A model generated the notes under the pieces. It had not been told where the DNA came from and ran no database searches. It worked only from the letters and a program-made list of their open reading frames with translations. The position numbers were made by a program, and so were the translations under genes. Positions 1 to 64,000 of a stretch of 64,000 bases of DNA are shown here, piece by piece. Every line of letters starts with the position of its first letter. Positions within the stretch are counted from its first letter, which is position 1. The DNA is from an uncultured Draconibacterium sp. (GTDB lineage: Bacteria; Bacteroidota; Bacteroidia; Bacteroidales; Prolixibacteraceae): assembly GCF_963677155.1 (NCBI RefSeq), contig NZ_OY781884.1, positions 4,088,501-4,152,500 of the forward strand, given 5' to 3'.

Positions 1-1
1 T

Positions 2-1369
2 CCAAACTATCAACCGCTGAAACGACAAGATTTATCGTTCCGCGTCAATTATGCTTACGATAACAAGTATGTGGCTCAAGTAGATTTGAGTTACTCAGGA
101 AGTATGTTTTTGCAAAAGAACGATCGTTTTAACCTTTATCCGACTGTTGGTGCGGGATGGGTTGTTAGTAATGAAGACTTTTTATCCGATAGCAAAGTGG
201 TAAATTATCTGAAACTTTATAGTTCGCTTGGCTATTCCGGAATTGAATATGTAGGACTTAGCGGATTTAATTCGTACTATTTGTTTGAGACTTTGTGGCA
301 AAACGTTGATAGCTGGCAGCCTGGAATTGACGGAAGTAAAGGTGCTACTGTTAATGTTTACAATATTATGCAGGCGGGAAGCGAAAGCTTCGATCTTCCT
401 AAACTAAGATTTTTTAATGTTGGGGTTCAGAGTAGCTTGTTTAACAATTCGCTGGCTGTTGAATTAAATTACTACAATCGAAACGAAAGCAAGCTCTTTT
501 CTTTGAGACAGTATGAAACACCTTCGATTTACGGCGGGTTCGATTTCTTGCCGGCATCCAATTTCGGTGAAAACCAGTATTGGGGATTGGACGGGCTTGT
601 TCAATATAGTAACAAAGCAGGAGAACTGGAATATTCATTAGGTATTAATGCTACTTATAATCGGGGCAAAGTGATAACTATTGATGAACCTGTTGCTTTA
701 GAAGAATACCGAAAAAGAACCGGAACACAAATCGACAATATCTGGGGATACAGTGCCGAAGGATTGTTCCAAACAGAATCGGAAATTGAGTCGCGTGAAA
801 TCTCTCAAAGTTGGGGAGCCGTTCAGCCCGGTGATATTAAATATGCAGATTACAACAACGATAAAGTTGTTGACGAAAAAGATGTTCATGATTTAGGAGA
901 GCATACTCCACGTATTTATTATGGTCTTAATTTGAACCTTAAATATAAAGGTGTGGCCTTAAATGTAATCGGCACAGGTCAGGCAGATGGCAAATATTAT
1001 ATTTCCGATTATGAGTGGATTAATGATCCTAATAGTAACTTTTCGGCGCCGATGATGGATCGTTGGCCCCAAACAAATAATTATCCGAGATTATCTTTGC
1101 AGCCTCAGAATAACCAACTGTTGTCGTCTTTTTGGTTAAAAAGTGGAGCTTATTTTACATTGAAAAATGTAGAGCTAAGTTATACGGTACCGCGAAGAAT
1201 TTCTCAGAAATTCTTAATGAGCAATCTTAAGGTCTTTGCCCAGGGGAAAAACCTGTTTACATTGTCGGAGTACAGTAAGTATGGAATTAATCTTGAAAAT
1301 AAGTTCGCAGGATCGTATTCTTATCCAATTATGAGAACTGTGACCCTAGGGGTGGCATGTAAGTTTTAA
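2..1369 (+). CDS. SusC/RagA-family TonB-dependent outer-membrane receptor, C-terminal part (cut by window edge)
   Basis: The frame is open from base 2, so the gene starts before the window; the GTG at 71 is internal. About 455 residues are visible. They are the last beta-strands of a SusC-type barrel: repeated aromatic/polar strands, an extracellular stretch rich in Asp and Asn (YADYNNDKVVDEKD, a common SusC loop motif) and a C-terminal strand ending in Phe, as expected for an outer-membrane barrel. In the family the barrel imports oligosaccharides or peptides with energy from TonB, under a SusD lid. A SusD-like gene starts 17 bases downstream, which confirms the pairing. The plug and any STN domain are outside the window, so the regulation type cannot be read. 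Substrate unknown. Confidence 0.93.
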   Translation, partial: PNYQPLKRQDLSFRVNYAYDNKYVAQVDLSYSGSMFLQKNDRFNLYPTVGAGWVVSNEDFLSDSKVVNYLKLYSSLGYSGIEYVGLSGFNSYYLFETLWQNVDSWQPGIDGSKGATVNVYNIMQAGSESFDLPKLRFFNVGVQSSLFNNSLAVELNYYNRNESKLFSLRQYETPSIYGGFDFLPASNFGENQYWGLDGLVQYSNKAGELEYSLGINATYNRGKVITIDEPVALEEYRKRTGTQIDNIWGYSAEGLFQTESEIESREISQSWGAVQPGDIKYADYNNDKVVDEKDVHDLGEHTPRIYYGLNLNLKYKGVALNVIGTGQADGKYYISDYEWINDPNSNFSAPMMDRWPQTNNYPRLSLQPQNNQLLSSFWLKSGAYFTLKNVELSYTVPRRISQKFLMSNLKVFAQGKNLFTLSEYSKYGINLENKFAGSYSYPIMRTVTLGVACKF

Positions 1370-1386
1370 TTGTTAAAATTTAACGT

Positions 1387-3564
1387 ATGAAACGAATAGA
1401 ATATATTATATTATTAATTGTAGTTTTTGGATTTGCATCTTGCGATTATCTTGATCCAAGACCCATTCAGGATCAAACAACAGAAGACTTGTGGAGCCAT
1501 GCTACTTACGGAGAGGGTATACTAACCAAGGCCTATGCTGAGCTACGAGGGGGATATCCTGTGGAGTTTGATTACTATACCGATAATGCAGTACCAAATG
1601 TTACGGGGAGTAACCTTCTGGCACTGGGTTCGTGGACTGTTCAAAACAACGGAATTGGCGATTGGGATCAGTGCTACGAAAACATTCGCTACCTGAACTT
1701 GTTTCTCGAGAATGCAGAAGAATTGCCGTATAAGATTTCTGATCCGCAGAAAGACTCGCTGATAAACATTCACCGTATTGGAGAAGCTTATTTCCTTCGT
1801 GCATGGTACCAGTGGAAATTATTACGCGACTATGGAGGTTATGCTGCTGGAGGTACAGAGGCCCTGGGTTTTCCGATTGTTACTCACGTGCTGGCGCAGG
1901 ACGAAGAACTTGATATTCCGCGTAATACTTACGAAGAATGTGTAGCGCAAATTGCCAAGGATTGTGACGAAGCGATAGCTGTTTTGCCCAATGATTATTT
2001 GAATGGGACCGACGAGTTAACAGGATTGGTTAACCGCGGAAGAGCTTCTGCTTTAGCAGCCAAAGCTCTTAAAGCACGTATGTATTTATATGCAGCTAGT
2101 CCTGCTTATTCGGGGGCTGAGCAGTCAAAATGGGAACGTGCTGCCGAAGCTGCCGCTGAAGCTATTGATGCCGCGGGAGGATTAACCGAGCTGGATGAGT
2201 TTGGTAATTTCAATAATGCATCAAGTATCGATAATATCTGGATAACTCCTACGTGGAATGGCACCTTGGAAAACCAGTATTATCCACCTTCACTATATGG
2301 AGAGGGAACTTGTAATCCATCGCAGGAACTTGTTGATGCTTTTCCTGCAAAAGACGGTTATCCAATTACCGAAAGTAGTATGTATAAGAGCGGAATTCCA
2401 TACAAGAATCGCGACGGAAGATTTGAACGATTCATATTCTTTAACCAGAATTTGTATAACTCTACCTACATAAAAACGGTTGAAGGTGGTGCTGATGCAC
2501 CAGGTGGTTTGAGCCAATATGGAACACGTACTGGTTATTATATGAAAAAGCTATTGAGTAAAAATGTTCGTCTCACTCCTGGAGATGAGACAACAGATGT
2601 TCATTTCTATACTTTCTTCAACAAAAGCGAATTATATCTGAATTTTGCAGAAGCTGCAAACGAAGCTTATGGCCCAATGGATGCAACGCTTGGTTTTTCA
2701 GCATTAGATGCGTTAAAGAAAATAAGGGAACGTGCCGGAATTGATTCTGACTTGTCTTCGGAAAGCTATGATGATGCATATCTTGAAGAACAAGCAGCAC
2801 AAGGAAAAGAGGCGTTTAAAGAGCTTGTTAAAAATGAAAGAAGACTGGAGCTTTGTTTCGAAGGACATCGTTTCTGGGATGTACGACGTTGGAACGATCC
2901 GTTGAATCACAAAGTAAGCGGGGTTAGAATTACAATTTCAGATGAGCCTCTGGAGCAAGACCCGGTTAATGTGGCTTTAGCTTCGGTTCCTACTACCGAT
3001 TTTGTATCATCTTGGGAAGATTTAAATTCTGTAAATAACGGATACAATACTCCATCTTCGTCAGAAGATAAAAGTCATGGTATTTATGGTAACTGGGACA
3101 GTAACGGTGAATGGAGATATGTGCAATACGATTTCCCGGAATACCGCACTGTAACAGGTACTAGCACAACTCATACTATCGAAAAATCGGATGTTTACTG
3201 GTTTTCAGATGGAGGAGGTCTGCTGGCTCCTGATAGTCTTTATATTCAGTATTGGGACAATAATACTTCTACTTGGAATGAAGTGGATAATGTTGACAGT
3301 TATGGAACAGCACTTGATCAATGGAACGTAAGTAATTTCGATCCCGTTGCAACAAGTAAAATTCGAATCAACTTCAAAAGTGATATTAAATCTTGTGGTA
3401 TAATCGAATGGAGAGTTTGGGGAACGCAAACAAATGCTCCCAACTTTAACTACGAATACCAGACTGTTGAGAATCATACTTTTCAGGATTATATGAGGTA
3501 TGTTCCTGTACCATACACGCAAACGCTTATAATGAGTAATCTTAAACAAAACAGTGGATGGTAG
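1387..3564 (+). CDS. SusD/RagB-family surface lipoprotein with an inserted discoidin-like (F5/8 type C) domain
   Basis: The N-terminus is a lipoprotein signal ending GFASC (lipid-bearing Cys19). The SusD fold follows: N-terminal TPR-like region, the motif with RAWYQWKLLRDYGG, and the late conserved FKELVKNERRLELCFEGHRFWDVRRW. In a usual SusD the chain then runs quickly to a closing N-P-G-W-like end. Here about 155 residues (roughly 527-682) intervene and resemble a galactose-binding/discoidin domain (SSWEDLN, YGNWDSNGEWRYVQYDF, ending IIEWRVWG), after which the ordinary tail ending QNSGW resumes. At 725 residues it is well above the usual 500-600. It should bind ligand with the SusC upstream; the extra domain may add a glycan- or surface-binding site. 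The next gene carries a similar insertion. Confidence 0.93.
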   Translation: MKRIEYIILLIVVFGFASCDYLDPRPIQDQTTEDLWSHATYGEGILTKAYAELRGGYPVEFDYYTDNAVPNVTGSNLLALGSWTVQNNGIGDWDQCYENIRYLNLFLENAEELPYKISDPQKDSLINIHRIGEAYFLRAWYQWKLLRDYGGYAAGGTEALGFPIVTHVLAQDEELDIPRNTYEECVAQIAKDCDEAIAVLPNDYLNGTDELTGLVNRGRASALAAKALKARMYLYAASPAYSGAEQSKWERAAEAAAEAIDAAGGLTELDEFGNFNNASSIDNIWITPTWNGTLENQYYPPSLYGEGTCNPSQELVDAFPAKDGYPITESSMYKSGIPYKNRDGRFERFIFFNQNLYNSTYIKTVEGGADAPGGLSQYGTRTGYYMKKLLSKNVRLTPGDETTDVHFYTFFNKSELYLNFAEAANEAYGPMDATLGFSALDALKKIRERAGIDSDLSSESYDDAYLEEQAAQGKEAFKELVKNERRLELCFEGHRFWDVRRWNDPLNHKVSGVRITISDEPLEQDPVNVALASVPTTDFVSSWEDLNSVNNGYNTPSSSEDKSHGIYGNWDSNGEWRYVQYDFPEYRTVTGTSTTHTIEKSDVYWFSDGGGLLAPDSLYIQYWDNNTSTWNEVDNVDSYGTALDQWNVSNFDPVATSKIRINFKSDIKSCGIIEWRVWGTQTNAPNFNYEYQTVENHTFQDYMRYVPVPYTQTLIMSNLKQNSGW

Positions 3565-3602
3565 TAGCTAACTTCATGAATAATAACGTAAAATCATTTA
3601 CA

Positions 3603-5039
3603 ATGAGAAATATACTATTAATAATATTGTTGGCCGGATTCTTATCTGGATGCTATGATGAATACAGAATCGATTATCCGTATTCAACCGTTGCTTTTTC
3701 AGATGCTTCAGGAGGAGTTGATGCTCCCGGAATATTGGGGCGTACCGTAGTGAAAAACGAAGGATTGAGTCTGGAAATGGGCGTGTATCTGGCCGGAGTG
3801 CTTGAAAATAGTGAGGAGAGATGGGCTAAATATGAAATTGATGAGAGTCTTTTGGAAGGTACATCTTATGAACTTTTGCCTGCTTCTTATTATGAATTAA
3901 GTAACGACAGCAAATTTGTTATAAAACCAGGTGAATTTACAGGACGGGTAAAGGTTACGCTTGATTCTGTTGCTTTTTTAAACGATCCAAGAGCCGTAAA
4001 TTATAAAATGGCTTTACCGATCAGGTTAATCGAGACTTCTGAAGATTCAATTCTGCAAACACAAAGTACAAAAATAATTGCAATTAAATATATTAACCAT
4101 TACGAGGGTTTTTATGATAATAACGGAACGTTTGTTACTTTAAGCGATGCAGGTGAAGAATTAAATTCAGGAAGCTTTGAGAATGTCATTACGGGAACTA
4201 CTATTAATCTGGACACCATAAAAATCAATGGCCTTATTAATGGTATTGGAAAAGATTATATGGCCAAATTATTGGTGAAGGATGATAATTCGCTGAGCCT
4301 TGAATATCTTCCGAAAGAACCAGAAGAGGTTGTGGTAGAAAATGCTGCTTTAGAGAGTGAGCCTTCAACTTCGTATGTATCTTCATGGGAAAATTTGAAT
4401 GGAATTAATGATGGACAGGAACCTGCTAATTCAGCAACTAAAAATGAAGGAGGAGCATATGGTAACTGGCCAAATGCCGAAACATGGAATTGGGTTCAAT
4501 ATGATTTTTCACAGTATTACGAAATCTCAAAATCAGAAGTATACTGGTGGACAGATGGCGGAGGTGTTTTAATCCCTTACAATTCTTACGCAGAATATTG
4601 GGATCCAACAACTGAAGAGTGGAAATTACTTTCAGATCCGGTTGTAAATGGCGAGAGTATTTCTGCTTCGGATTATGGAAATACAACACTGTTCTCGGGC
4701 GAGAATCCTGGGCCAGGAAATGAAGCAGATCAGTTCAATATAACAACTTTTGAGCCTGTAATTACTGATAAAATTCGTCTGCACTTTATTGCGGTAGAAT
4801 CACAAGGAATTCATGAGTGGAAAGTCTGGGGTAAGAAATCAAAACTATCTGGATATGAACAAGAACCAATTGAAAGTATTAGTTTGATTGGAGATAATAA
4901 CAGTTTCGATCCGGAAACCAATACTGTTTCACTCAACTATCGCGTTGATTATAAAGAAAAAGAGCACTATACAAATGTTTCTACAACAATGGTATGGCGG
5001 AACAGGGTACGTGACGGAGTAAACGAATGGAGAAGATAA
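3603..5039 (+). CDS. DUF1735/DUF4361-type surface lipoprotein with an inserted discoidin-like domain
   Basis: The frame opens at 3558, overlapping the SusD stop, but the ATG at 3603 gives a clean lipoprotein signal (MRNILLIILL..LSGC), so I choose it; 478 residues. The first about 240 residues look like the DUF1735 (BT_3987-type) domain found beside SusCD pairs. Residues about 245-412 resemble the discoidin-like insert of the neighbouring SusD (SYVSSWENLN, YGNWPNAETWNWVQYDF, SEVYWWTDGGG, closing HEWKVWG). The chain ends with the usual family close, RNRVRDGVNEWRR. The insertion therefore splits the C-terminal domain just as in the SusD. The likely role is outer-surface binding of the substrate imported by this SusCD. 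A hairpin terminator follows the stop. Confidence 0.85.
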   Translation: MRNILLIILLAGFLSGCYDEYRIDYPYSTVAFSDASGGVDAPGILGRTVVKNEGLSLEMGVYLAGVLENSEERWAKYEIDESLLEGTSYELLPASYYELSNDSKFVIKPGEFTGRVKVTLDSVAFLNDPRAVNYKMALPIRLIETSEDSILQTQSTKIIAIKYINHYEGFYDNNGTFVTLSDAGEELNSGSFENVITGTTINLDTIKINGLINGIGKDYMAKLLVKDDNSLSLEYLPKEPEEVVVENAALESEPSTSYVSSWENLNGINDGQEPANSATKNEGGAYGNWPNAETWNWVQYDFSQYYEISKSEVYWWTDGGGVLIPYNSYAEYWDPTTEEWKLLSDPVVNGESISASDYGNTTLFSGENPGPGNEADQFNITTFEPVITDKIRLHFIAVESQGIHEWKVWGKKSKLSGYEQEPIESISLIGDNNSFDPETNTVSLNYRVDYKEKEHYTNVSTTMVWRNRVRDGVNEWRR

Positions 5040-5047
5040 TTAATAAT

Positions 5048-5086
5048 ACAGAGGGTAGGTTTTGTGCTTGCTCTCTGTGCTTTTTT
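5048..5086 (+). terminator. Hairpin terminator after the SusC/SusD/DUF1735 genes
   Basis: ACAGAG at 5048-5053 pairs with CTCTGT at 5073-5078, and the stem extends inward with several G-T pairs to about 12 bp around a TTTTGTG loop. A run of six T follows at 5081-5086. It lies 9 bases after the DUF1735 stop. It also argues against any start for the next gene before about 5090. Confidence 0.65.
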
Positions 5087-5186
5087 ACGGTACTGTGAAA
5101 GATTTATTGTAAAACAGACGTTAGGAACGGGACTTATATACATGAAAATGGAAGAAAGAAACAATAGTTTTAGTAGAAGCTTTCAA

Positions 5187-7178
5187 ATGAAGATTTTTAA
5201 CTTCAATACATTGTTAGTCATACTTTCTCTTGTTCTGAGTATATCAGGATGTAGCAGCAATAATATAGATGAGGTTGATGAAAATGAGAATCAACCAGAG
5301 AAGGAACAGAACGACAATCAAACAGATAATGTCTTCGATGATAGTAAGTTTTATGTTCCTCAGGAGTGGAGAGATAATGATTTTGACAACGAAAACAGTA
5401 GATGGTCGTATGCGAGAAGTCAGCAATCGGAACACTTCATTGTATTCTGGGAACCCAATTTTGGCTTAGATCCAAATGCCAGTAATGTGCCGGATGCAAT
5501 GCGTGTTAATATTGATGACCTTTTAGCAAAAGCAGAAATCTTTTTCAATGTGAATGTTAATACTTTGGGTTTTGCGGAACTAGGTACAGGAAAATCAAAT
5601 CTCGATAACTATAAAATGCAGATCTACTTGTTGTATCAACCCGAGTGGTTAGCAACTGGTAGCGGATACGATGATAAGATTGGTGCTCTCTGGGTAGATC
5701 CAAGTACGTGCAAACCGGTTGGCCAAACAATTGCACACGAAATTGGACATAGTTTTCAATATCAGGTGTACGCCGATTTGCTGGCCTATGGGGGAATTCA
5801 AAATGATCTTACCCGTGGCTTCCGATATGGTTTTGGAGGAAATGGAGGAAATGGTTTTTGGGAACAATGTGCACAATGGCAATCTTTCCAGTCGTACCCA
5901 GAAGAGGCATTTAGCTCGTATAATTTTGGCGAGTATATGAAAAACTATCATCGCCATTTCGGGCATGAATGGCACCGCTACGCAAGTTACTGGCTGCACT
6001 ATTACTGGACAGACAAACACGGTATTGATTTCATAGGCAAATTATGGCGCGAAGCAGTTGCACCGGAAGATCCGATTCAGGCATATATGCGAATAACAGG
6101 ATTGTCGGTAGATGAAATGAATGCTGAGCTTTATGATGCTGTCGCTCATTTGGTAACCTGGGATATTGATGCTATCCGATCGATTGGAAATGATTACATA
6201 GGACAATACGAATATAAATTTTACGAAGCTCAGGATGGGGCGTATCAGGTAGCTTACAGTAAATGCCCGGGAACAACTGGTTACAATGTTATTCCTTTAA
6301 ATGTGCCTGAAGCGGGAACAGTGGTAACAACTTCGTTTACTGCAATAGCACCAGGCTCTTCACTTGCATCTGGCGATCCGGGCGAATATATCGATAACGA
6401 AACAACGGCGACAACAAGCAATTACAACAGCGGCGAGTTAACACGAGCCGGCTGGCGTTATGGTTATGTTGCTTTGCTTGAATCGGGAGAACGGGTTTAT
6501 GGTGAAATGAACCGCGAAACCTCGGCAGATATTGAATTTACTGTTCCTGCAGGTTGTAAAAGGTTGTGGTTTGTAGTTCTTGGTGCTCCTTCAACATACG
6601 AGGCTCATGCTTGGGATGAACAAGAAAGTAACGACGATCAATGGCCATATAAGGTGAAATTTACCAACACCGATCTTTTAGGGAATGTGGTAATTGATCC
6701 GAATGACGAACCACAAGATCTTACATTGACTTATGATATTTCATTTGCCGCTGATGCTGAAGCCTATTCGGGGACTACGGTAAATCTGAATAATAATGGC
6801 GATATAAATAAAGTAGTTCAGGCGCTTACAATGCAACCGTCTGAGATTTCAGCGGCGTTGTTAGCCGAAAAATCGACACCACAGGAAGGTAAAATCGCTT
6901 TTGCTGCTGTTGATTCGGATGGATCATTAAATTACAACACAACCGCAACCGGTTACGGGTTCTGGTTTGATAGCAATGGAGATGTTATTGGCTGGGGTAG
7001 CGACAACGACAGTAAAGTGTTTTCTGAATTTACCGCTTCCAATTTCGAATTTAGCGTTGGTCAGTTTCCCGGAAAATCAAGTGCGGGAGATTCGTATACT
7101 ATAAAAGAGGCATTGGTTTATCAAAAAGATGGTAAGCAGTATCAGGTTACCTTTGTTTTTAATATTACTGTAAATTAA
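5187..7178 (+). CDS. Lipoprotein with HExxH metallopeptidase-like DUF6055 domain and C-terminal DUF4859 domain
   Basis: The frame opens at 5064, inside the preceding terminator, and has ATGs at 5142 and 5187. Only 5187 puts a standard lipoprotein signal (NTLLVILSLVLSISGC) at the N-terminus, so I use it; 663 residues. An acidic Asn/Gln/Glu-rich linker follows the Cys. The central region resembles DUF6055, with AHEIGHSFQ (His184, Glu185, His188), a zinc-metallopeptidase signature, and many Trp/Tyr residues. The last about 150 residues match the beta-rich DUF4859 pattern (GYGFWFDSNGDVIGWG), common in surface proteins of glycan loci. I infer a surface-anchored peptidase or zinc-dependent enzyme; no substrate can be read. 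It follows a SusCD set but is separated from it by a terminator, so it may have its own promoter. Confidence 0.7.
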   Translation: MKIFNFNTLLVILSLVLSISGCSSNNIDEVDENENQPEKEQNDNQTDNVFDDSKFYVPQEWRDNDFDNENSRWSYARSQQSEHFIVFWEPNFGLDPNASNVPDAMRVNIDDLLAKAEIFFNVNVNTLGFAELGTGKSNLDNYKMQIYLLYQPEWLATGSGYDDKIGALWVDPSTCKPVGQTIAHEIGHSFQYQVYADLLAYGGIQNDLTRGFRYGFGGNGGNGFWEQCAQWQSFQSYPEEAFSSYNFGEYMKNYHRHFGHEWHRYASYWLHYYWTDKHGIDFIGKLWREAVAPEDPIQAYMRITGLSVDEMNAELYDAVAHLVTWDIDAIRSIGNDYIGQYEYKFYEAQDGAYQVAYSKCPGTTGYNVIPLNVPEAGTVVTTSFTAIAPGSSLASGDPGEYIDNETTATTSNYNSGELTRAGWRYGYVALLESGERVYGEMNRETSADIEFTVPAGCKRLWFVVLGAPSTYEAHAWDEQESNDDQWPYKVKFTNTDLLGNVVIDPNDEPQDLTLTYDISFAADAEAYSGTTVNLNNNGDINKVVQALTMQPSEISAALLAEKSTPQEGKIAFAAVDSDGSLNYNTTATGYGFWFDSNGDVIGWGSDNDSKVFSEFTASNFEFSVGQFPGKSSAGDSYTIKEALVYQKDGKQYQVTFVFNITVN

Positions 7179-7362
7179 GGAGTTTGACGCTTTGAATAAA
7201 GCGTTGTTGAAAGAAGGTTGTTGTGCCCATTAAAATATTGGAGTAAAATAAGTTTTCTTAATTGTTGTAGATGAACTCGAAGCTTTTATATTACTGAAGA
7301 AATTAATTATATAATAAATATAACTTCCATAAGTTAAGTTGTAAAAAATAAATAATCATTAA

Positions 7363-10071
7363 ATGAAACCAAAGAATATTCTTTTCTTTCTACTGTGTTG
7401 GAGCCTTTTTATGAATTCCGGAGCTTTTGCTTCATCCTTTGTTGCTTCTCCTGATTCGATTGACATCGATAAGGGATCGTATGAATTCACTACCCCCGAT
7501 TTTAATATTGAAATACTAAAATCATCACACACGGTGGCCGGGCTGCATCCAATCTCCGAACCTGAATTTGACTTTACTCCTGGCGAGTTATTAGCCAAAA
7601 GAAACAAAGCAGGTTTTTATCACCTTGGTGATATCAATTTTCGGGTGAAAACCGAAGGTGCAAACGATTGGACATCTTTCTCATCGGCTGCTTCGCGCAA
7701 GAGTGTTACAACAGTAGAACCGAAAAGCGCTAATCAATTAGCTGTTTCTGATCTGAGTGGAATTCTTGAAAACAGTCCGGTTCAGGTATTGCGTTACTGG
7801 GAAAAGAAAGACGGACATTTGGTTTTGCGTTTCGAGATAAAAAATACATCAGCAAAAGCTGTTGAAATAGGAGCTTTGGGAATTCCTCTAATCTTCAATA
7901 ATAACCACGACCAGAAAACACTGGACGAAGCACATGCCGAGAATGTTTTTTACGATCCGTACATTGGTATGGATGCCGGTTATTTGCAGGTAATTCGTTT
8001 AAAAGGTAGCGGTCCCGTTTTGTTGGTACTTCCTTATGGCGAAACTCCGTTTGAGGCGTGGAGGCCACTGCTTGACGATCCTACCCGAAGAGGAATTACT
8101 TTTGAAGGTTTTCATGAGTGGATGCCCTTAAGCTTAGCTTACGCTGAAAACGAGTGGAAAGAAGCTACTCCCTGGAACAGTCCATCTTCAAAAATTTTAA
8201 AGCCCGGCAAATCGGTTAGCTACGGTGTACAGTTTGTACTTACCGATGCCATTAAAAACATCGAATCTGCACTGATTGAAAATGATCGTCCGGTTGCATT
8301 TGGTGTGCCTGGATACGTTGTTCCGCAGGATGTTAATGCTGATTTGTTTTTAAAGTACAGCCAAAAGGTAAAAAGTATGCAGGTTGAGCCTGTAGGTGCA
8401 TTGGAACTGAAAAAACAGGAAACAACAAAAAATGGTTGGATAAAATATGCTGTTGCCGGAAAAACATGGGGCAGGGCACGTTTAACCATCACATATAAAG
8501 ATGGCTTAAAGCAAACCATTAACTACAAAGTTATAAAACCAGAGGAGCAGGTGGTTGCCGACAACGGAAACTTTTTAATGACAAAACAGTGGTTTGACGA
8601 CGAAGACGATCCATTCAATCGTGCTCCGTCGGTAATCACTTACGACTACGAAGAACAAAAACAGGTAACCGAAGATAGTCGTGCCTGGATTTGCGGATTG
8701 AGCGACGAAGGTGGTGCCGGTTCATGGTTAAATGCAGTAATGAAACAACTGGTACAACCGGATAAGAAAGAGGTGGTTATGTTGGAAGACTTCGTTCAGA
8801 AAACAATCTGGGGCGGAATTCAGTACAACGAAGGACGTGAAAAATATGGTGTTCGTAAAAGTATGTTCTACTACGAGCCTGATTCTATGCCTGCCGGAAC
8901 ATACAGCAAAGATGTAAATTATAATACATGGGCTGCCTGGGATAAAAAACATGCTGAAACTGTTGAGCGTTCATTCAATTATCCTCACGTGGCAGCTGTA
9001 TACTGGGTGATGTACCGTTTGTCCAGAAATTATGAAGGACTGGTATCGCAGCAGACATGGGACTGGTACTTAATGAATGCCTATCAAACTACAATGTCAA
9101 TGGTTGAACTGGCTCCTTATTATGCACAGTTTGGTCAAATGGAAGGGAGCGTATTTGTTCATATTCTGGAAGATTTGAAAGCTGAAGGAATGTGGGAATA
9201 TGCAAGAAGACTGGAAGGAATGATGAAACGCCGAGCCGATCATTGGTCTACGTTAAACTATCCGTTTGGTAGCGAAATGCCATGGGACTCAACGGGTCAG
9301 GAAGAAGTTTATTCGTGGGCGAGATATTTTGGTATGGGGCAAATGGCTGAAACAACATTAAAAGCCATTTTAGCTTATATGCCAACTATTCCTCACTGGG
9401 CTTACAATGGAAATGCTCGTCGTTACTGGGATTTTCTTTATGGTGGAAAATTGTCGCGTATTGAGCGCCAAATTCATCATTATGGGTCTGGTATTAATGC
9501 AATCCCTGTTTTATATGAATACAAAAAACATCCTGAAGACTTGTACCTGCTACGTGTTGGTTACGGCGGTTTAATGGGATCAATCTCGAATATTACGAAA
9601 GATGGCTTTGCACCCGCAGCATTTCACTCGTTCCCGTCAACGCTTAAAAACGATGGGTTTTCGGGCGATTACGGAAGTGGATACTACGGTTATGCAATAA
9701 ACACATCAACCTACTTAATGCATGACGACGAATTTGGCTGGTTGGCTTTTGGTGGTAATATTGCTGAAGATGGCGATGTGGTGAAAGTTGATTTGACAAC
9801 AGCTGCTAAGTCACGTGTTTATGTAGCGCCGCTAAAAATGTGGTTGACGCTTGACGCCGGTAAATTTAAAGCCTTCTCGTACAATCAGGCAACCGGAAAA
9901 GTTGAAGTGGAGCTAAACAAAGCAAATGAATTTACTCCAAATGCATATTTAAGAATCAAATCATTTGACGATGACGAAGCCGTTAGTAGCATTGCCGGCC
10001 TTGAAAAAAATGAGCGTGGACAATATGTTATTCCACTTAAAGATGAAGTGGTAAAAGTTGAAGTAAATTAA
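7363..10071 (+). CDS. Large secreted DUF5695-family protein, possible glycoside hydrolase
   Basis: 902 residues with a Sec signal (about 1-24, ending GAFASS). The N-terminal pattern TTPDFNIEILKSSHTVAGL and the following FDFTPGELLAKR, GFYHLGDINFRVKTEG are typical, as I recall, of DUF5695. The first half is probably a beta-sandwich. The second half (about 540-780) is rich in Trp, Tyr and helices (YWVMYRLSRNYEGL, WSTLNYPFGSEMPWDSTGQEE) and resembles the (alpha/alpha) barrel of glycosidases. The short PFGSEMPWDSTGQEEVY segment, with acidic residues in an aromatic setting, is a plausible active-site strip. The family has no assigned activity that I can name with confidence. The next gene starts 27 bases on, suggesting an operon with the S9 peptidase. 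A weak 7-bp hairpin (7187-7204) lies upstream. Confidence 0.68.
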   Translation: MKPKNILFFLLCWSLFMNSGAFASSFVASPDSIDIDKGSYEFTTPDFNIEILKSSHTVAGLHPISEPEFDFTPGELLAKRNKAGFYHLGDINFRVKTEGANDWTSFSSAASRKSVTTVEPKSANQLAVSDLSGILENSPVQVLRYWEKKDGHLVLRFEIKNTSAKAVEIGALGIPLIFNNNHDQKTLDEAHAENVFYDPYIGMDAGYLQVIRLKGSGPVLLVLPYGETPFEAWRPLLDDPTRRGITFEGFHEWMPLSLAYAENEWKEATPWNSPSSKILKPGKSVSYGVQFVLTDAIKNIESALIENDRPVAFGVPGYVVPQDVNADLFLKYSQKVKSMQVEPVGALELKKQETTKNGWIKYAVAGKTWGRARLTITYKDGLKQTINYKVIKPEEQVVADNGNFLMTKQWFDDEDDPFNRAPSVITYDYEEQKQVTEDSRAWICGLSDEGGAGSWLNAVMKQLVQPDKKEVVMLEDFVQKTIWGGIQYNEGREKYGVRKSMFYYEPDSMPAGTYSKDVNYNTWAAWDKKHAETVERSFNYPHVAAVYWVMYRLSRNYEGLVSQQTWDWYLMNAYQTTMSMVELAPYYAQFGQMEGSVFVHILEDLKAEGMWEYARRLEGMMKRRADHWSTLNYPFGSEMPWDSTGQEEVYSWARYFGMGQMAETTLKAILAYMPTIPHWAYNGNARRYWDFLYGGKLSRIERQIHHYGSGINAIPVLYEYKKHPEDLYLLRVGYGGLMGSISNITKDGFAPAAFHSFPSTLKNDGFSGDYGSGYYGYAINTSTYLMHDDEFGWLAFGGNIAEDGDVVKVDLTTAAKSRVYVAPLKMWLTLDAGKFKAFSYNQATGKVEVELNKANEFTPNAYLRIKSFDDDEAVSSIAGLEKNERGQYVIPLKDEVVKVEVN

Positions 10072-10098
10072 AATATCACCAGATTAGGAATAATTAAA

Positions 10099-12339
10099 AT
10101 GAAGCACTTTTTATCCGTTTTTTTAGTTGTGCTGTTTGCTTATGCAAGTTCAGCACAAATCACAAAAGAAGATTACGCGAAAGCCGATTCTGTAATGAAA
10201 CTGAGTGAGTTGGTTTACGATCAGGTAACGCAAATTACATGGATCGATTCGTCGTCGGTATTCTGGTATCGTATAAAAACGCGCGATGGAATGAAATATC
10301 AACTGGTTGATGCGCAAAAAGGATCGAAGAAAGTTGCTTTTGATACCGATAAACTGGTTGATGCGTTGAATCAACAGCTGGAGAAGAATATTACGGCAAA
10401 AGACTTGATTTTGAGCAATCTTAAATTTGATGCCGATAAAAAGACAATTCATTTTGATTTTAAAAAGGCTCACTGGACCTGTGAGCTGAAGAAATATGAG
10501 TTAAAGAAAGACTCGGTTGAAAAAGATCGAAAGGGCAATGGCTATTGGGGAAGTTTTTCTGATGAAAAAGGAAACGATCCAGTGCCTTCCCCCGATGGGA
10601 AGTGGGAAGCTTTTATTAGGGAGAGCAACGTTTTTATTAAAAATAAGGAAACAAACAAAGCTATTCAGTTGAGTTTTGATGGAGCTCCCAGTGATTTTTA
10701 TTCGTCGTATTTTTCATGGTCGCCTGATTCTAAAAAGCTGGCAGTAAACAAAGTTCGCGACGCTGAAAAGCGTGAGATATTTTTTGTTGAATCATCGCCC
10801 AAAGATCAGTTGCAGCCCATTTTGCACAAACGCGATTACCGTAAACCCGGCGATGCCATGCCAATAAAACATCCGGCTTTGTTCGATGTGGAAAGCAAAA
10901 AGCAAATCCCGGTAAATACCGATGCTTTTGAACACCAGTTTAGCCTCTCCAATCCAAAATGGAAAGCGGACGGTTCTGCATTTACTTTTGAGTTTAACCA
11001 ACGTGGTCATCAGGCCTACAAAGTAATTACGGTAGATGGTGAAAATGGTGATGTTAAGGTATTGATAGATGAAGAGAGCAAAACGTTTATCGATTACAGC
11101 GGAAAACGTTATCGTTACGATTTAGAAAAAACTAACGAAATAATTTGGGCATCAGAACGCGATGGCTGGAATCATCTTTACCTAATCGATTCAAAAACCG
11201 GTAGAGTGAAAAATCAGATCACAAAAGGAGATTGGGTGGTGCGAAATGTAATAAAAGTAGACGATGAGAGTCGTACGATATTCTTTTACGGATCGGGCAA
11301 AAATCCAGGTGAAGACCCGTATTATTTGCATTGCTACAAAGTGAATTTTGATGGTAGTGTTTTAACTGATCTAACGCCGGAGAAAATGACTCATGATGTG
11401 TCGTTTTCAAAAGATATGAGCTATTTTACCGATACCTACTCTACGGTTGAAACGCCACCATTTACAGTGGTGCGCAGTGCCGAAGACGGAAAAGTGCTGG
11501 TGGAATTAGAAAGAACGGATATTTCATCGTTGCTCGAAAAAGGCTGGAGAGCACCTGAGCCGTTTGTGGCGAAAGCCCGCGACGGCAAAACGGATATTTG
11601 GGGTAATATTTATCGTCCAACCAATTTCGACGAAAACAAAACCTATCCGATAATTGAATACATTTATGCAGGGCCACACGGTTCGTTTGCTCAAAAAAGT
11701 TTTAGTCCCGGGCACTATGCTTATTCCGGACTTGCTGAATTAGGTTTTATAATTGTGCAAATGGATGGAATGGGAACGTCAAACCGTTCGAAAGCTTTTC
11801 AGGATGTATGTTGGAAGAACCTGAAAGATGCCGGTTTCCCCGATCGTATTTTATGGATAAAAGCTGCAGCTGAAAAATACAGTTACATGGATACTACACG
11901 AGTTGGTTTGTTTGGCGGCTCGGCTGGTGGGCAAAGTACTTTAGCCGGATTGTTATTTCATCCTGAGTTTTATAAAGCAGGTGTTTCGTCGTGTGGATGC
12001 CACGATAACCGAATGGACAAAATCTGGTGGAACGAGCAATGGATGGGCTATCCGATTGGCCCGGAATATGCTGAATGCTCGAATGTGGTGAATGCCGATA
12101 AACTTCAGGGTAAATTGATGTTGATTGTTGGCGAATTGGATGATAATGTTGATCCGGCATCAACAATGCAGGTAGCCGATGCCCTTATCAAATCAAAAAA
12201 GGATTTTGAGCTGGTGGTTCTGCCCGGGATGAACCATACTTTAGGTGGAACTTACGGAGAACAAAAACGACGTGATTTTTTCGTTCGTAATTTCTTAAAG
12301 CAGGAAACTCCGGATTGGAATGCTGAAACATCAAATTAG
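10099..12339 (+). CDS. S9-family dipeptidyl peptidase (DPP IV-like), exported
   Basis: 746 residues with a signal peptide (about 1-19, ending YASSA). Residues about 90-460 form the DPP IV-type N-terminal beta-propeller (SPDGKWEAFI, FSWSPDSKKLAVNKVRD, WASERDGWNHLYLID). The C-terminal alpha/beta-hydrolase domain holds the triad: Ser608 in GLFGGSAGG, Asp681 in GELDDNVDP and His713 in GMNHTLGG. Members of this family remove dipeptides, often X-Pro or X-Ala, from peptide N-termini, here presumably in the periplasm. It sits 27 bases after the DUF5695 gene and 21 bases before a metallopeptidase gene, so all three are probably co-transcribed. The context suggests the locus processes a glycopeptide or proline-rich protein. 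Confidence 0.92.
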   Translation: MKHFLSVFLVVLFAYASSAQITKEDYAKADSVMKLSELVYDQVTQITWIDSSSVFWYRIKTRDGMKYQLVDAQKGSKKVAFDTDKLVDALNQQLEKNITAKDLILSNLKFDADKKTIHFDFKKAHWTCELKKYELKKDSVEKDRKGNGYWGSFSDEKGNDPVPSPDGKWEAFIRESNVFIKNKETNKAIQLSFDGAPSDFYSSYFSWSPDSKKLAVNKVRDAEKREIFFVESSPKDQLQPILHKRDYRKPGDAMPIKHPALFDVESKKQIPVNTDAFEHQFSLSNPKWKADGSAFTFEFNQRGHQAYKVITVDGENGDVKVLIDEESKTFIDYSGKRYRYDLEKTNEIIWASERDGWNHLYLIDSKTGRVKNQITKGDWVVRNVIKVDDESRTIFFYGSGKNPGEDPYYLHCYKVNFDGSVLTDLTPEKMTHDVSFSKDMSYFTDTYSTVETPPFTVVRSAEDGKVLVELERTDISSLLEKGWRAPEPFVAKARDGKTDIWGNIYRPTNFDENKTYPIIEYIYAGPHGSFAQKSFSPGHYAYSGLAELGFIIVQMDGMGTSNRSKAFQDVCWKNLKDAGFPDRILWIKAAAEKYSYMDTTRVGLFGGSAGGQSTLAGLLFHPEFYKAGVSSCGCHDNRMDKIWWNEQWMGYPIGPEYAECSNVVNADKLQGKLMLIVGELDDNVDPASTMQVADALIKSKKDFELVVLPGMNHTLGGTYGEQKRRDFFVRNFLKQETPDWNAETSN

Positions 12340-12360
12340 ATAAAAGAAAAACGCTGTATA

Positions 12361-13194
12361 ATGAATAATTTTTTCGCTCATAAAAATGCTAAGATTCTGG
12401 TTGTCCTACTTGCCGGAATATTCTCGTTCTCCTGTTTAACGGCTAGGGTGCCTGCAAAGAAGTATGAAATTGTAAAACCTCCTAAGGAGCTGAAACTCGA
12501 TCCGTTTTATAAAAAGTATGTCAATGTAAATGGCATTCACATTATAAGTTCATACAAGGTGCCCGATTCTGCTTTTGTTAAGGCCTGCGAGATTATTGAT
12601 TTTATGACCAGCGGCTTGCCCGAAGATGTGTTGGCACAAATGGTGAAAATGAATGCCCGTCTTGGAATCATGGCTCGATACGAAGGAACTACAGATATTC
12701 CTGAACATGCGCACCTTGTACAGGATACTTCGCTGAACTGGGATGTGCGCGCACGAGGATTAGGTGGCGACATGGAATTACCGCTCACTACCTGCGCTGA
12801 AGAGAATTTACTCTGTTACCAGATCGATAAATACCATGCTGAAGACATCACTATTCACGAATTTGCACATGCTATTCATCTCATTGGCATTGCTCCTTTG
12901 TACCCCGATTTCAATAAATTATTGCAGGAAAAACTCGATAAGGCAATAGCTGCCGGTAAGTACAAAAATACATATGCGGCAACAAATCTTTATGAGTATT
13001 GGGCCGAAGGTGTACAAAACTGGTTTAATGTAAATGCTGAAGTTGAAACACCAGACGGAAAACACAATTGGGTTAATACACGCGAAGACATGAAAAAATA
13101 CGATCCCGATTTGTATGAGATTGTAAGTCGGTATTTTCCCGAATTTGAGGTTAGCCCATCTTGTCATGCTGCTGTAAATTTATATACAGAGTAA
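12361..13194 (+). CDS. Lipoprotein zinc-metallopeptidase-like protein (HEFAH), family not recognised
   Basis: 277 residues with a signal ending FSFSC, giving a lipoprotein. The motif TIHEFAHAIH supplies His166, Glu167 and His170. Forty-odd residues later NLYEYWAEGVQNWF holds Glu212 and Glu216, one of which is a plausible third zinc ligand as in gluzincins. The spacing and helix pattern recall compact metallopeptidases related to the anthrax lethal-factor fold, but I cannot assign a named family. It is the third peptidase-like protein in this block and follows the S9 gene by 21 bases. I infer a cell-surface or periplasmic peptidase. The Crp-type regulator starts 18 bases after its stop and may be in the same transcript. 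Confidence 0.7.
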   Translation: MNNFFAHKNAKILVVLLAGIFSFSCLTARVPAKKYEIVKPPKELKLDPFYKKYVNVNGIHIISSYKVPDSAFVKACEIIDFMTSGLPEDVLAQMVKMNARLGIMARYEGTTDIPEHAHLVQDTSLNWDVRARGLGGDMELPLTTCAEENLLCYQIDKYHAEDITIHEFAHAIHLIGIAPLYPDFNKLLQEKLDKAIAAGKYKNTYAATNLYEYWAEGVQNWFNVNAEVETPDGKHNWVNTREDMKKYDPDLYEIVSRYFPEFEVSPSCHAAVNLYTE

Positions 13195-13212
13195 TTTCTA
13201 AAAATCAGTTTA

Positions 13213-13932
13213 ATGAAAACAATTGTTCGACCAGGGAAAAGAACTCAACCCATCATTAACAATGATACTCTGTTGCGTGATATTCCGATGTTTAAAAAAT
13301 TGACGGAAGACGAAATACTTCAGTTGGAATTAAATTCGGTTATAAAAACGTATAGTAAGCGAGATGTTATATACAGGGAGGGCAGCAGGCATGCCGGATT
13401 ATATTGTGTGCTAAAGGGGATCGTAAAAGTTTATAAAATTGGCGGAAACGGGAAACAACAAATTCTAAGATTCGCTCAAAAAGGTGATCTTATTGGTTAC
13501 CGGTCACTGCTAACAAACGAATTGGCATGTACTTCAGCAAAAGCCTACGACGAAACAGTGCTTTATCATATTCCGCAACATACTATTATGGAACTGTTTC
13601 AGCAAAACTGGTTTTTTACGCATGAAATAATGAAATTTATGTGTAAAGAATTAAAAGAGTCGAACATGTTTATTACTGATATTGCTCAAAAATCAGTGCG
13701 CGAACGGGCTGCAGAAATGTTGCTTGTTTTAAAGGACGAATTTGGAGTTGACAAACATAATGCGCTAAAAATTACGATAACCCGCGAGGATTTAGCCAAT
13801 ATGGTTGGTACTGTTACCGAATCGCTCATCAGGGTAATGTCAGAATTTAGAAATGAGAGCTTGCTGGAGCTCACGGGGAGAAAAATTGTATTTCGTGATG
13901 TCGCCAAATTGATGGCAATTGCGAATATTTAA
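13213..13932 (+). CDS. Crp/Fnr-family transcriptional regulator
   Basis: 239 residues. Residues about 25-145 are a cyclic-nucleotide-binding-type beta-roll (YREGSRHAGLYCVLKGIVKVYK, here with the GDLIGYRSLL strand). A long dimerisation helix follows, then a winged helix near 165-235 with the Crp signature TREDLANMVGTVTESLIRVMSEF. The four-Cys iron-sulphur cluster of true Fnr is not evident. It is encoded 18 bases after the metallopeptidase gene and just upstream of the GH43 promoter, so it could serve either the peptidase block or the arabinose genes; nothing in the sequence decides this. Ligand unknown. Confidence 0.9.
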   Translation: MKTIVRPGKRTQPIINNDTLLRDIPMFKKLTEDEILQLELNSVIKTYSKRDVIYREGSRHAGLYCVLKGIVKVYKIGGNGKQQILRFAQKGDLIGYRSLLTNELACTSAKAYDETVLYHIPQHTIMELFQQNWFFTHEIMKFMCKELKESNMFITDIAQKSVRERAAEMLLVLKDEFGVDKHNALKITITREDLANMVGTVTESLIRVMSEFRNESLLELTGRKIVFRDVAKLMAIANI

Positions 13933-13956
13933 ATAGAACTTTCCCGGAGATACACC

Positions 13957-13964
13957 TACATTTG
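13957..13964 (+). promoter_or_regulatory. Candidate Bacteroidetes -7 box upstream of the GH43 gene
   Basis: TACATTTG matches the Bacteroidetes housekeeping -7 consensus TAnnTTTG. The upstream -33 element is weak (a CTTTCC stretch near 13940). A start site near 13970 would give a leader of about 60 bases. Confidence 0.4.
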
Positions 13965-13992
13965 TATCGGTTTCAAACACATTCGTTAAGCA

Positions 13993-14010
13993 GTAAAACC
14001 TCAGTTTTAC
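13993..14010 (+). promoter_or_regulatory. Perfect inverted repeat in the GH43 leader
   Basis: GTAAAAC and GTTTTAC, 7 bp each with a CTCA spacer, lie 24 bases before the GH43 start codon and downstream of the candidate promoter. This could be an operator or a small leader hairpin. Its spacer differs from that of the palindrome before araR, so I do not claim they bind the same regulator. Confidence 0.4.
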
Positions 14011-14033
14011 CACATTAAAATAAGCGATAACCT

Positions 14034-16187
14034 ATGCGTATTAACAGACTTATAAGGTTAATTATTGGAGTGATGGCAGGAGTTCTTCTCCTTTCATCGT
14101 GTGCGAATAAAACAACAGAACAACAAAACGCACACATTTCTAATCCGGTTTTGCCCGGTTGGTTTGCCGATCCGACGATTAAAAAATTTGGCGATATTTA
14201 TTACATCTACGCCACTACCGATAATGAAATGCTGGCATCGGGAGCACCAACTGTTTGGTACAGCCGCGACTTGCAAAACTGGTACAACTATATTATGGAG
14301 GTGCCTACTTTAAATTCGGTGGCTTTGCGTAATTTTTGGGCACCCGATATTATGCAAGGCAAAAATGGTCGTTATTACCTGTATTTTGGAAATTGCCAAA
14401 CAGGGTGCAACATATATGGCTATGTTTCGGATACACCGGTTGGCCCGTGGAAGAAACTACACGATGATGATACGCCGGTAATTGCACAGAATTATCCGAT
14501 TGACGGATTTCCATCGTTGGATGCGCAATTTATTCAGGACGATGATGGCCGGATTTATGGCTACTGGGGAACCTGGGTGCATTACAACAGTGGCTATGCA
14601 GTTGGCGAGTTAAATGCCGAAACAATGGATGTAATGTCGAACTCCACCAACATTCCGCTGGAGCAAACGCCAAATCCATTCGAGGCTCCTTATATGATGA
14701 AAAAGGGTGATAAATACATTCTGATGTATTCTGCCGAATCATGCCACAACGAAACATACAAAGTTCTTTATGCTTATGCCGATAGCCCGTATGGAACATT
14801 CACTCCGGGCGAGAACAACCCGATTTTGCAGACCAATGAAGACGGAACAACTCACGGTCCGGGACATCATTCGGTATTGCAAAATGGAAATGATTATTAC
14901 ATTGTTTATCACAAACACGATGTTCCGTTTACTGCCGGAGGAATGGCGCGTCAGGTGTGTATTGACAGCATGATCTTTGAAAATGACTCAACGATAAAAA
15001 CTGTGGTACCTTCGCAAAAAGGTATTAAAGCTTTTATTCCGTCTGAAGTGCCTGAAGATATCGCTTATAAAGCTACGGTGTCGGCTTCTTCATTTTATCA
15101 TCTGCAGTCGCCTGCTTATGATTATCAATATTTACCCGGTTTTGCTTTTGATAATGACAATGCTACCATGTGGAAAGCTGCCGATAATACTTTTCCACAA
15201 AGCCTAAGCATAGATTTAGGCGAAGAAAAGAATATTAAACGAATTGCTACACAGTTTGAATTCTCACCCTACTATTATCAGTATAAAATTGAATATTCTT
15301 GCGATAACACAACTTGGCAGGTTTATGCTGATCGTACGGAAAACCGCATACCCGGAAGTCCGATGATTGACGATAATGATGTGAAAGCGCGCTACCTGAA
15401 ACTTACGATTTTGGGAACCGAAAAGACTGGAACTTTCGCTGCGGTGTGGAATATGAAAGTTTACGAAGAAGAATTTGATATTCCATTAAACCTGAAAAAT
15501 AAACCATCGAAAAATGAGCCGGGTGCAGTAAGTTCACAAAGTATGATTGTTGGATTTAATGCCAATTCGCTTTCCGGTAAATCATTCAATAAATTAGCAA
15601 ACGCTGGGACATTGGGTGGCGATCTGGTTCGAAAAGGAAATATAACGATTGTTACTGACAAAGAAACCGGTATAAAAGCAATTGATTTCGCCAAAGGGGC
15701 TTTGGAACTGGGTGGAATTGCTGTACCAAGAAGTTTGGAGTGGAACGGCGCATTTACAATTTCAACATGGGTGAAAAACCCGGAAGTAAGCGACAGAGAT
15801 GAGTGTCTGGCTTCATGGTGCGACCGAAGCGCATATTATTTGGCCAATTCATACAATGCCGTTCATTACAACAAAAGTAATTACGGGGCTGTTGCACACC
15901 TTGATGGGCATTTTGATTTGCCCTACAACAACGTTCCCGAAGCCAACAAATGGCATCACATTGTAGTGACTTTTGATGGGGTAGTGGAAAAAGTTTATGT
16001 TGATGGTGTGCTGGACACTGCACAAAATATGCTGTTGTCGTCTGCTGTTAAAAATGCAAAGATCAGGATTGGTGCTTCGGATGCAGGAGAATATTATACC
16101 GGGCTTATGGCTTCTTTTCAAATGTATGATTATGCCTTGTCGCAATCTGAAGTTTCGCATCGATACCACGAATCAGCTTTGAAATAA
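14034..16187 (+). CDS. GH43-family glycosidase (probable alpha-L-arabinofuranosidase) with discoidin-like and LamG-like domains, lipoprotein
   Basis: 717 residues. The signal ends LLLSSC, so the protein is lipid-anchored. The five-bladed GH43 propeller spans about 37-320. Asp46 in WFADPT is the expected base, Asp163 in FPSLDAQF the pKa modulator and Glu235 in YSAESCHNETY the acid. A discoidin-like (F5/8 type C) domain covers about 345-485 (ATMWKAADNTFPQSLSIDLG). A LamG/concanavalin-like domain covers about 505-715 (WHHIVVTFDGVVEKVYVDGV). GH43 enzymes release arabinose or xylose from plant side chains. The arabinose catabolic operon immediately downstream supports arabinofuranosidase or arabinanase activity, but a xylosidase cannot be excluded. 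It has its own terminator, so it is a separate unit from araR. Confidence 0.9.
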   Translation: MRINRLIRLIIGVMAGVLLLSSCANKTTEQQNAHISNPVLPGWFADPTIKKFGDIYYIYATTDNEMLASGAPTVWYSRDLQNWYNYIMEVPTLNSVALRNFWAPDIMQGKNGRYYLYFGNCQTGCNIYGYVSDTPVGPWKKLHDDDTPVIAQNYPIDGFPSLDAQFIQDDDGRIYGYWGTWVHYNSGYAVGELNAETMDVMSNSTNIPLEQTPNPFEAPYMMKKGDKYILMYSAESCHNETYKVLYAYADSPYGTFTPGENNPILQTNEDGTTHGPGHHSVLQNGNDYYIVYHKHDVPFTAGGMARQVCIDSMIFENDSTIKTVVPSQKGIKAFIPSEVPEDIAYKATVSASSFYHLQSPAYDYQYLPGFAFDNDNATMWKAADNTFPQSLSIDLGEEKNIKRIATQFEFSPYYYQYKIEYSCDNTTWQVYADRTENRIPGSPMIDDNDVKARYLKLTILGTEKTGTFAAVWNMKVYEEEFDIPLNLKNKPSKNEPGAVSSQSMIVGFNANSLSGKSFNKLANAGTLGGDLVRKGNITIVTDKETGIKAIDFAKGALELGGIAVPRSLEWNGAFTISTWVKNPEVSDRDECLASWCDRSAYYLANSYNAVHYNKSNYGAVAHLDGHFDLPYNNVPEANKWHHIVVTFDGVVEKVYVDGVLDTAQNMLLSSAVKNAKIRIGASDAGEYYTGLMASFQMYDYALSQSEVSHRYHESALK

Positions 16188-16244
16188 ATAGCTTTATCAT
16201 ATAAGGGATTCAAGCAAGAAATAATAGTACATAGTACTCGTAAC

Positions 16245-16272
16245 AAAGGAGCTTTCTGGCTCCTTTTTTTAT
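16245..16272 (+). terminator. Rho-independent terminator after GH43
   Basis: AAAGGAGC (16245-16252) pairs with GCTCCTTT (16259-16266) around a TTTCTG loop, and the T run continues to about 16270. It lies about 58 bases after the GH43 stop. The rest of the 319-base gap to araR holds only the candidate promoter and operator listed separately. Confidence 0.85.
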
Positions 16273-16437
16273 TAGAATGAATATAAATACAAGATCTTTG
16301 AAAAAACGTCGGTCACTGGTTATGTAGTCCTGTGGTAAAATTTATGGTTTAGTATAAATGCCATATAGTGAATTTGTTGGTGGGAAAATATTGTCGTGTG
16401 TAACAGTTCTTATAATTTATGTTCTTCAGCATAATTA

Positions 16438-16446
16438 TACATTTTG
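16438..16446 (+). promoter_or_regulatory. Candidate -7 box for the araR operon
   Basis: TACATTTTG resembles TAnnTTTG with one extra base. It lies 61 bases upstream of the araR ATG and just upstream of a perfect palindrome, which would then fall at about +10 to +30. Confidence 0.3.
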
Positions 16447-16460
16447 CAGGATGGCGAATA

Positions 16461-16483
16461 ATAAAAGTTAAAAATACTTTTAT
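16461..16483 (+). promoter_or_regulatory. Palindrome upstream of araR, candidate AraR operator
   Basis: ATAAAAGT (16461-16468) and ACTTTTAT (16476-16483) are a perfect 8-bp inverted repeat with a 7-base spacer, ending 23 bases before the araR start codon. Nudix-type AraR regulators of Bacteroidetes are repressors released by arabinose. A dyad downstream of the promoter fits autoregulation of the araR-araA-symporter-araD-araB operon. Assignment to AraR is inference. Confidence 0.45.
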
Positions 16484-16506
16484 AGATTTGTTTCATCAAT
16501 ATAACT

Positions 16507-17187
16507 ATGAAACACTATACTAAACATCCGAAACATTTTGTAGCAGTTGACTGCGTAATTTTGGGTTACGACGAAGGCGAACTTTGTTTGTTGCTTTATC
16601 CTCGGGGTTTTGAGCCATCAAAAGGTGCGTGGTCGCTAATGGGGGGATTTGTTGAGGATAACGAATCGTCGGACGCAGCCGCAAAACGCGTATTAAAACA
16701 AACTATAGGTCTTGAAGATATTTTTATGCAGCAGGTAGCTGCATTTGCCGATCCTGACCGCGATCCGGAAGCAAGGGTAATTAGTCTTGCCTATTATGCT
16801 TTGGTACGAATGGATGAACATGATAAAGCCTGTGTTAGAGAGAATGGTGCACATTGGTGGCCCATTTCAGAATTGCCTGAAATGATCTTCGATCATGGAC
16901 AAATGGTTGAGCAGGCATTGGTGAAATTACAACAGGAAGCCGGTTATCGCTTAATAGGAAAGGAGCTGCTGGCCGATAAATTTACCTTACTTCAACTGCG
17001 CAAATTATACGAAGCTATATTTCAGCGTGAGTTTGACCCCGGAAATTTCAGAAAGAAAATCTTATCGCTTGATGTGTTGGAGCGCCTGAATGAAAAAGAT
17101 TTATCAGAATCGAAAAAAGGTGCTTTTTATTACACCTGCAAAGGCGAAGTAACCGAGCGGGGCCTTGATCGTATCGTAAAAGTTTGA
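16507..17187 (+). CDS. araR: AraR, Nudix-type transcriptional regulator of arabinose use
   Basis: 226 residues. Residues about 10-140 are a Nudix fold and about 150-226 a winged-helix DNA-binding domain (FTLLQLRKLYEAIFQREFDPGNFRKKI). The Nudix box is broken: after Gly47 and Glu53 the catalytic REUxEExGU block reads RVLKQTIGL (61-69), keeping Arg61 but replacing the three catalytic Glu by Val, Gln and Thr. The domain therefore should bind a ligand and not hydrolyse one. This architecture matches the characterised arabinose-responsive AraR of Bacteroides thetaiotaomicron. The next genes are araA, a symporter, araD and araB, which fits exactly. A palindrome just upstream suggests autoregulation. 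The stop overlaps the beginning of the longest araA frame, but the real araA start is 44 bases on. Confidence 0.9.
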   Translation: MKHYTKHPKHFVAVDCVILGYDEGELCLLLYPRGFEPSKGAWSLMGGFVEDNESSDAAAKRVLKQTIGLEDIFMQQVAAFADPDRDPEARVISLAYYALVRMDEHDKACVRENGAHWWPISELPEMIFDHGQMVEQALVKLQQEAGYRLIGKELLADKFTLLQLRKLYEAIFQREFDPGNFRKKILSLDVLERLNEKDLSESKKGAFYYTCKGEVTERGLDRIVKV

Positions 17188-17231
17188 GAGCATTTAAAAT
17201 AATATATACATATAAAATAGAATCAAAGAAT

Positions 17232-18743
17232 ATGAGCAGTACATTAAAAGAAATGGAAGTATGGTTTGTAACAGGTAGCCAACACCTTTACGGGCCTAAA
17301 ACATTGGAACAAGTTGCAGAGCATTCAAAAGAAATTGCTGCTGCATTTGATGCATCTACCGAAATTCCGGTAAAAGTTGTAGTTAAACCAACAGGAACCG
17401 GATCAAAAGAAATACACCGGATTTGTAAAGATGCAAACAGTAACGATAACTGTATTGGTATCATTACCTGGATGCACACGTTCTCTCCTGCAAAAATGTG
17501 GATACACGGTTTACAGGAACTTCGTAAGCCAATTCTTCATTTGCACACGCAGTACAATAAAGAAATTCCATGGAACGACATCGACATGGACTTTATGAAC
17601 CTTAACCAGAGTGCACACGGCGACCGTGAATTTGGTCATATTATGGCTCGTATGCGCATGAACCGCAAAGTGGTTGTAGGTCATTGGCAAGATACTAAAA
17701 CAGTTAAAAAGATTGCAGTTTGGACACGTGTTGCTGCTGCTTTTGCCGATTCACGCGATATGTTAATCATTCGTTTTGGCGACCAAATGAACAACGTTGC
17801 TGTAACCGATGGTGACAAAGTTGAAGCGGAAAGAGTTTTTGGTTACCACGTAGATTACAGCCCTATTGGTGATTTGGTAAAAGTTCAGGACAACGTATCT
17901 GACGAAGAAGTTGCCGAGCTGGTAAAAGTTTACGAGCAAGAGTACGATTTTGCCGACAATTGTAAAGAAGGCGGAGAATTCCGTGCGCAGGTTGTTCATG
18001 CAGCCCGAATTGAAATCGGTTTACGTCGTTTCCTTGAAGAAAAAGGTGCAAAAGCATTTACTACAAACTTTGATGATTTGGAAGGTGTTGATCAGTTACC
18101 AGGTTTGGCATCGCAGCGTTTAATGGCCGATGGTTACGGTTTTGGTGCTGAAGGCGACTGGAAAACAGCGGCTTTGTGTCGTCAGATGTGGTTCATGAGC
18201 CAGGAGCTTCCAGAATATAAGGGATGTTCGTTCCTTGAAGATTATACATTAAATTTCGACGGTGAAAAGAGCGCGATCCTGCAAGCTCACATGTTGGAGG
18301 TTTGTCCGTTAATTGCCGATCATAAACCAAAATTAGAAGTTCACCCACTTGGAATTGGTGGTAAAAACGATCCTGCGCGTTTGGTATTTACAAGTAAAAC
18401 AGGTCCTGGTGTTGCCGCTACTGTTGTTGATATGGGCGACCGTTTCCGTATGATTGTAAATACAGTGGATTGTATCGACTCAAAAGAATTGCCTAAACTT
18501 CCTGTAGCTAGTGCACTTTGGATTCCTCAACCTAACTTCGAAGTAGGTGCTGCAGCATGGATTTTTGCCGGTGGTACACACCACACCAGCTTCTCGTACG
18601 ACTTAACAACTGAGTACATGGAAGATTTTGCTGAAATGACAGGCGTAGAGTTTGTTTTAATCGACAATGGCACAACCATTTCGGAGTTCAAAAAAGAACT
18701 GCGTTGGAACGATCTTTACTATCATTTGGCCAAAGGATTATAA
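17232..18743 (+). CDS. araA: L-arabinose isomerase
   Basis: Converts L-arabinose to L-ribulose in the cytoplasm; 503 residues, the usual length. The frame opens at 17184, but the ATG at 17232 begins MSSTLKEMEVWFVTGSQHLYG, matching the family's N-terminus, so I choose it. Conserved features include GSQHLYG, the WMHTFSPAKMWI strand, the EGDWKTAALCR active-site strand, LEDYTLNF, HMLEVCP and the late HHTSFSYD, which supply the metal-binding Glu and His residues of AraA. It follows araR by 44 bases and precedes the sugar symporter by 33. Confidence 0.97.
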   Translation: MSSTLKEMEVWFVTGSQHLYGPKTLEQVAEHSKEIAAAFDASTEIPVKVVVKPTGTGSKEIHRICKDANSNDNCIGIITWMHTFSPAKMWIHGLQELRKPILHLHTQYNKEIPWNDIDMDFMNLNQSAHGDREFGHIMARMRMNRKVVVGHWQDTKTVKKIAVWTRVAAAFADSRDMLIIRFGDQMNNVAVTDGDKVEAERVFGYHVDYSPIGDLVKVQDNVSDEEVAELVKVYEQEYDFADNCKEGGEFRAQVVHAARIEIGLRRFLEEKGAKAFTTNFDDLEGVDQLPGLASQRLMADGYGFGAEGDWKTAALCRQMWFMSQELPEYKGCSFLEDYTLNFDGEKSAILQAHMLEVCPLIADHKPKLEVHPLGIGGKNDPARLVFTSKTGPGVAATVVDMGDRFRMIVNTVDCIDSKELPKLPVASALWIPQPNFEVGAAAWIFAGGTHHTSFSYDLTTEYMEDFAEMTGVEFVLIDNGTTISEFKKELRWNDLYYHLAKGL

Positions 18744-18776
18744 TAGAAACTAAATCAAAAAAATAAATCAACTTTT

Positions 18777-20456
18777 ATGGAATTATTAGATTGGATTGTA
18801 ATTGGCCTGTTTGGTGTTGCACTTATCGGTGTTATCGTTTGGGTTTTAAGTCAGAAAGATGAAACTTCAGGTGACTATTTTCTGGCCGGACGAGATGCTT
18901 CATGGCTTGCTATTGGAGCCTCTATTTTTGCTTCAAATATCGGATCTGAACACCTTATTGGATTAGCCGGTGCCGGTGCCTCAAGTGGTATGGCAATGGC
19001 ACACTGGGAAATTCAGGGATGGATGATTCTTATTCTTGGTTGGGTGTTTGTTCCGTTTTACTCGCGAAGTATGGTGCTTACCATGCCCGAGTTTTTGGAG
19101 CGCCGCTATAACCCCGAGTCAAGAACTGTACTATCGCTTATTTCTTTAGTGAGTTATGTGCTTACAAAAGTTGCTGTAACAGTTTATGCTGGTGGATTGG
19201 TATTCCAGCAGGTTTTTGGTATCGAAACGATGTGGGGAATTGATTTCTTCTGGATTTCTGCCATTGGTCTGGTGCTGTTAACCGCTGTTTATACCATTTT
19301 CGGAGGAATGAAATCGGTGTTATACACCTCGGTACTTCAAACGCCGATTCTGCTTGGTGGCTCGCTGGTAATTGTGGTACTTGGTTTAAAAGCTGTTGGT
19401 GGCTGGGATCAGGTACTCGAAATAGCAGGTGCTACTAAAGTGAATGAATATGGCGACAGTATGATCAACCTGATAAGGGATAACCGCGATGCCGATTTCC
19501 CGTGGCTGGGTGCTTTAATCGGCTCCAGTATCATTGGGTTCTGGTATTGGTGTACCGACCAGTTTATTGTACAAAGGGTGCTTTCGGGTAAAAACGAAAC
19601 TCATGCCCGTAGAGGTACAATTTTTGGCGCTTACCTGAAATTATTACCGGTATTTCTTTTCCTTATTCCTGGTATGATTGCTTATGCAATGAGTGCCAAA
19701 GGAAACGTAATGCTGAACGGCGAATTATATGTATTGCCAAGTGCCGATGCTGCTTTCCCATCGTTGGTGGCGCAGTTGCTGCCTGCCGGTATTAAAGGTT
19801 TGGTGGTATGTGGTATTCTTGCTGCTTTGATGAGTTCGCTGGCTTCGCTGTTTAACTCTTCTGCAATGTTGTTTACTATCGACTTCTACAAACGATTTAA
19901 ACCGGAAACTCCGGAGAAAAAGCTGGTGAAAATCGGTCAGGTTGCAACTGTTGTAATCGTAATTCTGGGTATTCTTTGGATTCCGATTATGAGAAGTATT
20001 GGCGATGTGCTATACGAATACTTACAAGACGTACAATCCGTTCTGGCTCCTGGTATTGCTGCAGCATTCCTACTTGGTATTACTTGGAAACGTGCTTCTG
20101 CCAAAGGTGGATTCTGGGGACTGATGGCCGGTTTTATTATTGGTATTACCCGTTTGGGGGCTAAAGTATATTACGAGAATGTTCAGGGGGCAGCCGACAA
20201 CTTGTTTAAAAGTCTGTTTTTCGATATGAACTGGTTGTTCTTCTGTGGTTGGATGTTCCTTGTATGTTTGGTAGTAGTTGTTGTTGTGAGTATGCTTACT
20301 GAAGCACCGAGCAAAGAAAAAATTCAGGGCTTGGTATTTGGAACGAATACTCCAGAGCAAAAAGCAGCTACCCGCGCCAGCTGGAATGGTTGGGATGTTT
20401 TCCATACTGTTGTGATTCTTGGATTAACAGTAGCCTTTTACATCTACTTCTGGTAG
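18777..20456 (+). CDS. Sodium:solute symporter (SSS family), probable arabinose transporter
   Basis: 559 residues with about 14 hydrophobic helices. SSS features are visible: DYFLAGRDASWLAIGASIFASNIGSEH near the N-terminus and the FGGMKSVLYT and YWCTDQFIVQRVL motifs in the middle, close to SGLT-like sugar transporters. The family couples inward sodium to sugar or other solute uptake across the inner membrane. Its place between araA and araD points to arabinose as substrate, as for the SSS transporter in the arabinose operon of B. thetaiotaomicron. The araD gene starts 18 bases after its stop. Confidence 0.92.
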   Translation: MELLDWIVIGLFGVALIGVIVWVLSQKDETSGDYFLAGRDASWLAIGASIFASNIGSEHLIGLAGAGASSGMAMAHWEIQGWMILILGWVFVPFYSRSMVLTMPEFLERRYNPESRTVLSLISLVSYVLTKVAVTVYAGGLVFQQVFGIETMWGIDFFWISAIGLVLLTAVYTIFGGMKSVLYTSVLQTPILLGGSLVIVVLGLKAVGGWDQVLEIAGATKVNEYGDSMINLIRDNRDADFPWLGALIGSSIIGFWYWCTDQFIVQRVLSGKNETHARRGTIFGAYLKLLPVFLFLIPGMIAYAMSAKGNVMLNGELYVLPSADAAFPSLVAQLLPAGIKGLVVCGILAALMSSLASLFNSSAMLFTIDFYKRFKPETPEKKLVKIGQVATVVIVILGILWIPIMRSIGDVLYEYLQDVQSVLAPGIAAAFLLGITWKRASAKGGFWGLMAGFIIGITRLGAKVYYENVQGAADNLFKSLFFDMNWLFFCGWMFLVCLVVVVVVSMLTEAPSKEKIQGLVFGTNTPEQKAATRASWNGWDVFHTVVILGLTVAFYIYFW

Positions 20457-20474
20457 AATAAAAAAGAATAAATT

Positions 20475-21158
20475 ATGCTTGAACAGTTAAAAGAAGAAGT
20501 TTTTAAAGCGAATCTGGAACTGGTAGAACTCGACCTGGTAATTTTTACCTGGGGAAATGTGAGTGCTATTGATCGCGAAAAAGGTTTGGTGGTAATTAAG
20601 CCAAGCGGTGTTTCGTATGAAGATATGAAAGCCAGCGATATGGTAGTGGTTGACATGGAAGGAAATGTGGTAGAAGGTAATCTGAAGCCATCGAGCGACA
20701 CCGCAACTCATCTGGTGCTTTACAAAGCTTTTGAAGGAATATCGGGAGTTGTACACACGCACTCGGCATGGGCAACCAGCTGGGCACAGGCCGGAAGAAG
20801 CATTCCTGCTTTGGGTACAACACACGCCGATTATTTTTACGGTGCAATTCCATGTACACGTAAACTTACCGAGGAGGAAGTAACTACGGCATACGAGGTG
20901 GAAACCGGAAACGTAATTGTGGAAACTTTCGAGGGGCTCGATCCGGTTGCAATTCCGGGAGTTCTGGTAAATAACCACGGTCCGTTTTCGTGGGGAACAA
21001 GTGCCCACAATGCCGTCCATAACGCAAAAGTTATGGAAGAAGTGGCAAAAATGGCACACACTGCGTTGCAGTTGACTCCGGGAGCTGAGATCGATCAATT
21101 TTTATTAGATAAACATTACCTGCGTAAGCACGGTAAAAATGCATACTACGGACAATAA
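20475..21158 (+). CDS. araD: L-ribulose-5-phosphate 4-epimerase
   Basis: 227 residues, typical for AraD and class II aldolase-fold epimerases. Converts L-ribulose 5-phosphate to D-xylulose 5-phosphate. Visible motifs are [21 protein letters not shown] near the N-terminus, SSDTATH (Asp75), the zinc-binding [10 protein letters not shown] (His94 and His96) and [12 protein letters not shown] (third zinc His). It lies between the symporter and araB. The stop codon sits inside a perfect palindrome (21150-21164), and a second hairpin follows before araB. Confidence 0.96.
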
Positions 21159-21217
21159 TTGTCCATCAGTTAAAAAAATCAAGGACAAAAAGTTGGTGGA
21201 GAAGTGAGTTCTCCACC
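21150..21217 (+). promoter_or_regulatory. Stacked RNA hairpins between araD and araB
   Basis: GGACAAT-A-ATTGTCC (21150-21164) is a perfect dyad over the araD stop codon. A further GGACAA at 21183-21188 could pair instead with TTGTCC at 21159-21164, giving two exclusive folds. Next comes a perfect 9-bp hairpin, GGTGGAGAA/TTCTCCACC (21195-21217, loop GTGAG), followed by the T-rich stretch GGCTTTTGCTCCTTTTT. The set could be an attenuator, a processing site or a leaky terminator that sets araB level apart from araD. Confidence 0.5.
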
Positions 21218-21245
21218 GGCTTTTGCTCCTTTTTAAACAAAAAAA

Positions 21246-22913
21246 ATGGCAAAATATACAATTGGACTGGATTATGGTTCTGATTCGGTTCGTTCATTAA
21301 TCGTAAATGTAGAGACCGGCGAAGAGGTAGCAAGCGTTGTGTTTGAATACCCACGTTGGAAAAAAGGAGAATATTGCGATGCGCCAAACAACCAGTTTCG
21401 TCAGCATCCGAAAGATTATCTGGAAGGTTTGGAATACACCATCGTTGAGGCACTGAAACAAGCTCCTGAAGGTGTAGCCGAAAATGTTGTGGGTATTTCT
21501 GTTGATACGACCGGATCGACTCCGGTAGCAGTTGACGAAAAAGGTACTCCACTGGCATTAACTCCGGGTTTTGAAGAAAATCCAAATGCGATGTTCGTAC
21601 TTTGGAAAGACCATACTGCGGTGAAAGAAGCTGCAGAAATTAACAAATTAGCTAAAAAATCGGATATCGATTTCACCAAATACGAAGGTGGAATTTATTC
21701 GTCAGAGTGGTTTTGGGCCAAGTTATTGCATGTAACGCGCGAAGATGCAGGTGTTTACCGTGCAGCTTACTCGTGGGTAGAGCATTGCGACTGGATTCCG
21801 GCAGTTCTTACCGGAGATACAAATCCAAAAACATTAAAAAGAAGCCGTTGTGCAGCGGGTCATAAAGCTATGTGGCACGAAGCTTTTGGTGGTTTGCCAT
21901 CAGAAGAATTCCTGACTCAGCTTGATCCGATGTTGAGCGGTTTGAAAGACCGTTTGTTTAAAGAAACATTTACCTGCGATGTGTCGGCAGGAACATTGAG
22001 CGAAGAGTGGGCGAAAAAATTAGGCCTTTCAACCAATGTGGTAATTGGGGTAGGAGCTTTTGATGCTCACCTTGGTGCTGTTGGTGCTCAAATCGAGCCT
22101 TATCACTTGTCTAAAGTAATGGGTACATCAACCTGCGATATGTTGATTGCGCCGCTTGAAGAAGTGGGTGATAAGCTGGTAAACGGTATTTGTGGTCAGG
22201 TTGACGGATCTATCGTTCCAGGAATGTTAGGGTTGGAAGCCGGTCAGTCGGCATTTGGCGATATTTATGCCTGGTTCCGTCGTTTACTGGAATGGCCAAT
22301 GCAAAATATTCTGGCCGATTCTGATTTGATTGATGAGGCTACCAAGAAAAAACTGATCGATGAAACTTCAGGAAAGATCATCGCGAAATTAAGTCAGGAA
22401 GCTGAAAAAATTCCAATTGCTGAAAGTGGAATTGTTGCTCTCGACTGGATGAACGGTCGTCGTACTCCGGATGCCAACCAGGCATTAAAAGGAGCGATTA
22501 TTGGTTTGAATCTGGGATCGGATGCACCACGTATTTTCCGTGCCTTGGTTGAAGCTACTGCTTTTGGTTCAAAAGCTATTAACGACCGCTTTATTTCTGA
22601 AGGAATTCGCATAGATGGTGTAATTGCATTGGGTGGCGTAGCTAAAAAATCGAAACTGGTAATGCAAATTGTTGCCGATGTGCTGGATATGCCAATTAAA
22701 GTGGCTCGTTCGGAACAGGCTTGTGCACTGGGTACTGCGATGGCAGCAGCAGTTGCAGCCGGTGTATACGAAAACCTTGGTGAAGCACAGGCAAAAATGG
22801 GTGGCGGATTTGAAATGGAATACCATCCAATTCCTGAAAATGTAGAGAAATACAAAGAACTTTATGAGAAATACAATAAACTGGGTAAGTTTATTGAATT
22901 TGATTTGAATTAA
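21246..22913 (+). CDS. araB: Ribulokinase (FGGY-family carbohydrate kinase)
   Basis: 555 residues. Phosphorylates L-ribulose to L-ribulose 5-phosphate with ATP. The N-terminal ATPase fold opens TIGLDYGSDSVRSLIVNVETG; VGISVDTTGSTPVAVDEKG, ALDWMNGRRTPDANQ, GSKAINDRF and the C-terminal GGVAKKSKLVMQIVADVL with QACALGTAMAAAVAAGVY are the FGGY and AraB signatures. It lies 87 bases after araD, a gap holding hairpins, and 24 bases before the aldose epimerase gene. With araA and araD it completes the route from arabinose to xylulose 5-phosphate. Confidence 0.97.
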   Translation: MAKYTIGLDYGSDSVRSLIVNVETGEEVASVVFEYPRWKKGEYCDAPNNQFRQHPKDYLEGLEYTIVEALKQAPEGVAENVVGISVDTTGSTPVAVDEKGTPLALTPGFEENPNAMFVLWKDHTAVKEAAEINKLAKKSDIDFTKYEGGIYSSEWFWAKLLHVTREDAGVYRAAYSWVEHCDWIPAVLTGDTNPKTLKRSRCAAGHKAMWHEAFGGLPSEEFLTQLDPMLSGLKDRLFKETFTCDVSAGTLSEEWAKKLGLSTNVVIGVGAFDAHLGAVGAQIEPYHLSKVMGTSTCDMLIAPLEEVGDKLVNGICGQVDGSIVPGMLGLEAGQSAFGDIYAWFRRLLEWPMQNILADSDLIDEATKKKLIDETSGKIIAKLSQEAEKIPIAESGIVALDWMNGRRTPDANQALKGAIIGLNLGSDAPRIFRALVEATAFGSKAINDRFISEGIRIDGVIALGGVAKKSKLVMQIVADVLDMPIKVARSEQACALGTAMAAAVAAGVYENLGEAQAKMGGGFEMEYHPIPENVEKYKELYEKYNKLGKFIEFDLN

Positions 22914-22937
22914 TAACCAAATAAATAAATAAAACCA

Positions 22938-24059
22938 ATGAAGTACTTAGGAATTATAGCTTTGATTATAATGGTTTTTGGCTGTGCGCAGGAAGAAGCC
23001 ACAGTGGGTATCTCAAGCGAAGATTTTGCTTTTGATTACAATGGAAAAGCCATTGAACTTTATACCTTAAAAAACGATAATGGCCTTGTTTGTCAGTTAA
23101 CCAATTTTGGTGCAAGGGTGGTGAGTTTGTATACTCCCGACAAAAATGGCAAGTTAGCTGATGTAATTGTCGGTTACGGTTCGGGTAAAGATTATGTAGA
23201 AAAGCCGGCGAATTTTTACGGAGCGGTGATCGGTCGTTACGGTAATCGTATTGGCGGTGCTAAATTTTCGATTGACAGTGTTGAATACCAGTTACAGAAA
23301 AACGATGGTGCGAATCATTTGCATGGTGGAACTAATGGCTTTCACCGCCAGGTTTGGGATGCAGAACAGATAAGCGATTCGGAAGTGGATTTTAGCTTGG
23401 TTTCGCCTGATATGGAAACTGGTTATCCGGGAACTGTAACAGTAAAAGTGAAATACCAGTTAACAGCTGCAAACGAGCTGAAAATTGAATATTTTGCCAC
23501 TACTGATAAAAAAACGATACTAAATCTTACCAACCACTCGTATTTCAATTTAAAAGATGGTGGAAGAACTCCGATCATCGATCATTTGTTGTATCTGAAT
23601 GCCGATTATTATACACCTGTTGATGGTGGCTTAATCCCAACAGGAGAGTTGGTAGCAGTTGCCGGAACACCATTCGATTTTACTACACTAAGAGTCATTG
23701 GCGACAGCATAAAAGTTGATAATGCACAGTTAAAACTTGGAGGTGGATACGACCACAACTGGGTATTAAATACAAATGACGATGTAAGCGCTTTGGCTGC
23801 AAAAGTTGTTGAGCCAGTGTCGGGTAGAGTAATGGAAGTATACACCAACGAGCCGGGTATTCAGTTTTACAGCGGTAACTTCATCAATGGGCGAATTGCA
23901 GGGAAAGAAGATATTAAATATGGTTTTAGAAGTGCATTATGTCTGGAAACACAACACTTCCCTGATAGTCCTAATAAACCTGAATTTCCAAGTGTTATTG
24001 TAAATCCGGGTGATAAGTACTATTCAGTTTGTATCTACAAATTTGGTGTTGAAAAATAG
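22938..24059 (+). CDS. Aldose 1-epimerase (mutarotase), lipoprotein
   Basis: 373 residues with a lipoprotein signal ending MVFGC (Cys16), so it probably acts in the periplasm. The galactose-mutarotase fold is clear: QLTNFGARVVSLYTPDKNG, YGNRIGGAKF, NHLHGGTNGFHRQVWD, the catalytic His in LTNHSYFNL and the catalytic Glu in LCLETQHFPDSPNKPEF. It interconverts alpha and beta anomers of aldoses. As the last gene of the arabinose operon it likely speeds conversion of incoming arabinose to the form used by the transporter or AraA, as proposed for operon-linked mutarotases. A strong terminator follows. Confidence 0.94.
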   Translation: MKYLGIIALIIMVFGCAQEEATVGISSEDFAFDYNGKAIELYTLKNDNGLVCQLTNFGARVVSLYTPDKNGKLADVIVGYGSGKDYVEKPANFYGAVIGRYGNRIGGAKFSIDSVEYQLQKNDGANHLHGGTNGFHRQVWDAEQISDSEVDFSLVSPDMETGYPGTVTVKVKYQLTAANELKIEYFATTDKKTILNLTNHSYFNLKDGGRTPIIDHLLYLNADYYTPVDGGLIPTGELVAVAGTPFDFTTLRVIGDSIKVDNAQLKLGGGYDHNWVLNTNDDVSALAAKVVEPVSGRVMEVYTNEPGIQFYSGNFINGRIAGKEDIKYGFRSALCLETQHFPDSPNKPEFPSVIVNPGDKYYSVCIYKFGVEK

Positions 24060-24137
24060 GATACGATAGATTTTTTGTTTTAAGTTAATTAATAGTTAGT
24101 AAGGTTCTGATTTGTTTAGCAGGCAGGAAGAACCTAA

Positions 24138-24170
24138 AAAAAGGAGGTTGAAATCAACCTCCTTTTTGTT
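24138..24170. terminator. Bidirectional terminator between convergent genes
   Basis: AAAAAGGAGGTTGA (24138-24151) pairs perfectly with TCAACCTCCTTTTT (24154-24167). It has A runs on one side and T runs on the other, so it can end the arabinose operon from the left and the small minus-strand gene from the right. Confidence 0.9.
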
Positions 24171-24171
24171 T

Positions 24172-24555
24172 TTACTTCACTCGTTTTAATGTTATTCCAT
24201 CCGGTCCACCTGGGCCACCAGGCCCCTGAGGGCCGCCTTCCGGCATTTTTATCTTTAATTTAATTACTTCACCGTCCAGTTTTCCGGTGTGTTTAATGGT
24301 GCTGTCCATCATCTCAGTTTCAAATGAGAAGGAGTTGCCATCGACTTTTCCATTACTAATCTCCTGGTCACCCATTGGAGTAGAAACGGTTCCGGTAAGT
24401 TTGTCACCGTTCACTTTAAAATTGAAAGTAATCACCATGTCGCCACCTGGCCCCATTGTTGCTTCCCATTTTCCGGTAATACCTTCGCTTGCTGATGCAC
24501 TGATGCCCAACAAAAAGGTAAATAGCAATACTGAAGAAAATAAAATCTTTTTCAT
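24172..24555 (-). CDS. Small secreted protein with a Gly/Pro-rich (collagen-like) tail, function unknown
   Basis: The frame extends to 24639, but the ATG at 24555 begins a standard signal peptide (MKKILFSSVLLFTFLL..ASA), so I use it; 127 residues. The mature part is an all-beta, lipocalin-like unit (GITGKWEATMGPGG, FKVNGDKLTGTVSTPMGD, GNSFSFETEM) of a kind seen in small exported bacterial proteins. A run GGPQGPGGPGGPDG precedes the basic end LKRVK. No enzyme motif is visible. It is transcribed alone, converging on the arabinose operon with the terminator just after its stop. Confidence 0.72.
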   Translation of the reverse strand: MKKILFSSVLLFTFLLGISASASEGITGKWEATMGPGGDMVITFNFKVNGDKLTGTVSTPMGDQEISNGKVDGNSFSFETEMMDSTIKHTGKLDGEVIKLKIKMPEGGPQGPGGPGGPDGITLKRVK

Positions 24556-24990
24556 CGTTCTTAAATTTAAGTTATTAATATGTAGGTAGTTGGTGTTGTT
24601 AACTTTTAAAATACCCCACATATTTACTATGGTCAACAAGTTATTAATTAATCCGCTATTGAGAGAATATAATAGAAGAATCTGGTATTTTTATCGATAG
24701 AAAAGGTGTTTTTATAGAAGCTGATAAAATCAGAATTAACACTTTTTCTATTCATTGATTGATTATTGCCTGAATTTCATCCATATAATGTTTAGTTTGT
24801 AAATTAAAGAAATATTAAATGCTTTACGAAAATGAGTAGCCAGCATCTATTGTATATATGATTAAATCTTATATTGCGTATTTCCCGTTAGAGAGATTTT
24901 AATTTTATATATTGCTTTAGACTAAACTTTTTTTTGTCCCTCCAGCATTAATTATTGGGAAAAGTAATATTTGATACTAATAAATGTTAG
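24556..24990. other. Gene-free region upstream of the ECF sigma gene
   Basis: This 435-base A+T-rich gap lies between the divergent small secreted protein and the sigma-factor gene, so it should hold promoters for both. A TTAGTTTG (24792-24799) resembles a -7 box. A T-run followed by GTCCCTCC (24928-24943) has a partial match upstream of fecR. No further gene or stable hairpin is evident to me. Confidence 0.4.
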
Positions 24991-25602
24991 ATGGACGATA
25001 AGCAAGATGTAAAAATATGGAAAGATTTTAAGGCCGGGCAACATTCTGCTTTTACCCTTATTTACAATCAGTATATTGATTTACTTTATGCTTATGGAAC
25101 GAAAATTCATAGCGATGAAAATGTCGTAAAAGATTGTATCCAAGAGGTTTTTATTAAACTTTTTGAACGAAGGCATCAAATTCGTAATCTTGATTCCATT
25201 AAATTTTACTTATTAAAATCACTCAAGAATTCCATCATCGATTTTTTACATCTTAATAAAAAAAGGGCAGTAGTTTCGGAGAATACTGAGTTTGAAATTG
25301 AATATTCGGCAGAAAAGTACTGGATTGACAATGAGGCAGTAGACTCTCAGAGGAAAATAATTGAAGATGCCCTGAACAAGCTTACCAGTAAACAAAAGGA
25401 GATAATTTATTTAAGGTATAATCAAGGTTTAAGTTTTGCTCAAATTGCCGAAATTTTGGGTATTAATGCCGAGTCGGCAAAAAAACAAACCTATCGTACT
25501 TTGGGCAAACTCAGAGAGCTCCTTGATATGGATAGCTCTTCTCAATCAGACAAAGATTTTCTTTTCTTGTATTGGCTCTCGCTTGTTGATGTTACTTCTT
25601 AA
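24991..25602 (+). CDS. ECF-type RNA polymerase sigma factor (FecI-like)
   Basis: 203 residues. Region 2 is near 20-90 (FTLIYNQYIDLLYAYG, VVKDCIQEVFIKLFERR) and region 4 near 130-180 (LTSKQKEIIYLRYNQGLSFAQIAEILGI, ESAKKQTYRTLGKLREL). In Bacteroidetes such sigma factors pair with a FecR anti-sigma factor and an STN-domain SusC to sense substrate at the outer membrane. All three follow here in order. It probably drives transcription of the SusC/SusD genes downstream. Confidence 0.93.
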   Translation: MDDKQDVKIWKDFKAGQHSAFTLIYNQYIDLLYAYGTKIHSDENVVKDCIQEVFIKLFERRHQIRNLDSIKFYLLKSLKNSIIDFLHLNKKRAVVSENTEFEIEYSAEKYWIDNEAVDSQRKIIEDALNKLTSKQKEIIYLRYNQGLSFAQIAEILGINAESAKKQTYRTLGKLRELLDMDSSSQSDKDFLFLYWLSLVDVTS

Positions 25603-25732
25603 ATTTCCGCAAAAAAGTAAATGGTTTTTCCTGTTTAGGAATTGATAAAATCACAGCAGTTGAAAGTTCTAAATATTACTAAAATGGCACTATTGGTGTC
25701 AAATTGTAATATTTTTTTGAAAATAGCTGTGA

Positions 25733-25772
25733 TTTTGTGTCCCCCTTTTGTCTTTTTTGAAGTCTTATTAGA
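25733..25772 (+). promoter_or_regulatory. Candidate promoter for the fecR-SusC-SusD operon
   Basis: The stretch from TTTTGTGTCCCCC through CTTTTTTGAAGTCTTATTAG ends 15 bases before the fecR start. Similar pyrimidine-rich stretches ending in a GTCTTATTA-like box are, as I recall, common before anti-sigma genes in Bacteroidetes. The TTTTGTCCC part is close to a stretch before the sigma gene. Assignment to this sigma factor is inference. Confidence 0.3.
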
Positions 25773-25786
25773 AAATAGGGAAAATC

Positions 25787-26977
25787 ATGATTATTGAGAA
25801 AGAGTATTTGAGGTTTCTGGAAGATCCGAAATTTATTGAATGGATTTATTATCCAACGTCAGAATTAGACGAATACTGGAAAAATTATCAGGAAACAAAT
25901 ATTGAACAGCAGGCAGCGCTTCGCAAATCAGTTGAATTGTGTAAGATACTTTGTTCGAATGATAAAACTTTATCGTCAAAAGAAAAACATGAGATTCTTG
26001 TAAATGTATTGAACAGGTACAATCGAAATACGAAAAAGATTTCGTTAATGTCGTTTAAAAGTATTGCAAAGTATGCTGCTGTGGCACTTGTGTTTTTCTC
26101 GTTAGGGTACTTTTTCTTTTACAAGACCAATTTGGCTCGCGAACAAATACTGGCTGAAAGTGAGTATGTACCCGAAAACAATTCTGACGCTCGTCTTATA
26201 TTGTCGGATGGGAAAAATATAAAAATTGAAAGTAAAGAATCGGCAGTAAATTATTTTGCCGACAAGATTGTTGTTGACGATGACACAATTCAGGAACTAA
26301 ATAATCTTCAAGGCACTGATAATTCATTAAACCAGATTATTATCCCTTATGGAAAAACATCGTATCTGACTTTGGCTGACGGATCGGAAATCTGGTTAAA
26401 TTCAGGCAGTCGCTTGTTATTTCCTAATGCATTTAATAGTGATAGAAGAGAAATATTTCTTGAAGGCGAAGCTTATATAAAAGTTAAGCCCGATAAATCG
26501 AAACCATTTATTGTTAATACCAACGAATTGTTTGTTGAGGCATTGGGAACCGAGTTCAACGTGTCGTCATATAGGCAGGATAATATCGTTAAAACAGCAC
26601 TTGCCGAAGGTCGTGTTCGTATTCGGAAAGCAAACGATTTGCCTTTTTCGAAGTCGATTTACCTGGAACCGAATCAGGTTGCCAGTTACAATAAAACTAC
26701 TCAGGAGTCGAATGTGGAGAATGTTGATATTAGCTACTATACAACTTGGAAGGATGGCTATTTTCTTTTTGATGGAGAAGAGCTAAACCGCATAACTAAA
26801 AGGTTGGAAAGATATTACAACATAAAAATAGACTACGAAAACTCGTTAACAGGATTTATTGAAATAGCCGGTAAGCTTGTATTAAGTGACGATTGCCAAA
26901 CCGCAATTGATAATATAGCAGCCACTGCATCGGTAGACATACAAAAAATCAACGAAAATAAATATCTAGTAAAATAA
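25787..26977 (+). CDS. FecR-family anti-sigma factor
   Basis: 396 residues. A cytoplasmic N-terminal part of about 90 residues should bind the sigma factor. One transmembrane helix lies at about 92-112 (AVALVFFSLGYFFFY). The periplasmic FecR domain (LTLADGSEIWLNSGSRLLFP, REIFLEGEAYIKV, VEALGTEFNVSSY) and a C-terminal DUF4974 domain (GELNRITKRLERYYNIKIDYE-like) follow. In FecI/FecR systems the periplasmic part receives the signal from the STN domain of the receptor and frees the sigma factor. The gene lies 184 bases after the sigma gene and 63 bases before the SusC gene. Confidence 0.94.
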   Translation: MIIEKEYLRFLEDPKFIEWIYYPTSELDEYWKNYQETNIEQQAALRKSVELCKILCSNDKTLSSKEKHEILVNVLNRYNRNTKKISLMSFKSIAKYAAVALVFFSLGYFFFYKTNLAREQILAESEYVPENNSDARLILSDGKNIKIESKESAVNYFADKIVVDDDTIQELNNLQGTDNSLNQIIIPYGKTSYLTLADGSEIWLNSGSRLLFPNAFNSDRREIFLEGEAYIKVKPDKSKPFIVNTNELFVEALGTEFNVSSYRQDNIVKTALAEGRVRIRKANDLPFSKSIYLEPNQVASYNKTTQESNVENVDISYYTTWKDGYFLFDGEELNRITKRLERYYNIKIDYENSLTGFIEIAGKLVLSDDCQTAIDNIAATASVDIQKINENKYLVK

Positions 26978-27040
26978 CCTGGTGCTTATTGGCTGGTGTA
27001 CCTAATCAGTTTAAAAGTGTAGCACTAAAAATCAATTTCT

Positions 27041-30000
27041 ATGAAGTTAGTACTAAAATCATGGTTGCGAGATCATGACAGATTAAGAAGTATTTTGTTT
27101 ATTTCTCAGGTAACAGTTCTGATTTTGTTTGTAAGCGGATTTCATTCGTGGGCGGGCAACGTTGATTATCAGACTTCAACAAGGTTGAGTTTAAGTTATG
27201 AAAAAGCGACAGTTGGAAAAGTTATCAAGGACATTGAGGAAGTAAGTGAGTTCTATTTCTTGTATCGCAAGGAAGTTGTAGATGAAAATCGAACAGTTAG
27301 TTTTGATTTGAAAGATGCATCAATTGAAAATATTCTTGTTGCATTATTCAATGGCGAAAAATTGGATTACGAGGTGCGCGGTAAGCAGATTATTGTAACG
27401 CGGAAGAAAACTGACAATGTCGAATCAGTGTTGATGGCGCAAGATCAGGAACGAGAGATTTTTGGCATCGTAACAAATAGTTCGGGAGAACTGATACCTG
27501 GAGCCAGTGTATCAGTAAAAGGTACACAAAAAGGAACAGTAACCAGTGTTGAAGGGAAATTTGAATTGAAATTGTCGGACGACGCTGATTACCTTGTTGT
27601 TTCGTTTATTGGTTTGCAAACCAAAGAAGTTAAAATTACCGATCAACAGATTTACAATATTGTTTTAGAAAATGAAGTAATAGGTGTTGATGAAGTTGTG
27701 GTGGTAGCGTATGGTACATCAAAAAGATCGTCGTTTGTAGGTTCTGCTACATCGGTGTCGGAAGAAAAACTTAAAAAAATAAAATCATCGAACCCAATAC
27801 AGGCCTTGCAAGGAATGAGCAGTGGTGTGCAGATTATTAATAACAGTGGTCAGCCCGGGGCAAGTCCAACAGTTGTTATTCGTGGTATCGGATCAATGAA
27901 TGCATCGAATGATCCTCTTTATGTTGTCGATGGAGTTCCGTATGGAGGTTATATAAATGCCATTTCACAGTCTGACATTGAGTCGATTACGGTGTTGAAA
28001 GATGCTTCGGCAAGTGCACTTTATGGTTCAAGAGCTGCAAATGGGGTTATTATTATAACTACCAAAAAAGGAAAATCTGAAGAAGGAAAGATTAATGTAA
28101 GTTCAACGTTTAGCTTTTCGGAATTGGCAGTTGATTTACCACGAAAATTATCGCCACAAGAATTTGTTGAAACAACATGGGAGGCCATGTATTTTGGTGC
28201 AATGGATAATGGATCAAGCCCGGAAGATGCGGCACTTTATGCTACTGAAAATCTTCGAAATGAGCTTAAAATTAATCCGTATGGTATTGACAAACCTGTT
28301 GGAACCAATGGACGACTCGATCCAAATGCGAACCTCCTTTTCGAGGGCGACTGGGACGGAGAATTATTAAAGTCGAGACCAAGCCAGGAATACACAATTG
28401 ATTTTAGCGGAAAGTCAAATAAAACCAATTATTACTTTTCGGCTTCTTACCTTGATGATAAAGGAATATTTACAACACAGAAATTTAATCGTATTTCGGC
28501 CCGCTCAAATGTGTCAGCACAAGTGAAAAGCTGGTTACAGATTGGAACAAATACCTCATTCTCGCATAGTTCGTCTGATAGTCCGGCAGGGTCGAGTACG
28601 GTTTGGTTTTTGCGTACCGTTCCTTCAATTTATCCGGTTTATGAATACGATTATGACACAAATGAATATAGAACCGATGGTAGTGGAAATAAAATATATG
28701 ATTATGGCGATAACCGTCAGTCGTGGATTGGTTGGAACCCACTAGCCGATGCAGCCTATAACAAATACGAAACGCTTGTTGATAATATTTCCTCACGGAA
28801 CTTTGCTGAAATAACCTTTAGTCCGGAGTTAAAATTCAGATCAACTTTTAGTTTAGATTATTACTTAACTTCTTATCATGGTTATACCACTCCTGATTAT
28901 GGTTATATGATTGGGCGTGGTGAAGTTTCAAAATCAACCACAAGAGCAACCACAAGTAATATTACCAATTTACTTACCTATAATAAGAAAATATTTGACC
29001 ACTCGATTAGTGTTTTATTAGGACAGGAAGCCTATAAATATAAAAGCAATTATTTGAGTGCAACCCGAGAGGATTTGCCTTTTGGCGGATTGTACGAACT
29101 TTCATCGGCAGCAACAATGACCGGATCTGATTCATATGAAGATAACTATCGTTTATTGAGTTGGTTTTCGCGGGTAGAGTACGATTATAAAAACAAATAC
29201 TATTTCTCAGGTAGTTTACGCCAGGATGGTACTTCAAGGTTTAGCAAAAACAGCCGGGTTGGTACGTTTTGGTCGGTTGGAGCTTCGTGGAGAGCTTCTG
29301 AAGAAGATTTTTTTAAACAATATAACTGGCTGGATAACCTGAAAGTAAAAGCAAGTTACGGAGCTGTAGGTAACGATAAATTGTCTACCATGTATGCCTA
29401 TCAGGGGTTATACGGAACAGGCTATAATGACTATGGACTACCCGGTTTAATGATTTCAAGGTTACCAAATGAAAGTTTAAAATGGGAAACCAACCTCCAG
29501 TTTAACGTCGGTCTTGAATTTACGGTATTAAATCGTTTAACCGGATCTTTTGAATACTTTAAGCGTCAATCGAAAGATTTGTTGTTTACCGAACCAATGG
29601 CTCTGTCAACCGGATTTAGCGGAATTGACAAGAATATTGGAGACATTGAGAATAAAGGTATTGAGTTTGATTTATCCTGGAAGATTATTGAACAAAACGA
29701 TTTTTCATGGTCGATGGATATTAATGCCACCCATTATACAAACGAAATTACCAAATTGCCACAGAAGGAGATGAACTCAGGAGTTTTTAAATGGCGTGAA
29801 GGTGAATCGCGTTATAACTTTTGGGGAGCAGATTATGCTGGTATTAATCCCGAAAATGGTAACGATCAATGGTGGATGAATATTTACGAAACAATTGACG
29901 GTGAACAGGTAGTTACTGACCGGGTTTTGACTGAAGAGCAGACAGATGTGAGTAGCGACAATCAAAAGAAATATTTAGGCGATGCTTTACCTGATATCTT

Positions 30001-30475
30001 CGGTGGTTATACAAATAATTTCAGTTACAAAGGTTTTGATTTGTCGGTGATGTTTTATTACAGTCTTGGTGGAAAATTATACGACTCAGACTATGCTCAA
30101 ATGATGGGGTACAGAACGGGATTCTCTTTCCACGAAGATGTTTTAGATGCCTGGACACCGGAGAATACTTCCAGTACTGTTACTCGTTTTTCTCAAGGAT
30201 TTTCAAACTCTTTGTCGAGCTATTCATCAAAATATATTTACAATAATAGTTTTGTACGTTTACGAAATATAACGTTAGGATATACACTTCCCGAAAGTGT
30301 TTTAAGCAAAGCTAAAATTAGCTCATTGCGCTTGTTTGTGAAAGGCGACAATTTGGTAACCTGGGGAAAAGCTGCCAAACGAGGAACTGATCCTGAGCAG
30401 AGTTTAAGCGGAACAACAGATAACAGGTTTCCGGTAGTAAAAACGATATCGGTTGGTTTACAGTTAAGTTTATAG
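27041..30475 (+). CDS. SusC-family TonB-dependent receptor with STN signalling domain
   Basis: 1144 residues. After a signal/anchor region, an STN domain (about 43-122: YEKATVGKVIKDIEEVSEF, LDYEVRGKQIIVTRK) precedes the carboxypeptidase-regulatory-like domain (about 138-220: GIVTNSSGELIPGASVSVKG). The plug covers about 228-345 (VVVAYGTSKRSSFVGSAT, GIGSMNASNDPLYVVDGVPYG, VLKDASASALYGSRAANGV). The remaining about 800 residues form the barrel. The STN domain is the part that contacts FecR, and sigma and FecR genes lie directly upstream, so this is a signalling transporter that probably induces its own operon. The partner SusD follows by 20 bases. Substrate unknown. Confidence 0.96.
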   Translation: MKLVLKSWLRDHDRLRSILFISQVTVLILFVSGFHSWAGNVDYQTSTRLSLSYEKATVGKVIKDIEEVSEFYFLYRKEVVDENRTVSFDLKDASIENILVALFNGEKLDYEVRGKQIIVTRKKTDNVESVLMAQDQEREIFGIVTNSSGELIPGASVSVKGTQKGTVTSVEGKFELKLSDDADYLVVSFIGLQTKEVKITDQQIYNIVLENEVIGVDEVVVVAYGTSKRSSFVGSATSVSEEKLKKIKSSNPIQALQGMSSGVQIINNSGQPGASPTVVIRGIGSMNASNDPLYVVDGVPYGGYINAISQSDIESITVLKDASASALYGSRAANGVIIITTKKGKSEEGKINVSSTFSFSELAVDLPRKLSPQEFVETTWEAMYFGAMDNGSSPEDAALYATENLRNELKINPYGIDKPVGTNGRLDPNANLLFEGDWDGELLKSRPSQEYTIDFSGKSNKTNYYFSASYLDDKGIFTTQKFNRISARSNVSAQVKSWLQIGTNTSFSHSSSDSPAGSSTVWFLRTVPSIYPVYEYDYDTNEYRTDGSGNKIYDYGDNRQSWIGWNPLADAAYNKYETLVDNISSRNFAEITFSPELKFRSTFSLDYYLTSYHGYTTPDYGYMIGRGEVSKSTTRATTSNITNLLTYNKKIFDHSISVLLGQEAYKYKSNYLSATREDLPFGGLYELSSAATMTGSDSYEDNYRLLSWFSRVEYDYKNKYYFSGSLRQDGTSRFSKNSRVGTFWSVGASWRASEEDFFKQYNWLDNLKVKASYGAVGNDKLSTMYAYQGLYGTGYNDYGLPGLMISRLPNESLKWETNLQFNVGLEFTVLNRLTGSFEYFKRQSKDLLFTEPMALSTGFSGIDKNIGDIENKGIEFDLSWKIIEQNDFSWSMDINATHYTNEITKLPQKEMNSGVFKWREGESRYNFWGADYAGINPENGNDQWWMNIYETIDGEQVVTDRVLTEEQTDVSSDNQKKYLGDALPDIFGGYTNNFSYKGFDLSVMFYYSLGGKLYDSDYAQMMGYRTGFSFHEDVLDAWTPENTSSTVTRFSQGFSNSLSSYSSKYIYNNSFVRLRNITLGYTLPESVLSKAKISSLRLFVKGDNLVTWGKAAKRGTDPEQSLSGTTDNRFPVVKTISVGLQLSL

Positions 30476-30495
30476 AATAAGAAAAATAAAATGTT

Positions 30496-31965
30496 ATGAC
30501 AATGAAAAATTATATAAAGACACTTCTTATAGCTGTAGTAATTGTTTTGGGTACTACGTCGTGTGAAGACTACTTGGAAACGAATCCTTCATCTTCGGTT
30601 TCTGATATTTCGGTTTTTAATACAGTGCAGGGAGCGCAAGCGGCTTTAAACGGTTGTTACTATCAAATGGAGTCTGGAAGAGGAGGAACAGACCGAGCAG
30701 ATGATTGGGGGTATCCAAGTCATCAAATGTTTCAAACTGTGTGTGGAGAAGATATTATTGTTTGGGGTGGTTGGTATTCATATGATTACAGTATGTGGGG
30801 ACACACCCGTGGCGATATTTTTAAGTCCAGTTCTTTATGGGTTTTTTACTACCGATTAATAAATAATACGAACAGTGTAATTGCTTACACTCCCGGTAGT
30901 TCGGGCGAGGAAGCTGAAAAGAATTATATAATGGGGCAGGCATACGCACTACGTGGTTGGGCCTATTTCCAGTTAATACGACTTTTTCAGCATACTTATA
31001 TTATAGCGCAGGACATGCCTGGTGTACCAATATATACCGAGCCAACTTCTGATAAAACAAAAGGAAAACCAAGAGGAACTGTTGAGCAAACTTATCAGCA
31101 AATTCTGGATGATTTAGGCAAGGCCGAAACACTGCTCGATGGTTTTGATCGTGGAACCAGAAAGAATAAGATTAACAGTAATGTTTGCCAGGGCTTTCTA
31201 GCAGAGGTTTATTTAACCATGAATAACTGGGAGAAGGCCGCAGAATATGCAGGAAAAGCACGTGCGGGTTTTCCTCTTACATCAAACGAAGATTATCTTG
31301 CAGGTTTTAATAATGTGAATACAGCTTCGTGGATGTGGGGAGTAGCTCCTACCAAAGATCAGAACATGGGCGATTATTCTCCATTTGCAATGTGGGCAAA
31401 CTGGACCCGAAATGGGTACACTTTTCAGTGCTTCTTTCTTGCAACCGACTTTGTAAATATGTTTAATGCTGAAGATATAAGAGCATCTCAATTTGATTAT
31501 GTTTGGGATCAGATATATACATCGATGAAATTTAGAGATAAGGATGACCTGTTGGGGAATATTGTTTTTATGCGTGCCGAAGAAATGCTTTTTATAGAGG
31601 CAGAAGCGCTAATGCGAATGGAAAAAGAAACGGAAGGAAAAACCTTGTTATGGGAACTTCAGGAAATGCGTGGAGCTAACAAATCGGAAGATACAGGTGA
31701 TGATCTTATTGAGGCACTTTTGGTAGAAAGAAGAAAAGAGCTTTATGGAGAAGGATTTGATTGGTTTGAAATAATTCGTAACCAAAAACCACTGTTACGC
31801 ACCGGTAACCATGTTAATTATAGTGGAAATATAAGTTTCCCTGCAAGGTCGTGGAGATTTGTTTACCAGGTGCCGTTTAGCGAGATAATTAGTAACGATG
31901 CTATGGTTGATGGTATTTGGCCTAATGGCGACCAAACACCATTTGACGGAGTATACATACCTTAA
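30496..31965 (+). CDS. SusD/RagB-family lipoprotein
   Basis: 489 residues; ATGs at 30496 and 30502 are both possible, the second giving MKNYIKTLLIAVVIVLG..SC as signal. The lipid-bearing Cys precedes EDYLETNPSSSVSD, a typical SusD start. Conserved parts include YIMGQAYALRGWAYFQLIRLF and the late LLVERRKELYGEGFDWFEIIRNQK. The close (FVYQVPFSEIISNDAM) matches the family's final segment. It caps the SusC barrel and binds the substrate at the cell surface. It is the last gene of the sigma/FecR/SusCD block; a hairpin follows and then the Asp-box gene. Confidence 0.94.
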   Translation: MTMKNYIKTLLIAVVIVLGTTSCEDYLETNPSSSVSDISVFNTVQGAQAALNGCYYQMESGRGGTDRADDWGYPSHQMFQTVCGEDIIVWGGWYSYDYSMWGHTRGDIFKSSSLWVFYYRLINNTNSVIAYTPGSSGEEAEKNYIMGQAYALRGWAYFQLIRLFQHTYIIAQDMPGVPIYTEPTSDKTKGKPRGTVEQTYQQILDDLGKAETLLDGFDRGTRKNKINSNVCQGFLAEVYLTMNNWEKAAEYAGKARAGFPLTSNEDYLAGFNNVNTASWMWGVAPTKDQNMGDYSPFAMWANWTRNGYTFQCFFLATDFVNMFNAEDIRASQFDYVWDQIYTSMKFRDKDDLLGNIVFMRAEEMLFIEAEALMRMEKETEGKTLLWELQEMRGANKSEDTGDDLIEALLVERRKELYGEGFDWFEIIRNQKPLLRTGNHVNYSGNISFPARSWRFVYQVPFSEIISNDAMVDGIWPNGDQTPFDGVYIP

Positions 31966-31992
31966 GTAATTTTTATAAATAGTATTTAAATT

Positions 31993-32030
31993 GGCAGGAG
32001 AAGAAGTTTTAAATTTCTTCTCCTTCTGCC
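31993..32030 (+). terminator. Hairpin after the SusD gene (weak terminator)
   Basis: GGCAG plus GAGAAGAA pair with TTCTTCTC and CTGCC with a three-base bulge, around a TTTTAAA-type loop. There is no T run after it, so termination may be partial and the Asp-box gene may also be read from upstream. Confidence 0.4.
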
Positions 32031-32093
32031 ATTAGTCGTATTATTAATAGGATTGAAGTTTTAATCCGGGGGTTTAAATTTTAAAATGTAATT

Positions 32094-35000
32094 ATGAGTT
32101 TTCGTTCTGTAATATTATTTCTTCTAAGCATTGTATGCTTCTTTTCTCAGGTTAACGGACAACAGTATCTTAAAATGAAGAATGATCCTACTGCCAATAT
32201 ATTTGATATCCAGAAAGCGGCAAATGAATATTTCTCAAAGGTGGGAAGAGGAAAAGGTACTGGATACAAACAATACAAAAGGTGGGAGTACGAAAACCGT
32301 AGCAAAGCATATCCTGAAGGAGAAATTAGTTTCCAGGGAATTGATGTTTCAAAAAAAGAATTTGATCGGTTTAAAAGCAGAACCTTAACAAAAAGCGCTC
32401 AAACAACTACATGGAAAAGTCTTGGCCCCGATAATATTGATACAAATAATGGTCACTATTCGCCGGGGTTAGGCCGGGTAGACCGTATTGCTGTTGATCC
32501 CAAAAATGAAGATGTTCTGTATATTGGTGGTCCAACTAACGGAGTTTGGAAATCGGTAGACGGCGGAAAAAACTGGATATCGAAAACCGATAATGTAGGA
32601 AGCCTGGGGGTTTGCGGAATTGTTATCGACCCAGTTAATACCGATAAAATTTACTGGGCTACCGGCGATGGTGATAATAATAACTCTACAAATTGTACGG
32701 GTATTTTTATATCAAATGATGGAGGTGACAGTTGGAATTTATCAGGATTAAGTTTTTCATATACTGAAGGCGTAATAGGCAGAAAACTTATTATGCATCC
32801 CAACGATAATAATACGCTTCTTTTTTCGTGCTCCAAAGGTATTTATAAATCAGTTGACGGAGGAGCTAACTGGAATTTGGAACAGGTAGGATATTTTGAT
32901 GATATTTTCTATAAACCCAATGAACCGCAAATTGTGTATGCCAGTCAGGTTGGAAGCTTTTTCCGATCTACCAATGGTGGAGATTCTTTTGATAGGGTTG
33001 ATGTTAATCTGTCAGGGCGTGTATTTATTGGTGTAACAGTTGCCGCTCCAAACGTAGTTTATTTAATGACCGGAAGAAAAGGTATTTATAAATCTTCCGA
33101 CAAAGGACAAAGTTTCTCTTATGTTGCAGATCATGAATATACTAAAAGTGCAATGTGGCACCACGGAACTTTTATTGTAAGTCCGAATGACGAAAACTTA
33201 ATTCATACCGGAGAATTTGAGACACATAAATCAGAGGATGGTGGTTATACATGGGAAAAAACTTCAGACTGGATTTTTCCGAACAACCACTATATTCATT
33301 GCGATATTCATGATTTTCTTTATTCGGGTAATAAATTATATGTCTGTACCGATGGAGGAGTCTCATATAGCACTAATGAAGGTGATAGTTGGGTGAATTT
33401 GTTTAACTCTATGGTCGCTCTTGAGCCTTACCGTTTAACGGTTTGTAAAACAAATTCAAATTTGCACATGAATGGTTCTCAAGATAACGGTATTTATCTT
33501 TGGGATGGCAGGCGTTGGGATGGCCTTTATGGGGCTGATGGTATGGATTGTCTTATCGACTACGATAACACCAATAATAAATATTTTGCGATTCAAAATG
33601 GCGAACTTCATGCAACCAGTCATGAGGTAACACAGCCAGGCGAAGGTGATTGGGTGTCGCCATTAGTTATGCATCCCACCAATCCTTCGGTTATGTATTT
33701 TGGTAATAACAGGGTACATAAAACTGTTGATGGCATGAAAAGCTGGACCGTAGTTGGTACGTTTGGTATCGGAAATATTACGAACCTGGCGCTCGGAGAA
33801 TCTGACCCAAACTATATTTATGCATCAAAAGGAGCTAGATTATGGTGCACTTCTAACGATGGTGTAAGTTGGTCTGAAATAACGCCCGGCTTGCCCGATT
33901 TATGGATTACACGAATAGCAGTACATCCATTGGATCCGTTAAAAGTTGCAGTTTCTTTGGGAGCCTATGATGATGGAGAAAAGGTTTATTTATCTGAAGA
34001 TGGTGGTGCAACATGGCAGAACTACTCAAAACAATTGCCCAATATTGAAGCCAGGTGTTTGGTTTTTGATGATTCGGAATCAGATGCACTGTATCTGGGA
34101 ATGGATATTGGTATTTATTACATTGATAATACAATGGATGACTGGCAACTTTATTCGGAAGGTTTTCCAATGGTTGGTGTAAATGATCTTAAAATACATT
34201 ATTCTTCCGACCAGATTTTTGCTGCCAGTTTGGGGCGTGGAATCTGGAAAAATTCGACAAAAAATGCACTTGAGTATTGCAGTGCAGCTGGTAGCGATCA
34301 AACACTTGATAATTGGATTACTAACTTGAAATTAGGAACCATTGATAACGATTCTGGTAAAAAAGCTTATTCTGATTTTAAAGAGATGTATACTTCTTTG
34401 CAAATTGGTTCTGAGTATACCATGCAGGTAGCTGTTAACGATGACAATACAACTGATAGATGTTTTGCCTGGATTGATAGTAATAATAATAAAGAGTTTG
34501 AAGCAACAGAACTATTAACTTTTGGTAGTTTTGATAATGAACACAAGGCCTCTGTTACTTTTTCAATTCCTGAAAATACAGTTCCCGGTTTTTACACCAT
34601 GCGTATACGTTTACAGAGCGAGATTGAAGAACCAACTCCATGTGGCGATGCCATAAAAGGAGAGGTTGAAGATTATTCCGTACTGATAGAGAACAATACT
34701 CTACAGTACTGCGATGCTGTAGGTGCTGATGGAACAGGTGGAGATTGGATTAGAAATGTAAAACTGAATACAATTAATAATACTTCAGAGCAGACCGGGT
34801 ATTCCGATTTTACGAACCAGTCAACTGATTTGCAGGTAAACCAGGAATATACTTTAAGCGTAACGTTAAACTATCATTTTGATGTAGACCAATGTGGTGC
34901 ATGGATTGATTTTAACCAGAATGCCAATTTTGAGGCTAACGAACTTATCGGTTTGCAGCTTCATAATAATCATGTTTTTCAGGGGAACTTTACGGTGCCT

Positions 35001-35390
35001 GAAAATGCTATTTTGGGAAGTACCAGAATGCGTGTGAGAGCTGTTTACGATAATAGTTTGGTGCCATGTAATTCTATTTATGGTGAGGTTGAAGATTACA
35101 CAGTAAATGTCGATAATATTACTGCAATTAGCAATAAAACACAGAGTAAGAAAAATTTGAAAGTTTATCCCAACCCTACAAATTCAGCGTTAAATATTGA
35201 GCTTTTAAGTTTTAGTAAGGAGAATGTCGAACTTCAGGTTTTTAACGTTGAAGGGCAGCTTATTTTTCAAGAAGAATTAGGGCTAAAGAGAAGAGTTAAA
35301 ATAGAAACTTCATCATTCAAATCCGGCTTATATTTCATTCGGGTTAATAATAGTAAAGAAACAGCTTACAGTAAATTCGTGGTAGAATAG
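32094..35390 (+). CDS. Secreted Asp-box beta-propeller protein with two GEVED domains and a T9SS type A sorting tail
   Basis: 1098 residues with a Sec signal (ending SQVNGQ). Residues about 100-720 hold roughly ten Asp-box-like motifs such as KSVDGGKNWISK, SNDGGDSWNLS, KSEDGGYTWEKT and LSEDGGATWQNY. This is the pattern of Vps10/GH74-type seven-bladed propellers, probably two of them. Two GEVED domains follow (about 725-860 and 865-1010), each ending GEVEDYSV or GEVEDYTV. A T9SS type A sorting domain closes the protein (YPNPTNSALNIEL ... KFVVE). It is therefore exported through the type IX system. The propeller could be enzymatic (GH74 or sialidase-like folds share it) or purely binding; I see no decisive catalytic residues. 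It lies 128 bases after the SusD gene. Confidence 0.9.
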   Translation: MSFRSVILFLLSIVCFFSQVNGQQYLKMKNDPTANIFDIQKAANEYFSKVGRGKGTGYKQYKRWEYENRSKAYPEGEISFQGIDVSKKEFDRFKSRTLTKSAQTTTWKSLGPDNIDTNNGHYSPGLGRVDRIAVDPKNEDVLYIGGPTNGVWKSVDGGKNWISKTDNVGSLGVCGIVIDPVNTDKIYWATGDGDNNNSTNCTGIFISNDGGDSWNLSGLSFSYTEGVIGRKLIMHPNDNNTLLFSCSKGIYKSVDGGANWNLEQVGYFDDIFYKPNEPQIVYASQVGSFFRSTNGGDSFDRVDVNLSGRVFIGVTVAAPNVVYLMTGRKGIYKSSDKGQSFSYVADHEYTKSAMWHHGTFIVSPNDENLIHTGEFETHKSEDGGYTWEKTSDWIFPNNHYIHCDIHDFLYSGNKLYVCTDGGVSYSTNEGDSWVNLFNSMVALEPYRLTVCKTNSNLHMNGSQDNGIYLWDGRRWDGLYGADGMDCLIDYDNTNNKYFAIQNGELHATSHEVTQPGEGDWVSPLVMHPTNPSVMYFGNNRVHKTVDGMKSWTVVGTFGIGNITNLALGESDPNYIYASKGARLWCTSNDGVSWSEITPGLPDLWITRIAVHPLDPLKVAVSLGAYDDGEKVYLSEDGGATWQNYSKQLPNIEARCLVFDDSESDALYLGMDIGIYYIDNTMDDWQLYSEGFPMVGVNDLKIHYSSDQIFAASLGRGIWKNSTKNALEYCSAAGSDQTLDNWITNLKLGTIDNDSGKKAYSDFKEMYTSLQIGSEYTMQVAVNDDNTTDRCFAWIDSNNNKEFEATELLTFGSFDNEHKASVTFSIPENTVPGFYTMRIRLQSEIEEPTPCGDAIKGEVEDYSVLIENNTLQYCDAVGADGTGGDWIRNVKLNTINNTSEQTGYSDFTNQSTDLQVNQEYTLSVTLNYHFDVDQCGAWIDFNQNANFEANELIGLQLHNNHVFQGNFTVPENAILGSTRMRVRAVYDNSLVPCNSIYGEVEDYTVNVDNITAISNKTQSKKNLKVYPNPTNSALNIELLSFSKENVELQVFNVEGQLIFQEELGLKRRVKIETSSFKSGLYFIRVNNSKETAYSKFVVE

Positions 35391-35559
35391 AAGCCAGGTA
35401 TTTTGCCGATAGCTGTTCCATTTGATCGTCTGGAATTGATTGGGGATTTGTCCATCCACGAACGGAAAAGCATGCGGGGTTCGCTTCTGTTTTGAGTAAA
35501 ACCCTTCAGGCTTTTCTCTATATTGATGTGTTGATGATTTTGAAAAGGGTATGGGAAAT

Positions 35560-35592
35560 AAAAAGAGGACTTGACGGCCCTCTTTTTTTATT
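35560..35592. terminator. Terminator after the Asp-box gene
   Basis: AAAAAGAGG (35560-35568) pairs with CCTCTTTTT (35579-35587) around ACTTGACGGC, with a T-rich tail to about 35597. The A run before the stem lets it also serve the converging aldo/keto reductase gene. The remaining bases between the two genes (35391-35665) show nothing else. Confidence 0.82.
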
Positions 35593-35665
35593 TTTTGAAG
35601 TATTGGTTATTTGTACAACTACAACAGTTAAACATGATGTTGGGGGAGTAGCTTGTATAAAAAAA

Positions 35666-36676
35666 TTATCTGCCGCTGCCCTGACGTTCGATCATCCATC
35701 CTGGGTATTCCAGAGACAGTTTACTTACTTCGTTTAATTGGTCAAGTTCTTCTGAATCCAGCTTTACATCAACGGAACTTAAGTTATCTGTTAGTTGTTC
35801 AGGTTTATTGGCACCAATAATTACTGACGTAACCGCGGGTTGATGCAGCAGCCACGACAAAGCGATTTGGGCCACGGTAACGCCTTTGTTGTCGGCAATT
35901 TTTCGCATAACATCCAATATGTCATAGGCTTTTTCTTTGTTTACAGGCGGAAAGTCGAAATTCACCCGTCGGCCTTCTTGTGTTTCCGTATCGCGGCTAT
36001 ATTTACCACTTAATAATCCTCCCGCCAGCGGACTCCAAACCATCAAACCCACTTTCTGGTCGAGAAGCAGTGGAACCAGTTCGCGTTCTAAATCGCGCCC
36101 GGCAATGGTGTAATAAGCTTGCAACGAAACAAATTTGCTCAGGTGTTGCTGTGCCGAAATCCCCAGTGCTTTCATCAGCTGCCAGGCAGCCAGGTTGCTA
36201 CAGCCAATATACCTTACTTTTCCGCTTTTTACCAGCGAATCGAGTGCTTCAAGTGTTTCTTCAAGAGGTGTGAGCTTGTCGAAACCATGAATCTGGTACA
36301 GGTCGATGTAGTCCATGTTTAAGCGTGTTAAACTTTCGTCGGCTTGTTGCAGAATATGCTTTTTGCTCAGTCCTACTTCATTAGGGCCTTCTCCCATTTG
36401 TCCGCGTACCTTTGTGGCTATCACAAGGTCGTCGCGTTTTAAGCCGAGGTCGCGGATGGCTTGCCCGGTCATTTGTTCGCTCAAACCTTCGCTGTAAATA
36501 TTGGCAGTGTCAATAAAATTTATTCCACCGTCAACCGATTGTTTAACAAGACTGTTCACCTGTTCCTGTGGCAGAGTGCCAATAGCTGTCCACATACCGC
36601 GCCCACCAAATGTCATGGTGCCCAAACAAAGTTCTGATACGTATAATCCTGTGTTTCCTAATAAATTGTACTTCAT
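35666..36676 (-). CDS. Aldo/keto reductase
   Basis: 336 residues, a (beta/alpha)8 NADPH-dependent oxidoreductase of the bacterial AKR group related to general-stress and YajO/Tas-type proteins. The catalytic tetrad is visible: Asp56 and Tyr61 in FIDTANIYSEG, Lys89 in VIATKVRG and His130 in DLYQIHGFD. The C-terminal QIALSWLLHQPAVTSVIIGA is the usual cofactor-binding signature. These enzymes reduce aldehydes or ketones, including sugars. It is downstream of the HTCS gene on the same strand with a 374-base gap, so it is probably transcribed on its own. No substrate can be read. Confidence 0.93.
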   Translation of the reverse strand: MKYNLLGNTGLYVSELCLGTMTFGGRGMWTAIGTLPQEQVNSLVKQSVDGGINFIDTANIYSEGLSEQMTGQAIRDLGLKRDDLVIATKVRGQMGEGPNEVGLSKKHILQQADESLTRLNMDYIDLYQIHGFDKLTPLEETLEALDSLVKSGKVRYIGCSNLAAWQLMKALGISAQQHLSKFVSLQAYYTIAGRDLERELVPLLLDQKVGLMVWSPLAGGLLSGKYSRDTETQEGRRVNFDFPPVNKEKAYDILDVMRKIADNKGVTVAQIALSWLLHQPAVTSVIIGANKPEQLTDNLSSVDVKLDSEELDQLNEVSKLSLEYPGWMIERQGSGR

Positions 36677-37050
36677 GATATATGTTTTTTACATTAGTAA
36701 AATGATCATCTTTTATCTCATACTTTCATTTTTGTAAAACGATTAAATGCATAAGAGTGAAAATGATTGCTGATTCGATTTTACGATTTGTTGGTTTTAG
36801 ATCATCTGTAATTATTCCGTCGTCAGTGTCGACTCATATTGCAATTTTTCACTGCTAATAGAATTAGAATTCCGAAAGAAAAGAATCCTATTTTCAAAGT
36901 ATTTGTGAGTAATAAACTCTATTGGTGTAATTTAATACTTTACTGTCTTTTTTGCAAGGGATAGGAGAGATTCCTTAAAAATTGGCTCTTACGCATGGCG
37001 ATATCGAATATGATTATTCTCCGATCTAATAATGTGAAGCCAATTATTTA
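36677..37050. other. Gene-free gap between the HTCS and aldo/keto reductase genes
   Basis: This 374-base A+T-rich gap should hold the end of the HTCS transcript and the aldo/keto reductase promoter (both minus strand). I see no convincing hairpin terminator, no clear TAnnTTTG box and no short coding frame. Confidence 0.4.
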
Positions 37051-40000
37051 CTAACCGTGGTAATTTTTCGGCGACACACCAAAGTGTTTTTTAAAACTAA
37101 CCGAAAAATGCGATGGTGTGCTAAATCCTGTGATGTCGGCAATTTCCGAAATATTCATATTCCCTTCCAGAATTAGCTCGGCAGCACGGTTTAACTTGTA
37201 GGTTTTAAACAGTATTCCCGGGTTTTCACCGGTCAATCCTTTTACTTTATAGTAGAATTTTGTACGTGAAATTTTCAATACTTCGGTCATCCGGTTGATA
37301 TTCAATTCCGAATTTGAAAGTTCATTCTCCATCAACTTATATAATTCACTCATAAAACTCTTGTCTTGTGGAGTAAGAATATCCTGTTCAATTTTTTCGG
37401 TTTTCGTAACACCTACCAATATGCGCTGTGTCTTTTTTCGGTTACTTAGCTGAGAGTTAATAAGTGCCAGCAAATAATTCGGATCAAAAGGTTTGGTAAC
37501 ATAAGCGTCGGCGCCGCTGTTAAGTCCTTCAACCTGGTTTTCTACGGTGGCTTTTGCCGTAACCAGAACAATTGGAATATGGCAAAACGAAAGACTATCT
37601 TTAACTTTCCGGCTAAATGTAAAACCATCAGTTCCCGGCATTACCACATCGCAAAGAATCAGATCGGGCTCGGTTTCGTTCAGTTCTTTAAACGCCGAAT
37701 CGGCATCAAATTTATAATTAACATCGTAGTAAGGCGATAATAATGCTTTCAGGTAGTGAATAATTTCCGACTCATCATCAATAATCAGCAGCTTTTGTTT
37801 TTGCTTGTTGTCATCAATAGCAAACTCATATTTATATTCTTCTTCAGTCGGTAAGGGGACATATTCATTTTGTTGAGTTTTCGCTTCAGGTTGTCTTTCT
37901 TCGGGAGAATACGCTTGTTTCGATACCGGAAGTACAAATGTAAATGTTGCTCCTCCGTCGTCGTTGTTATCGGCCTTTATAAAACCGTGATGTATTTCAA
38001 CCAAACGACGCGAATAGTAAAGTCCTATACCGGTGCCCCAGTTGTAATATTCTTTAGTTTGATTATTGAGCTGATAATAGCGTTCGAATATTTTTTCCAG
38101 TTTATCTTCAGGAATACCTTTACCTGTGTCGCTAATGGCAACCTTTACCCATTGAGTGCTGGCATCCTGCACTGTTAGCGGGAAAATACCGGCAATTTCT
38201 TCTCGCGAGATAACATCGAATGTGATATTGATTTTACCTTTTGAACCACTGAATTTTATTGCGTTTATGAGGAGGTTCGATACAATTTTTTCCAGTTTAT
38301 CCATATCGAGCCACATCATAAACCGGTCTTCCAAACCATAGGTGTTTATATCAATCTCCTTTTCTTTTGCGTTCAGCTTAAAAATGTCGATGGTACGATT
38401 AAGTTCCGATATAATATCAATGGTTTTTACCTTCAGTTTAAGCGTGTCGTTCTCCAGTTTATTAAAATCCATTAACTGATTTACCAACCGCAGCATTCGG
38501 TTTACACTGCGTTGTACGATGTATATCAGTTGTTTCGATTCTTCTTTCAAATGGTCATCGTTACTCAAAATGGTTATTGGCCCGCTTATCATGGTTAATG
38601 GTGTTCTGAATTCATGAGATAAATTGGAGAAGAAACTCATGTTCATTTTATTCACCTTATGTTCCTGTTCAATTTCTATTTGGGCTTTCAGTGCTTTGTC
38701 TTTATTTGATTTTATACGGCGTTGCATGCGCACAACAAGTACTACAATAAATAAAAACAGGATGGTATAGAGCGATAGGGCCGGCCAGCTCAACCATGGA
38801 GCCGGTTTAATGCGTACAAAAATCTTGTTTTGAGTTTCGTTAATGGTGTTTTCGTTATTAAATATCTTTACGCGAAATGTATATTTCCCGGGCGGCAAGT
38901 TGGAATAATATGCTTGTCGGCTGCTGTTGGCATCTATCCATATATTATCGTAACCGTCCATTTTATAGGCATATTTTACACGTTCGTATTCTCCGTAATC
39001 AATAGCCGAAAACGAAATGGTAAAACTATTCTGGTTGTAATTTAATGTTATATCGGGCTTGTACGACAGGTGTTTATCGATACTTGAGCTTTTGGCCGGC
39101 TGTTCAATTTTGTTGTGTATTTTAAGGTTCTCGAAAACCAGCGGAATATTTTGCTTGTAGTTAATATCAATCGGGTTGAAAAAAGTTAATCCATGCGTTC
39201 CTCCAAAAACCAGCGTATTATCCGAAAGCCGGCAAACGCTTTTTTCGTTAAACTGATTTCCTCCAATTCCGTCGGTGGCATAATAATTAATAAAGTGTTG
39301 GGTAGTCCTATCAAATTTACTTAGCCCAAACAAAGTGCCAATCCATATGTTCCCGGCTACATCTTCAGTAATACCGCTGATATCGGTACAGCCAATTCCA
39401 TTCACCTGTTCAATGGTGTTGTTGCTGGTTGAAAGCCGGTAAACACCATTGCTAATAGTCCCGATCCAAACATCTCCAATAGCATCTTCAAAAAGACACA
39501 CGGGAACAAAAGCTGTTTTTTTATTTAGATATTTGATGGGGATGGAGGTAACTTCTCTCGAATCGGCATCGATTAACTGTAACTCATGATTAAAGGATGC
39601 AACCAAAATATTACCCGACGATAGTGTTAACAAAGCCGGGGTAAAATTGTATTCTTTTCCATATAAGTGAAATGGCTCGAATTCCTCTTTGCCTTTGTTT
39701 AGAACAAAAATGGATTGATCCTTTCCGCCCAGCCAGATAGCACCTTTTGCATCTTCGGTAATCGATATTAATCCCGTAGGGAAATAGTAATGTTTTTTTC
39801 GCACCAGCTTTCCTTTTTCTAGGCGCATTTTAAGCAACATCCAGTCTGATAGTACCCAAATGGTATTGTCGCTGCCAATATAAATGCTACTGGCAGTATG
39901 TTGAAACGAATCCCAGAATGCATACAATTCCTGGTTGGAGAAATGGTGGATTTCGTTGTTGTCGTTGCGGTACAACATTATACCGTCTGAACGGGTAACA

Positions 40001-41076
40001 ATCCATAAGTTTTTGTCGTGGTCGGAAGCCACAGAAAGAACAGACTTGCCTTTTAACTTCGATTGTAAAAACTGGTTGTTGTTAAATCGTTCTTTATAGT
40101 GGTATATCACTTTATAGCCCTGATCGAAAGATCCTATCCACAGGTTTTTTTGCGAATCGGTAAAAAACGAAGTGATATCGAAGTCTGGAACGATAAAAGG
40201 GAACCCGCTTTCTGATTGATGGACAATGGTTTCGGAGAATTTATTGTAGATGAAAACTCCGTCTTTTTGGGTTTGAATTAATACCGACGAATTATTGTAC
40301 GGATGCATACGGTAAATAATGGCATTTTTTAAAACCGGATGTTGAGCAATGGCATGCGGAACTTGCTCATATTTTCCTGTTCGGGTATCATAAATCTCTA
40401 AATCTCGCCACGAAGCAAGCCATAGTTTTCCATTCTCATCGAGGTACGAAAACGTAGTGTACTTCTCGCGTTTTAACTCTTGTTTTAGCTCGTAGTTATG
40501 GCTGTTATAGCATTTTACATGCCATGGAGTAACAACCCAAATATTATTTGATTTGTCTACAAAACAAGAGGTTCCAAAATTCTGATGATCCAAATCCCTG
40601 ATCACCGGCTCAAACTTATTCAGCTCTTCGTTGTAAACACATAGCTCAAAATTCAGGTTTAAAAAGAGCTTCCCATCATTGTCTTCAAAAAAATAGATGG
40701 AATTTTTACTTGTACTTTCAATCGGAATACGGTCAAAACAGTCTTGCTCGTTGTATCTGCAAGCACCATCTACAGTTGCTATCCATAGTCGTTTTTTCGA
40801 GTCGGTATAAATTTGGAGTATTCGGTTGTTCGAAATGCTTAATGAATCATCGGTACTGAAATATTGATGATACTCGTTAATATTGTATTTGTTGAGTCCC
40901 CGAATTGTGGCAATCCAGATATGCCCGAATGCATCTTCAGCAAATGAGGTCACCTGCTGATTAGATATTTCGTTTGATACAATGAAACTCTTTTCAGTTT
41001 GGTTAAGCACAGTTGAATTTCCCCAAACAAGAACCGATATAAAAATACTAAGTATAAAAAAGCTTGTTTTTTTCAT
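37051..41076 (-). CDS. Hybrid two-component system sensor/regulator (HTCS)
   Basis: The frame opens at 41118, but the ATG at 41076 begins a signal/anchor (MKKTSFFILSIFISVLVWG), giving 1341 residues. The order is: periplasmic two-propeller sensor with Reg_prop repeats (about 30-680, for example FGHIWIATIRGLNKYN, GDVWIGTISNGVYRL), Y_Y_Y domain (about 690-755), one transmembrane helix (about 770-790), HisKA with His821 in NLSHEFRTPL, HATPase_c, receiver with Asp1143 in LILCDVVMPG, and an AraC-type helix-turn-helix at the end (FSTPSHFSVSFKKHFGVSPKNYHG). HTCS proteins bind a specific oligosaccharide in the periplasm and activate the adjacent locus. It is divergent from the esterase/SusCD genes, which are its probable targets. 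Confidence 0.96.
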   Translation of the reverse strand: MKKTSFFILSIFISVLVWGNSTVLNQTEKSFIVSNEISNQQVTSFAEDAFGHIWIATIRGLNKYNINEYHQYFSTDDSLSISNNRILQIYTDSKKRLWIATVDGACRYNEQDCFDRIPIESTSKNSIYFFEDNDGKLFLNLNFELCVYNEELNKFEPVIRDLDHQNFGTSCFVDKSNNIWVVTPWHVKCYNSHNYELKQELKREKYTTFSYLDENGKLWLASWRDLEIYDTRTGKYEQVPHAIAQHPVLKNAIIYRMHPYNNSSVLIQTQKDGVFIYNKFSETIVHQSESGFPFIVPDFDITSFFTDSQKNLWIGSFDQGYKVIYHYKERFNNNQFLQSKLKGKSVLSVASDHDKNLWIVTRSDGIMLYRNDNNEIHHFSNQELYAFWDSFQHTASSIYIGSDNTIWVLSDWMLLKMRLEKGKLVRKKHYYFPTGLISITEDAKGAIWLGGKDQSIFVLNKGKEEFEPFHLYGKEYNFTPALLTLSSGNILVASFNHELQLIDADSREVTSIPIKYLNKKTAFVPVCLFEDAIGDVWIGTISNGVYRLSTSNNTIEQVNGIGCTDISGITEDVAGNIWIGTLFGLSKFDRTTQHFINYYATDGIGGNQFNEKSVCRLSDNTLVFGGTHGLTFFNPIDINYKQNIPLVFENLKIHNKIEQPAKSSSIDKHLSYKPDITLNYNQNSFTISFSAIDYGEYERVKYAYKMDGYDNIWIDANSSRQAYYSNLPPGKYTFRVKIFNNENTINETQNKIFVRIKPAPWLSWPALSLYTILFLFIVVLVVRMQRRIKSNKDKALKAQIEIEQEHKVNKMNMSFFSNLSHEFRTPLTMISGPITILSNDDHLKEESKQLIYIVQRSVNRMLRLVNQLMDFNKLENDTLKLKVKTIDIISELNRTIDIFKLNAKEKEIDINTYGLEDRFMMWLDMDKLEKIVSNLLINAIKFSGSKGKINITFDVISREEIAGIFPLTVQDASTQWVKVAISDTGKGIPEDKLEKIFERYYQLNNQTKEYYNWGTGIGLYYSRRLVEIHHGFIKADNNDDGGATFTFVLPVSKQAYSPEERQPEAKTQQNEYVPLPTEEEYKYEFAIDDNKQKQKLLIIDDESEIIHYLKALLSPYYDVNYKFDADSAFKELNETEPDLILCDVVMPGTDGFTFSRKVKDSLSFCHIPIVLVTAKATVENQVEGLNSGADAYVTKPFDPNYLLALINSQLSNRKKTQRILVGVTKTEKIEQDILTPQDKSFMSELYKLMENELSNSELNINRMTEVLKISRTKFYYKVKGLTGENPGILFKTYKLNRAAELILEGNMNISEIADITGFSTPSHFSVSFKKHFGVSPKNYHG

Positions 41077-41261
41077 TCGAATACAATCTGGAGCATCAAA
41101 AATAGCAATAATCGTCATCTGCTTTCCTGTTTTATGCTTAATGATGCCGGGATTGAATAAATAGATAAGAATTTGAACAAATAGAAAAGTAGAATTGAAC
41201 AGATATTAAAGCACTTCGGACAAAATGGAAAATGGCTTACATCGGTAATGGCTAGCATTGT

Positions 41262-41283
41262 AACGTCAAATTTTAACGACGTT
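41262..41283 (+). promoter_or_regulatory. Inverted repeat and candidate promoter between HTCS and esterase genes
   Basis: AACGTC (41262-41267) and GACGTT (41278-41283) form a dyad with a 10-base spacer, just before the esterase start. TAGCATTG (41253-41260) is one mismatch from TAnnTTTG. The site could be an HTCS operator or a leader hairpin. The TTG that opens the longest esterase frame lies inside it, favouring the ATG at 41297. Confidence 0.35.
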
Positions 41284-41296
41284 GAACCAATTACTT

Positions 41297-42946
41297 ATGA
41301 AGCCAATAAAACTTATTATTCTAACTTTTTTAGTTCTGATTTTTGGGGCATGTACTACGCCCGAGGATAATACGCAAGCCACATGTAATAGTCATGAAAT
41401 TGTGACATCTACCAATTCCTCCGTTGTTTCAACCGAAGCAGGTGAGGTGGCCGGATATATTGAAAATGGTATTTATACATATAAGGGAATTCCTTATGCC
41501 GAAGCCGACCGTTTTATGCCACCACATTCTCCTGCTCCATGGAAAGGAATAAGAAGCAGCCGCGCTTATGGTCCGGTTTGCCCACAAGGAAAAAGAACGG
41601 GGTGGTATTCGGATGAACAGGCTTTTGCTTTTGACTGGGATGATGGTTATGCCGACGAGAACTGCCTTCGTGTAAATATCTGGACACAGGGAATTAACGA
41701 CAAGAAAAAACGCCCGGTAATGGTTTGGTTACATGGTGGTGGCTATTCTGCCGGATCGGGGCAGGAGCTTCCGGCATACGACGGAGCAGCACTGTGTAAA
41801 AAAGGAGATGTAGTTCTGGTTTCGTTGAATCACCGTTTAAATGTGCTGGGTTTTCTTGATCTGTCTGCTTTTGGCGAGAAATATGCAAAATCAGGAAATG
41901 TTGGTTTGCTCGATCTTGTAGAAGCCTTAAAATGGGTGAAGAACAATATTGAACAATTTGGTGGCGATCCGCAGAATGTTACCATTTTCGGTCAATCGGG
42001 CGGAGGAGGAAAAGTTAGTACATTAATGGCTACCCCGGCTGCCGCTGGTTTATTTGATAAGGCAATTGTACAAAGCGGTTCCTTGTTAAATGTCATGCAG
42101 CCTAAATATTCCAGAAAAATCGGGTTGACTACTTTGCATGAGCTTGGTTTAAAACCATCGCAAATTGATGAGTTGGCAAAAGTCCCTTATGAAAAGTTAC
42201 TTGAAGCAGCAAACAAGGCGGTTTTAAAGATAAGGAAAGAAGCCGGAACTGAAGGTCTTGACGCCTTACTTTTTGGATGGGAGCCAACGGTTGATGGAAA
42301 TGTATTGCCCTGGCAGCCTGCTGATGTAAAGGCTATTGAACTATCCAAAGGAATTCCTCTGCTGGAGGGAACAACCTTACATGAGTTTACGGCAAGTGCC
42401 TACAATCCTGCATTGCGAAATATTGATCAGGAAGGAGCAGTAAACGAACTTAAAAAACGATATGGTGAGAAAACGCATGAATTCTTATCCGTTTTTAAAA
42501 AGGCCTATCCAAATTATCAACCAAAGGATTTACTTGATGTCGATTTTCTTTTCCGACCGAAGGTGTTAGAACAGGCGTCACTGCGATGCAATAAGCAGGG
42601 GGCACCTGTATATACTTACCTGTTCACCTGGGAGTCGCCGGTGTTGGATGGAATGTTCCGTTCAACGCATTGTATGGAATTGCCTTTTGTTTTCAATAAT
42701 ATTTCGCGCTGTAAACCATTAACGGGTGGAGAACCCGAAGCTTATAAGTTGGCTGAAAAAATGAGTTCGGCCTGGATCAGCTTTGCAAAAACCGGAAACC
42801 CGAATACCGGGAAGTTGCCAACCTGGAAGCCCTACTCAATTCAGGAAGGAGCAACAATGCTTTTTAACAATAATTGTGAGGTGGTCTACAATCATGATAA
42901 AGAACTTGTGGAGTTGGTAAACTCATTCCCAAAGACATTGAATTAA
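41297..42946 (+). CDS. Carboxylesterase type B, lipoprotein
   Basis: 549 residues from the ATG at 41297, which starts a lipoprotein signal (MKPIKLIILTFLVLIFGAC). The type B carboxylesterase fold is clear: YKGIPYAEADRFMPP, DENCLRVNIWT, VWLHGGGYSAGSG (oxyanion hole), the nucleophile Ser234 in FGQSGGGG, a probable acidic residue in LEGTTLHEFTA and the catalytic His in THCMELPFVF. The family hydrolyses carboxylic esters, including acetyl and aromatic esters. It is the first gene of the cluster divergent from the HTCS and lies 52 bases before a SusC gene. I infer removal of acyl groups from the imported glycan. Confidence 0.92.
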   Translation: MKPIKLIILTFLVLIFGACTTPEDNTQATCNSHEIVTSTNSSVVSTEAGEVAGYIENGIYTYKGIPYAEADRFMPPHSPAPWKGIRSSRAYGPVCPQGKRTGWYSDEQAFAFDWDDGYADENCLRVNIWTQGINDKKKRPVMVWLHGGGYSAGSGQELPAYDGAALCKKGDVVLVSLNHRLNVLGFLDLSAFGEKYAKSGNVGLLDLVEALKWVKNNIEQFGGDPQNVTIFGQSGGGGKVSTLMATPAAAGLFDKAIVQSGSLLNVMQPKYSRKIGLTTLHELGLKPSQIDELAKVPYEKLLEAANKAVLKIRKEAGTEGLDALLFGWEPTVDGNVLPWQPADVKAIELSKGIPLLEGTTLHEFTASAYNPALRNIDQEGAVNELKKRYGEKTHEFLSVFKKAYPNYQPKDLLDVDFLFRPKVLEQASLRCNKQGAPVYTYLFTWESPVLDGMFRSTHCMELPFVFNNISRCKPLTGGEPEAYKLAEKMSSAWISFAKTGNPNTGKLPTWKPYSIQEGATMLFNNNCEVVYNHDKELVELVNSFPKTLN

Positions 42947-42998
42947 TAAAAGAAACTAAACAATCTATTCAAATTTAATAGTAACTAAAATTTTAATT

Positions 42999-45900
42999 AT
43001 GAGGAATTACAACGTAAGTCCGGTGCGATATTTAATGAAATCGTATCGGCTTTTATCAAAAATGCTCATTGTTGGTTTTTTAATGATTTCAACATTAGCA
43101 TTTTCGCAAACCAATATTGAAGTAACAGGAACTGTCTCGGATAGTGGCGGGGAGCTGTTACCCGGAGTTACGGTGGTTGTACAGGGCACAACAAACGGAA
43201 CAATTACCGACATTGATGGAAACTATGCACTTAAAAATGTGCCTTCGGATGCAACTTTGCAGTTTTCGTTTATCGGAATGAAATCGACAGCAGTTGCAGT
43301 TGGTGGTCAAACTATTATTAATGTAACATTGGAAAGTGCAAATATTGCTCTTGACGAAGTGATTGCTATTGGTTACGGTGTTCAGAAAAAAAGCTCAGTT
43401 ACTGGTGCTATTTCGCAGGTAAAGGCGGAAGATATGGAGAACCGTACCATTACAAATCCACTTCAGGCAATAGCCGGTAAAACGGCAGGAACACAGGTTT
43501 ATTCGAACTCGGCATCGCCGGGTAGTTCTCCAACTATCCGAATCAGGGGTATTAACTCTAACAACTCAATCTCTCCATTGTATGTGGTTGACGGACGTAT
43601 TGCCTCCTCAATTGCAGGTATCGAGCCTAACGATATCGAGAGCATGGAAATTTTGAAAGATGCTGCATCGGCAGCCATTTATGGTGCCCAAGCCGGTAAC
43701 GGGGTTGTATTAATAACCACGAAAAAAGGTAAAAAGGGGATAGGTACACTTTCTTACGATTTTCAATATACCATACAACGTTTAGGCAAAACTCCCCAGG
43801 TAATGAACTCGGAACAATTTATCGATTACTGGACTGAAGCCGGTAAATTTAATATGGATCGCGTTTACCAATATTGGGATTTTGAGCAAAATACCAATTG
43901 GGTGAACGAGATTTTTGAGTCGTCGGTAATGCAGCGTCACAATATCAGTTTCCAGGGAGGAAATGAAAAAGGAAGTTACTATTTGTCGGGCAGTATATTG
44001 GATAACGACGGTATGGTAGTTGGCGATGCCGACACCTACAAACGCTATACCGGCATGATAAATAGCAACTACAACATTAAGCCCTGGTTAGAAGTTGGAA
44101 CGAACAATCAGTTGGAATACTACGAAAGAAGATCGGTTTCTGAAGGATCAGAATACGGTTCGCTTATTCTGAGTACGTTACAGCTCGATCCGATGACGGC
44201 AGTAACCTACACCGAAGATAATATGCCGGACAATATGGCATCTGCCCTGGCCAACTACAGAGCTACTGGTGTTGGCGAGCTGTTGAGCGATGGAAACGGT
44301 AACTACTACAGCGTTTCTCCATTTCTTACCAGCGAAAATCTCAATCCGCTAATTATGCGTGATAACGCCTATTCAAGGAACTCTGGTTTTAATATTAACG
44401 GAACAGCCTTTTTAAACCTGAAACCAATTAAAGGGCTTGTTGCCACAACGCGTTTTTCGTACCTGCTTAGTGCAGCTGAAAGTTATGGTTATGCTCAGGA
44501 TTATTATGCCAACTCTATGTCGTATAAGAACTTTATGGAGTTAAACGCATCCAGTTCGAATAACATTCGGATTCAGTGGGAAAACTTTGCCACTTACAAC
44601 CGTTCGTTCGACAAACACAACCTAACTGCAATGATAGGTACATCGTTTACAAAAATCCGTTCATTTGGCGTTTCCGGAAGTAAAGAAGGTACAGAGGATG
44701 ATTTTGGTGTACAACGAGACGATCCGCGTTACTATTATTTTGCTTATGCTACTTCAGAAGCCATCAAAGATGTTTCGGGCGGAGAACCTATTTTGCGCAC
44801 TCAAAACGCTTATTTTGGTCGTTTCGGATATAACTACGACGAAAAGTACCTGGCCGAAATTGTAATGCGTACCGATGCTTTCGACTCGGCTTACCTACCG
44901 TTCGACAACCGTTGGGGCTACTTTCCCGGAGGATCTTTTGGCTGGGTAGTTTCTAAAGAATCGTTTATGCAGGATACTTCATCCTGGATCGACTTTTTGA
45001 AATTGCGTGCCAGTTGGGGACAAAACGGTTCATTGGCAGGCCTAGGTAGTTACGCCTACCGCACTGCTGTTACAAGCACAGGCAGTTATCCGTTTAGCAC
45101 TTCGCCGATATACAGTATAGGTTACAAACCGTCAACAACTGGTAACCAGGAATTAAAATGGGAAACCAACGAACAAACCGACATAGGTATTGATGCCCGA
45201 TTCCTGAAAAGCAAGTTATCTATGACTTTCGACTATTTCGTTAAAAAAACCAAGGACTTGATTGTAACCGGAGTTACCCCTTCTACCATTGTGGGTAACA
45301 CTGCATCGCCTATTAATGCGGGTAATATCGAAAACACCGGTTTTGAATTTGAAATTGGATGGAAAGACATGAAAGGCGATTTTGCCTACGATGTGAGGGG
45401 AAATATCTCGTCAATTAAAAATAAAGTAACCAATATTCACGAATCGCTGGATTATATCCCCGGAGCAGATTTCCATACTATCAAGGGGATTACCCGTTTT
45501 GAAGTAGGGAAACCAGCCTGGTATTTTTATGGTTACGAGTTTAAAGGTATTGATGCAGCTACGGGAGATCCTGTTTTTGTTGATCAGAATTCGGATGACA
45601 TCATTAACGATGGTGATAAAATTGACCTGGGAAAAGGGATACCTGATTTGACTTACGGTATTACGTTAAATGCAGCTTATAAAGGTTTCGATGCAATCGT
45701 ATTTGGTCAGGGATCGTATGGAAATGATATTTACTCGTGTCTGAACCGTACTGATTATGCCGTAAACAGCTTAACCTATTTTACCGAAAACAGATGGACT
45801 GCTGATAACCCAAATGGAATAAGACCCCGTGCAGGAGCTAATGATATGGACAAATATTATACTTCGTCGGCTGCGGTTTTCGATGGTTCATATTTCAAGA

Positions 45901-46145
45901 TTAAACAAATTCAATTGGGTTACACGCTTCCTGATGCAGTGCTTAATAAAATTGGTATTAAAAAGCTGAGGGTTTATGCATCGCTTGAAGATTACTTCAC
46001 ATTTACAAAATATAAAGGCTTTGACCCTGAAATTACTGGTTTTAGAGATTCAGACGGGAACTTTCTGGGGAACTCTATAGGAGTTGATAAAGGAAGTTAT
46101 CCGAACTCAAAGAAAGTCATCTTTGGCTTTAATGTGTCATTCTAA
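42999..46145 (+). CDS. SusC-family TonB-dependent receptor (no STN domain)
   Basis: 1048 residues. The signal ends LAFSQ. The carboxypeptidase-regulatory-like domain is near 45-125 (GTVSDSGGELLPGVTVVVQG) and the plug near 130-240 (EVIAIGYGVQKKSSVTGAI, GINSNNSISPLYVVDGRI, ILKDAASAAIYGAQAGNGV). The barrel follows, ending in GFNVSF. There is no STN domain, in contrast to the receptor at 27 kb, which agrees with control by the HTCS and not by an ECF sigma factor. The partner SusD starts 23 bases downstream. It should import the oligosaccharide processed by the neighbouring esterases and GH3. Confidence 0.96.
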   Translation: MRNYNVSPVRYLMKSYRLLSKMLIVGFLMISTLAFSQTNIEVTGTVSDSGGELLPGVTVVVQGTTNGTITDIDGNYALKNVPSDATLQFSFIGMKSTAVAVGGQTIINVTLESANIALDEVIAIGYGVQKKSSVTGAISQVKAEDMENRTITNPLQAIAGKTAGTQVYSNSASPGSSPTIRIRGINSNNSISPLYVVDGRIASSIAGIEPNDIESMEILKDAASAAIYGAQAGNGVVLITTKKGKKGIGTLSYDFQYTIQRLGKTPQVMNSEQFIDYWTEAGKFNMDRVYQYWDFEQNTNWVNEIFESSVMQRHNISFQGGNEKGSYYLSGSILDNDGMVVGDADTYKRYTGMINSNYNIKPWLEVGTNNQLEYYERRSVSEGSEYGSLILSTLQLDPMTAVTYTEDNMPDNMASALANYRATGVGELLSDGNGNYYSVSPFLTSENLNPLIMRDNAYSRNSGFNINGTAFLNLKPIKGLVATTRFSYLLSAAESYGYAQDYYANSMSYKNFMELNASSSNNIRIQWENFATYNRSFDKHNLTAMIGTSFTKIRSFGVSGSKEGTEDDFGVQRDDPRYYYFAYATSEAIKDVSGGEPILRTQNAYFGRFGYNYDEKYLAEIVMRTDAFDSAYLPFDNRWGYFPGGSFGWVVSKESFMQDTSSWIDFLKLRASWGQNGSLAGLGSYAYRTAVTSTGSYPFSTSPIYSIGYKPSTTGNQELKWETNEQTDIGIDARFLKSKLSMTFDYFVKKTKDLIVTGVTPSTIVGNTASPINAGNIENTGFEFEIGWKDMKGDFAYDVRGNISSIKNKVTNIHESLDYIPGADFHTIKGITRFEVGKPAWYFYGYEFKGIDAATGDPVFVDQNSDDIINDGDKIDLGKGIPDLTYGITLNAAYKGFDAIVFGQGSYGNDIYSCLNRTDYAVNSLTYFTENRWTADNPNGIRPRAGANDMDKYYTSSAAVFDGSYFKIKQIQLGYTLPDAVLNKIGIKKLRVYASLEDYFTFTKYKGFDPEITGFRDSDGNFLGNSIGVDKGSYPNSKKVIFGFNVSF

Positions 46146-46168
46146 TCTTAACAAATAATTCTAACAAA

Positions 46169-47728
46169 ATGAAAAGAATAACATTAATATATTTAGCCGC
46201 CATAGCAATGGTTCTCACCATGTTCTCGTGCGAAGATGAATTGGATATAGTGCAAAAAGGTGCTGTTAGTTTAGAAGAATATTATGGTAGCGACGAAAGT
46301 GCAGAAGGAGCAGTAACTGCAATTTACGGCGAATTGCGTGAAATGATGTACAATTACAAATTTCTGAAAAACATTTGTTCCGACGATATTTGGGCAGGTG
46401 GTGCCGACCGTGGCGACAACAACGACCTGGAAAAAATGAACGAATTTACCTTTAGTGCCGAACACGCTTTTCTTTCGGGATGTTTCCAGAGCTATTACAA
46501 TATTATCTACAATGCCAATATTGTAATGAAATATATGCAACCCGATTCTGAGGTTAAAAAGCAAATGCTTGCTGAGGCAAAAGTATTTCGTGCCCTGGCT
46601 TATATCGATCTCATTTCGATGTGGGGAACGCCTCCTTTGGTAGATCATCCGTTGGAGCCATCGGAATATCAAATGGCAAACGGAGATCCGGCACAATTAT
46701 GGGCGTTGGTTGAAACCGATTTAACTGAAGCTATTGCCTCGGGGAGTTTGATCGAGAAATCGGGCGTAAATGATAATTCGGTTTACCGTGTTACCAAACA
46801 ATTTGCACAAACCTTATTGGGGAAAGCCTATTTGTACCAAGGGAAAAATTCGGAATCGGCTGCAGCTTTCGAGTTGGTAATCAGTTCAAATCTTTACGAT
46901 TTATATGAGGGTGAATATGATGATATTTTTGCTTTCTCGAATAAGAATAATTGCGAATCGATGTTTGAGGTGAACCGTGTTGTAGATGCAAATAACGTTT
47001 GGGATAACTTCGATTTTTGGCATTTAATGATTCACTTCCGAACTGACCGTTTTACAGCTAGACCGGTTACGGCTTTGGGATTATCAGATTTGGGCTGGGG
47101 ATTTTGTTTACCACAAAAAGACTTATACGATGCATTTGTTGCTGAAGAAGGTGAGGATGGATATCGTTTAAACCGTACGATGAAAACCTATGAGCAAATT
47201 CAGGAAATGGGGGCCAGTATGGATCCCGGAAAAACAATTATTGCGGAAGGCTATTTTTTCTGGAAAACAAGAATAACCAAAGATGCAGTGCCGGCAGCAG
47301 GATCTAACTTCACCTGGGATCACAACGTGCGTATTATGCGTTATGCCGATGTGCTTTTAATGGCTGCAGAAGCCAACTTGCTGGCAGGTAACCAGGACAA
47401 AGCCGATACTTACCTGAACAAGGTTCGTTCGCGCGCTAAATTAGGCAATAAAACTGCAACAATGGAGGCCATTAAAACAGAGCGTAGGCTTGAATTGTGT
47501 TTCGAGGATGTTCGCTATCAGGATTTAATTCGCTGGGGTGATGCAGCATCAGTACTGTCAGGCCAGGGAAAAGAGTATCCGGTTATGACTTCAAACGGCG
47601 CTGTAACTTTTAAATCAACCGGAAACAGCGAAGGAAAATACGGATTTCAGGAACGAAATACCTTGTTCCCATTTCCATCAACCGAGATTCAGTTAAACAA
47701 AAATATTGTTCAAAATCCGGGTTGGTAA
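46169..47728 (+). CDS. SusD/RagB-family lipoprotein
   Basis: 519 residues. The signal ends LTMFSC and is followed by EDELDIVQKGAVSLEEYYGSD. Family features include LAEAKVFRALAYIDLISMWG, the VTKQFAQTLLGKAYLYQG helix, the late IKTERRLELCFEDVRYQDLIRWGD and the canonical end FPFPSTEIQLNKNIVQNPGW. It forms the surface lid of the SusC encoded just upstream. The next gene, 42 bases on, is an accessory surface lipoprotein. Confidence 0.95.
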   Translation: MKRITLIYLAAIAMVLTMFSCEDELDIVQKGAVSLEEYYGSDESAEGAVTAIYGELREMMYNYKFLKNICSDDIWAGGADRGDNNDLEKMNEFTFSAEHAFLSGCFQSYYNIIYNANIVMKYMQPDSEVKKQMLAEAKVFRALAYIDLISMWGTPPLVDHPLEPSEYQMANGDPAQLWALVETDLTEAIASGSLIEKSGVNDNSVYRVTKQFAQTLLGKAYLYQGKNSESAAAFELVISSNLYDLYEGEYDDIFAFSNKNNCESMFEVNRVVDANNVWDNFDFWHLMIHFRTDRFTARPVTALGLSDLGWGFCLPQKDLYDAFVAEEGEDGYRLNRTMKTYEQIQEMGASMDPGKTIIAEGYFFWKTRITKDAVPAAGSNFTWDHNVRIMRYADVLLMAAEANLLAGNQDKADTYLNKVRSRAKLGNKTATMEAIKTERRLELCFEDVRYQDLIRWGDAASVLSGQGKEYPVMTSNGAVTFKSTGNSEGKYGFQERNTLFPFPSTEIQLNKNIVQNPGW

Positions 47729-47770
47729 TTATAGCGGTTTACAGAACTAAAAAAATAAAAAATAAATCAT

Positions 47771-48712
47771 ATGAAAACTACATGGAAAATTTTTATGTTC
47801 CTCTTAACTGCCACTATTGCGCTGGTTTCGTGCGAGGAAGATTCGCTTGATCCTCTTACCGGGAAATATTCACCTCCCGAGGTGTATGATCTTACTGTAC
47901 TTGGAACACAGGACCGGGTAAAAGATGGTCCGCTTTATACATTCTCTATAAATTTGACAGACGAGGGGTCGAATACTTTGAGTATGAAACTTTTTTCAAC
48001 CGATTATATATTGCCGGCTTCTGATTTTACTTCAAGTAATGAAGCCGCTAATAAAACCTATTTGCTTGGTGCTGATGGAACCACTTTTAACGGACAACAA
48101 GTTACGGATGGAACAATAAGTATTTCTGCTCAGGACAGTAATTACTCGGTTAGCGGAATTCTTTATCTGGCCGATGAAACCGTTCTTAAACTTACCGGAG
48201 CATTTACTTATGCTTATCAGCCCGATCTGTACACGCCAACCTTCACTTACAGCGATGAAACCGTATCTCCGGCAATGGGCGGTTCGCAAGGAACAACACC
48301 CATTGAGGGAAGTACAATGCACAAAATTACGGTTTTTGCTGATGATGTTTTCTATACATATCTGGAACTTGTTGCCGATGCAAATGCAACATCACTTTCA
48401 GGAACTTATTCGGTAAAAGATGGAATTGATGCAATTGGACAGTTGGCAAACGGTTATTATGTTGATCTTACCTGGTACGGTATGGAGGGTGAAATGGTTG
48501 GTGGCTCTTATTACATGAAAGGAGAAGACAAGATGTACCTGCGCGAGGGTGAAGGTGGTATTACCGTTGTAGATAATGGTGGAACATTAACAATAACAGG
48601 AGACAACCTTGGTATTCTTGATCTTGAGGCTTTGATTAGCTCCGGGGGGACAACATGGTCGGTATTAGAAACACCGGGAAGTGTGAATGTTACAGACGCT
48701 ACTAAGTTGTAG
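47771..48712 (+). CDS. SusE-position surface lipoprotein, probable glycan-binding protein
   Basis: 313 residues with a signal ending ALVSC and a following acidic EEDSLDP, like outer-surface lipoproteins of the phylum. The rest is all-beta and seems to comprise two related halves (about 45-155 and 165-300). Each has strands of the form YTFSINLTDEGSNTLSMKL or HKITVFADDVFYTYLEL and later a GT.SI or GTLTITG strand. No catalytic motif is visible. It stands where SusE/F-type binding proteins stand in such loci, between the SusD gene and the enzymes. I infer carbohydrate binding; the family is not one I can name. Confidence 0.7.
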   Translation: MKTTWKIFMFLLTATIALVSCEEDSLDPLTGKYSPPEVYDLTVLGTQDRVKDGPLYTFSINLTDEGSNTLSMKLFSTDYILPASDFTSSNEAANKTYLLGADGTTFNGQQVTDGTISISAQDSNYSVSGILYLADETVLKLTGAFTYAYQPDLYTPTFTYSDETVSPAMGGSQGTTPIEGSTMHKITVFADDVFYTYLELVADANATSLSGTYSVKDGIDAIGQLANGYYVDLTWYGMEGEMVGGSYYMKGEDKMYLREGEGGITVVDNGGTLTITGDNLGILDLEALISSGGTTWSVLETPGSVNVTDATKL

Positions 48713-48745
48713 CGAATGGTAATTAATTGTGATACAGTAAAATAA

Positions 48746-49966
<1,221 letters not shown>

Positions 49967-49992
49967 CATTATTTGTACATAAGTTAAATAGT

Positions 49993-50057
49993 AAAGGCAA
50001 CAACATTCAACTTTCCTAAAACGTAAAACTCTAAGGAAATTGTTGTTGCCTTTTTTT
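49993..50057 (+). terminator. Long hairpin terminator after the CE1 gene
   Basis: AAAGGCAACAACA (49993-50005) pairs with TGTTGTTGCCTTT (50041-50053), with an inner TTTCCT/AGGAAA stem, and a T run to 50057. The rest of the 314-base gap (to 50280) holds a 40-codon frame of doubtful meaning (50067-50189), a possible TATATTTC -7 box (50253-50260) and nothing else I can support. Confidence 0.85.
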
Positions 50058-50280
50058 CGAACAAAGATGAACAACGAATTAATTCATACAATAGTAGTTT
50101 TTGTTAGCAGTTCCGTTGTCGGTTTTTCGGCTCTTATGTCCGGGAAACCTTATAATCTTAAGGCTGTTAAAAAGGTAAAGTTATATTGATGGATCTCTGT
50201 GTATAATAAAGGCAGACAATAGATTAATGCACTCATCTTTCTTTATTTTTATTATATTTCGAAGAACCTAATTTTTGACT

Positions 50281-51318
50281 ATGAAAATCCAATTTCTATT
50301 ATTCGTTGCATTTCTTAATGTTTCGTTATTGTCTTTTGCCCAAAGCGATAAAGGAACTGTAGTAACCGACACGATTTATTCTCAAAATCTGGAAAATGAT
50401 TTTGGCGAGAATCCAAACCGTGCCGTCTCAGTTTATCTTCCTCCGAACTATCAAAACAGCAATCAGCGTTATCCGGTTATCTATTTCCTTCATGGATTTA
50501 TGGGCGATAATAGAATGATGGCCATGATGTCCGGCCTTCTTGATTATGCGATTGCCGATAACAAAATAAAGCCCTTTATAATGGTTATCCCTGACGAAAA
50601 AACAACTTATCAGGGAAGTTTCTACAGTAATTCTGGTGTATTTGGAGACTGGGAAGATTTTACTGCTTTCGATCTTGTTAAGTACATGGATGAAAATTAC
50701 CGTACTATTCCGAAAAAAGAAAGCCGTGGAATTACCGGACACAGCATGGGGGGATATGGAGCTTTAAAAATTGCCATGCACCATCCCGATATATTTAGTA
50801 CCGTTTATGCAATTAGCCCTGGTGCTTTAACCATTGTTGCCGAGTATGGACCAAACAGTAATACATTCAGAGAATTGTCTGAAATCAATACGATTGAAGG
50901 ATTAAAAAAATCCTATTTCGGGGGTGTGATGATGGCTTTTGGTCGCTCGTGGTCGCCTAATCCCGATAACCCTCCGTTTTATTGTGATTTCCCATTTGTG
51001 TATAATGGCGATGAGCTCATTGTTAATAAAGAAGTATTGCAGAAATGGTATGATAATATGCCTGTTCATATGATCGATGACAATCTTGAAAACCTGCAAC
51101 AACTAAAAGCCATCAAACTCGATTGGGGCCGAAATGCAGGAGACAGGTTTACACTACAGTGCGACATGTTCAGTGAGCGATTGGAAAACGTTGGAATCAC
51201 GCATTTTGCAGAAGAATATATCGGTACGCACGTAAGTGGAATTTATACCAAAGAGGGGCGTATTCCACAGCAGGTTCTGCCATTCTTCGATTTTTATCTG
51301 GAGTTTGGTGATGAATAA
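50281..51318 (+). CDS. Esterase, CE1/esterase D-like alpha/beta hydrolase, exported
   Basis: 345 residues from the ATG at 50281; the frame can extend to a TTG at 50275. The signal peptide is MKIQFLLFVAFLNVSLLSFA. The alpha/beta hydrolase core has YPVIYFLHGFMGDNRMM, the nucleophile Ser155 in TGHSMGGYGA and a late His in AEEYIGTHVSG. It resembles the putative-esterase family that includes feruloyl esterases and S-formylglutathione hydrolases. The signal peptide and the GH3 gene 21 bases downstream favour glycan de-esterification. It differs from the CBM48-CE1 protein in having no accessory domain. Confidence 0.88.
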   Translation: MKIQFLLFVAFLNVSLLSFAQSDKGTVVTDTIYSQNLENDFGENPNRAVSVYLPPNYQNSNQRYPVIYFLHGFMGDNRMMAMMSGLLDYAIADNKIKPFIMVIPDEKTTYQGSFYSNSGVFGDWEDFTAFDLVKYMDENYRTIPKKESRGITGHSMGGYGALKIAMHHPDIFSTVYAISPGALTIVAEYGPNSNTFRELSEINTIEGLKKSYFGGVMMAFGRSWSPNPDNPPFYCDFPFVYNGDELIVNKEVLQKWYDNMPVHMIDDNLENLQQLKAIKLDWGRNAGDRFTLQCDMFSERLENVGITHFAEEYIGTHVSGIYTKEGRIPQQVLPFFDFYLEFGDE

Positions 51319-51339
51319 ACAAAATAGAAATAACAAATT

Positions 51340-53649
51340 ATGAAATTGAGAAAATCATTCATATTGGGGACAGTTGCCGTAAGCATCATTATTGTAGCAG
51401 TGGCTTGTTCTCAAAAAACCACAACACCTCAACAGGAGTTGACAAAACACGATGAAGAAATCAACGAAATAATAAAAGGCATGAGCCTGGAAGAAAAAGT
51501 TGAAATGCTTCATAGTAAAACGATTATGTCATCAGAAGGAATTCCGAGGCTTGGAATTCAAGAGATTAGATATGCTGATGGACCTTTTGGAATACGGGAA
51601 GAAATCGGCAATATGTTTATGCCAAAGGGATGGAAACTTGATTCGGCAACCTATTTCCCAACCGGATCGGCATTAGCGGCCACGTGGTCAACCGAGCTTG
51701 CCTACAAATATGGCACAGGTATGGCGCATGAAGCAACTCGCAGGGGGAAAGATATGGTTTTAGGACCTGCAATGAACATACAACGTATTCCGGTAGGAGG
51801 GCGCACGTATGAATATTTCAGCGAAGATCCACTTCTTGCAGGTGCATTGGCAGTTGGTTACGTAAAAGGAGTACAAGACGAGGGAAGAGCTGTATGTTTA
51901 AAACATTATGCGGTAAATAACCAGGAAAACGACCGGGGTACTGTAAATGCTATAGTAGATGACCGCACGCTGCGTGAGATCTATTTAAAACCATTTAAAG
52001 CTGCGGTTGTAGATGGTGGAGCTTATGGAGTAATGACGGCTTATAATAAAGTTAACGGATTGTGGTGTAGCGAAAACCCATATCTGAACAATGAAATATT
52101 GCGTGGAGAATGGGGCTTTAAAGGAATGACCGTCTCTGACTGGGGAGGAACACATAGTACCATGGGCGCTGCATTGGGTGGGCTTAATGTACAAATGACC
52201 GGAGATACTTATCTGGGCCCTGCATTAATTGATTCCATAAATATTGGGAAAATACCAGAATCAGTTGTTGACGATAAAGTGCGCGAAATATTGAGGGTTC
52301 GTTATGCGGTAAAAGCTATTCCTGAAGCAGAAGCAAATATTGTAATGGCATCTCAACCGGAAGAGCAACGCATTGCCTACGAAGTGGCTAGCAAATCTGT
52401 TGTATTGTTGAAAAATGAGAACAATATTCTTCCAATTGACCTAAACAAGGTAAAGAATATCGCAGTCATTGGTCAGAATGCTGTCTTATCTACCGCGGCA
52501 GGAGGTATGGGAGCTGGCATAAAAACGCTTTATGAAATCACACCTTTAAAAGGTTTGCAAAATAGAATTGGTGATGCTGCCACAATTAATTATGCTCCGG
52601 GTTATAAAAACTACGTTAGATCGTGGGGCCCTCCTGTGCCAAATCCAAACAACGCTGAAACAATAGGCGAACCTGCTGACCCGGAATTTATTGCTGAAGC
52701 AGTAAAATTGGCGAAAGAAGCTGATGTTGTTCTATACTTTGCAGGCACTAATAAATCAATCGAAACAGAAGGTAGTGATCGTGAAAACATCGATTTGCCG
52801 GTAGGTCAAAATGAAATTGCCCAGGCCCTGGCTGAAGCCAATCCAAACCTGGTAACCGTTATCATTTCAGGTGGTCCCTGTGATTTAAGAAAAGTGAACG
52901 ATCTTTCAAAAGCAATGGTTCTGGGCTGGTGGAATGGTTTAGAAGGAGGGAATGCGCTTGCCGATATTCTACTTGGTAATATCGCACCGTCAGGAAAACT
53001 ACCATTTACTTTCCCGTTGAAATTGGAAGATTCGCCGGCTATTGCACTGGGAACTTACCCTCAGAAAAAAGAAGTGGTAAAGGAAAATGATGTATTTGTA
53101 TCGCAATACAGAAAGAATGACATAAAAACAGACTCTGTGGATAAGGAAGAAATTGATTTTAGTGCATTTTTTAGTCGTTCGGTAAACGGGCCGGATGCAC
53201 CATATTCTGAAGGTTTATTTGTCGGCTATCGTTGGTTCGATTCAAAAGATCTTCCGGTACTTTATCCGTTTGGATACGGCCTTTCTTATGTCGATTTTAA
53301 TTATTCAAAACTGAAAACCAACAAAGAATCGTACCAGGCTAACGATGTTATTGAGGTTAGTTTTACTATTCAGAACACCGGATCGATGCAGGCTGACGAG
53401 GTTCCTCAAGTGTATGTACACCGTATTAATCCCTCTGTAGAGTGGCCTGAAAAAGAGCTGAAGGCATTTTCAAGAGTGTCTTTAAATCCTGGTGAAATAC
53501 AAACCGTTTTATTGGAAATTCCTGTTGAAGATTTAAGTTACTGGAATGAAGAAACCGATACCTGGGATTACGATCCTTGTAATCTTGAAATCCTTGTTGG
53601 AACTTCTTCAAGAGACATACGACTTAAAGAAGCAGTAAGTCTTAAATAA
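51340..53649 (+). CDS. Glycoside hydrolase family 3 (beta-glucosidase/beta-xylosidase type), lipoprotein
   Basis: 769 residues with a signal ending AVAC. The N-terminal (beta/alpha)8 domain carries GTVNAIVDDRTLREIYLKPF, VMTAYNKVNGLWCSEN and the nucleophile Asp267 in TVSDWGGTHS. The second alpha/beta domain has SVVLLKNENNILPI and ETEGSDRENIDLP. A fibronectin-III-like domain closes the protein (about 650-769: FTIQNTGSMQADEVPQVYV). GH3 enzymes release single sugars from non-reducing ends. With two esterase genes before it, a role on de-esterified xylo- or gluco-oligosaccharides is likely. A cruciform terminator follows. Confidence 0.94.
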   Translation: MKLRKSFILGTVAVSIIIVAVACSQKTTTPQQELTKHDEEINEIIKGMSLEEKVEMLHSKTIMSSEGIPRLGIQEIRYADGPFGIREEIGNMFMPKGWKLDSATYFPTGSALAATWSTELAYKYGTGMAHEATRRGKDMVLGPAMNIQRIPVGGRTYEYFSEDPLLAGALAVGYVKGVQDEGRAVCLKHYAVNNQENDRGTVNAIVDDRTLREIYLKPFKAAVVDGGAYGVMTAYNKVNGLWCSENPYLNNEILRGEWGFKGMTVSDWGGTHSTMGAALGGLNVQMTGDTYLGPALIDSINIGKIPESVVDDKVREILRVRYAVKAIPEAEANIVMASQPEEQRIAYEVASKSVVLLKNENNILPIDLNKVKNIAVIGQNAVLSTAAGGMGAGIKTLYEITPLKGLQNRIGDAATINYAPGYKNYVRSWGPPVPNPNNAETIGEPADPEFIAEAVKLAKEADVVLYFAGTNKSIETEGSDRENIDLPVGQNEIAQALAEANPNLVTVIISGGPCDLRKVNDLSKAMVLGWWNGLEGGNALADILLGNIAPSGKLPFTFPLKLEDSPAIALGTYPQKKEVVKENDVFVSQYRKNDIKTDSVDKEEIDFSAFFSRSVNGPDAPYSEGLFVGYRWFDSKDLPVLYPFGYGLSYVDFNYSKLKTNKESYQANDVIEVSFTIQNTGSMQADEVPQVYVHRINPSVEWPEKELKAFSRVSLNPGEIQTVLLEIPVEDLSYWNEETDTWDYDPCNLEILVGTSSRDIRLKEAVSLK

Positions 53650-53656
53650 AATAAAC

Positions 53657-53747
53657 CTACCAACCTCGCCTATATTTATCGATACCATTATTGTGTGGTA
53701 GATAAAGTACCCGAGAAAGAGGAATAGGCGAGGATGGTAGTGTTTTA
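53657..53747 (+). terminator. Branched hairpin terminator after GH3
   Basis: CTACCAACCTCGCCTAT (53657-53673) pairs with ATAGGCGAGGATGGTAG (53724-53740), with one A-A mismatch. An inner TACCA/TGGTA hairpin flanked by TATC/GATA lies inside, and GTTTTATTT follows. In the remaining 688-base gap up to the START gene I see only the methyltransferase remnant on the minus strand. Confidence 0.75.
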
Positions 53748-53901
53748 TTTATATGTTGAAATAAATATTGAATACTTGAAAATTATCAAACTATAATGCA
53801 GAAGTGCGTTATGTTTTTTACAATTTCTATCAGTTTGTTTCCGACGAAAACCTTTATTCTTTTGTTCAGTATTAAATGTTGAAAAGAATCCAAACTGCTA
53901 T

Positions 53902-54144
53902 CTAAATTCTCAGTGACGAGATAGTTGCGGCTGCTTCCCGTAACGATTCTTTCGAGATGTCGACAGAAATAAAGTTTGATCTGGGATTCTTGAGTGCCAT
54001 AATTTGTGTTTGTGCACCAACGCCGCAACCTGCCTCGAGCACTAAACTTCCCTCAGGGAAAATAGAATCGTGATGAATAAGCTCTTCTAAAGTGGTTGCC
54101 TGATCGTTTAGAATACCCGTGAACATATTTTGTATTCTCCACAT
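53902..54144 (-). pseudogene. Truncated SAM-dependent methyltransferase remnant
   Basis: The minus-strand frame encodes only 80 residues. It contains the SAM-binding motif I region LVLEAGCGVGAQTQIMA followed by motif II-like SNFISVDISKESLREA, preceded by LNDQATTLEELIHHD, a normal lead-in for class I methyltransferases. The frame then stops at TISSLRI, before motifs III-VI, where a full enzyme would have 150 or more further residues. A stop lies in frame two codons upstream of the ATG. I found no clear continuation in the other minus frames. It is isolated between a terminator and a divergent operon, so it is probably a decaying gene. Confidence 0.65.
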
Positions 54145-54337
54145 GCTTCTTCAAAATAGAATTAGTAAGAACTGATATCATAAAAAAACAGGATTAGTCA
54201 ATATGAATGATGTTCTTTTGTATCAGTATTGTTTCACTTTACTTCTCATTTTTTACAATCCAAATCATTCTTTTACAGCTCATCAGCTTCTTATTCCATT
54301 GCCGTAGTGCAACCGGTAGTTTTGTTGGAAAAAAAGG

Positions 54338-54946
54338 ATGAAACAATTCGTATTCTTAGTTCTGCTAATTAGTAATTGTAGCTATGCCGGCGAAACGTCG
54401 AATTGGCAAACTGCCAGAGAGACGGAACAGCTAAAGTTGCAATATCGTTGGATTGATTCAATTGATACAAGAGAAGTACGTATTCTGTTTTCAGTAAAAG
54501 CAAATCACAATCAGATAATAAACTGTATAAGAGACCCCCGACTTGCCATACAGTGGGCTGTTGGGGTTAAAGATTACAGAATATACGATATGAGCCCTGA
54601 CAGGTGGATCGCCTACAGTTTATACAAAATACCCAAACCTTTTGCTGACCAGGATTTAATTACGCGTTACGAAATTGTGAATGAATCATCCGAAGTGAAG
54701 ATTACAATAACCGCTCTGCCAGACTATTTAGAACGGATTTCGGGAGTTAACCGCCAACAAAATTATTCAGGGAAATGGATACTAAAGGAAACGCAGAATG
54801 GAATAACTCAAATACAGTTTTATTCCATTTCATATACCAAACCATTGGTTCCACGCTTTATGCAAGACCCAATTACACAACGAGTATTAATAAGGTCGTT
54901 TGAAGAATTTATAAAACTGTCAGAAAATGAAGAAGCTGAGAAGTAG
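54338..54946 (+). CDS. Exported START/SRPBCC-domain protein, probable lipid binding
   Basis: 202 residues with a signal peptide (MKQFVFLVLLISNCSYA). The rest resembles a START-type helix-grip fold (VRILFSVKANHNQIINCI, DRWIAYSLYKIPKPFADQDLITRYEI, and a C-terminal helix after SYTKPLVPRFMQDPITQRVLI). START proteins hold a hydrophobic ligand such as a lipid or sterol in a deep pocket. The export signal suggests a periplasmic lipid carrier. It is the first of six genes with 1-20 base gaps or overlaps; its end overlaps the DUF2062 gene by 20 bases. Confidence 0.75.
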   Translation: MKQFVFLVLLISNCSYAGETSNWQTARETEQLKLQYRWIDSIDTREVRILFSVKANHNQIINCIRDPRLAIQWAVGVKDYRIYDMSPDRWIAYSLYKIPKPFADQDLITRYEIVNESSEVKITITALPDYLERISGVNRQQNYSGKWILKETQNGITQIQFYSISYTKPLVPRFMQDPITQRVLIRSFEEFIKLSENEEAEK

Positions 54947-55376
54947 ACTGCAGTCGGGTTTTCGAAAAATAGTACAGATTGAAGACAATCCTCAATCTAT
55001 TGCAAAAGGTTTTGCCCTGGGATCGTTTATTGGGATGATGCCCATTCCCGGGTTTCAAATGCTGGTTTCGCTCGGCATTGCAACGCTTTTTCGGATAAAT
55101 AAAAAATCTGCATGTATTGCGGTCTTTAATACCAACATTGTAACCGGTGCTTTTGTGTTTGCTTTTAACTACTGGTTGGGCAAAAAACTGCTGGGCATTC
55201 AAAATGATTATCAATTGCCCGAAAAGATTGGCCTTAGCTTCATCCAAAATATTTTTTCTGCCGGGCTTGATGTTTTTACAGCCTTAACGGTTGGAGGAGT
55301 GATTACCGGAACCATTGCCGCCCTGGCTGCTTATCAGGGAATTAAAGTTTATCTGAATAATCATAAAAACGTATAG
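54927..55376 (+). CDS. DUF2062-family membrane protein
   Basis: 149 residues. A basic N-terminus (KKLRSRLQSGFRKIVQ) precedes the DUF2062 signature AKGFALGSFIGMMPIPGFQMLVSLGIATLFRINK. Two to three further hydrophobic helices follow, including one near 100-140 (GLDVFTALTVGGVITGTIAALAA). The function of the family is not established; members occur beside glycosyltransferase and lipid genes. Its start overlaps the START gene and its stop is one base before the SDR start, so translation is probably coupled. Confidence 0.85.
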   Translation: MKKLRSRLQSGFRKIVQIEDNPQSIAKGFALGSFIGMMPIPGFQMLVSLGIATLFRINKKSACIAVFNTNIVTGAFVFAFNYWLGKKLLGIQNDYQLPEKIGLSFIQNIFSAGLDVFTALTVGGVITGTIAALAAYQGIKVYLNNHKNV

Positions 55377-55377
55377 A

Positions 55378-56187
55378 ATGGAAATCAGTCGATACACGGT
55401 AATAACAGGAGCCAGTATGGGCTTGGGAAAAGCACTTAGCATTGAATGTGCCAAAAGGGGATTTAACCTGCTATTGATTGCACTACCCAACGAAAGACTA
55501 AACGAAATGGCTACAGAGATAAAAGATAAATACAGTGTTGATGTAGAGGTGTTTGAAGTTAATTTGACAAATTCTACCGAACTGAAATGGCTTACTGAAA
55601 TTATCAACGAAAAATTTAATGTAAACATGCTCATTAATAATGCCGGAGTTGGAGGGAGCAATGAATTTCAGAAAATATCTTCTAATTATTTAGACCAGAT
55701 AATTATGCTTAACATCCGCGCCATGGTTATGCTTACACATCGTTTGTTGCCTAATATCCGAAAGAATAAGGAGGCTTATATTCTGAATATTGCCAGCATG
55801 GCTGCTTTTTGCCCAATGCCCTACAAAACAGTTTACCCAGCCTCAAAGTCATTTGTTTATTCTTTTTCGCGAGGTTTACAAACCGAACTTATCGGGAGCG
55901 GAATTACTGTAAGTGTTGCTCATCCGGGAGGAATGGCAACAAATAGCGATGTGTCGAAACGCATTAACAGTCACAACAAATTAATCAAATCCACCATTTT
56001 GTCGCCCGAAAAAACGGCTGCTATTTGCATTCGTCAATTGCTAAAACGAGATACCTTGATTATCCCCGGCTTAATGAATAAAATTAGTTACGTTTATCTG
56101 AAATTTTGCCCGGTATGGCTGCAGTTGATTATTTTTAGGCATTCGTTACGCAAAGAATTAAACCAGAAATATCCGCTTTATGCCTGA
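55378..56187 (+). CDS. Short-chain dehydrogenase/reductase (SDR)
   Basis: 269 residues with the classical SDR fold: cofactor motif VITGASMGLGKA, NNAGVGG, and the active-site region NIASMAAF followed by YPASK. It resembles the DltE/YqjQ-like group that includes fatty-acyl and steroid-type reductases; the C-terminal part carries a hydrophobic helix (FCPVWLQLIIF), suggesting membrane association. It uses NAD(P)H to interconvert a carbonyl and a hydroxyl. The substrate is unknown; the START and extended-SDR neighbours suggest a lipid. Its last 8 bases overlap the next gene. Confidence 0.92.
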   Translation: MEISRYTVITGASMGLGKALSIECAKRGFNLLLIALPNERLNEMATEIKDKYSVDVEVFEVNLTNSTELKWLTEIINEKFNVNMLINNAGVGGSNEFQKISSNYLDQIIMLNIRAMVMLTHRLLPNIRKNKEAYILNIASMAAFCPMPYKTVYPASKSFVYSFSRGLQTELIGSGITVSVAHPGGMATNSDVSKRINSHNKLIKSTILSPEKTAAICIRQLLKRDTLIIPGLMNKISYVYLKFCPVWLQLIIFRHSLRKELNQKYPLYA

Positions 56188-57187
56188 TTCGAAAAAAGTT
56201 TTGGTTACCGGAGGAAACGGACTATTAGGCTCCAACATTGTTCGGGAGCTCGTAAACAGAGGGTATGCTCCGCTTTTGCTTCTGCGCCGGGGATGCAATT
56301 GTCAGGCATTGCGTGGACTAAAATATGATATCGTAGAGGGTGAACTTCAGAATTATGCCGATTTGGAGAAGGCAGTAAAGGGGTGTAACTACGTTATTCA
56401 TTGTGCAGCAAAAACAGGGCAAAATGGAGAGTTAATAGATTATCTTGCTGTAAATACAGAACCAGTGAAAGTACTGGCAGCTTTGTGCAAAAAATATTCG
56501 GTTAAAAGATTCATTTACATTAGTACAGCTAATTGTTTTACCAACGGAAGCATCCAGCATCCGGGAACTGAGTCATCTGGCTTTATGCCCTGGCTAAAAA
56601 AATCAGGCTACGCGTACAGCAAGTTTCTTGCCCAAGAATTTTTGCTGAAAGAGTTTCGTACCAACAATTTTCCGGTAGTGGTATTGGCGCCAACTTTTCT
56701 TATTGGTCCGGGCGATGCAAAAATATCGAGTGGGCAATTGCTGCTTCACGGAATTAAAAATCGGATTATTTTTTACCCGCCGGGAGGGAAAAGTTTTGTG
56801 GATGCCGAATATGCAGCCCGGGCAACCATTAATGCTTTGGAGTATGCCAGAAACGGCGAGTGTTATTTAATCGCAGGAGAAAACCTAAGCTACAAAGCGT
56901 TTTTTACGATTGTAAAGCAAAATTATAATCCAAAGGTAATTTTAATTAAGTTACCTCATTGGCTGATTAAACCTGTTGCATTAGGTTGCGACCTTGTTCA
57001 GTGGCTTTTTAATACCGAGATTATCTTAAATCGGACTAATTGGAGGTTGTTAAGCCTTAACAACTATTTTTCAAACCAAAAAGCAAAAAAAGAGTTGAAG
57101 ATGAAAGATAGCAATACCAAAGAAGCCCTGCAGAAAATGTATAAATGGTTTGCAGCATATAAATACATCAGCAATGGAAACAAGTAA
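56180..57187 (+). CDS. NAD-dependent epimerase/dehydratase (extended SDR, 3-beta-HSD-like)
   Basis: 335 residues. The Rossmann motif VLVTGGNGLLGSNIVREL, the conserved VIHCAAKTG and FIYISTANCF strands and the active-site YAYSKFLAQE identify an extended SDR. The overall pattern is nearest to the 3-beta-hydroxysteroid dehydrogenase/dihydroflavonol reductase group, which acts on hydrophobic or aromatic alcohols. The C-terminal half (IKLPHWLIKPVALGCDLVQWLF) resembles a substrate-binding lid. It lies between the SDR and kinase genes with overlaps of 8 and 14 bases. Alternative: a nucleotide-sugar epimerase, less likely from context. Confidence 0.88.
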   Translation: MPDSKKVLVTGGNGLLGSNIVRELVNRGYAPLLLLRRGCNCQALRGLKYDIVEGELQNYADLEKAVKGCNYVIHCAAKTGQNGELIDYLAVNTEPVKVLAALCKKYSVKRFIYISTANCFTNGSIQHPGTESSGFMPWLKKSGYAYSKFLAQEFLLKEFRTNNFPVVVLAPTFLIGPGDAKISSGQLLLHGIKNRIIFYPPGGKSFVDAEYAARATINALEYARNGECYLIAGENLSYKAFFTIVKQNYNPKVILIKLPHWLIKPVALGCDLVQWLFNTEIILNRTNWRLLSLNNYFSNQKAKKELKMKDSNTKEALQKMYKWFAAYKYISNGNK

Positions 57188-58223
57188 CCAAACATGGCGT
57201 TTTATTCTCCGCTTTCTGGTGGTATACAGCATTCAGCTTGTAATCAAAGGATTTGATTATTCTTTTGGTAATTTTTTGGATGTAACCATACGCGGGCAGG
57301 TAATTGGCTGGACTTTTATTTTTCTATGGATGCTTGCGTGGTACGGAAGCGAATTTCTATATCATAAACTCGTTCATTTTAAATCGTTGTATAAACTACT
57401 TGTATTTATACTATTCGGGGCATTGGTGGCATTTATATCCAACATCGTTTATAAATACAGCGACATTCATTTATTTAAAAACGAAAAGCCCTGGGAAAAT
57501 ATCTCTGATTTTAATCCTGAGTTTGTATTTGGCATATTGGTAATATACCTGCTTATTTATTTATCGAATGAGTACATTCAGAACAAATTGGAGATAAAAG
57601 AAGCTGAATTACGATCAGAGCAGTTGAAAAAAGAAAACCTGTTGGCGCAATTCCAGTCGCTGAAACATCAAATTGAACCTCATTTTTTATTTAACAGCTT
57701 AAGCGTGCTTTCATCCATTATTCACGAAGATGTTGAATTGGCAGATAAGTTCATAATAAGGCTATCAAAAACCTTACGTTATCTTATTGAAAAGAACGAG
57801 TTTTCGCTGGTGCCTCTAAGTGAGGAATTGCAGGTTGTTGAAGATTATTTTTTCCTGTTAAAAACACGTTTTGGCAATGCCTTGCAATTAAGCACAGAGT
57901 TAAACGGGCTTTCTCCAGATGAGATTTACGTCCCTCCGGCAACAATACAAATGTTGCTGGAAAATGCAGTTAAACACAATAAGTTTTCAGCTACTCATTC
58001 ACTCAGAATACAAATCCTTCTGAACAACCATAGAATTCTGGTTTCAAACAACATTGATAAGCGAAATATTGGGGAGGATTCTACTAAAATTGGCTTGAAA
58101 AATATAGAAAGGCGCTATGAATTAATTTCAGGACATAAAACAGAGATAACCGAAACCAAGTCAGACTTTTGTGTTAGTCTTCCAGTTCTAAAAAGATCAG
58201 CTTATGAAAATTTTAATTATTGA
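57174..58223 (+). CDS. LytS/YehU-type sensor histidine kinase
   Basis: The longest frame opens with TTG at 57150; the ATG at 57174 gives METSNQTWRF and 349 residues. About four hydrophobic helices occupy 1-140, then a coiled coil (LEIKEAELRSEQLKKEN), and the His_kinase domain with the phospho-acceptor His in HQIEPHFLFNSLSVLSS. The ATP-binding part has MLLENAVKHNK and a closing GLKNIERRYEL. Such kinases pair with LytTR regulators, and one follows with a 20-base overlap. It has no extracellular sensor domain, so it may sense the membrane or a membrane-borne partner. Confidence 0.93.
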   Translation: METSNQTWRFILRFLVVYSIQLVIKGFDYSFGNFLDVTIRGQVIGWTFIFLWMLAWYGSEFLYHKLVHFKSLYKLLVFILFGALVAFISNIVYKYSDIHLFKNEKPWENISDFNPEFVFGILVIYLLIYLSNEYIQNKLEIKEAELRSEQLKKENLLAQFQSLKHQIEPHFLFNSLSVLSSIIHEDVELADKFIIRLSKTLRYLIEKNEFSLVPLSEELQVVEDYFFLLKTRFGNALQLSTELNGLSPDEIYVPPATIQMLLENAVKHNKFSATHSLRIQILLNNHRILVSNNIDKRNIGEDSTKIGLKNIERRYELISGHKTEITETKSDFCVSLPVLKRSAYENFNY

Positions 58224-58959
58224 AGATGAAAAACATACGGCAAATCGTTTAATTTCTTTGCTTAAGAATTACCAAAGTGATATTGAAATACTTGATGTGC
58301 TGGATTCGGTAAAATCTGCTGTTAATTGGTTTTCTGCTCACCGCCAGCCCGATCTGATTTTTCAGGACATTGAGCTAAACGATGGGCAATGCTTCGAGAT
58401 TTATCAGCAAATTAAGACAGAGGCTCCCATTGTTTTCACCACGGCTTATCAGCAATATGCACTTCGGGCATTTGAGTTACACAGCATCGATTACCTGGTA
58501 AAACCATACGACAAAAAGGATATTAAACGGGTAATGGAAAAGTTTGAAAAATACGGAAGCATATTTCGGGCAAACGAGGTAAGCATGATGAAGTTGCTAA
58601 TGGCAAATAAAGAAACACCATGGAAAAAACGTTTGCTGGTGCGGGCCGGAGACATGTATAAAAGTTTGAATGTTTCCGATATTGCCTATTTTCAATCGGA
58701 AGATGGGCTGAGCTTTGCCTATACAGAAGATAATAAACGTTATCCGCTCGACCAGACTTTAAATGAATTAAACCAGGCTTTAAATCCCGATGATTTTTTT
58801 CGGGTTAACCGGAATTGTATTGTTAGCCACTCGTGTATTGTAAAAGTTTCGGCCTGGTTTAACAGCCGGCTAAAATTAGTGTTACAGCCAAATTCTGCTG
58901 AAGAAGTTGTTGTGAGCCGCGAGCGGGTAAAAGATTTTAAGAAATGGATGGGGGGATAA
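58204..58959 (+). CDS. LytTR-family response regulator
   Basis: 251 residues. The receiver domain (about 1-120) starts ILIIEDEKHTANRL and has the phosphorylation site Asp55 in LIFQDIELNDG. The LytTR DNA-binding domain (about 145-250) shows LLVRAGDMYKSLNVSDIAYF, RYPLDQTLNELNQAL and FFRVNRNCIVSH. It is the last of six overlapping genes. I infer it controls its own operon or another lipid/envelope set; no pair of LytTR-type direct repeats is evident upstream of the START gene. Confidence 0.94.
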   Translation: MKILIIEDEKHTANRLISLLKNYQSDIEILDVLDSVKSAVNWFSAHRQPDLIFQDIELNDGQCFEIYQQIKTEAPIVFTTAYQQYALRAFELHSIDYLVKPYDKKDIKRVMEKFEKYGSIFRANEVSMMKLLMANKETPWKKRLLVRAGDMYKSLNVSDIAYFQSEDGLSFAYTEDNKRYPLDQTLNELNQALNPDDFFRVNRNCIVSHSCIVKVSAWFNSRLKLVLQPNSAEEVVVSRERVKDFKKWMGG

Positions 58960-58986
58960 TTGAGAAGCTACTCATTTGGTTGAATT

Positions 58987-59826
58987 CTATATTACAGATA
59001 AGTCTATTTGTGTTATCGTTGCATGTCCTGATGTTGATTTTAGCAAGTTCAGGTATTCCGAGGGCGACATACCCATATAATGCTTAAACTCTTTAATAAA
59101 ATGCGATTGGTCGAAATATCCTGAATCCACAACAACATCAGTGAGTCGTTCCGGCGAATTTATTAGTGCTCTAACCGCTTTTCTGAATTTAATCAGTCGT
59201 TCGAATTTTTTGGCAGTAATTCCTAGTATTTTGTTGAAATTCCGGTTTAGTGTAGTATAGTTGGTTTTAGTTAGACTGCAAAAGGTTTGAATGTCAGATA
59301 AGTCTTCATTTGCTTTCAAAAACGAATAAAATTCCTTCACTAGTTTGGTTTCTTTTTCCCGTTTCGCACAGTAGGTATGATTCAGAAGTTGATAGGTGGC
59401 TTTAATTATTGCTTCATCGCCTGAAGCTGTTTTTATTTCCTCAATTAAATTCTCGTGGGCAGAATTTGTATAGGCAATATTTTTATTGATTAAGTCTTTA
59501 CCATTTAGTGGTACAAAAGGATAAAGCCCGTTGCCGTATAAACGTACTCCCAGGGCTTTTATGCCGGGTGGAAGCCTCAGGTAAACAGGTTTCAGCATAA
59601 TTCCTTCCAAACGGCTTTCTGTCATAAAATTTCCATTATGAAAATATCCTTTCTCATTTAGTAAGAAAATCCAGTCGATAAACTGATTAGGCGGAATAAC
59701 AATATTTACTTCTTTAGCAAACGTTTCAACAAACCAGAATGATTCTATACAACTCGTAAACTGCTCTGATTTGTAGTTTCGAAATGACAAATTTTGGGTT
59801 TCTATTTCAGTTGAAAGTTCTTTCAT
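58987..59826 (-). CDS. AraC-family transcriptional regulator
   Basis: 279 residues. The N-terminal half (about 15-165) looks like the beta-rich DUF6597-type domain seen in AraC-like regulators (CIESFWFVETFAKEV, IPPNQFIDWIFLLNEKG). The C-terminal part is a two-helix-turn-helix domain: LGITAKKFERLIKFRKAVR and SGYFDQSHFIKEFKHYMGMSPSEYL. The gene converges on the LytTR gene with 27 bases between the stops, and is divergent from the SDR gene at 60108 with a 281-base gap. It may control that SDR operon. No ligand can be read. Confidence 0.93.
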   Translation of the reverse strand: MKELSTEIETQNLSFRNYKSEQFTSCIESFWFVETFAKEVNIVIPPNQFIDWIFLLNEKGYFHNGNFMTESRLEGIMLKPVYLRLPPGIKALGVRLYGNGLYPFVPLNGKDLINKNIAYTNSAHENLIEEIKTASGDEAIIKATYQLLNHTYCAKREKETKLVKEFYSFLKANEDLSDIQTFCSLTKTNYTTLNRNFNKILGITAKKFERLIKFRKAVRALINSPERLTDVVVDSGYFDQSHFIKEFKHYMGMSPSEYLNLLKSTSGHATITQIDLSVI

Positions 59827-60107
59827 CCTTTCTGTAATTCAGTTTCAAAGTAAATAATTATTTAACGGAAAAAGATGGCTTTATTTTTACTGAACCGTAA
59901 AATCTTTTAACCTGTAGTATTGTGCACCTGACTTGTATTTATTGAAAGATGAATGGTTACGAACACGGCTTAAACAGTCCTTACCCGATGCATATAATTT
60001 GTTGGCGTTTAAAATTTACAATTCAACTATTTTGGTATGACTTATTTTTACAACGAAACGATGCATTTTATTTTGATGATTTTAGTCTCTTGTAAACAAG
60101 AATAGAA

Positions 60108-60971
60108 ATGGAAAACAAAACATGTTTAATTACCGGGGCAAATTCCGGAATCGGAAAACAAGCAGCTATTCAGTTGGCAAAAGCAGGATTCCTGGTTTTT
60201 GTTGGTGCGCGAAACCGGGAAAGAGGTTTGAGTGCATTGAAAGATATAAAAATGCAGTCGGAATCTGATACGGTTGAGTTACTGGAAATAGATTTGTCAT
60301 CAAAGAAATCAATTAAGGATGCAGCCAGTGAGTTAAACGAAAGATTAAATCATTTAGATGTGCTGATTCATAACGCAGCCGATTTTGACATAGCACGTAA
60401 AGAGGCTACTAAATCGGTTGACGGTATTGAAACCATTTGGGCGACCAATCATGTCGGGCCGGTTTTACTCACTAATTTAACACTCGATTTACTAAAACAG
60501 AGCGAACAGGGCCGAATTATCACCATCGCTTCTAAAGGATTGCTAATGCATCCCAATTTGACGATAGATTTGAAAGACCCCGAATTTGAGTTCCGAAAGT
60601 TTAGTGTGCCCAAAGCCTATTATCAATCGAAGCTTGCCCAGATAATGTACACCTACTGGCTGGTTGACCAGTTAAAAAATACAACGGTTACCGCCAATTG
60701 CATCCGTGTAACCAACGTTAAAGTGGATGTTAGTCGATACCCCGATATCTCGGCCTTTATTAAATGGGTTTATAAGCTGAAAAGCAAATCGGCACTTTCG
60801 CCCGAAGAAATGGCGCAAACTTACACATGGCTGGCGACTGCGCCCGAATTGGCCAATACAACAGGTAAATATTTCAACGAGAAAAAACAGGAAGTTCAGT
60901 CGTCGGTATACAGCCGGGAAAAGGAAAACATAGAAGCGCTGATGAACTTGTCGATGCAATACATCAAATAA
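60108..60971 (+). CDS. Short-chain dehydrogenase/reductase, retinol-dehydrogenase-like
   Basis: 287 residues. Cofactor motif LITGANSGIGKQAA, VFVGARNRERG (Arg suggests NADPH use), HNAADFD in place of the usual NNAG, and active-site YYQSKLAQ after the TIASKG strand. The pattern WATNHVGPVLLTNLTLDLL is typical of the retinol-dehydrogenase/WW-domain-oxidoreductase-like SDR group. Substrate unknown. It starts a probable operon: the next genes follow at 16, 20 and 29 bases. An AraC regulator is divergent upstream. Confidence 0.92.
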   Translation: MENKTCLITGANSGIGKQAAIQLAKAGFLVFVGARNRERGLSALKDIKMQSESDTVELLEIDLSSKKSIKDAASELNERLNHLDVLIHNAADFDIARKEATKSVDGIETIWATNHVGPVLLTNLTLDLLKQSEQGRIITIASKGLLMHPNLTIDLKDPEFEFRKFSVPKAYYQSKLAQIMYTYWLVDQLKNTTVTANCIRVTNVKVDVSRYPDISAFIKWVYKLKSKSALSPEEMAQTYTWLATAPELANTTGKYFNEKKQEVQSSVYSREKENIEALMNLSMQYIK

Positions 60972-60987
60972 TAAATTAAAGCAAAAT

Positions 60988-61545
60988 ATGAAATACGATA
61001 AAACAATTGCCGTTTTATTCGCAAGCTTAACGATTCTTTTCATTGTTTTAGCCCTGAACAACCAGTCGTTTTTCGAGTGGGTTTTCGAACGTCATCACAA
61101 TCAATTGAGTTGGTACATTCGGCCGCTGTTTTTAATTCCGTTTTGTTATTTCGCCTATAAACGTAGCTGGACTGGCGTAATGGCAACCGTTTTCGCCCTG
61201 TTCACAAGTATGTTCTGGTTTGCGAAACCCGAAGTTGTTAATGAGCAGGTAGTTGGGTTTTTGCAATACGAAAAAGAGTGGCTTACCAAATCCTGGGATA
61301 CCCGCGATGTATTGTTGGCTCTAACAGTACCATTTTCTTTCTTCCTGTTGGCTTTGGCTTTCTGGAAGAGAAGTTTATGGATGGGGCTCGCGGTTGTAAT
61401 ACTGATGGCAACCGGAAAAATATTTTGGAGCATTCAAAGTGCCGGCGAATCAGGAAAATCAATTATCATTCCTGCGGTATTGGGATTAGCACTTTGCTTT
61501 GGACTTATTTTATTGGGATTTAAACGTTTAGAAAAGAAAAAATAA
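60988..61545 (+). CDS. Polytopic membrane protein, function unknown
   Basis: 185 residues with about six hydrophobic helices (for example TIAVLFASLTILFIVLAL, VLLALTVPFSFFLLALAFW and VLGLALCFGLILLGF) and a lysine-rich C-terminus KRLEKKK. I recognise no family or catalytic motif. It is probably an inner-membrane protein co-expressed with the SDR gene 16 bases upstream and the T9SS cargo gene 20 bases downstream. Confidence 0.75.
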   Translation: MKYDKTIAVLFASLTILFIVLALNNQSFFEWVFERHHNQLSWYIRPLFLIPFCYFAYKRSWTGVMATVFALFTSMFWFAKPEVVNEQVVGFLQYEKEWLTKSWDTRDVLLALTVPFSFFLLALAFWKRSLWMGLAVVILMATGKIFWSIQSAGESGKSIIIPAVLGLALCFGLILLGFKRLEKKK

Positions 61546-61565
61546 CCCTTACAAACTGAATAACA

Positions 61566-62525
61566 ATGAAATTCAGAACACTTTTTATCCTTCTCGCATT
61601 CGTCAGTTCTTTTGTAATTGCCCAAACTCAGGTGCCAAATGGCGACTTTGAAAGCTGGACACTTTACCCGGAGGGTATATCCGGAGGAGGAGATTTTTAC
61701 ATGCCCGTATTGGCAGATGGTACAGAGGCAGGTCTTTATAACGCGGTAGGTAATGGATGGTGGCACGAAAACATGCAGAACGTAGCTGGGAGGTTTTATA
61801 ACAGCCAGGGGTACTTTTACAGGTACGAAGAAAGCGATGCCAATGGATACGCCCTAAAGTTATATGGAAGTGGACCATCAGCAAACGGATTTATTCGGTT
61901 TCGATGTGATGAAGTACCCAAAAGTCTGAAGGGATGTTACAAATTCTCGAACACCGGTTGCGACGAATTTACAATCTACGCCTATGCGGTAAATAGTGCA
62001 GATACCTTAACTCTTGGAGAGCTCCTTTCAGGGACAGTGCACAGTTCGGCCAATAGTTTTGTTGCCCCAATTACCGAATCTTTTCAGGATTTTGAAATTA
62101 ACCTTAGCGATTTTGAAGCTATTGATATTGATTACTTTGTGATAATGTTTAGTGCTCTCATGAATCATTCGTGTACTAAGACACTGCCTACTGGCGATGT
62201 CTTCACAAACGATCCGAATGGATATGCAGTGGTAGATGATTTAAAGTTGGTATACGACACGCCAACTTCGGTTGACGATGAATTCACAAAAAAAGATATT
62301 ATTGCATTTCCAAATCCAACCACGGGTTTAATCAATTTAAAAATTAGAGAAATAGGAGTTGATGCTAACATTCAGCTATTTGACCTTATTGGAAACAAGC
62401 TAATGGAGAAGTCGGCAGAAAGTGATGTGGAACAGATCGATTTAAAAAACTTTTCTTCAGGAGTTTATTTTTTGCACATTACGAAGGATATGAAAAAGAA
62501 GACAATTAAAATTGTAAAACAATAG
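61566..62525 (+). CDS. T9SS-exported protein with type A sorting tail, function unknown
   Basis: 319 residues. A signal peptide (MKFRTLFILLAFVSSFVIA) is followed by QVPNGDFESW, a common opening of secreted Bacteroidetes beta-sandwich proteins. Residues about 20-230 look like a jelly-roll, possibly of the PCMD-like carbohydrate group. The last 80 or so residues are a T9SS type A sorting domain (AFPNPTTGLINLKI, LKNFSSGVYFLHI, KIVKQ). It should be exported and anchored or released by the type IX system. No catalytic residues can be pointed to. It is third in the SDR operon. Confidence 0.82.
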   Translation: MKFRTLFILLAFVSSFVIAQTQVPNGDFESWTLYPEGISGGGDFYMPVLADGTEAGLYNAVGNGWWHENMQNVAGRFYNSQGYFYRYEESDANGYALKLYGSGPSANGFIRFRCDEVPKSLKGCYKFSNTGCDEFTIYAYAVNSADTLTLGELLSGTVHSSANSFVAPITESFQDFEINLSDFEAIDIDYFVIMFSALMNHSCTKTLPTGDVFTNDPNGYAVVDDLKLVYDTPTSVDDEFTKKDIIAFPNPTTGLINLKIREIGVDANIQLFDLIGNKLMEKSAESDVEQIDLKNFSSGVYFLHITKDMKKKTIKIVKQ

Positions 62526-62554
62526 GGAAGAGAGTTTGAATAAGCATTATTAAA

Positions 62555-62914
62555 ATGAAAATTGAAAAACATACGATTAAGGACACTGATGTTGCCGAGG
62601 TAATTTCAGATGATATTATAATTCAGAAAAATGAAGATGGTTTTGATTTGTTGGGAAACTTATATTACCAGGGCTTTGACAAAGTAATCATTCACGAAAA
62701 AAACATAACCCCGGATTTTTTCGATTTAAAGAATAAAATGGCAGGAGAAATCCTTCAAAAATTTTCCAATTATCGGGTAAGGCTTGCAATCGTTGGAGAT
62801 TTCTCAAAGTACCCGAAAAAAAGTTTGAAGGAGTTTATATACGAAAGTAACAAAGGTAAGCAGGTTAACTTTGTTTCTTCAGTAACTGAAGCCTTAAGTG
62901 TATTAACAACCTAA
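62555..62914 (+). CDS. DUF4180-family protein
   Basis: 119 residues, soluble, without a signal. The sequence follows the DUF4180 pattern (GNLYYQGFDKVIIHEKNITPDFFDLKNKMAGE at 34-65, RLAIVGDFSKYPKKSLKEFIYE). The family has no established function; it is found in many bacteria as a small stand-alone alpha/beta protein, similar in size to STAS-like regulators. It lies 29 bases after the T9SS cargo gene and may be in the same transcript. Confidence 0.82.
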   Translation: MKIEKHTIKDTDVAEVISDDIIIQKNEDGFDLLGNLYYQGFDKVIIHEKNITPDFFDLKNKMAGEILQKFSNYRVRLAIVGDFSKYPKKSLKEFIYESNKGKQVNFVSSVTEALSVLTT

Positions 62915-63023
62915 TGAATAATCCCGTAACAGAGATGGATTTAAGCTCAATAATAAATAGGCTGATATTGTTGTTTTGCACAAGTTCCTAAAATTAGCCA
63001 TTAACACAAAATAGCAATTGGAA

Positions 63024-63851
63024 ATGACTAAAAAACAAACGCTTGACAAGATGGAAAAGAGCACGCAAGATACCGGCAATATTGAGTTTGAATATGTTAA
63101 CAATATTCCAATAGCATTTTGCCGTCCGGATGAAAACAGGTCTAATAATTCAATAGCAGTTTGGTTGCCCTGGCTTGGCGGCGATAAAGAAACCGGTGCG
63201 AAAGAATTGCAAAAGCTGGCTTCACACGGTTATTTTGCTATAAGTATCGATCCATGGTTACACGGAGACAGAAGTGGCGATTTGCAGGAAGATGTAAGAA
63301 CGCTTGTATTTCAGGAATTCAGAAAATACATGTGGCAGATTTTAGGCATTACAACTCTGGATGTTTTCCGGGTTATTGACTGGGCTATTGATACATTTAA
63401 ACTCAATAAAAATGTTGTAGCGAGTGGGTTATCAATGGGTGGAGATATTGCTATTGCACTTGCAGGAATTGACGCGAGGGTAAGCAGAGTAGCTGCAATT
63501 GCCGCAAGTCCCAACTGGGAAAGGCCGGGAATGACAGATGTAATGGATGCAACGAAAATTATAAATCAAGGCGATTCAACAAATTTTGGCAAATGGCTTT
63601 ATAACAAGCTAAATCCAATGACCAATCTTAATTCTTTTGCTAGGCCATTGCAGATGCATATTGAACTTGGGGAGTTGGATACACACATAAATTCGCAGTG
63701 GATGTTTGATTTTAAAAACGGTTTAAGTTGCGATTATAAAAATGCGGAACACAATATCGAAATTGTAGTTAACAAGGGGTTTAATCATATATCATTACTA
63801 CAGAACGAAGAGATTATTGATAGAGCCGTGAATTATTTAATTGGTGAGTAG
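63024..63851 (+). CDS. Alpha/beta hydrolase of the dienelactone-hydrolase type
   Basis: 275 residues from the ATG at 63024; the frame can be read from a TTG at 63018. The core has VWLPWLGGDKETGAKELQKLA, YFAISIDPWLHGDRSG, the nucleophile Ser in ASGLSMGGDIAIALAG and a late NKGFNHISLLQ with the catalytic His. There is no export signal, so it is cytoplasmic. Family members hydrolyse esters, lactones or amides; the substrate is not evident. A 109-base gap separates it from the DUF4180 gene. Confidence 0.87.
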   Translation: MTKKQTLDKMEKSTQDTGNIEFEYVNNIPIAFCRPDENRSNNSIAVWLPWLGGDKETGAKELQKLASHGYFAISIDPWLHGDRSGDLQEDVRTLVFQEFRKYMWQILGITTLDVFRVIDWAIDTFKLNKNVVASGLSMGGDIAIALAGIDARVSRVAAIAASPNWERPGMTDVMDATKIINQGDSTNFGKWLYNKLNPMTNLNSFARPLQMHIELGELDTHINSQWMFDFKNGLSCDYKNAEHNIEIVVNKGFNHISLLQNEEIIDRAVNYLIGE

Positions 63852-63976
63852 CAAAATTTTCCATGCAGTAATTATCAATAAAATTCGTTTTTATATACTC
63901 TGTGTTTAAAATTTACAATGCAGTAAATTCAGTATAACATATTTTCGCCTACCAGAAACAAACAATACCAGAAACA

Positions 63977-64000
63977 ATGTTTAGAATGAAAATTAGCTGG
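63977..64000 (+). CDS. Possible start of a further gene, cut by window end
   Basis: An ATG at 63977, with another three codons later, opens a frame reading MFRMKISW to the window edge. Eight codons cannot prove a gene; it is listed only because an intergenic gap of 125 bases before a new start is normal here. Confidence 0.2.

What the first reader, a model, noticed from the sequence alone, without database searches (positions are those of the whole stretch)
2965..4840. Matching discoidin-like domains inserted in adjacent SusD and DUF1735 lipoproteins
Both proteins have an ordinary family core, then about 155-170 residues of a galactose-binding-like domain, then the ordinary family C-terminal tail (QNSGW in SusD, RDGVNEWRR in the other). 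The two inserts share SSWE(D/N)LN, YGNW, W(R/V)(Y/Q)-VQYDF, SDGGG/TDGGG and W(R/K)VWG. Insertion of the same module into two unrelated neighbours just before their conserved ends suggests domain copying within the locus and a shared ligand on the outer surface.
Basis: partly seen in the sequence, partly recalled or inferred. Interest (0 to 1): 0.7.

Follow-up and report, generated by a model that had tools for sequence, protein, structure and literature searches.

The report
Twin sugar-binding domains in uptake proteins
Two neighbouring outer-surface proteins of a Draconibacterium sugar-uptake system each carry a copy of the same sugar-binding-type domain plugged into a loop, and that domain is otherwise found mostly on enzymes thought to break down arabinose-coated plant cell-wall material, which hints at what this system eats.

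Summary
SusD (window 2959-3432) and the DUF1735 lipoprotein (4326-4841) hold homologous inserts (48% identical over 145 aligned residues; BLASTP E 4e-34) in otherwise unrelated hosts. The insert is absent from the 28 other SusDs and 15 other DUF1735 proteins aligned, and enters the same hairpin in all 10 SusDs that have it. The DUF1735 model matches discoidin/CBM32-type domains. Fourteen loci in Bacteroidia, found through the module, have it in DUF1735, ten of them also in SusD; none in SusD alone. The copies are old (57% nucleotide identity); one origin within the locus is plausible, direction unresolved.

The larger clue is the module's other partners: of 107 module-bearing proteins, 66 also hold DUF6055/Svx-type or HEGIH putative peptidases, GH121, GH127 or DUF5695. 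Characterised relatives of three act on arabinosylated hydroxyproline-rich glycoproteins (extensins). The window continues with DUF6055, DUF5695, a dipeptidyl peptidase, GH43 and an L-arabinose operon. Best explanation: both modules bind L-arabinosylated glycans, probably on such glycoproteins, and bring them to SusC. No ligand was tested; in 4 of 10 loci the SusD copy lost conserved loops.

The parts
2..1369 (+). SusC-like TonB-dependent transporter, 3' part (whole gene 1007 aa, begins upstream of the window)
   Evidence: L034 6847-9870
1387..3564 (+). SusD/RagB lipoprotein, 725 aa, Cys19 in a lipobox-like stretch
   Evidence: PF07980 116.6 bits, PF14322 81.7 bits
2959..3432 (+). discoidin/CBM32-like module inserted in the C-terminal beta-hairpin of SusD (between strands 508-518 and 686-697 of the model)
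3558..5039 (+). DUF1735 (BT_3987-like_N) lipoprotein at the susE position; probable start near 3603
   Evidence: PF08522 42.6 bits; start of the L116 homologue
4326..4841 (+). homologous module inserted in the C-terminal beta-domain of the DUF1735 protein
5064..7178 (+). DUF6055 + DUF4859 protein, HEIGH motif at residues 225-229; distant relative of Svx/AvrXca gluzincin peptidases
   Evidence: PF19527 554.8 bits; NF040510 71.9 bits, below its cut-off 625; motif
7363..10071 (+). DUF5695 protein; five module-bearing Firmicutes proteins match DUF5695 in the same chain
10099..12339 (+). S9 prolyl-oligopeptidase-type (DPP IV-like) peptidase
14034..16187 (+). GH43 with F5/8-type C and LamG domains (this discoidin domain passes the Pfam cut-off, unlike the inserts)
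16507..24059 (+). L-arabinose catabolic genes: NrtR/AraR-type Nudix regulator, AraA, SSF symporter, class II aldolase/epimerase, FGGY kinase, aldose 1-epimerase
   Evidence: same order in D. mangrovi, L227

Best explanation
Shown: SusD and its DUF1735 (SusE-position) neighbour each carry a copy of one discoidin/CBM32-like module, inserted in the host fold, as an inherited trait of one clade of Bacteroidia uptake loci. Inferred: the module is a glycan-binding domain for L-arabinosylated substrates, most likely the arabinosyl-hydroxyproline decorations of hydroxyproline-rich glycoproteins (extensin type). The DUF1735 copy holds substrate on the surface beside the secreted peptidases and glycosidases. 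The SusD copy adds a second site on the lid of the SusC transporter so that released glyco-oligosaccharides or glycopeptides are handed over to it. The downstream genes then finish the job: DUF6055 putative peptidase, DPP IV-like peptidase, GH43, DUF5695 and the L-arabinose isomerase pathway. Origin (inferred): the DUF1735 protein had the module first and a copy moved to SusD within the locus; some lineages lost the SusD copy or never had it.
For: Homology and insertion. Fold: Foldseek of the DUF1735 model (pLDDT 86, pTM 0.55) gives DUF1735 structure 3n91 first and, lower, CBM32/F5-8 chains (4zy9 TMt 0.79, 4lks 0.65, 7wdt); the listing shows no aligned ranges, so that these match the module is my inference. 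Profile search of the PDB: 7wdt E 0.002. Pair in 10 loci, DUF1735+module in 14 (plus the window), hosts in starred clades. Ligand hint: of 107 distinct module proteins 13 carry DUF6055 (15 with Pfam), 11 GH121 (HypBA2-like), 14 GH127, 5 DUF5695, and 21 are 880-aa-type HEGIH proteins related to the DUF6055 profile (hhalign E 4e-6). In the module tree the clade of the SusD and DUF1735 modules also holds five DUF6055 fusions (L140, L144, L148, L151, L164). In genome samples drawn without regard to the locus, 41 of 47 loci inspected are GH127 proteins. Literature seen: Svx cleaves extensins and needs arabinan recognition (PMC13164431); HypBA2 and HypBA1 act on beta-L-arabino-oligosaccharides of hydroxyproline-rich glycoproteins, and a HypBA2 construct without the C-terminal part that holds its F5/8 domains is much less active (PMC7263609). 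L-arabinose operon in the window and in D. mangrovi. AraA in 12 of 12 genomes with the module in DUF1735 against 31 of 149 sampled genomes of the order. Own genome: GH127-family matches at four places (control 3 of 14 genomes) and one PF05544 gene, proline racemase family (control over cut-off in 1 of 14).
Against: No ligand test. Window copies fall below Pfam's F5/8 cut-offs. SusD copies in L121-L124 lost the PxxSxD loop and changed YGNW and DGGG; L123 has sulfatases next to the pair and L122 a GH31, so those loci may use another substrate. The AraA hits lie on another contig than the pair in 11 of 12 genomes and 3 Mb away in the twelfth (drafts, so 'another contig' is not proof of distance), one hit is partial and three hold stops: AraA is linked in the locus only in the window and D. 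mangrovi. DUF6055 is absent from the 19.9 kb around the pair in D. mangrovi and was seen near the gene pair in 6 of 14 loci. The window DUF6055 is far below the Svx equivalog cut-off and its HExxH-to-E gap (37) is outside the published Svx range. None of the window proteins that I scanned is a GH127 or GH121 (not every ORF was scanned). GH127 dominance fits any beta-L-arabinofuranoside, not extensin alone. Genomes in the AraA comparison are related to each other.
Confidence: 0.5

Rival explanations
1. The modules bind another arabinose- or galactose-containing glycan (arabinan, arabinogalactan, arabinogalactan protein), not extensin-type glycoprotein; the common thread is arabinose rather than hydroxyproline glycosides.
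For: GH43 and L-arabinose operon in the window; an alpha-L-arabinofuranosidase C-terminal domain protein beside the pair in L174; 41 of 47 module loci inspected from genome samples are GH127; CBM32 is generally galactose-binding (PMC7263609).
Against: Repeated fusion of the module to DUF6055/Svx-type and HEGIH putative peptidases and to HypBA2-like GH121 points to a glycoprotein.
Confidence: 0.27
2. The two modules hold the SusE-like protein to SusD (or each to a common partner), i.e. they are assembly domains of an outer-membrane uptake complex rather than glycan-binding domains.
For: Among 80 loci the SusD module was found only together with a module in the neighbouring DUF1735 protein; matching domains in two parts of one surface system; loss of conserved loops in four SusD copies without loss of the domain.
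Against: DUF1735 carries the module beside a plain SusD in 4 of 14 loci; the module is common on enzymes; no complex was modelled.
Confidence: 0.13
3. The SusD copy is a decaying or neutral passenger; only the DUF1735 copy matters.
For: SusD modules diverge faster than their host (window to L026 73% against 86%, to L116 57 against 73, to L121 44 against 62), DUF1735 modules do not (83 against 78, 78 against 66, 53 against 50).
Against: Reading frame and 27-29 of 33 family-conserved positions kept in 6 of 10 SusD copies over long divergence.
Confidence: 0.1

Closest known systems
DUF1735 + F5/8-type C lipoproteins of polysaccharide utilization loci (PMC11216935)
   Same: DUF1735 N-terminal domain with a discoidin-type domain, lipoprotein, at the susE position; F5/8 is reported there as one of the commonest C-terminal partners
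   Different: here the module is inserted inside the C-terminal beta-domain, the window copy scores below Pfam cut-offs, and SusD carries the same module
SusD/RagB family
   Same: core, lipobox-like Cys, adjacency to SusC, C-terminal QNxGW tail
   Different: extra 158-residue module in the last hairpin; absent from the 28 other homologues aligned
CBM32 / F5/8 type C (discoidin) domains, including those of HypBA2 (GH121)
   Same: predicted beta-sandwich; HypBA2-like enzymes carry this module by our profile
   Different: inserted into binding/uptake proteins rather than part of an enzyme; ligand unknown
Gpd glycoprotein-deglycosylation complex of Capnocytophaga canimorsus (PMC3128124, passages)
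   Same: SusC/SusD system for glycoproteins with a surface lipoprotein (GpdF) whose C-terminal 136 residues resemble galactose-binding domains
   Different: the passages place the domain on GpdF, not on its SusD; different substrate (N-glycoproteins)
Svx/AvrXca extensin metallopeptidases (PMC13164431)
   Same: the DUF6055 neighbour and the module-DUF6055 fusions are related to it by profile
   Different: window protein scores 71.9 against an equivalog cut-off of 625 and ends in DUF4859

Membership tests
SusD/RagB | PF07980 and PF14322 above curated cut-offs | tested here: met
   116.6 against 23.1 and 81.7 against 27 bits
SusD/RagB | next to a SusC-like transporter | tested here: met
   SusC ends 1369, SusD starts 1387; SusC beside it also in L026, L116-L118 and L120-L124
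DUF1735 (BT_3987-like_N) | PF08522 above cut-off | tested here: met
   42.6 against 25.9 bits
BT_3044-like C-terminal domain | PF14274 above cut-off | tested here: not met
   15.1 against 23.1 bits; the insert splits this part, which may explain it
F5/8 type C / CBM32 | PF00754 or PF22633 above cut-off in the window copies | tested here: not met
   DUF1735 copy 13.9 against 28.2; SusD copy no hit to either; relatives L125 and L126 pass PF00754
F5/8 type C / CBM32 | beta-sandwich fold of the family | tested here: met
   for the DUF1735 copy, Foldseek against CBM32 and discoidin chains (aligned ranges not shown); the SusD model's listed matches are SusDs and say nothing of the module
F5/8 type C / CBM32 | carbohydrate binding | not testable with these tools
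   needs protein
Svx/AvrXca peptidase (window 5064-7178) | NF040510 equivalog cut-off | tested here: not met
   71.9 against 625 bits
Svx/AvrXca peptidase (window 5064-7178) | HEXXH followed by E after 8-28 residues | tested here: inconclusive
   HEIGH present; first following E after 37 residues; published spacing from PMC10815107 passages

The most novel reading that the evidence does not exclude
The module is a binding domain dedicated to arabinosylated hydroxyproline-rich glycoproteins, shared by the peptidases, the beta-L-arabinofuranosidase/arabinobiosidase enzymes and, in one Bacteroidia clade, by the SusD lid and the SusE-like protein of a dedicated uptake system: a locus for eating extensin-like plant cell-wall proteins in which capture, digestion and import use the same recognition domain.
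Probability: 0.4. Interest if true: 0.75.

Novelty: new variant of a known kind. Interest (0 to 1): 0.55.

Why it matters
The ligand of a SusD protein must usually be guessed from its neighbours. Here an inserted module with a telling set of enzyme partners predicts the ligand and makes it directly testable. Bacterial attack on extensin-type glycoproteins is on record for Bifidobacterium (HypBA1/HypBA2), for a plant-pathogen peptidase (Svx) and, from search listings only, for Xanthomonas homologues of the Hyp enzymes (PMC6085000) and in silico for Latescibacteria (PMC4454575). No Bacteroidota uptake locus for them stood in the listings (12 of 70 papers shown; 12 of 23 shown). If right, this gives a candidate binding module and marker for the substrate across several phyla.

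Tried and rejected
A single-protein scan of genome contigs with the whole SusD found no relative; the alignment-based scan did. That the insert is an ordinary part of SusD or DUF1735: rejected. That the donor was the 880-aa protein of the same gene cluster: not supported, its copies fall in another starred clade of the module tree. A recent local duplication: rejected by 57% identity of aligned bases and by the pair's presence in other genera. Gene conversion between the two copies: L117 has 61% identity between its own two modules against 50-51% to the window copies, and DUF1735 modules of L117, L118 and L120 group with SusD modules at 98/95 in the 108-row tree, but the 33-row tree and its AU tests do not settle it. 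Whether the SusD insert was gained once and lost, or gained more than once: unresolved; the four plain SusDs nest inside the insert clade only weakly (90/88, 81/38), and holding the 10 insert SusDs as one clade is not rejected (p 0.079). PDB by sequence gave nothing for the SusD module alone (two antibody chains, E 0.65 and 0.83) and weak carbohydrate-enzyme matches for the profile (best E 0.002). No model coordinates were available, so where the module points relative to SusC or a ligand was not examined. The pattern count was not used. Papers: PMC11216935 passages and section 14; PMC7263609, PMC10815107 and PMC3128124 passages; PMC13164431 abstract, outline and part 1 of 2 of the discussion; all other papers only as search listings. 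SusD as a lid on SusC is recalled knowledge.

Full report
What is there. The window's genus is Draconibacterium: the same-genus genome G010 shares its contig length (448401) and locus with L115, D. mangrovi GM2-18, and G005 its contig length (200494) with L135, an uncultured Draconibacterium. The window opens with the end of a SusC gene, a SusD gene (1387-3564) and a DUF1735 lipoprotein gene (3558-5039). SusD residues 525-682 and DUF1735 residues 257-428 are homologous: 123 bits, E 4e-34, 69 of 145 aligned residues and 250 of 435 aligned bases identical, Smith-Waterman 339 against 41 +/- 7.5 for 1000 shuffles; the host proteins without these parts do not align. GC content of the inserts (0.386, 0.395) is like that of the window (0.394).

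It is an insertion. I aligned 30 SusDs (window, G010 and 28 others; of 32 matches at E <= 1e-60 listed from 61 genomes, two had no locus): only the window and G010 have the insert, the 28 others pass straight from the strand of GVRIT to VExRxY and share the tail. For DUF1735 I aligned 17 of 20 host-part matches: only the window and G010 have it. In all 10 SusDs that carry the module it enters the same hairpin. The AlphaFold2 model of SusD (pLDDT 83, pTM 0.79) has host strands 508-518 and 686-697 on either side of the insert, whose confidence is mixed (block means 46-91); the DUF1735 insert is better predicted (model pLDDT 86, pTM 0.55). Foldseek lists 3n91 and other DUF1735 structures first for the DUF1735 model, then CBM32 and discoidin chains (4zy9 TMt 0.79, 4lks 0.65, 7wdt); the ranges are not shown, and I take these to be the module. 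The SusD model's listed matches are SusDs, 3qnk first. I therefore call the module a divergent member of the discoidin/CBM32 superfamily; neither window copy reaches a Pfam cut-off for it, some relatives do.

How widespread. Within the genus 2 of 37 genomes (some incomplete) have the pair. In evenly drawn samples of the class (396 genomes) and order (393 genomes), with up to 10 candidates scored per genome, 16 and 57 genomes have a module at E <= 1e-6. Of the 47 loci returned by these two calls, 41 are GH127 proteins by my profile, 2 are the window's own, 1 (L195, G460) is a pair, and L111, L196 and L198 are none of these; G460 is the record of L118. Matches without a locus were not inspected. 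A scan of the 84,980-species collection with the module alignment gave 118 candidate stretches, 83 relatives and 80 loci kept. Among these, 9 loci have SusD+module beside DUF1735+module (L115-L118, L120-L124: Draconibacterium, Plebeiobacterium, Petrimonas, and unnamed Bacteroidales or Bacteroidetes genomes), 4 have DUF1735+module beside a plain SusD (L147 Salegentibacter, L154 Wenyingzhuangia, L174, L177), none has SusD+module alone. L167, a contig end with a DUF1735+module fragment, was not counted. With the window this makes 14 loci. They were found through the module, so the scan could not show members of the clade that lack it altogether.

Descent. On the SusD core (module cut out) the 14 SusDs form one starred clade apart from the others (100/100), with the four plain members inside, weakly placed; the 10 with the insert as one clade is not rejected (p 0.079). 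On the DUF1735 core the 14 form one starred clade. The module tree has 108 rows; matches under 75 bits (unless in SusD) or short, and duplicates L115 and L028, were left out, and with them most Bacteroidota GH127 copies. In it all SusD and DUF1735 modules lie in one starred clade of 35 rows (98/90) with 11 others: five DUF6055 fusions (L140, L144, L148, L151, L164), one GH127 (L164), the L167 fragment, L119, L131, L139 and L153. The 880-aa copies lie in another starred clade. A starred subclade of 14 holds the 10 SusD modules, the DUF1735 modules of L117, L118 and L120, and L119. With 33 rows (both L164 rows and L167 left out, L156 added) the inner order is poorly supported; one clade of all DUF1735 modules against everything is rejected (p 0.0008), against SusD modules only it is not (p 0.21), nor is one clade of SusD modules (p 0.18). 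A single transfer between the two neighbours in an ancestor is the simplest reading, from DUF1735 to SusD because DUF1735 has it in all 14 loci, but the trees do not prove the direction. DUF1735 modules have changed about as much as their host or less, SusD modules more than theirs. Of 33 positions conserved in at least 85% of 55 other modules, the 14 DUF1735 copies keep 25-30, SusD copies 27-29 in 6 of 10 and 18-20 in 4 of 10 (L121-L124); the 55 themselves average 31.4 with a minimum of 22.

What the module goes with. I classified 107 distinct module-bearing proteins of the loci and L026-L030 (at least 50 bits; L115 and L028 dropped as duplicates; the window pair not included): SusD 9, DUF1735 13, DUF6055 13, GH127 14, GH121 11, DUF5695 5, unassigned 42. 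Of the 42, L150 and L158 have DUF6055 by Pfam and 21 belong to the 880-aa type, all 21 with HEGIH and related to the DUF6055 profile by hhalign (probability 87, E 4e-6); Pfam itself gives DUF6055 below cut-off in one (18.4 against 27 bits) of three sent. That makes 66 of 107 in this set, 22 SusD or DUF1735, 19 other. ORFs of at least 400 aa without the module in the same loci hit these families in 27 of 163 cases. The labels come from profiles built from a few seeds; the proteins sent to Pfam or NCBIfam agreed. NCBIfam's HypBA2 model gives 780-988 bits to three long Firmicutes proteins, below its cut-off of 3200. The bearers are in Bacteroidota, Bacillota, Pseudomonadota and Planctomycetota.

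Why that matters. HypBA2 (GH121) and HypBA1 (GH127) of Bifidobacterium work on beta-L-arabino-oligosaccharides of hydroxyproline-rich glycoproteins; HypBA2 has three C-terminal F5/8 domains, and a construct without its C-terminal part is much less active (PMC7263609, passages). Svx, related to DUF6055 by profile overlap (L165: NF040510 540 bits and PF19527 231 bits over the same part), cleaves extensins and depends on recognising their arabinan side chains (PMC13164431). The window locus continues with DUF6055 (HEIGH), DUF5695, a DPP IV-like peptidase, an unassigned gene, a CRP-type regulator, GH43 and an L-arabinose operon, the last kept in D. mangrovi. In four other Draconibacterium genomes (G005, G009, G013, G034) DUF6055, DUF5695, the 880-aa gene and the DPP IV gene are kept (with a CotH gene shown in G005 and G013) behind a different SusC and a 563-567-aa protein without a match to our SusDs, and the module is then on the 880-aa protein. 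At least one of DUF6055, DUF5695 and GH127 lies near the gene pair in 10 of 14 loci, DUF6055 itself in 6; none was seen in L118 (contig ends), L123, L124 and L154 (most flanks 6 kb or less). AraA was found in all 12 other genomes searched, 8 with the pair and 4 with a plain SusD, against 31 of 149 of the order sample (Fisher 2e-8 after leaving out G000 and G460; genomes are related, so this overstates it), but not in the same neighbourhood.

Judgement. The insertion and its inheritance are shown. Glycan binding is inferred from the fold; the arabinosyl-glycoprotein ligand is inferred from domain partners and gene context and is the part to test. DUF1735 with a discoidin domain is known (PMC11216935), and so is a glycoprotein-degrading SusC/SusD system with such a domain on another surface lipoprotein (PMC3128124). 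A SusD with one inserted, and the pair, did not appear in the listings (20 of 22 papers shown; 15 of 74; 15 of 34; 1 of 1); the library lacks most subscription journals.

Noticed in passing
L026:10821-13463, L027:7180-9819, L028:7692-10331, L029:6236-8875, L030:6350-8989: An 880-aa protein with N-terminal module, fn3, a conserved HEGIH motif and a T9SS tail sits beside the DPP IV gene, behind DUF5695; the window lacks it (DUF5695 ends 10071, DPP IV starts 10099).
   Followed up: partly
L121, L122, L123, L124 SusD genes: The SusD module has lost the PxxSxD loop and replaced DGGG by ECPTCG, perhaps a disulfide, while the neighbouring DUF1735 copy is intact; L122 has a GH31 and L123 sulfatases next to it.
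   Followed up: partly
L225:6149-8377: A 742-aa protein with two copies of the module, near two other module-bearing genes (698 and 854 aa).
   Followed up: no
L224:2843-4622: Module near the N-terminus of a protein directly after a very divergent SusD-like gene (susE position), with an Shr-like_HID domain.
   Followed up: no
L228, L229, L230, L231: Same DUF6055-DUF5695-DPPIV backbone behind a different SusC, a 563-567-aa protein and a 633-634-aa protein that matches the DUF4859 end of the window's DUF6055 protein: the uptake cassette seems to be exchanged within the genus.
   Followed up: partly
window 12361-13194: 277-aa protein with no Pfam or NCBIfam match, 81-85% identical in the same place in five relatives.
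   Followed up: no
G000:C1:981550-982527: Own genome encodes a PF05544 proline racemase family protein (the family includes hydroxyproline epimerases, recalled), far from the window.
   Followed up: no
window 16507-17187: NrtR/AraR-type Nudix regulator next to araA, a likely arabinose sensor for the operon.
   Followed up: no
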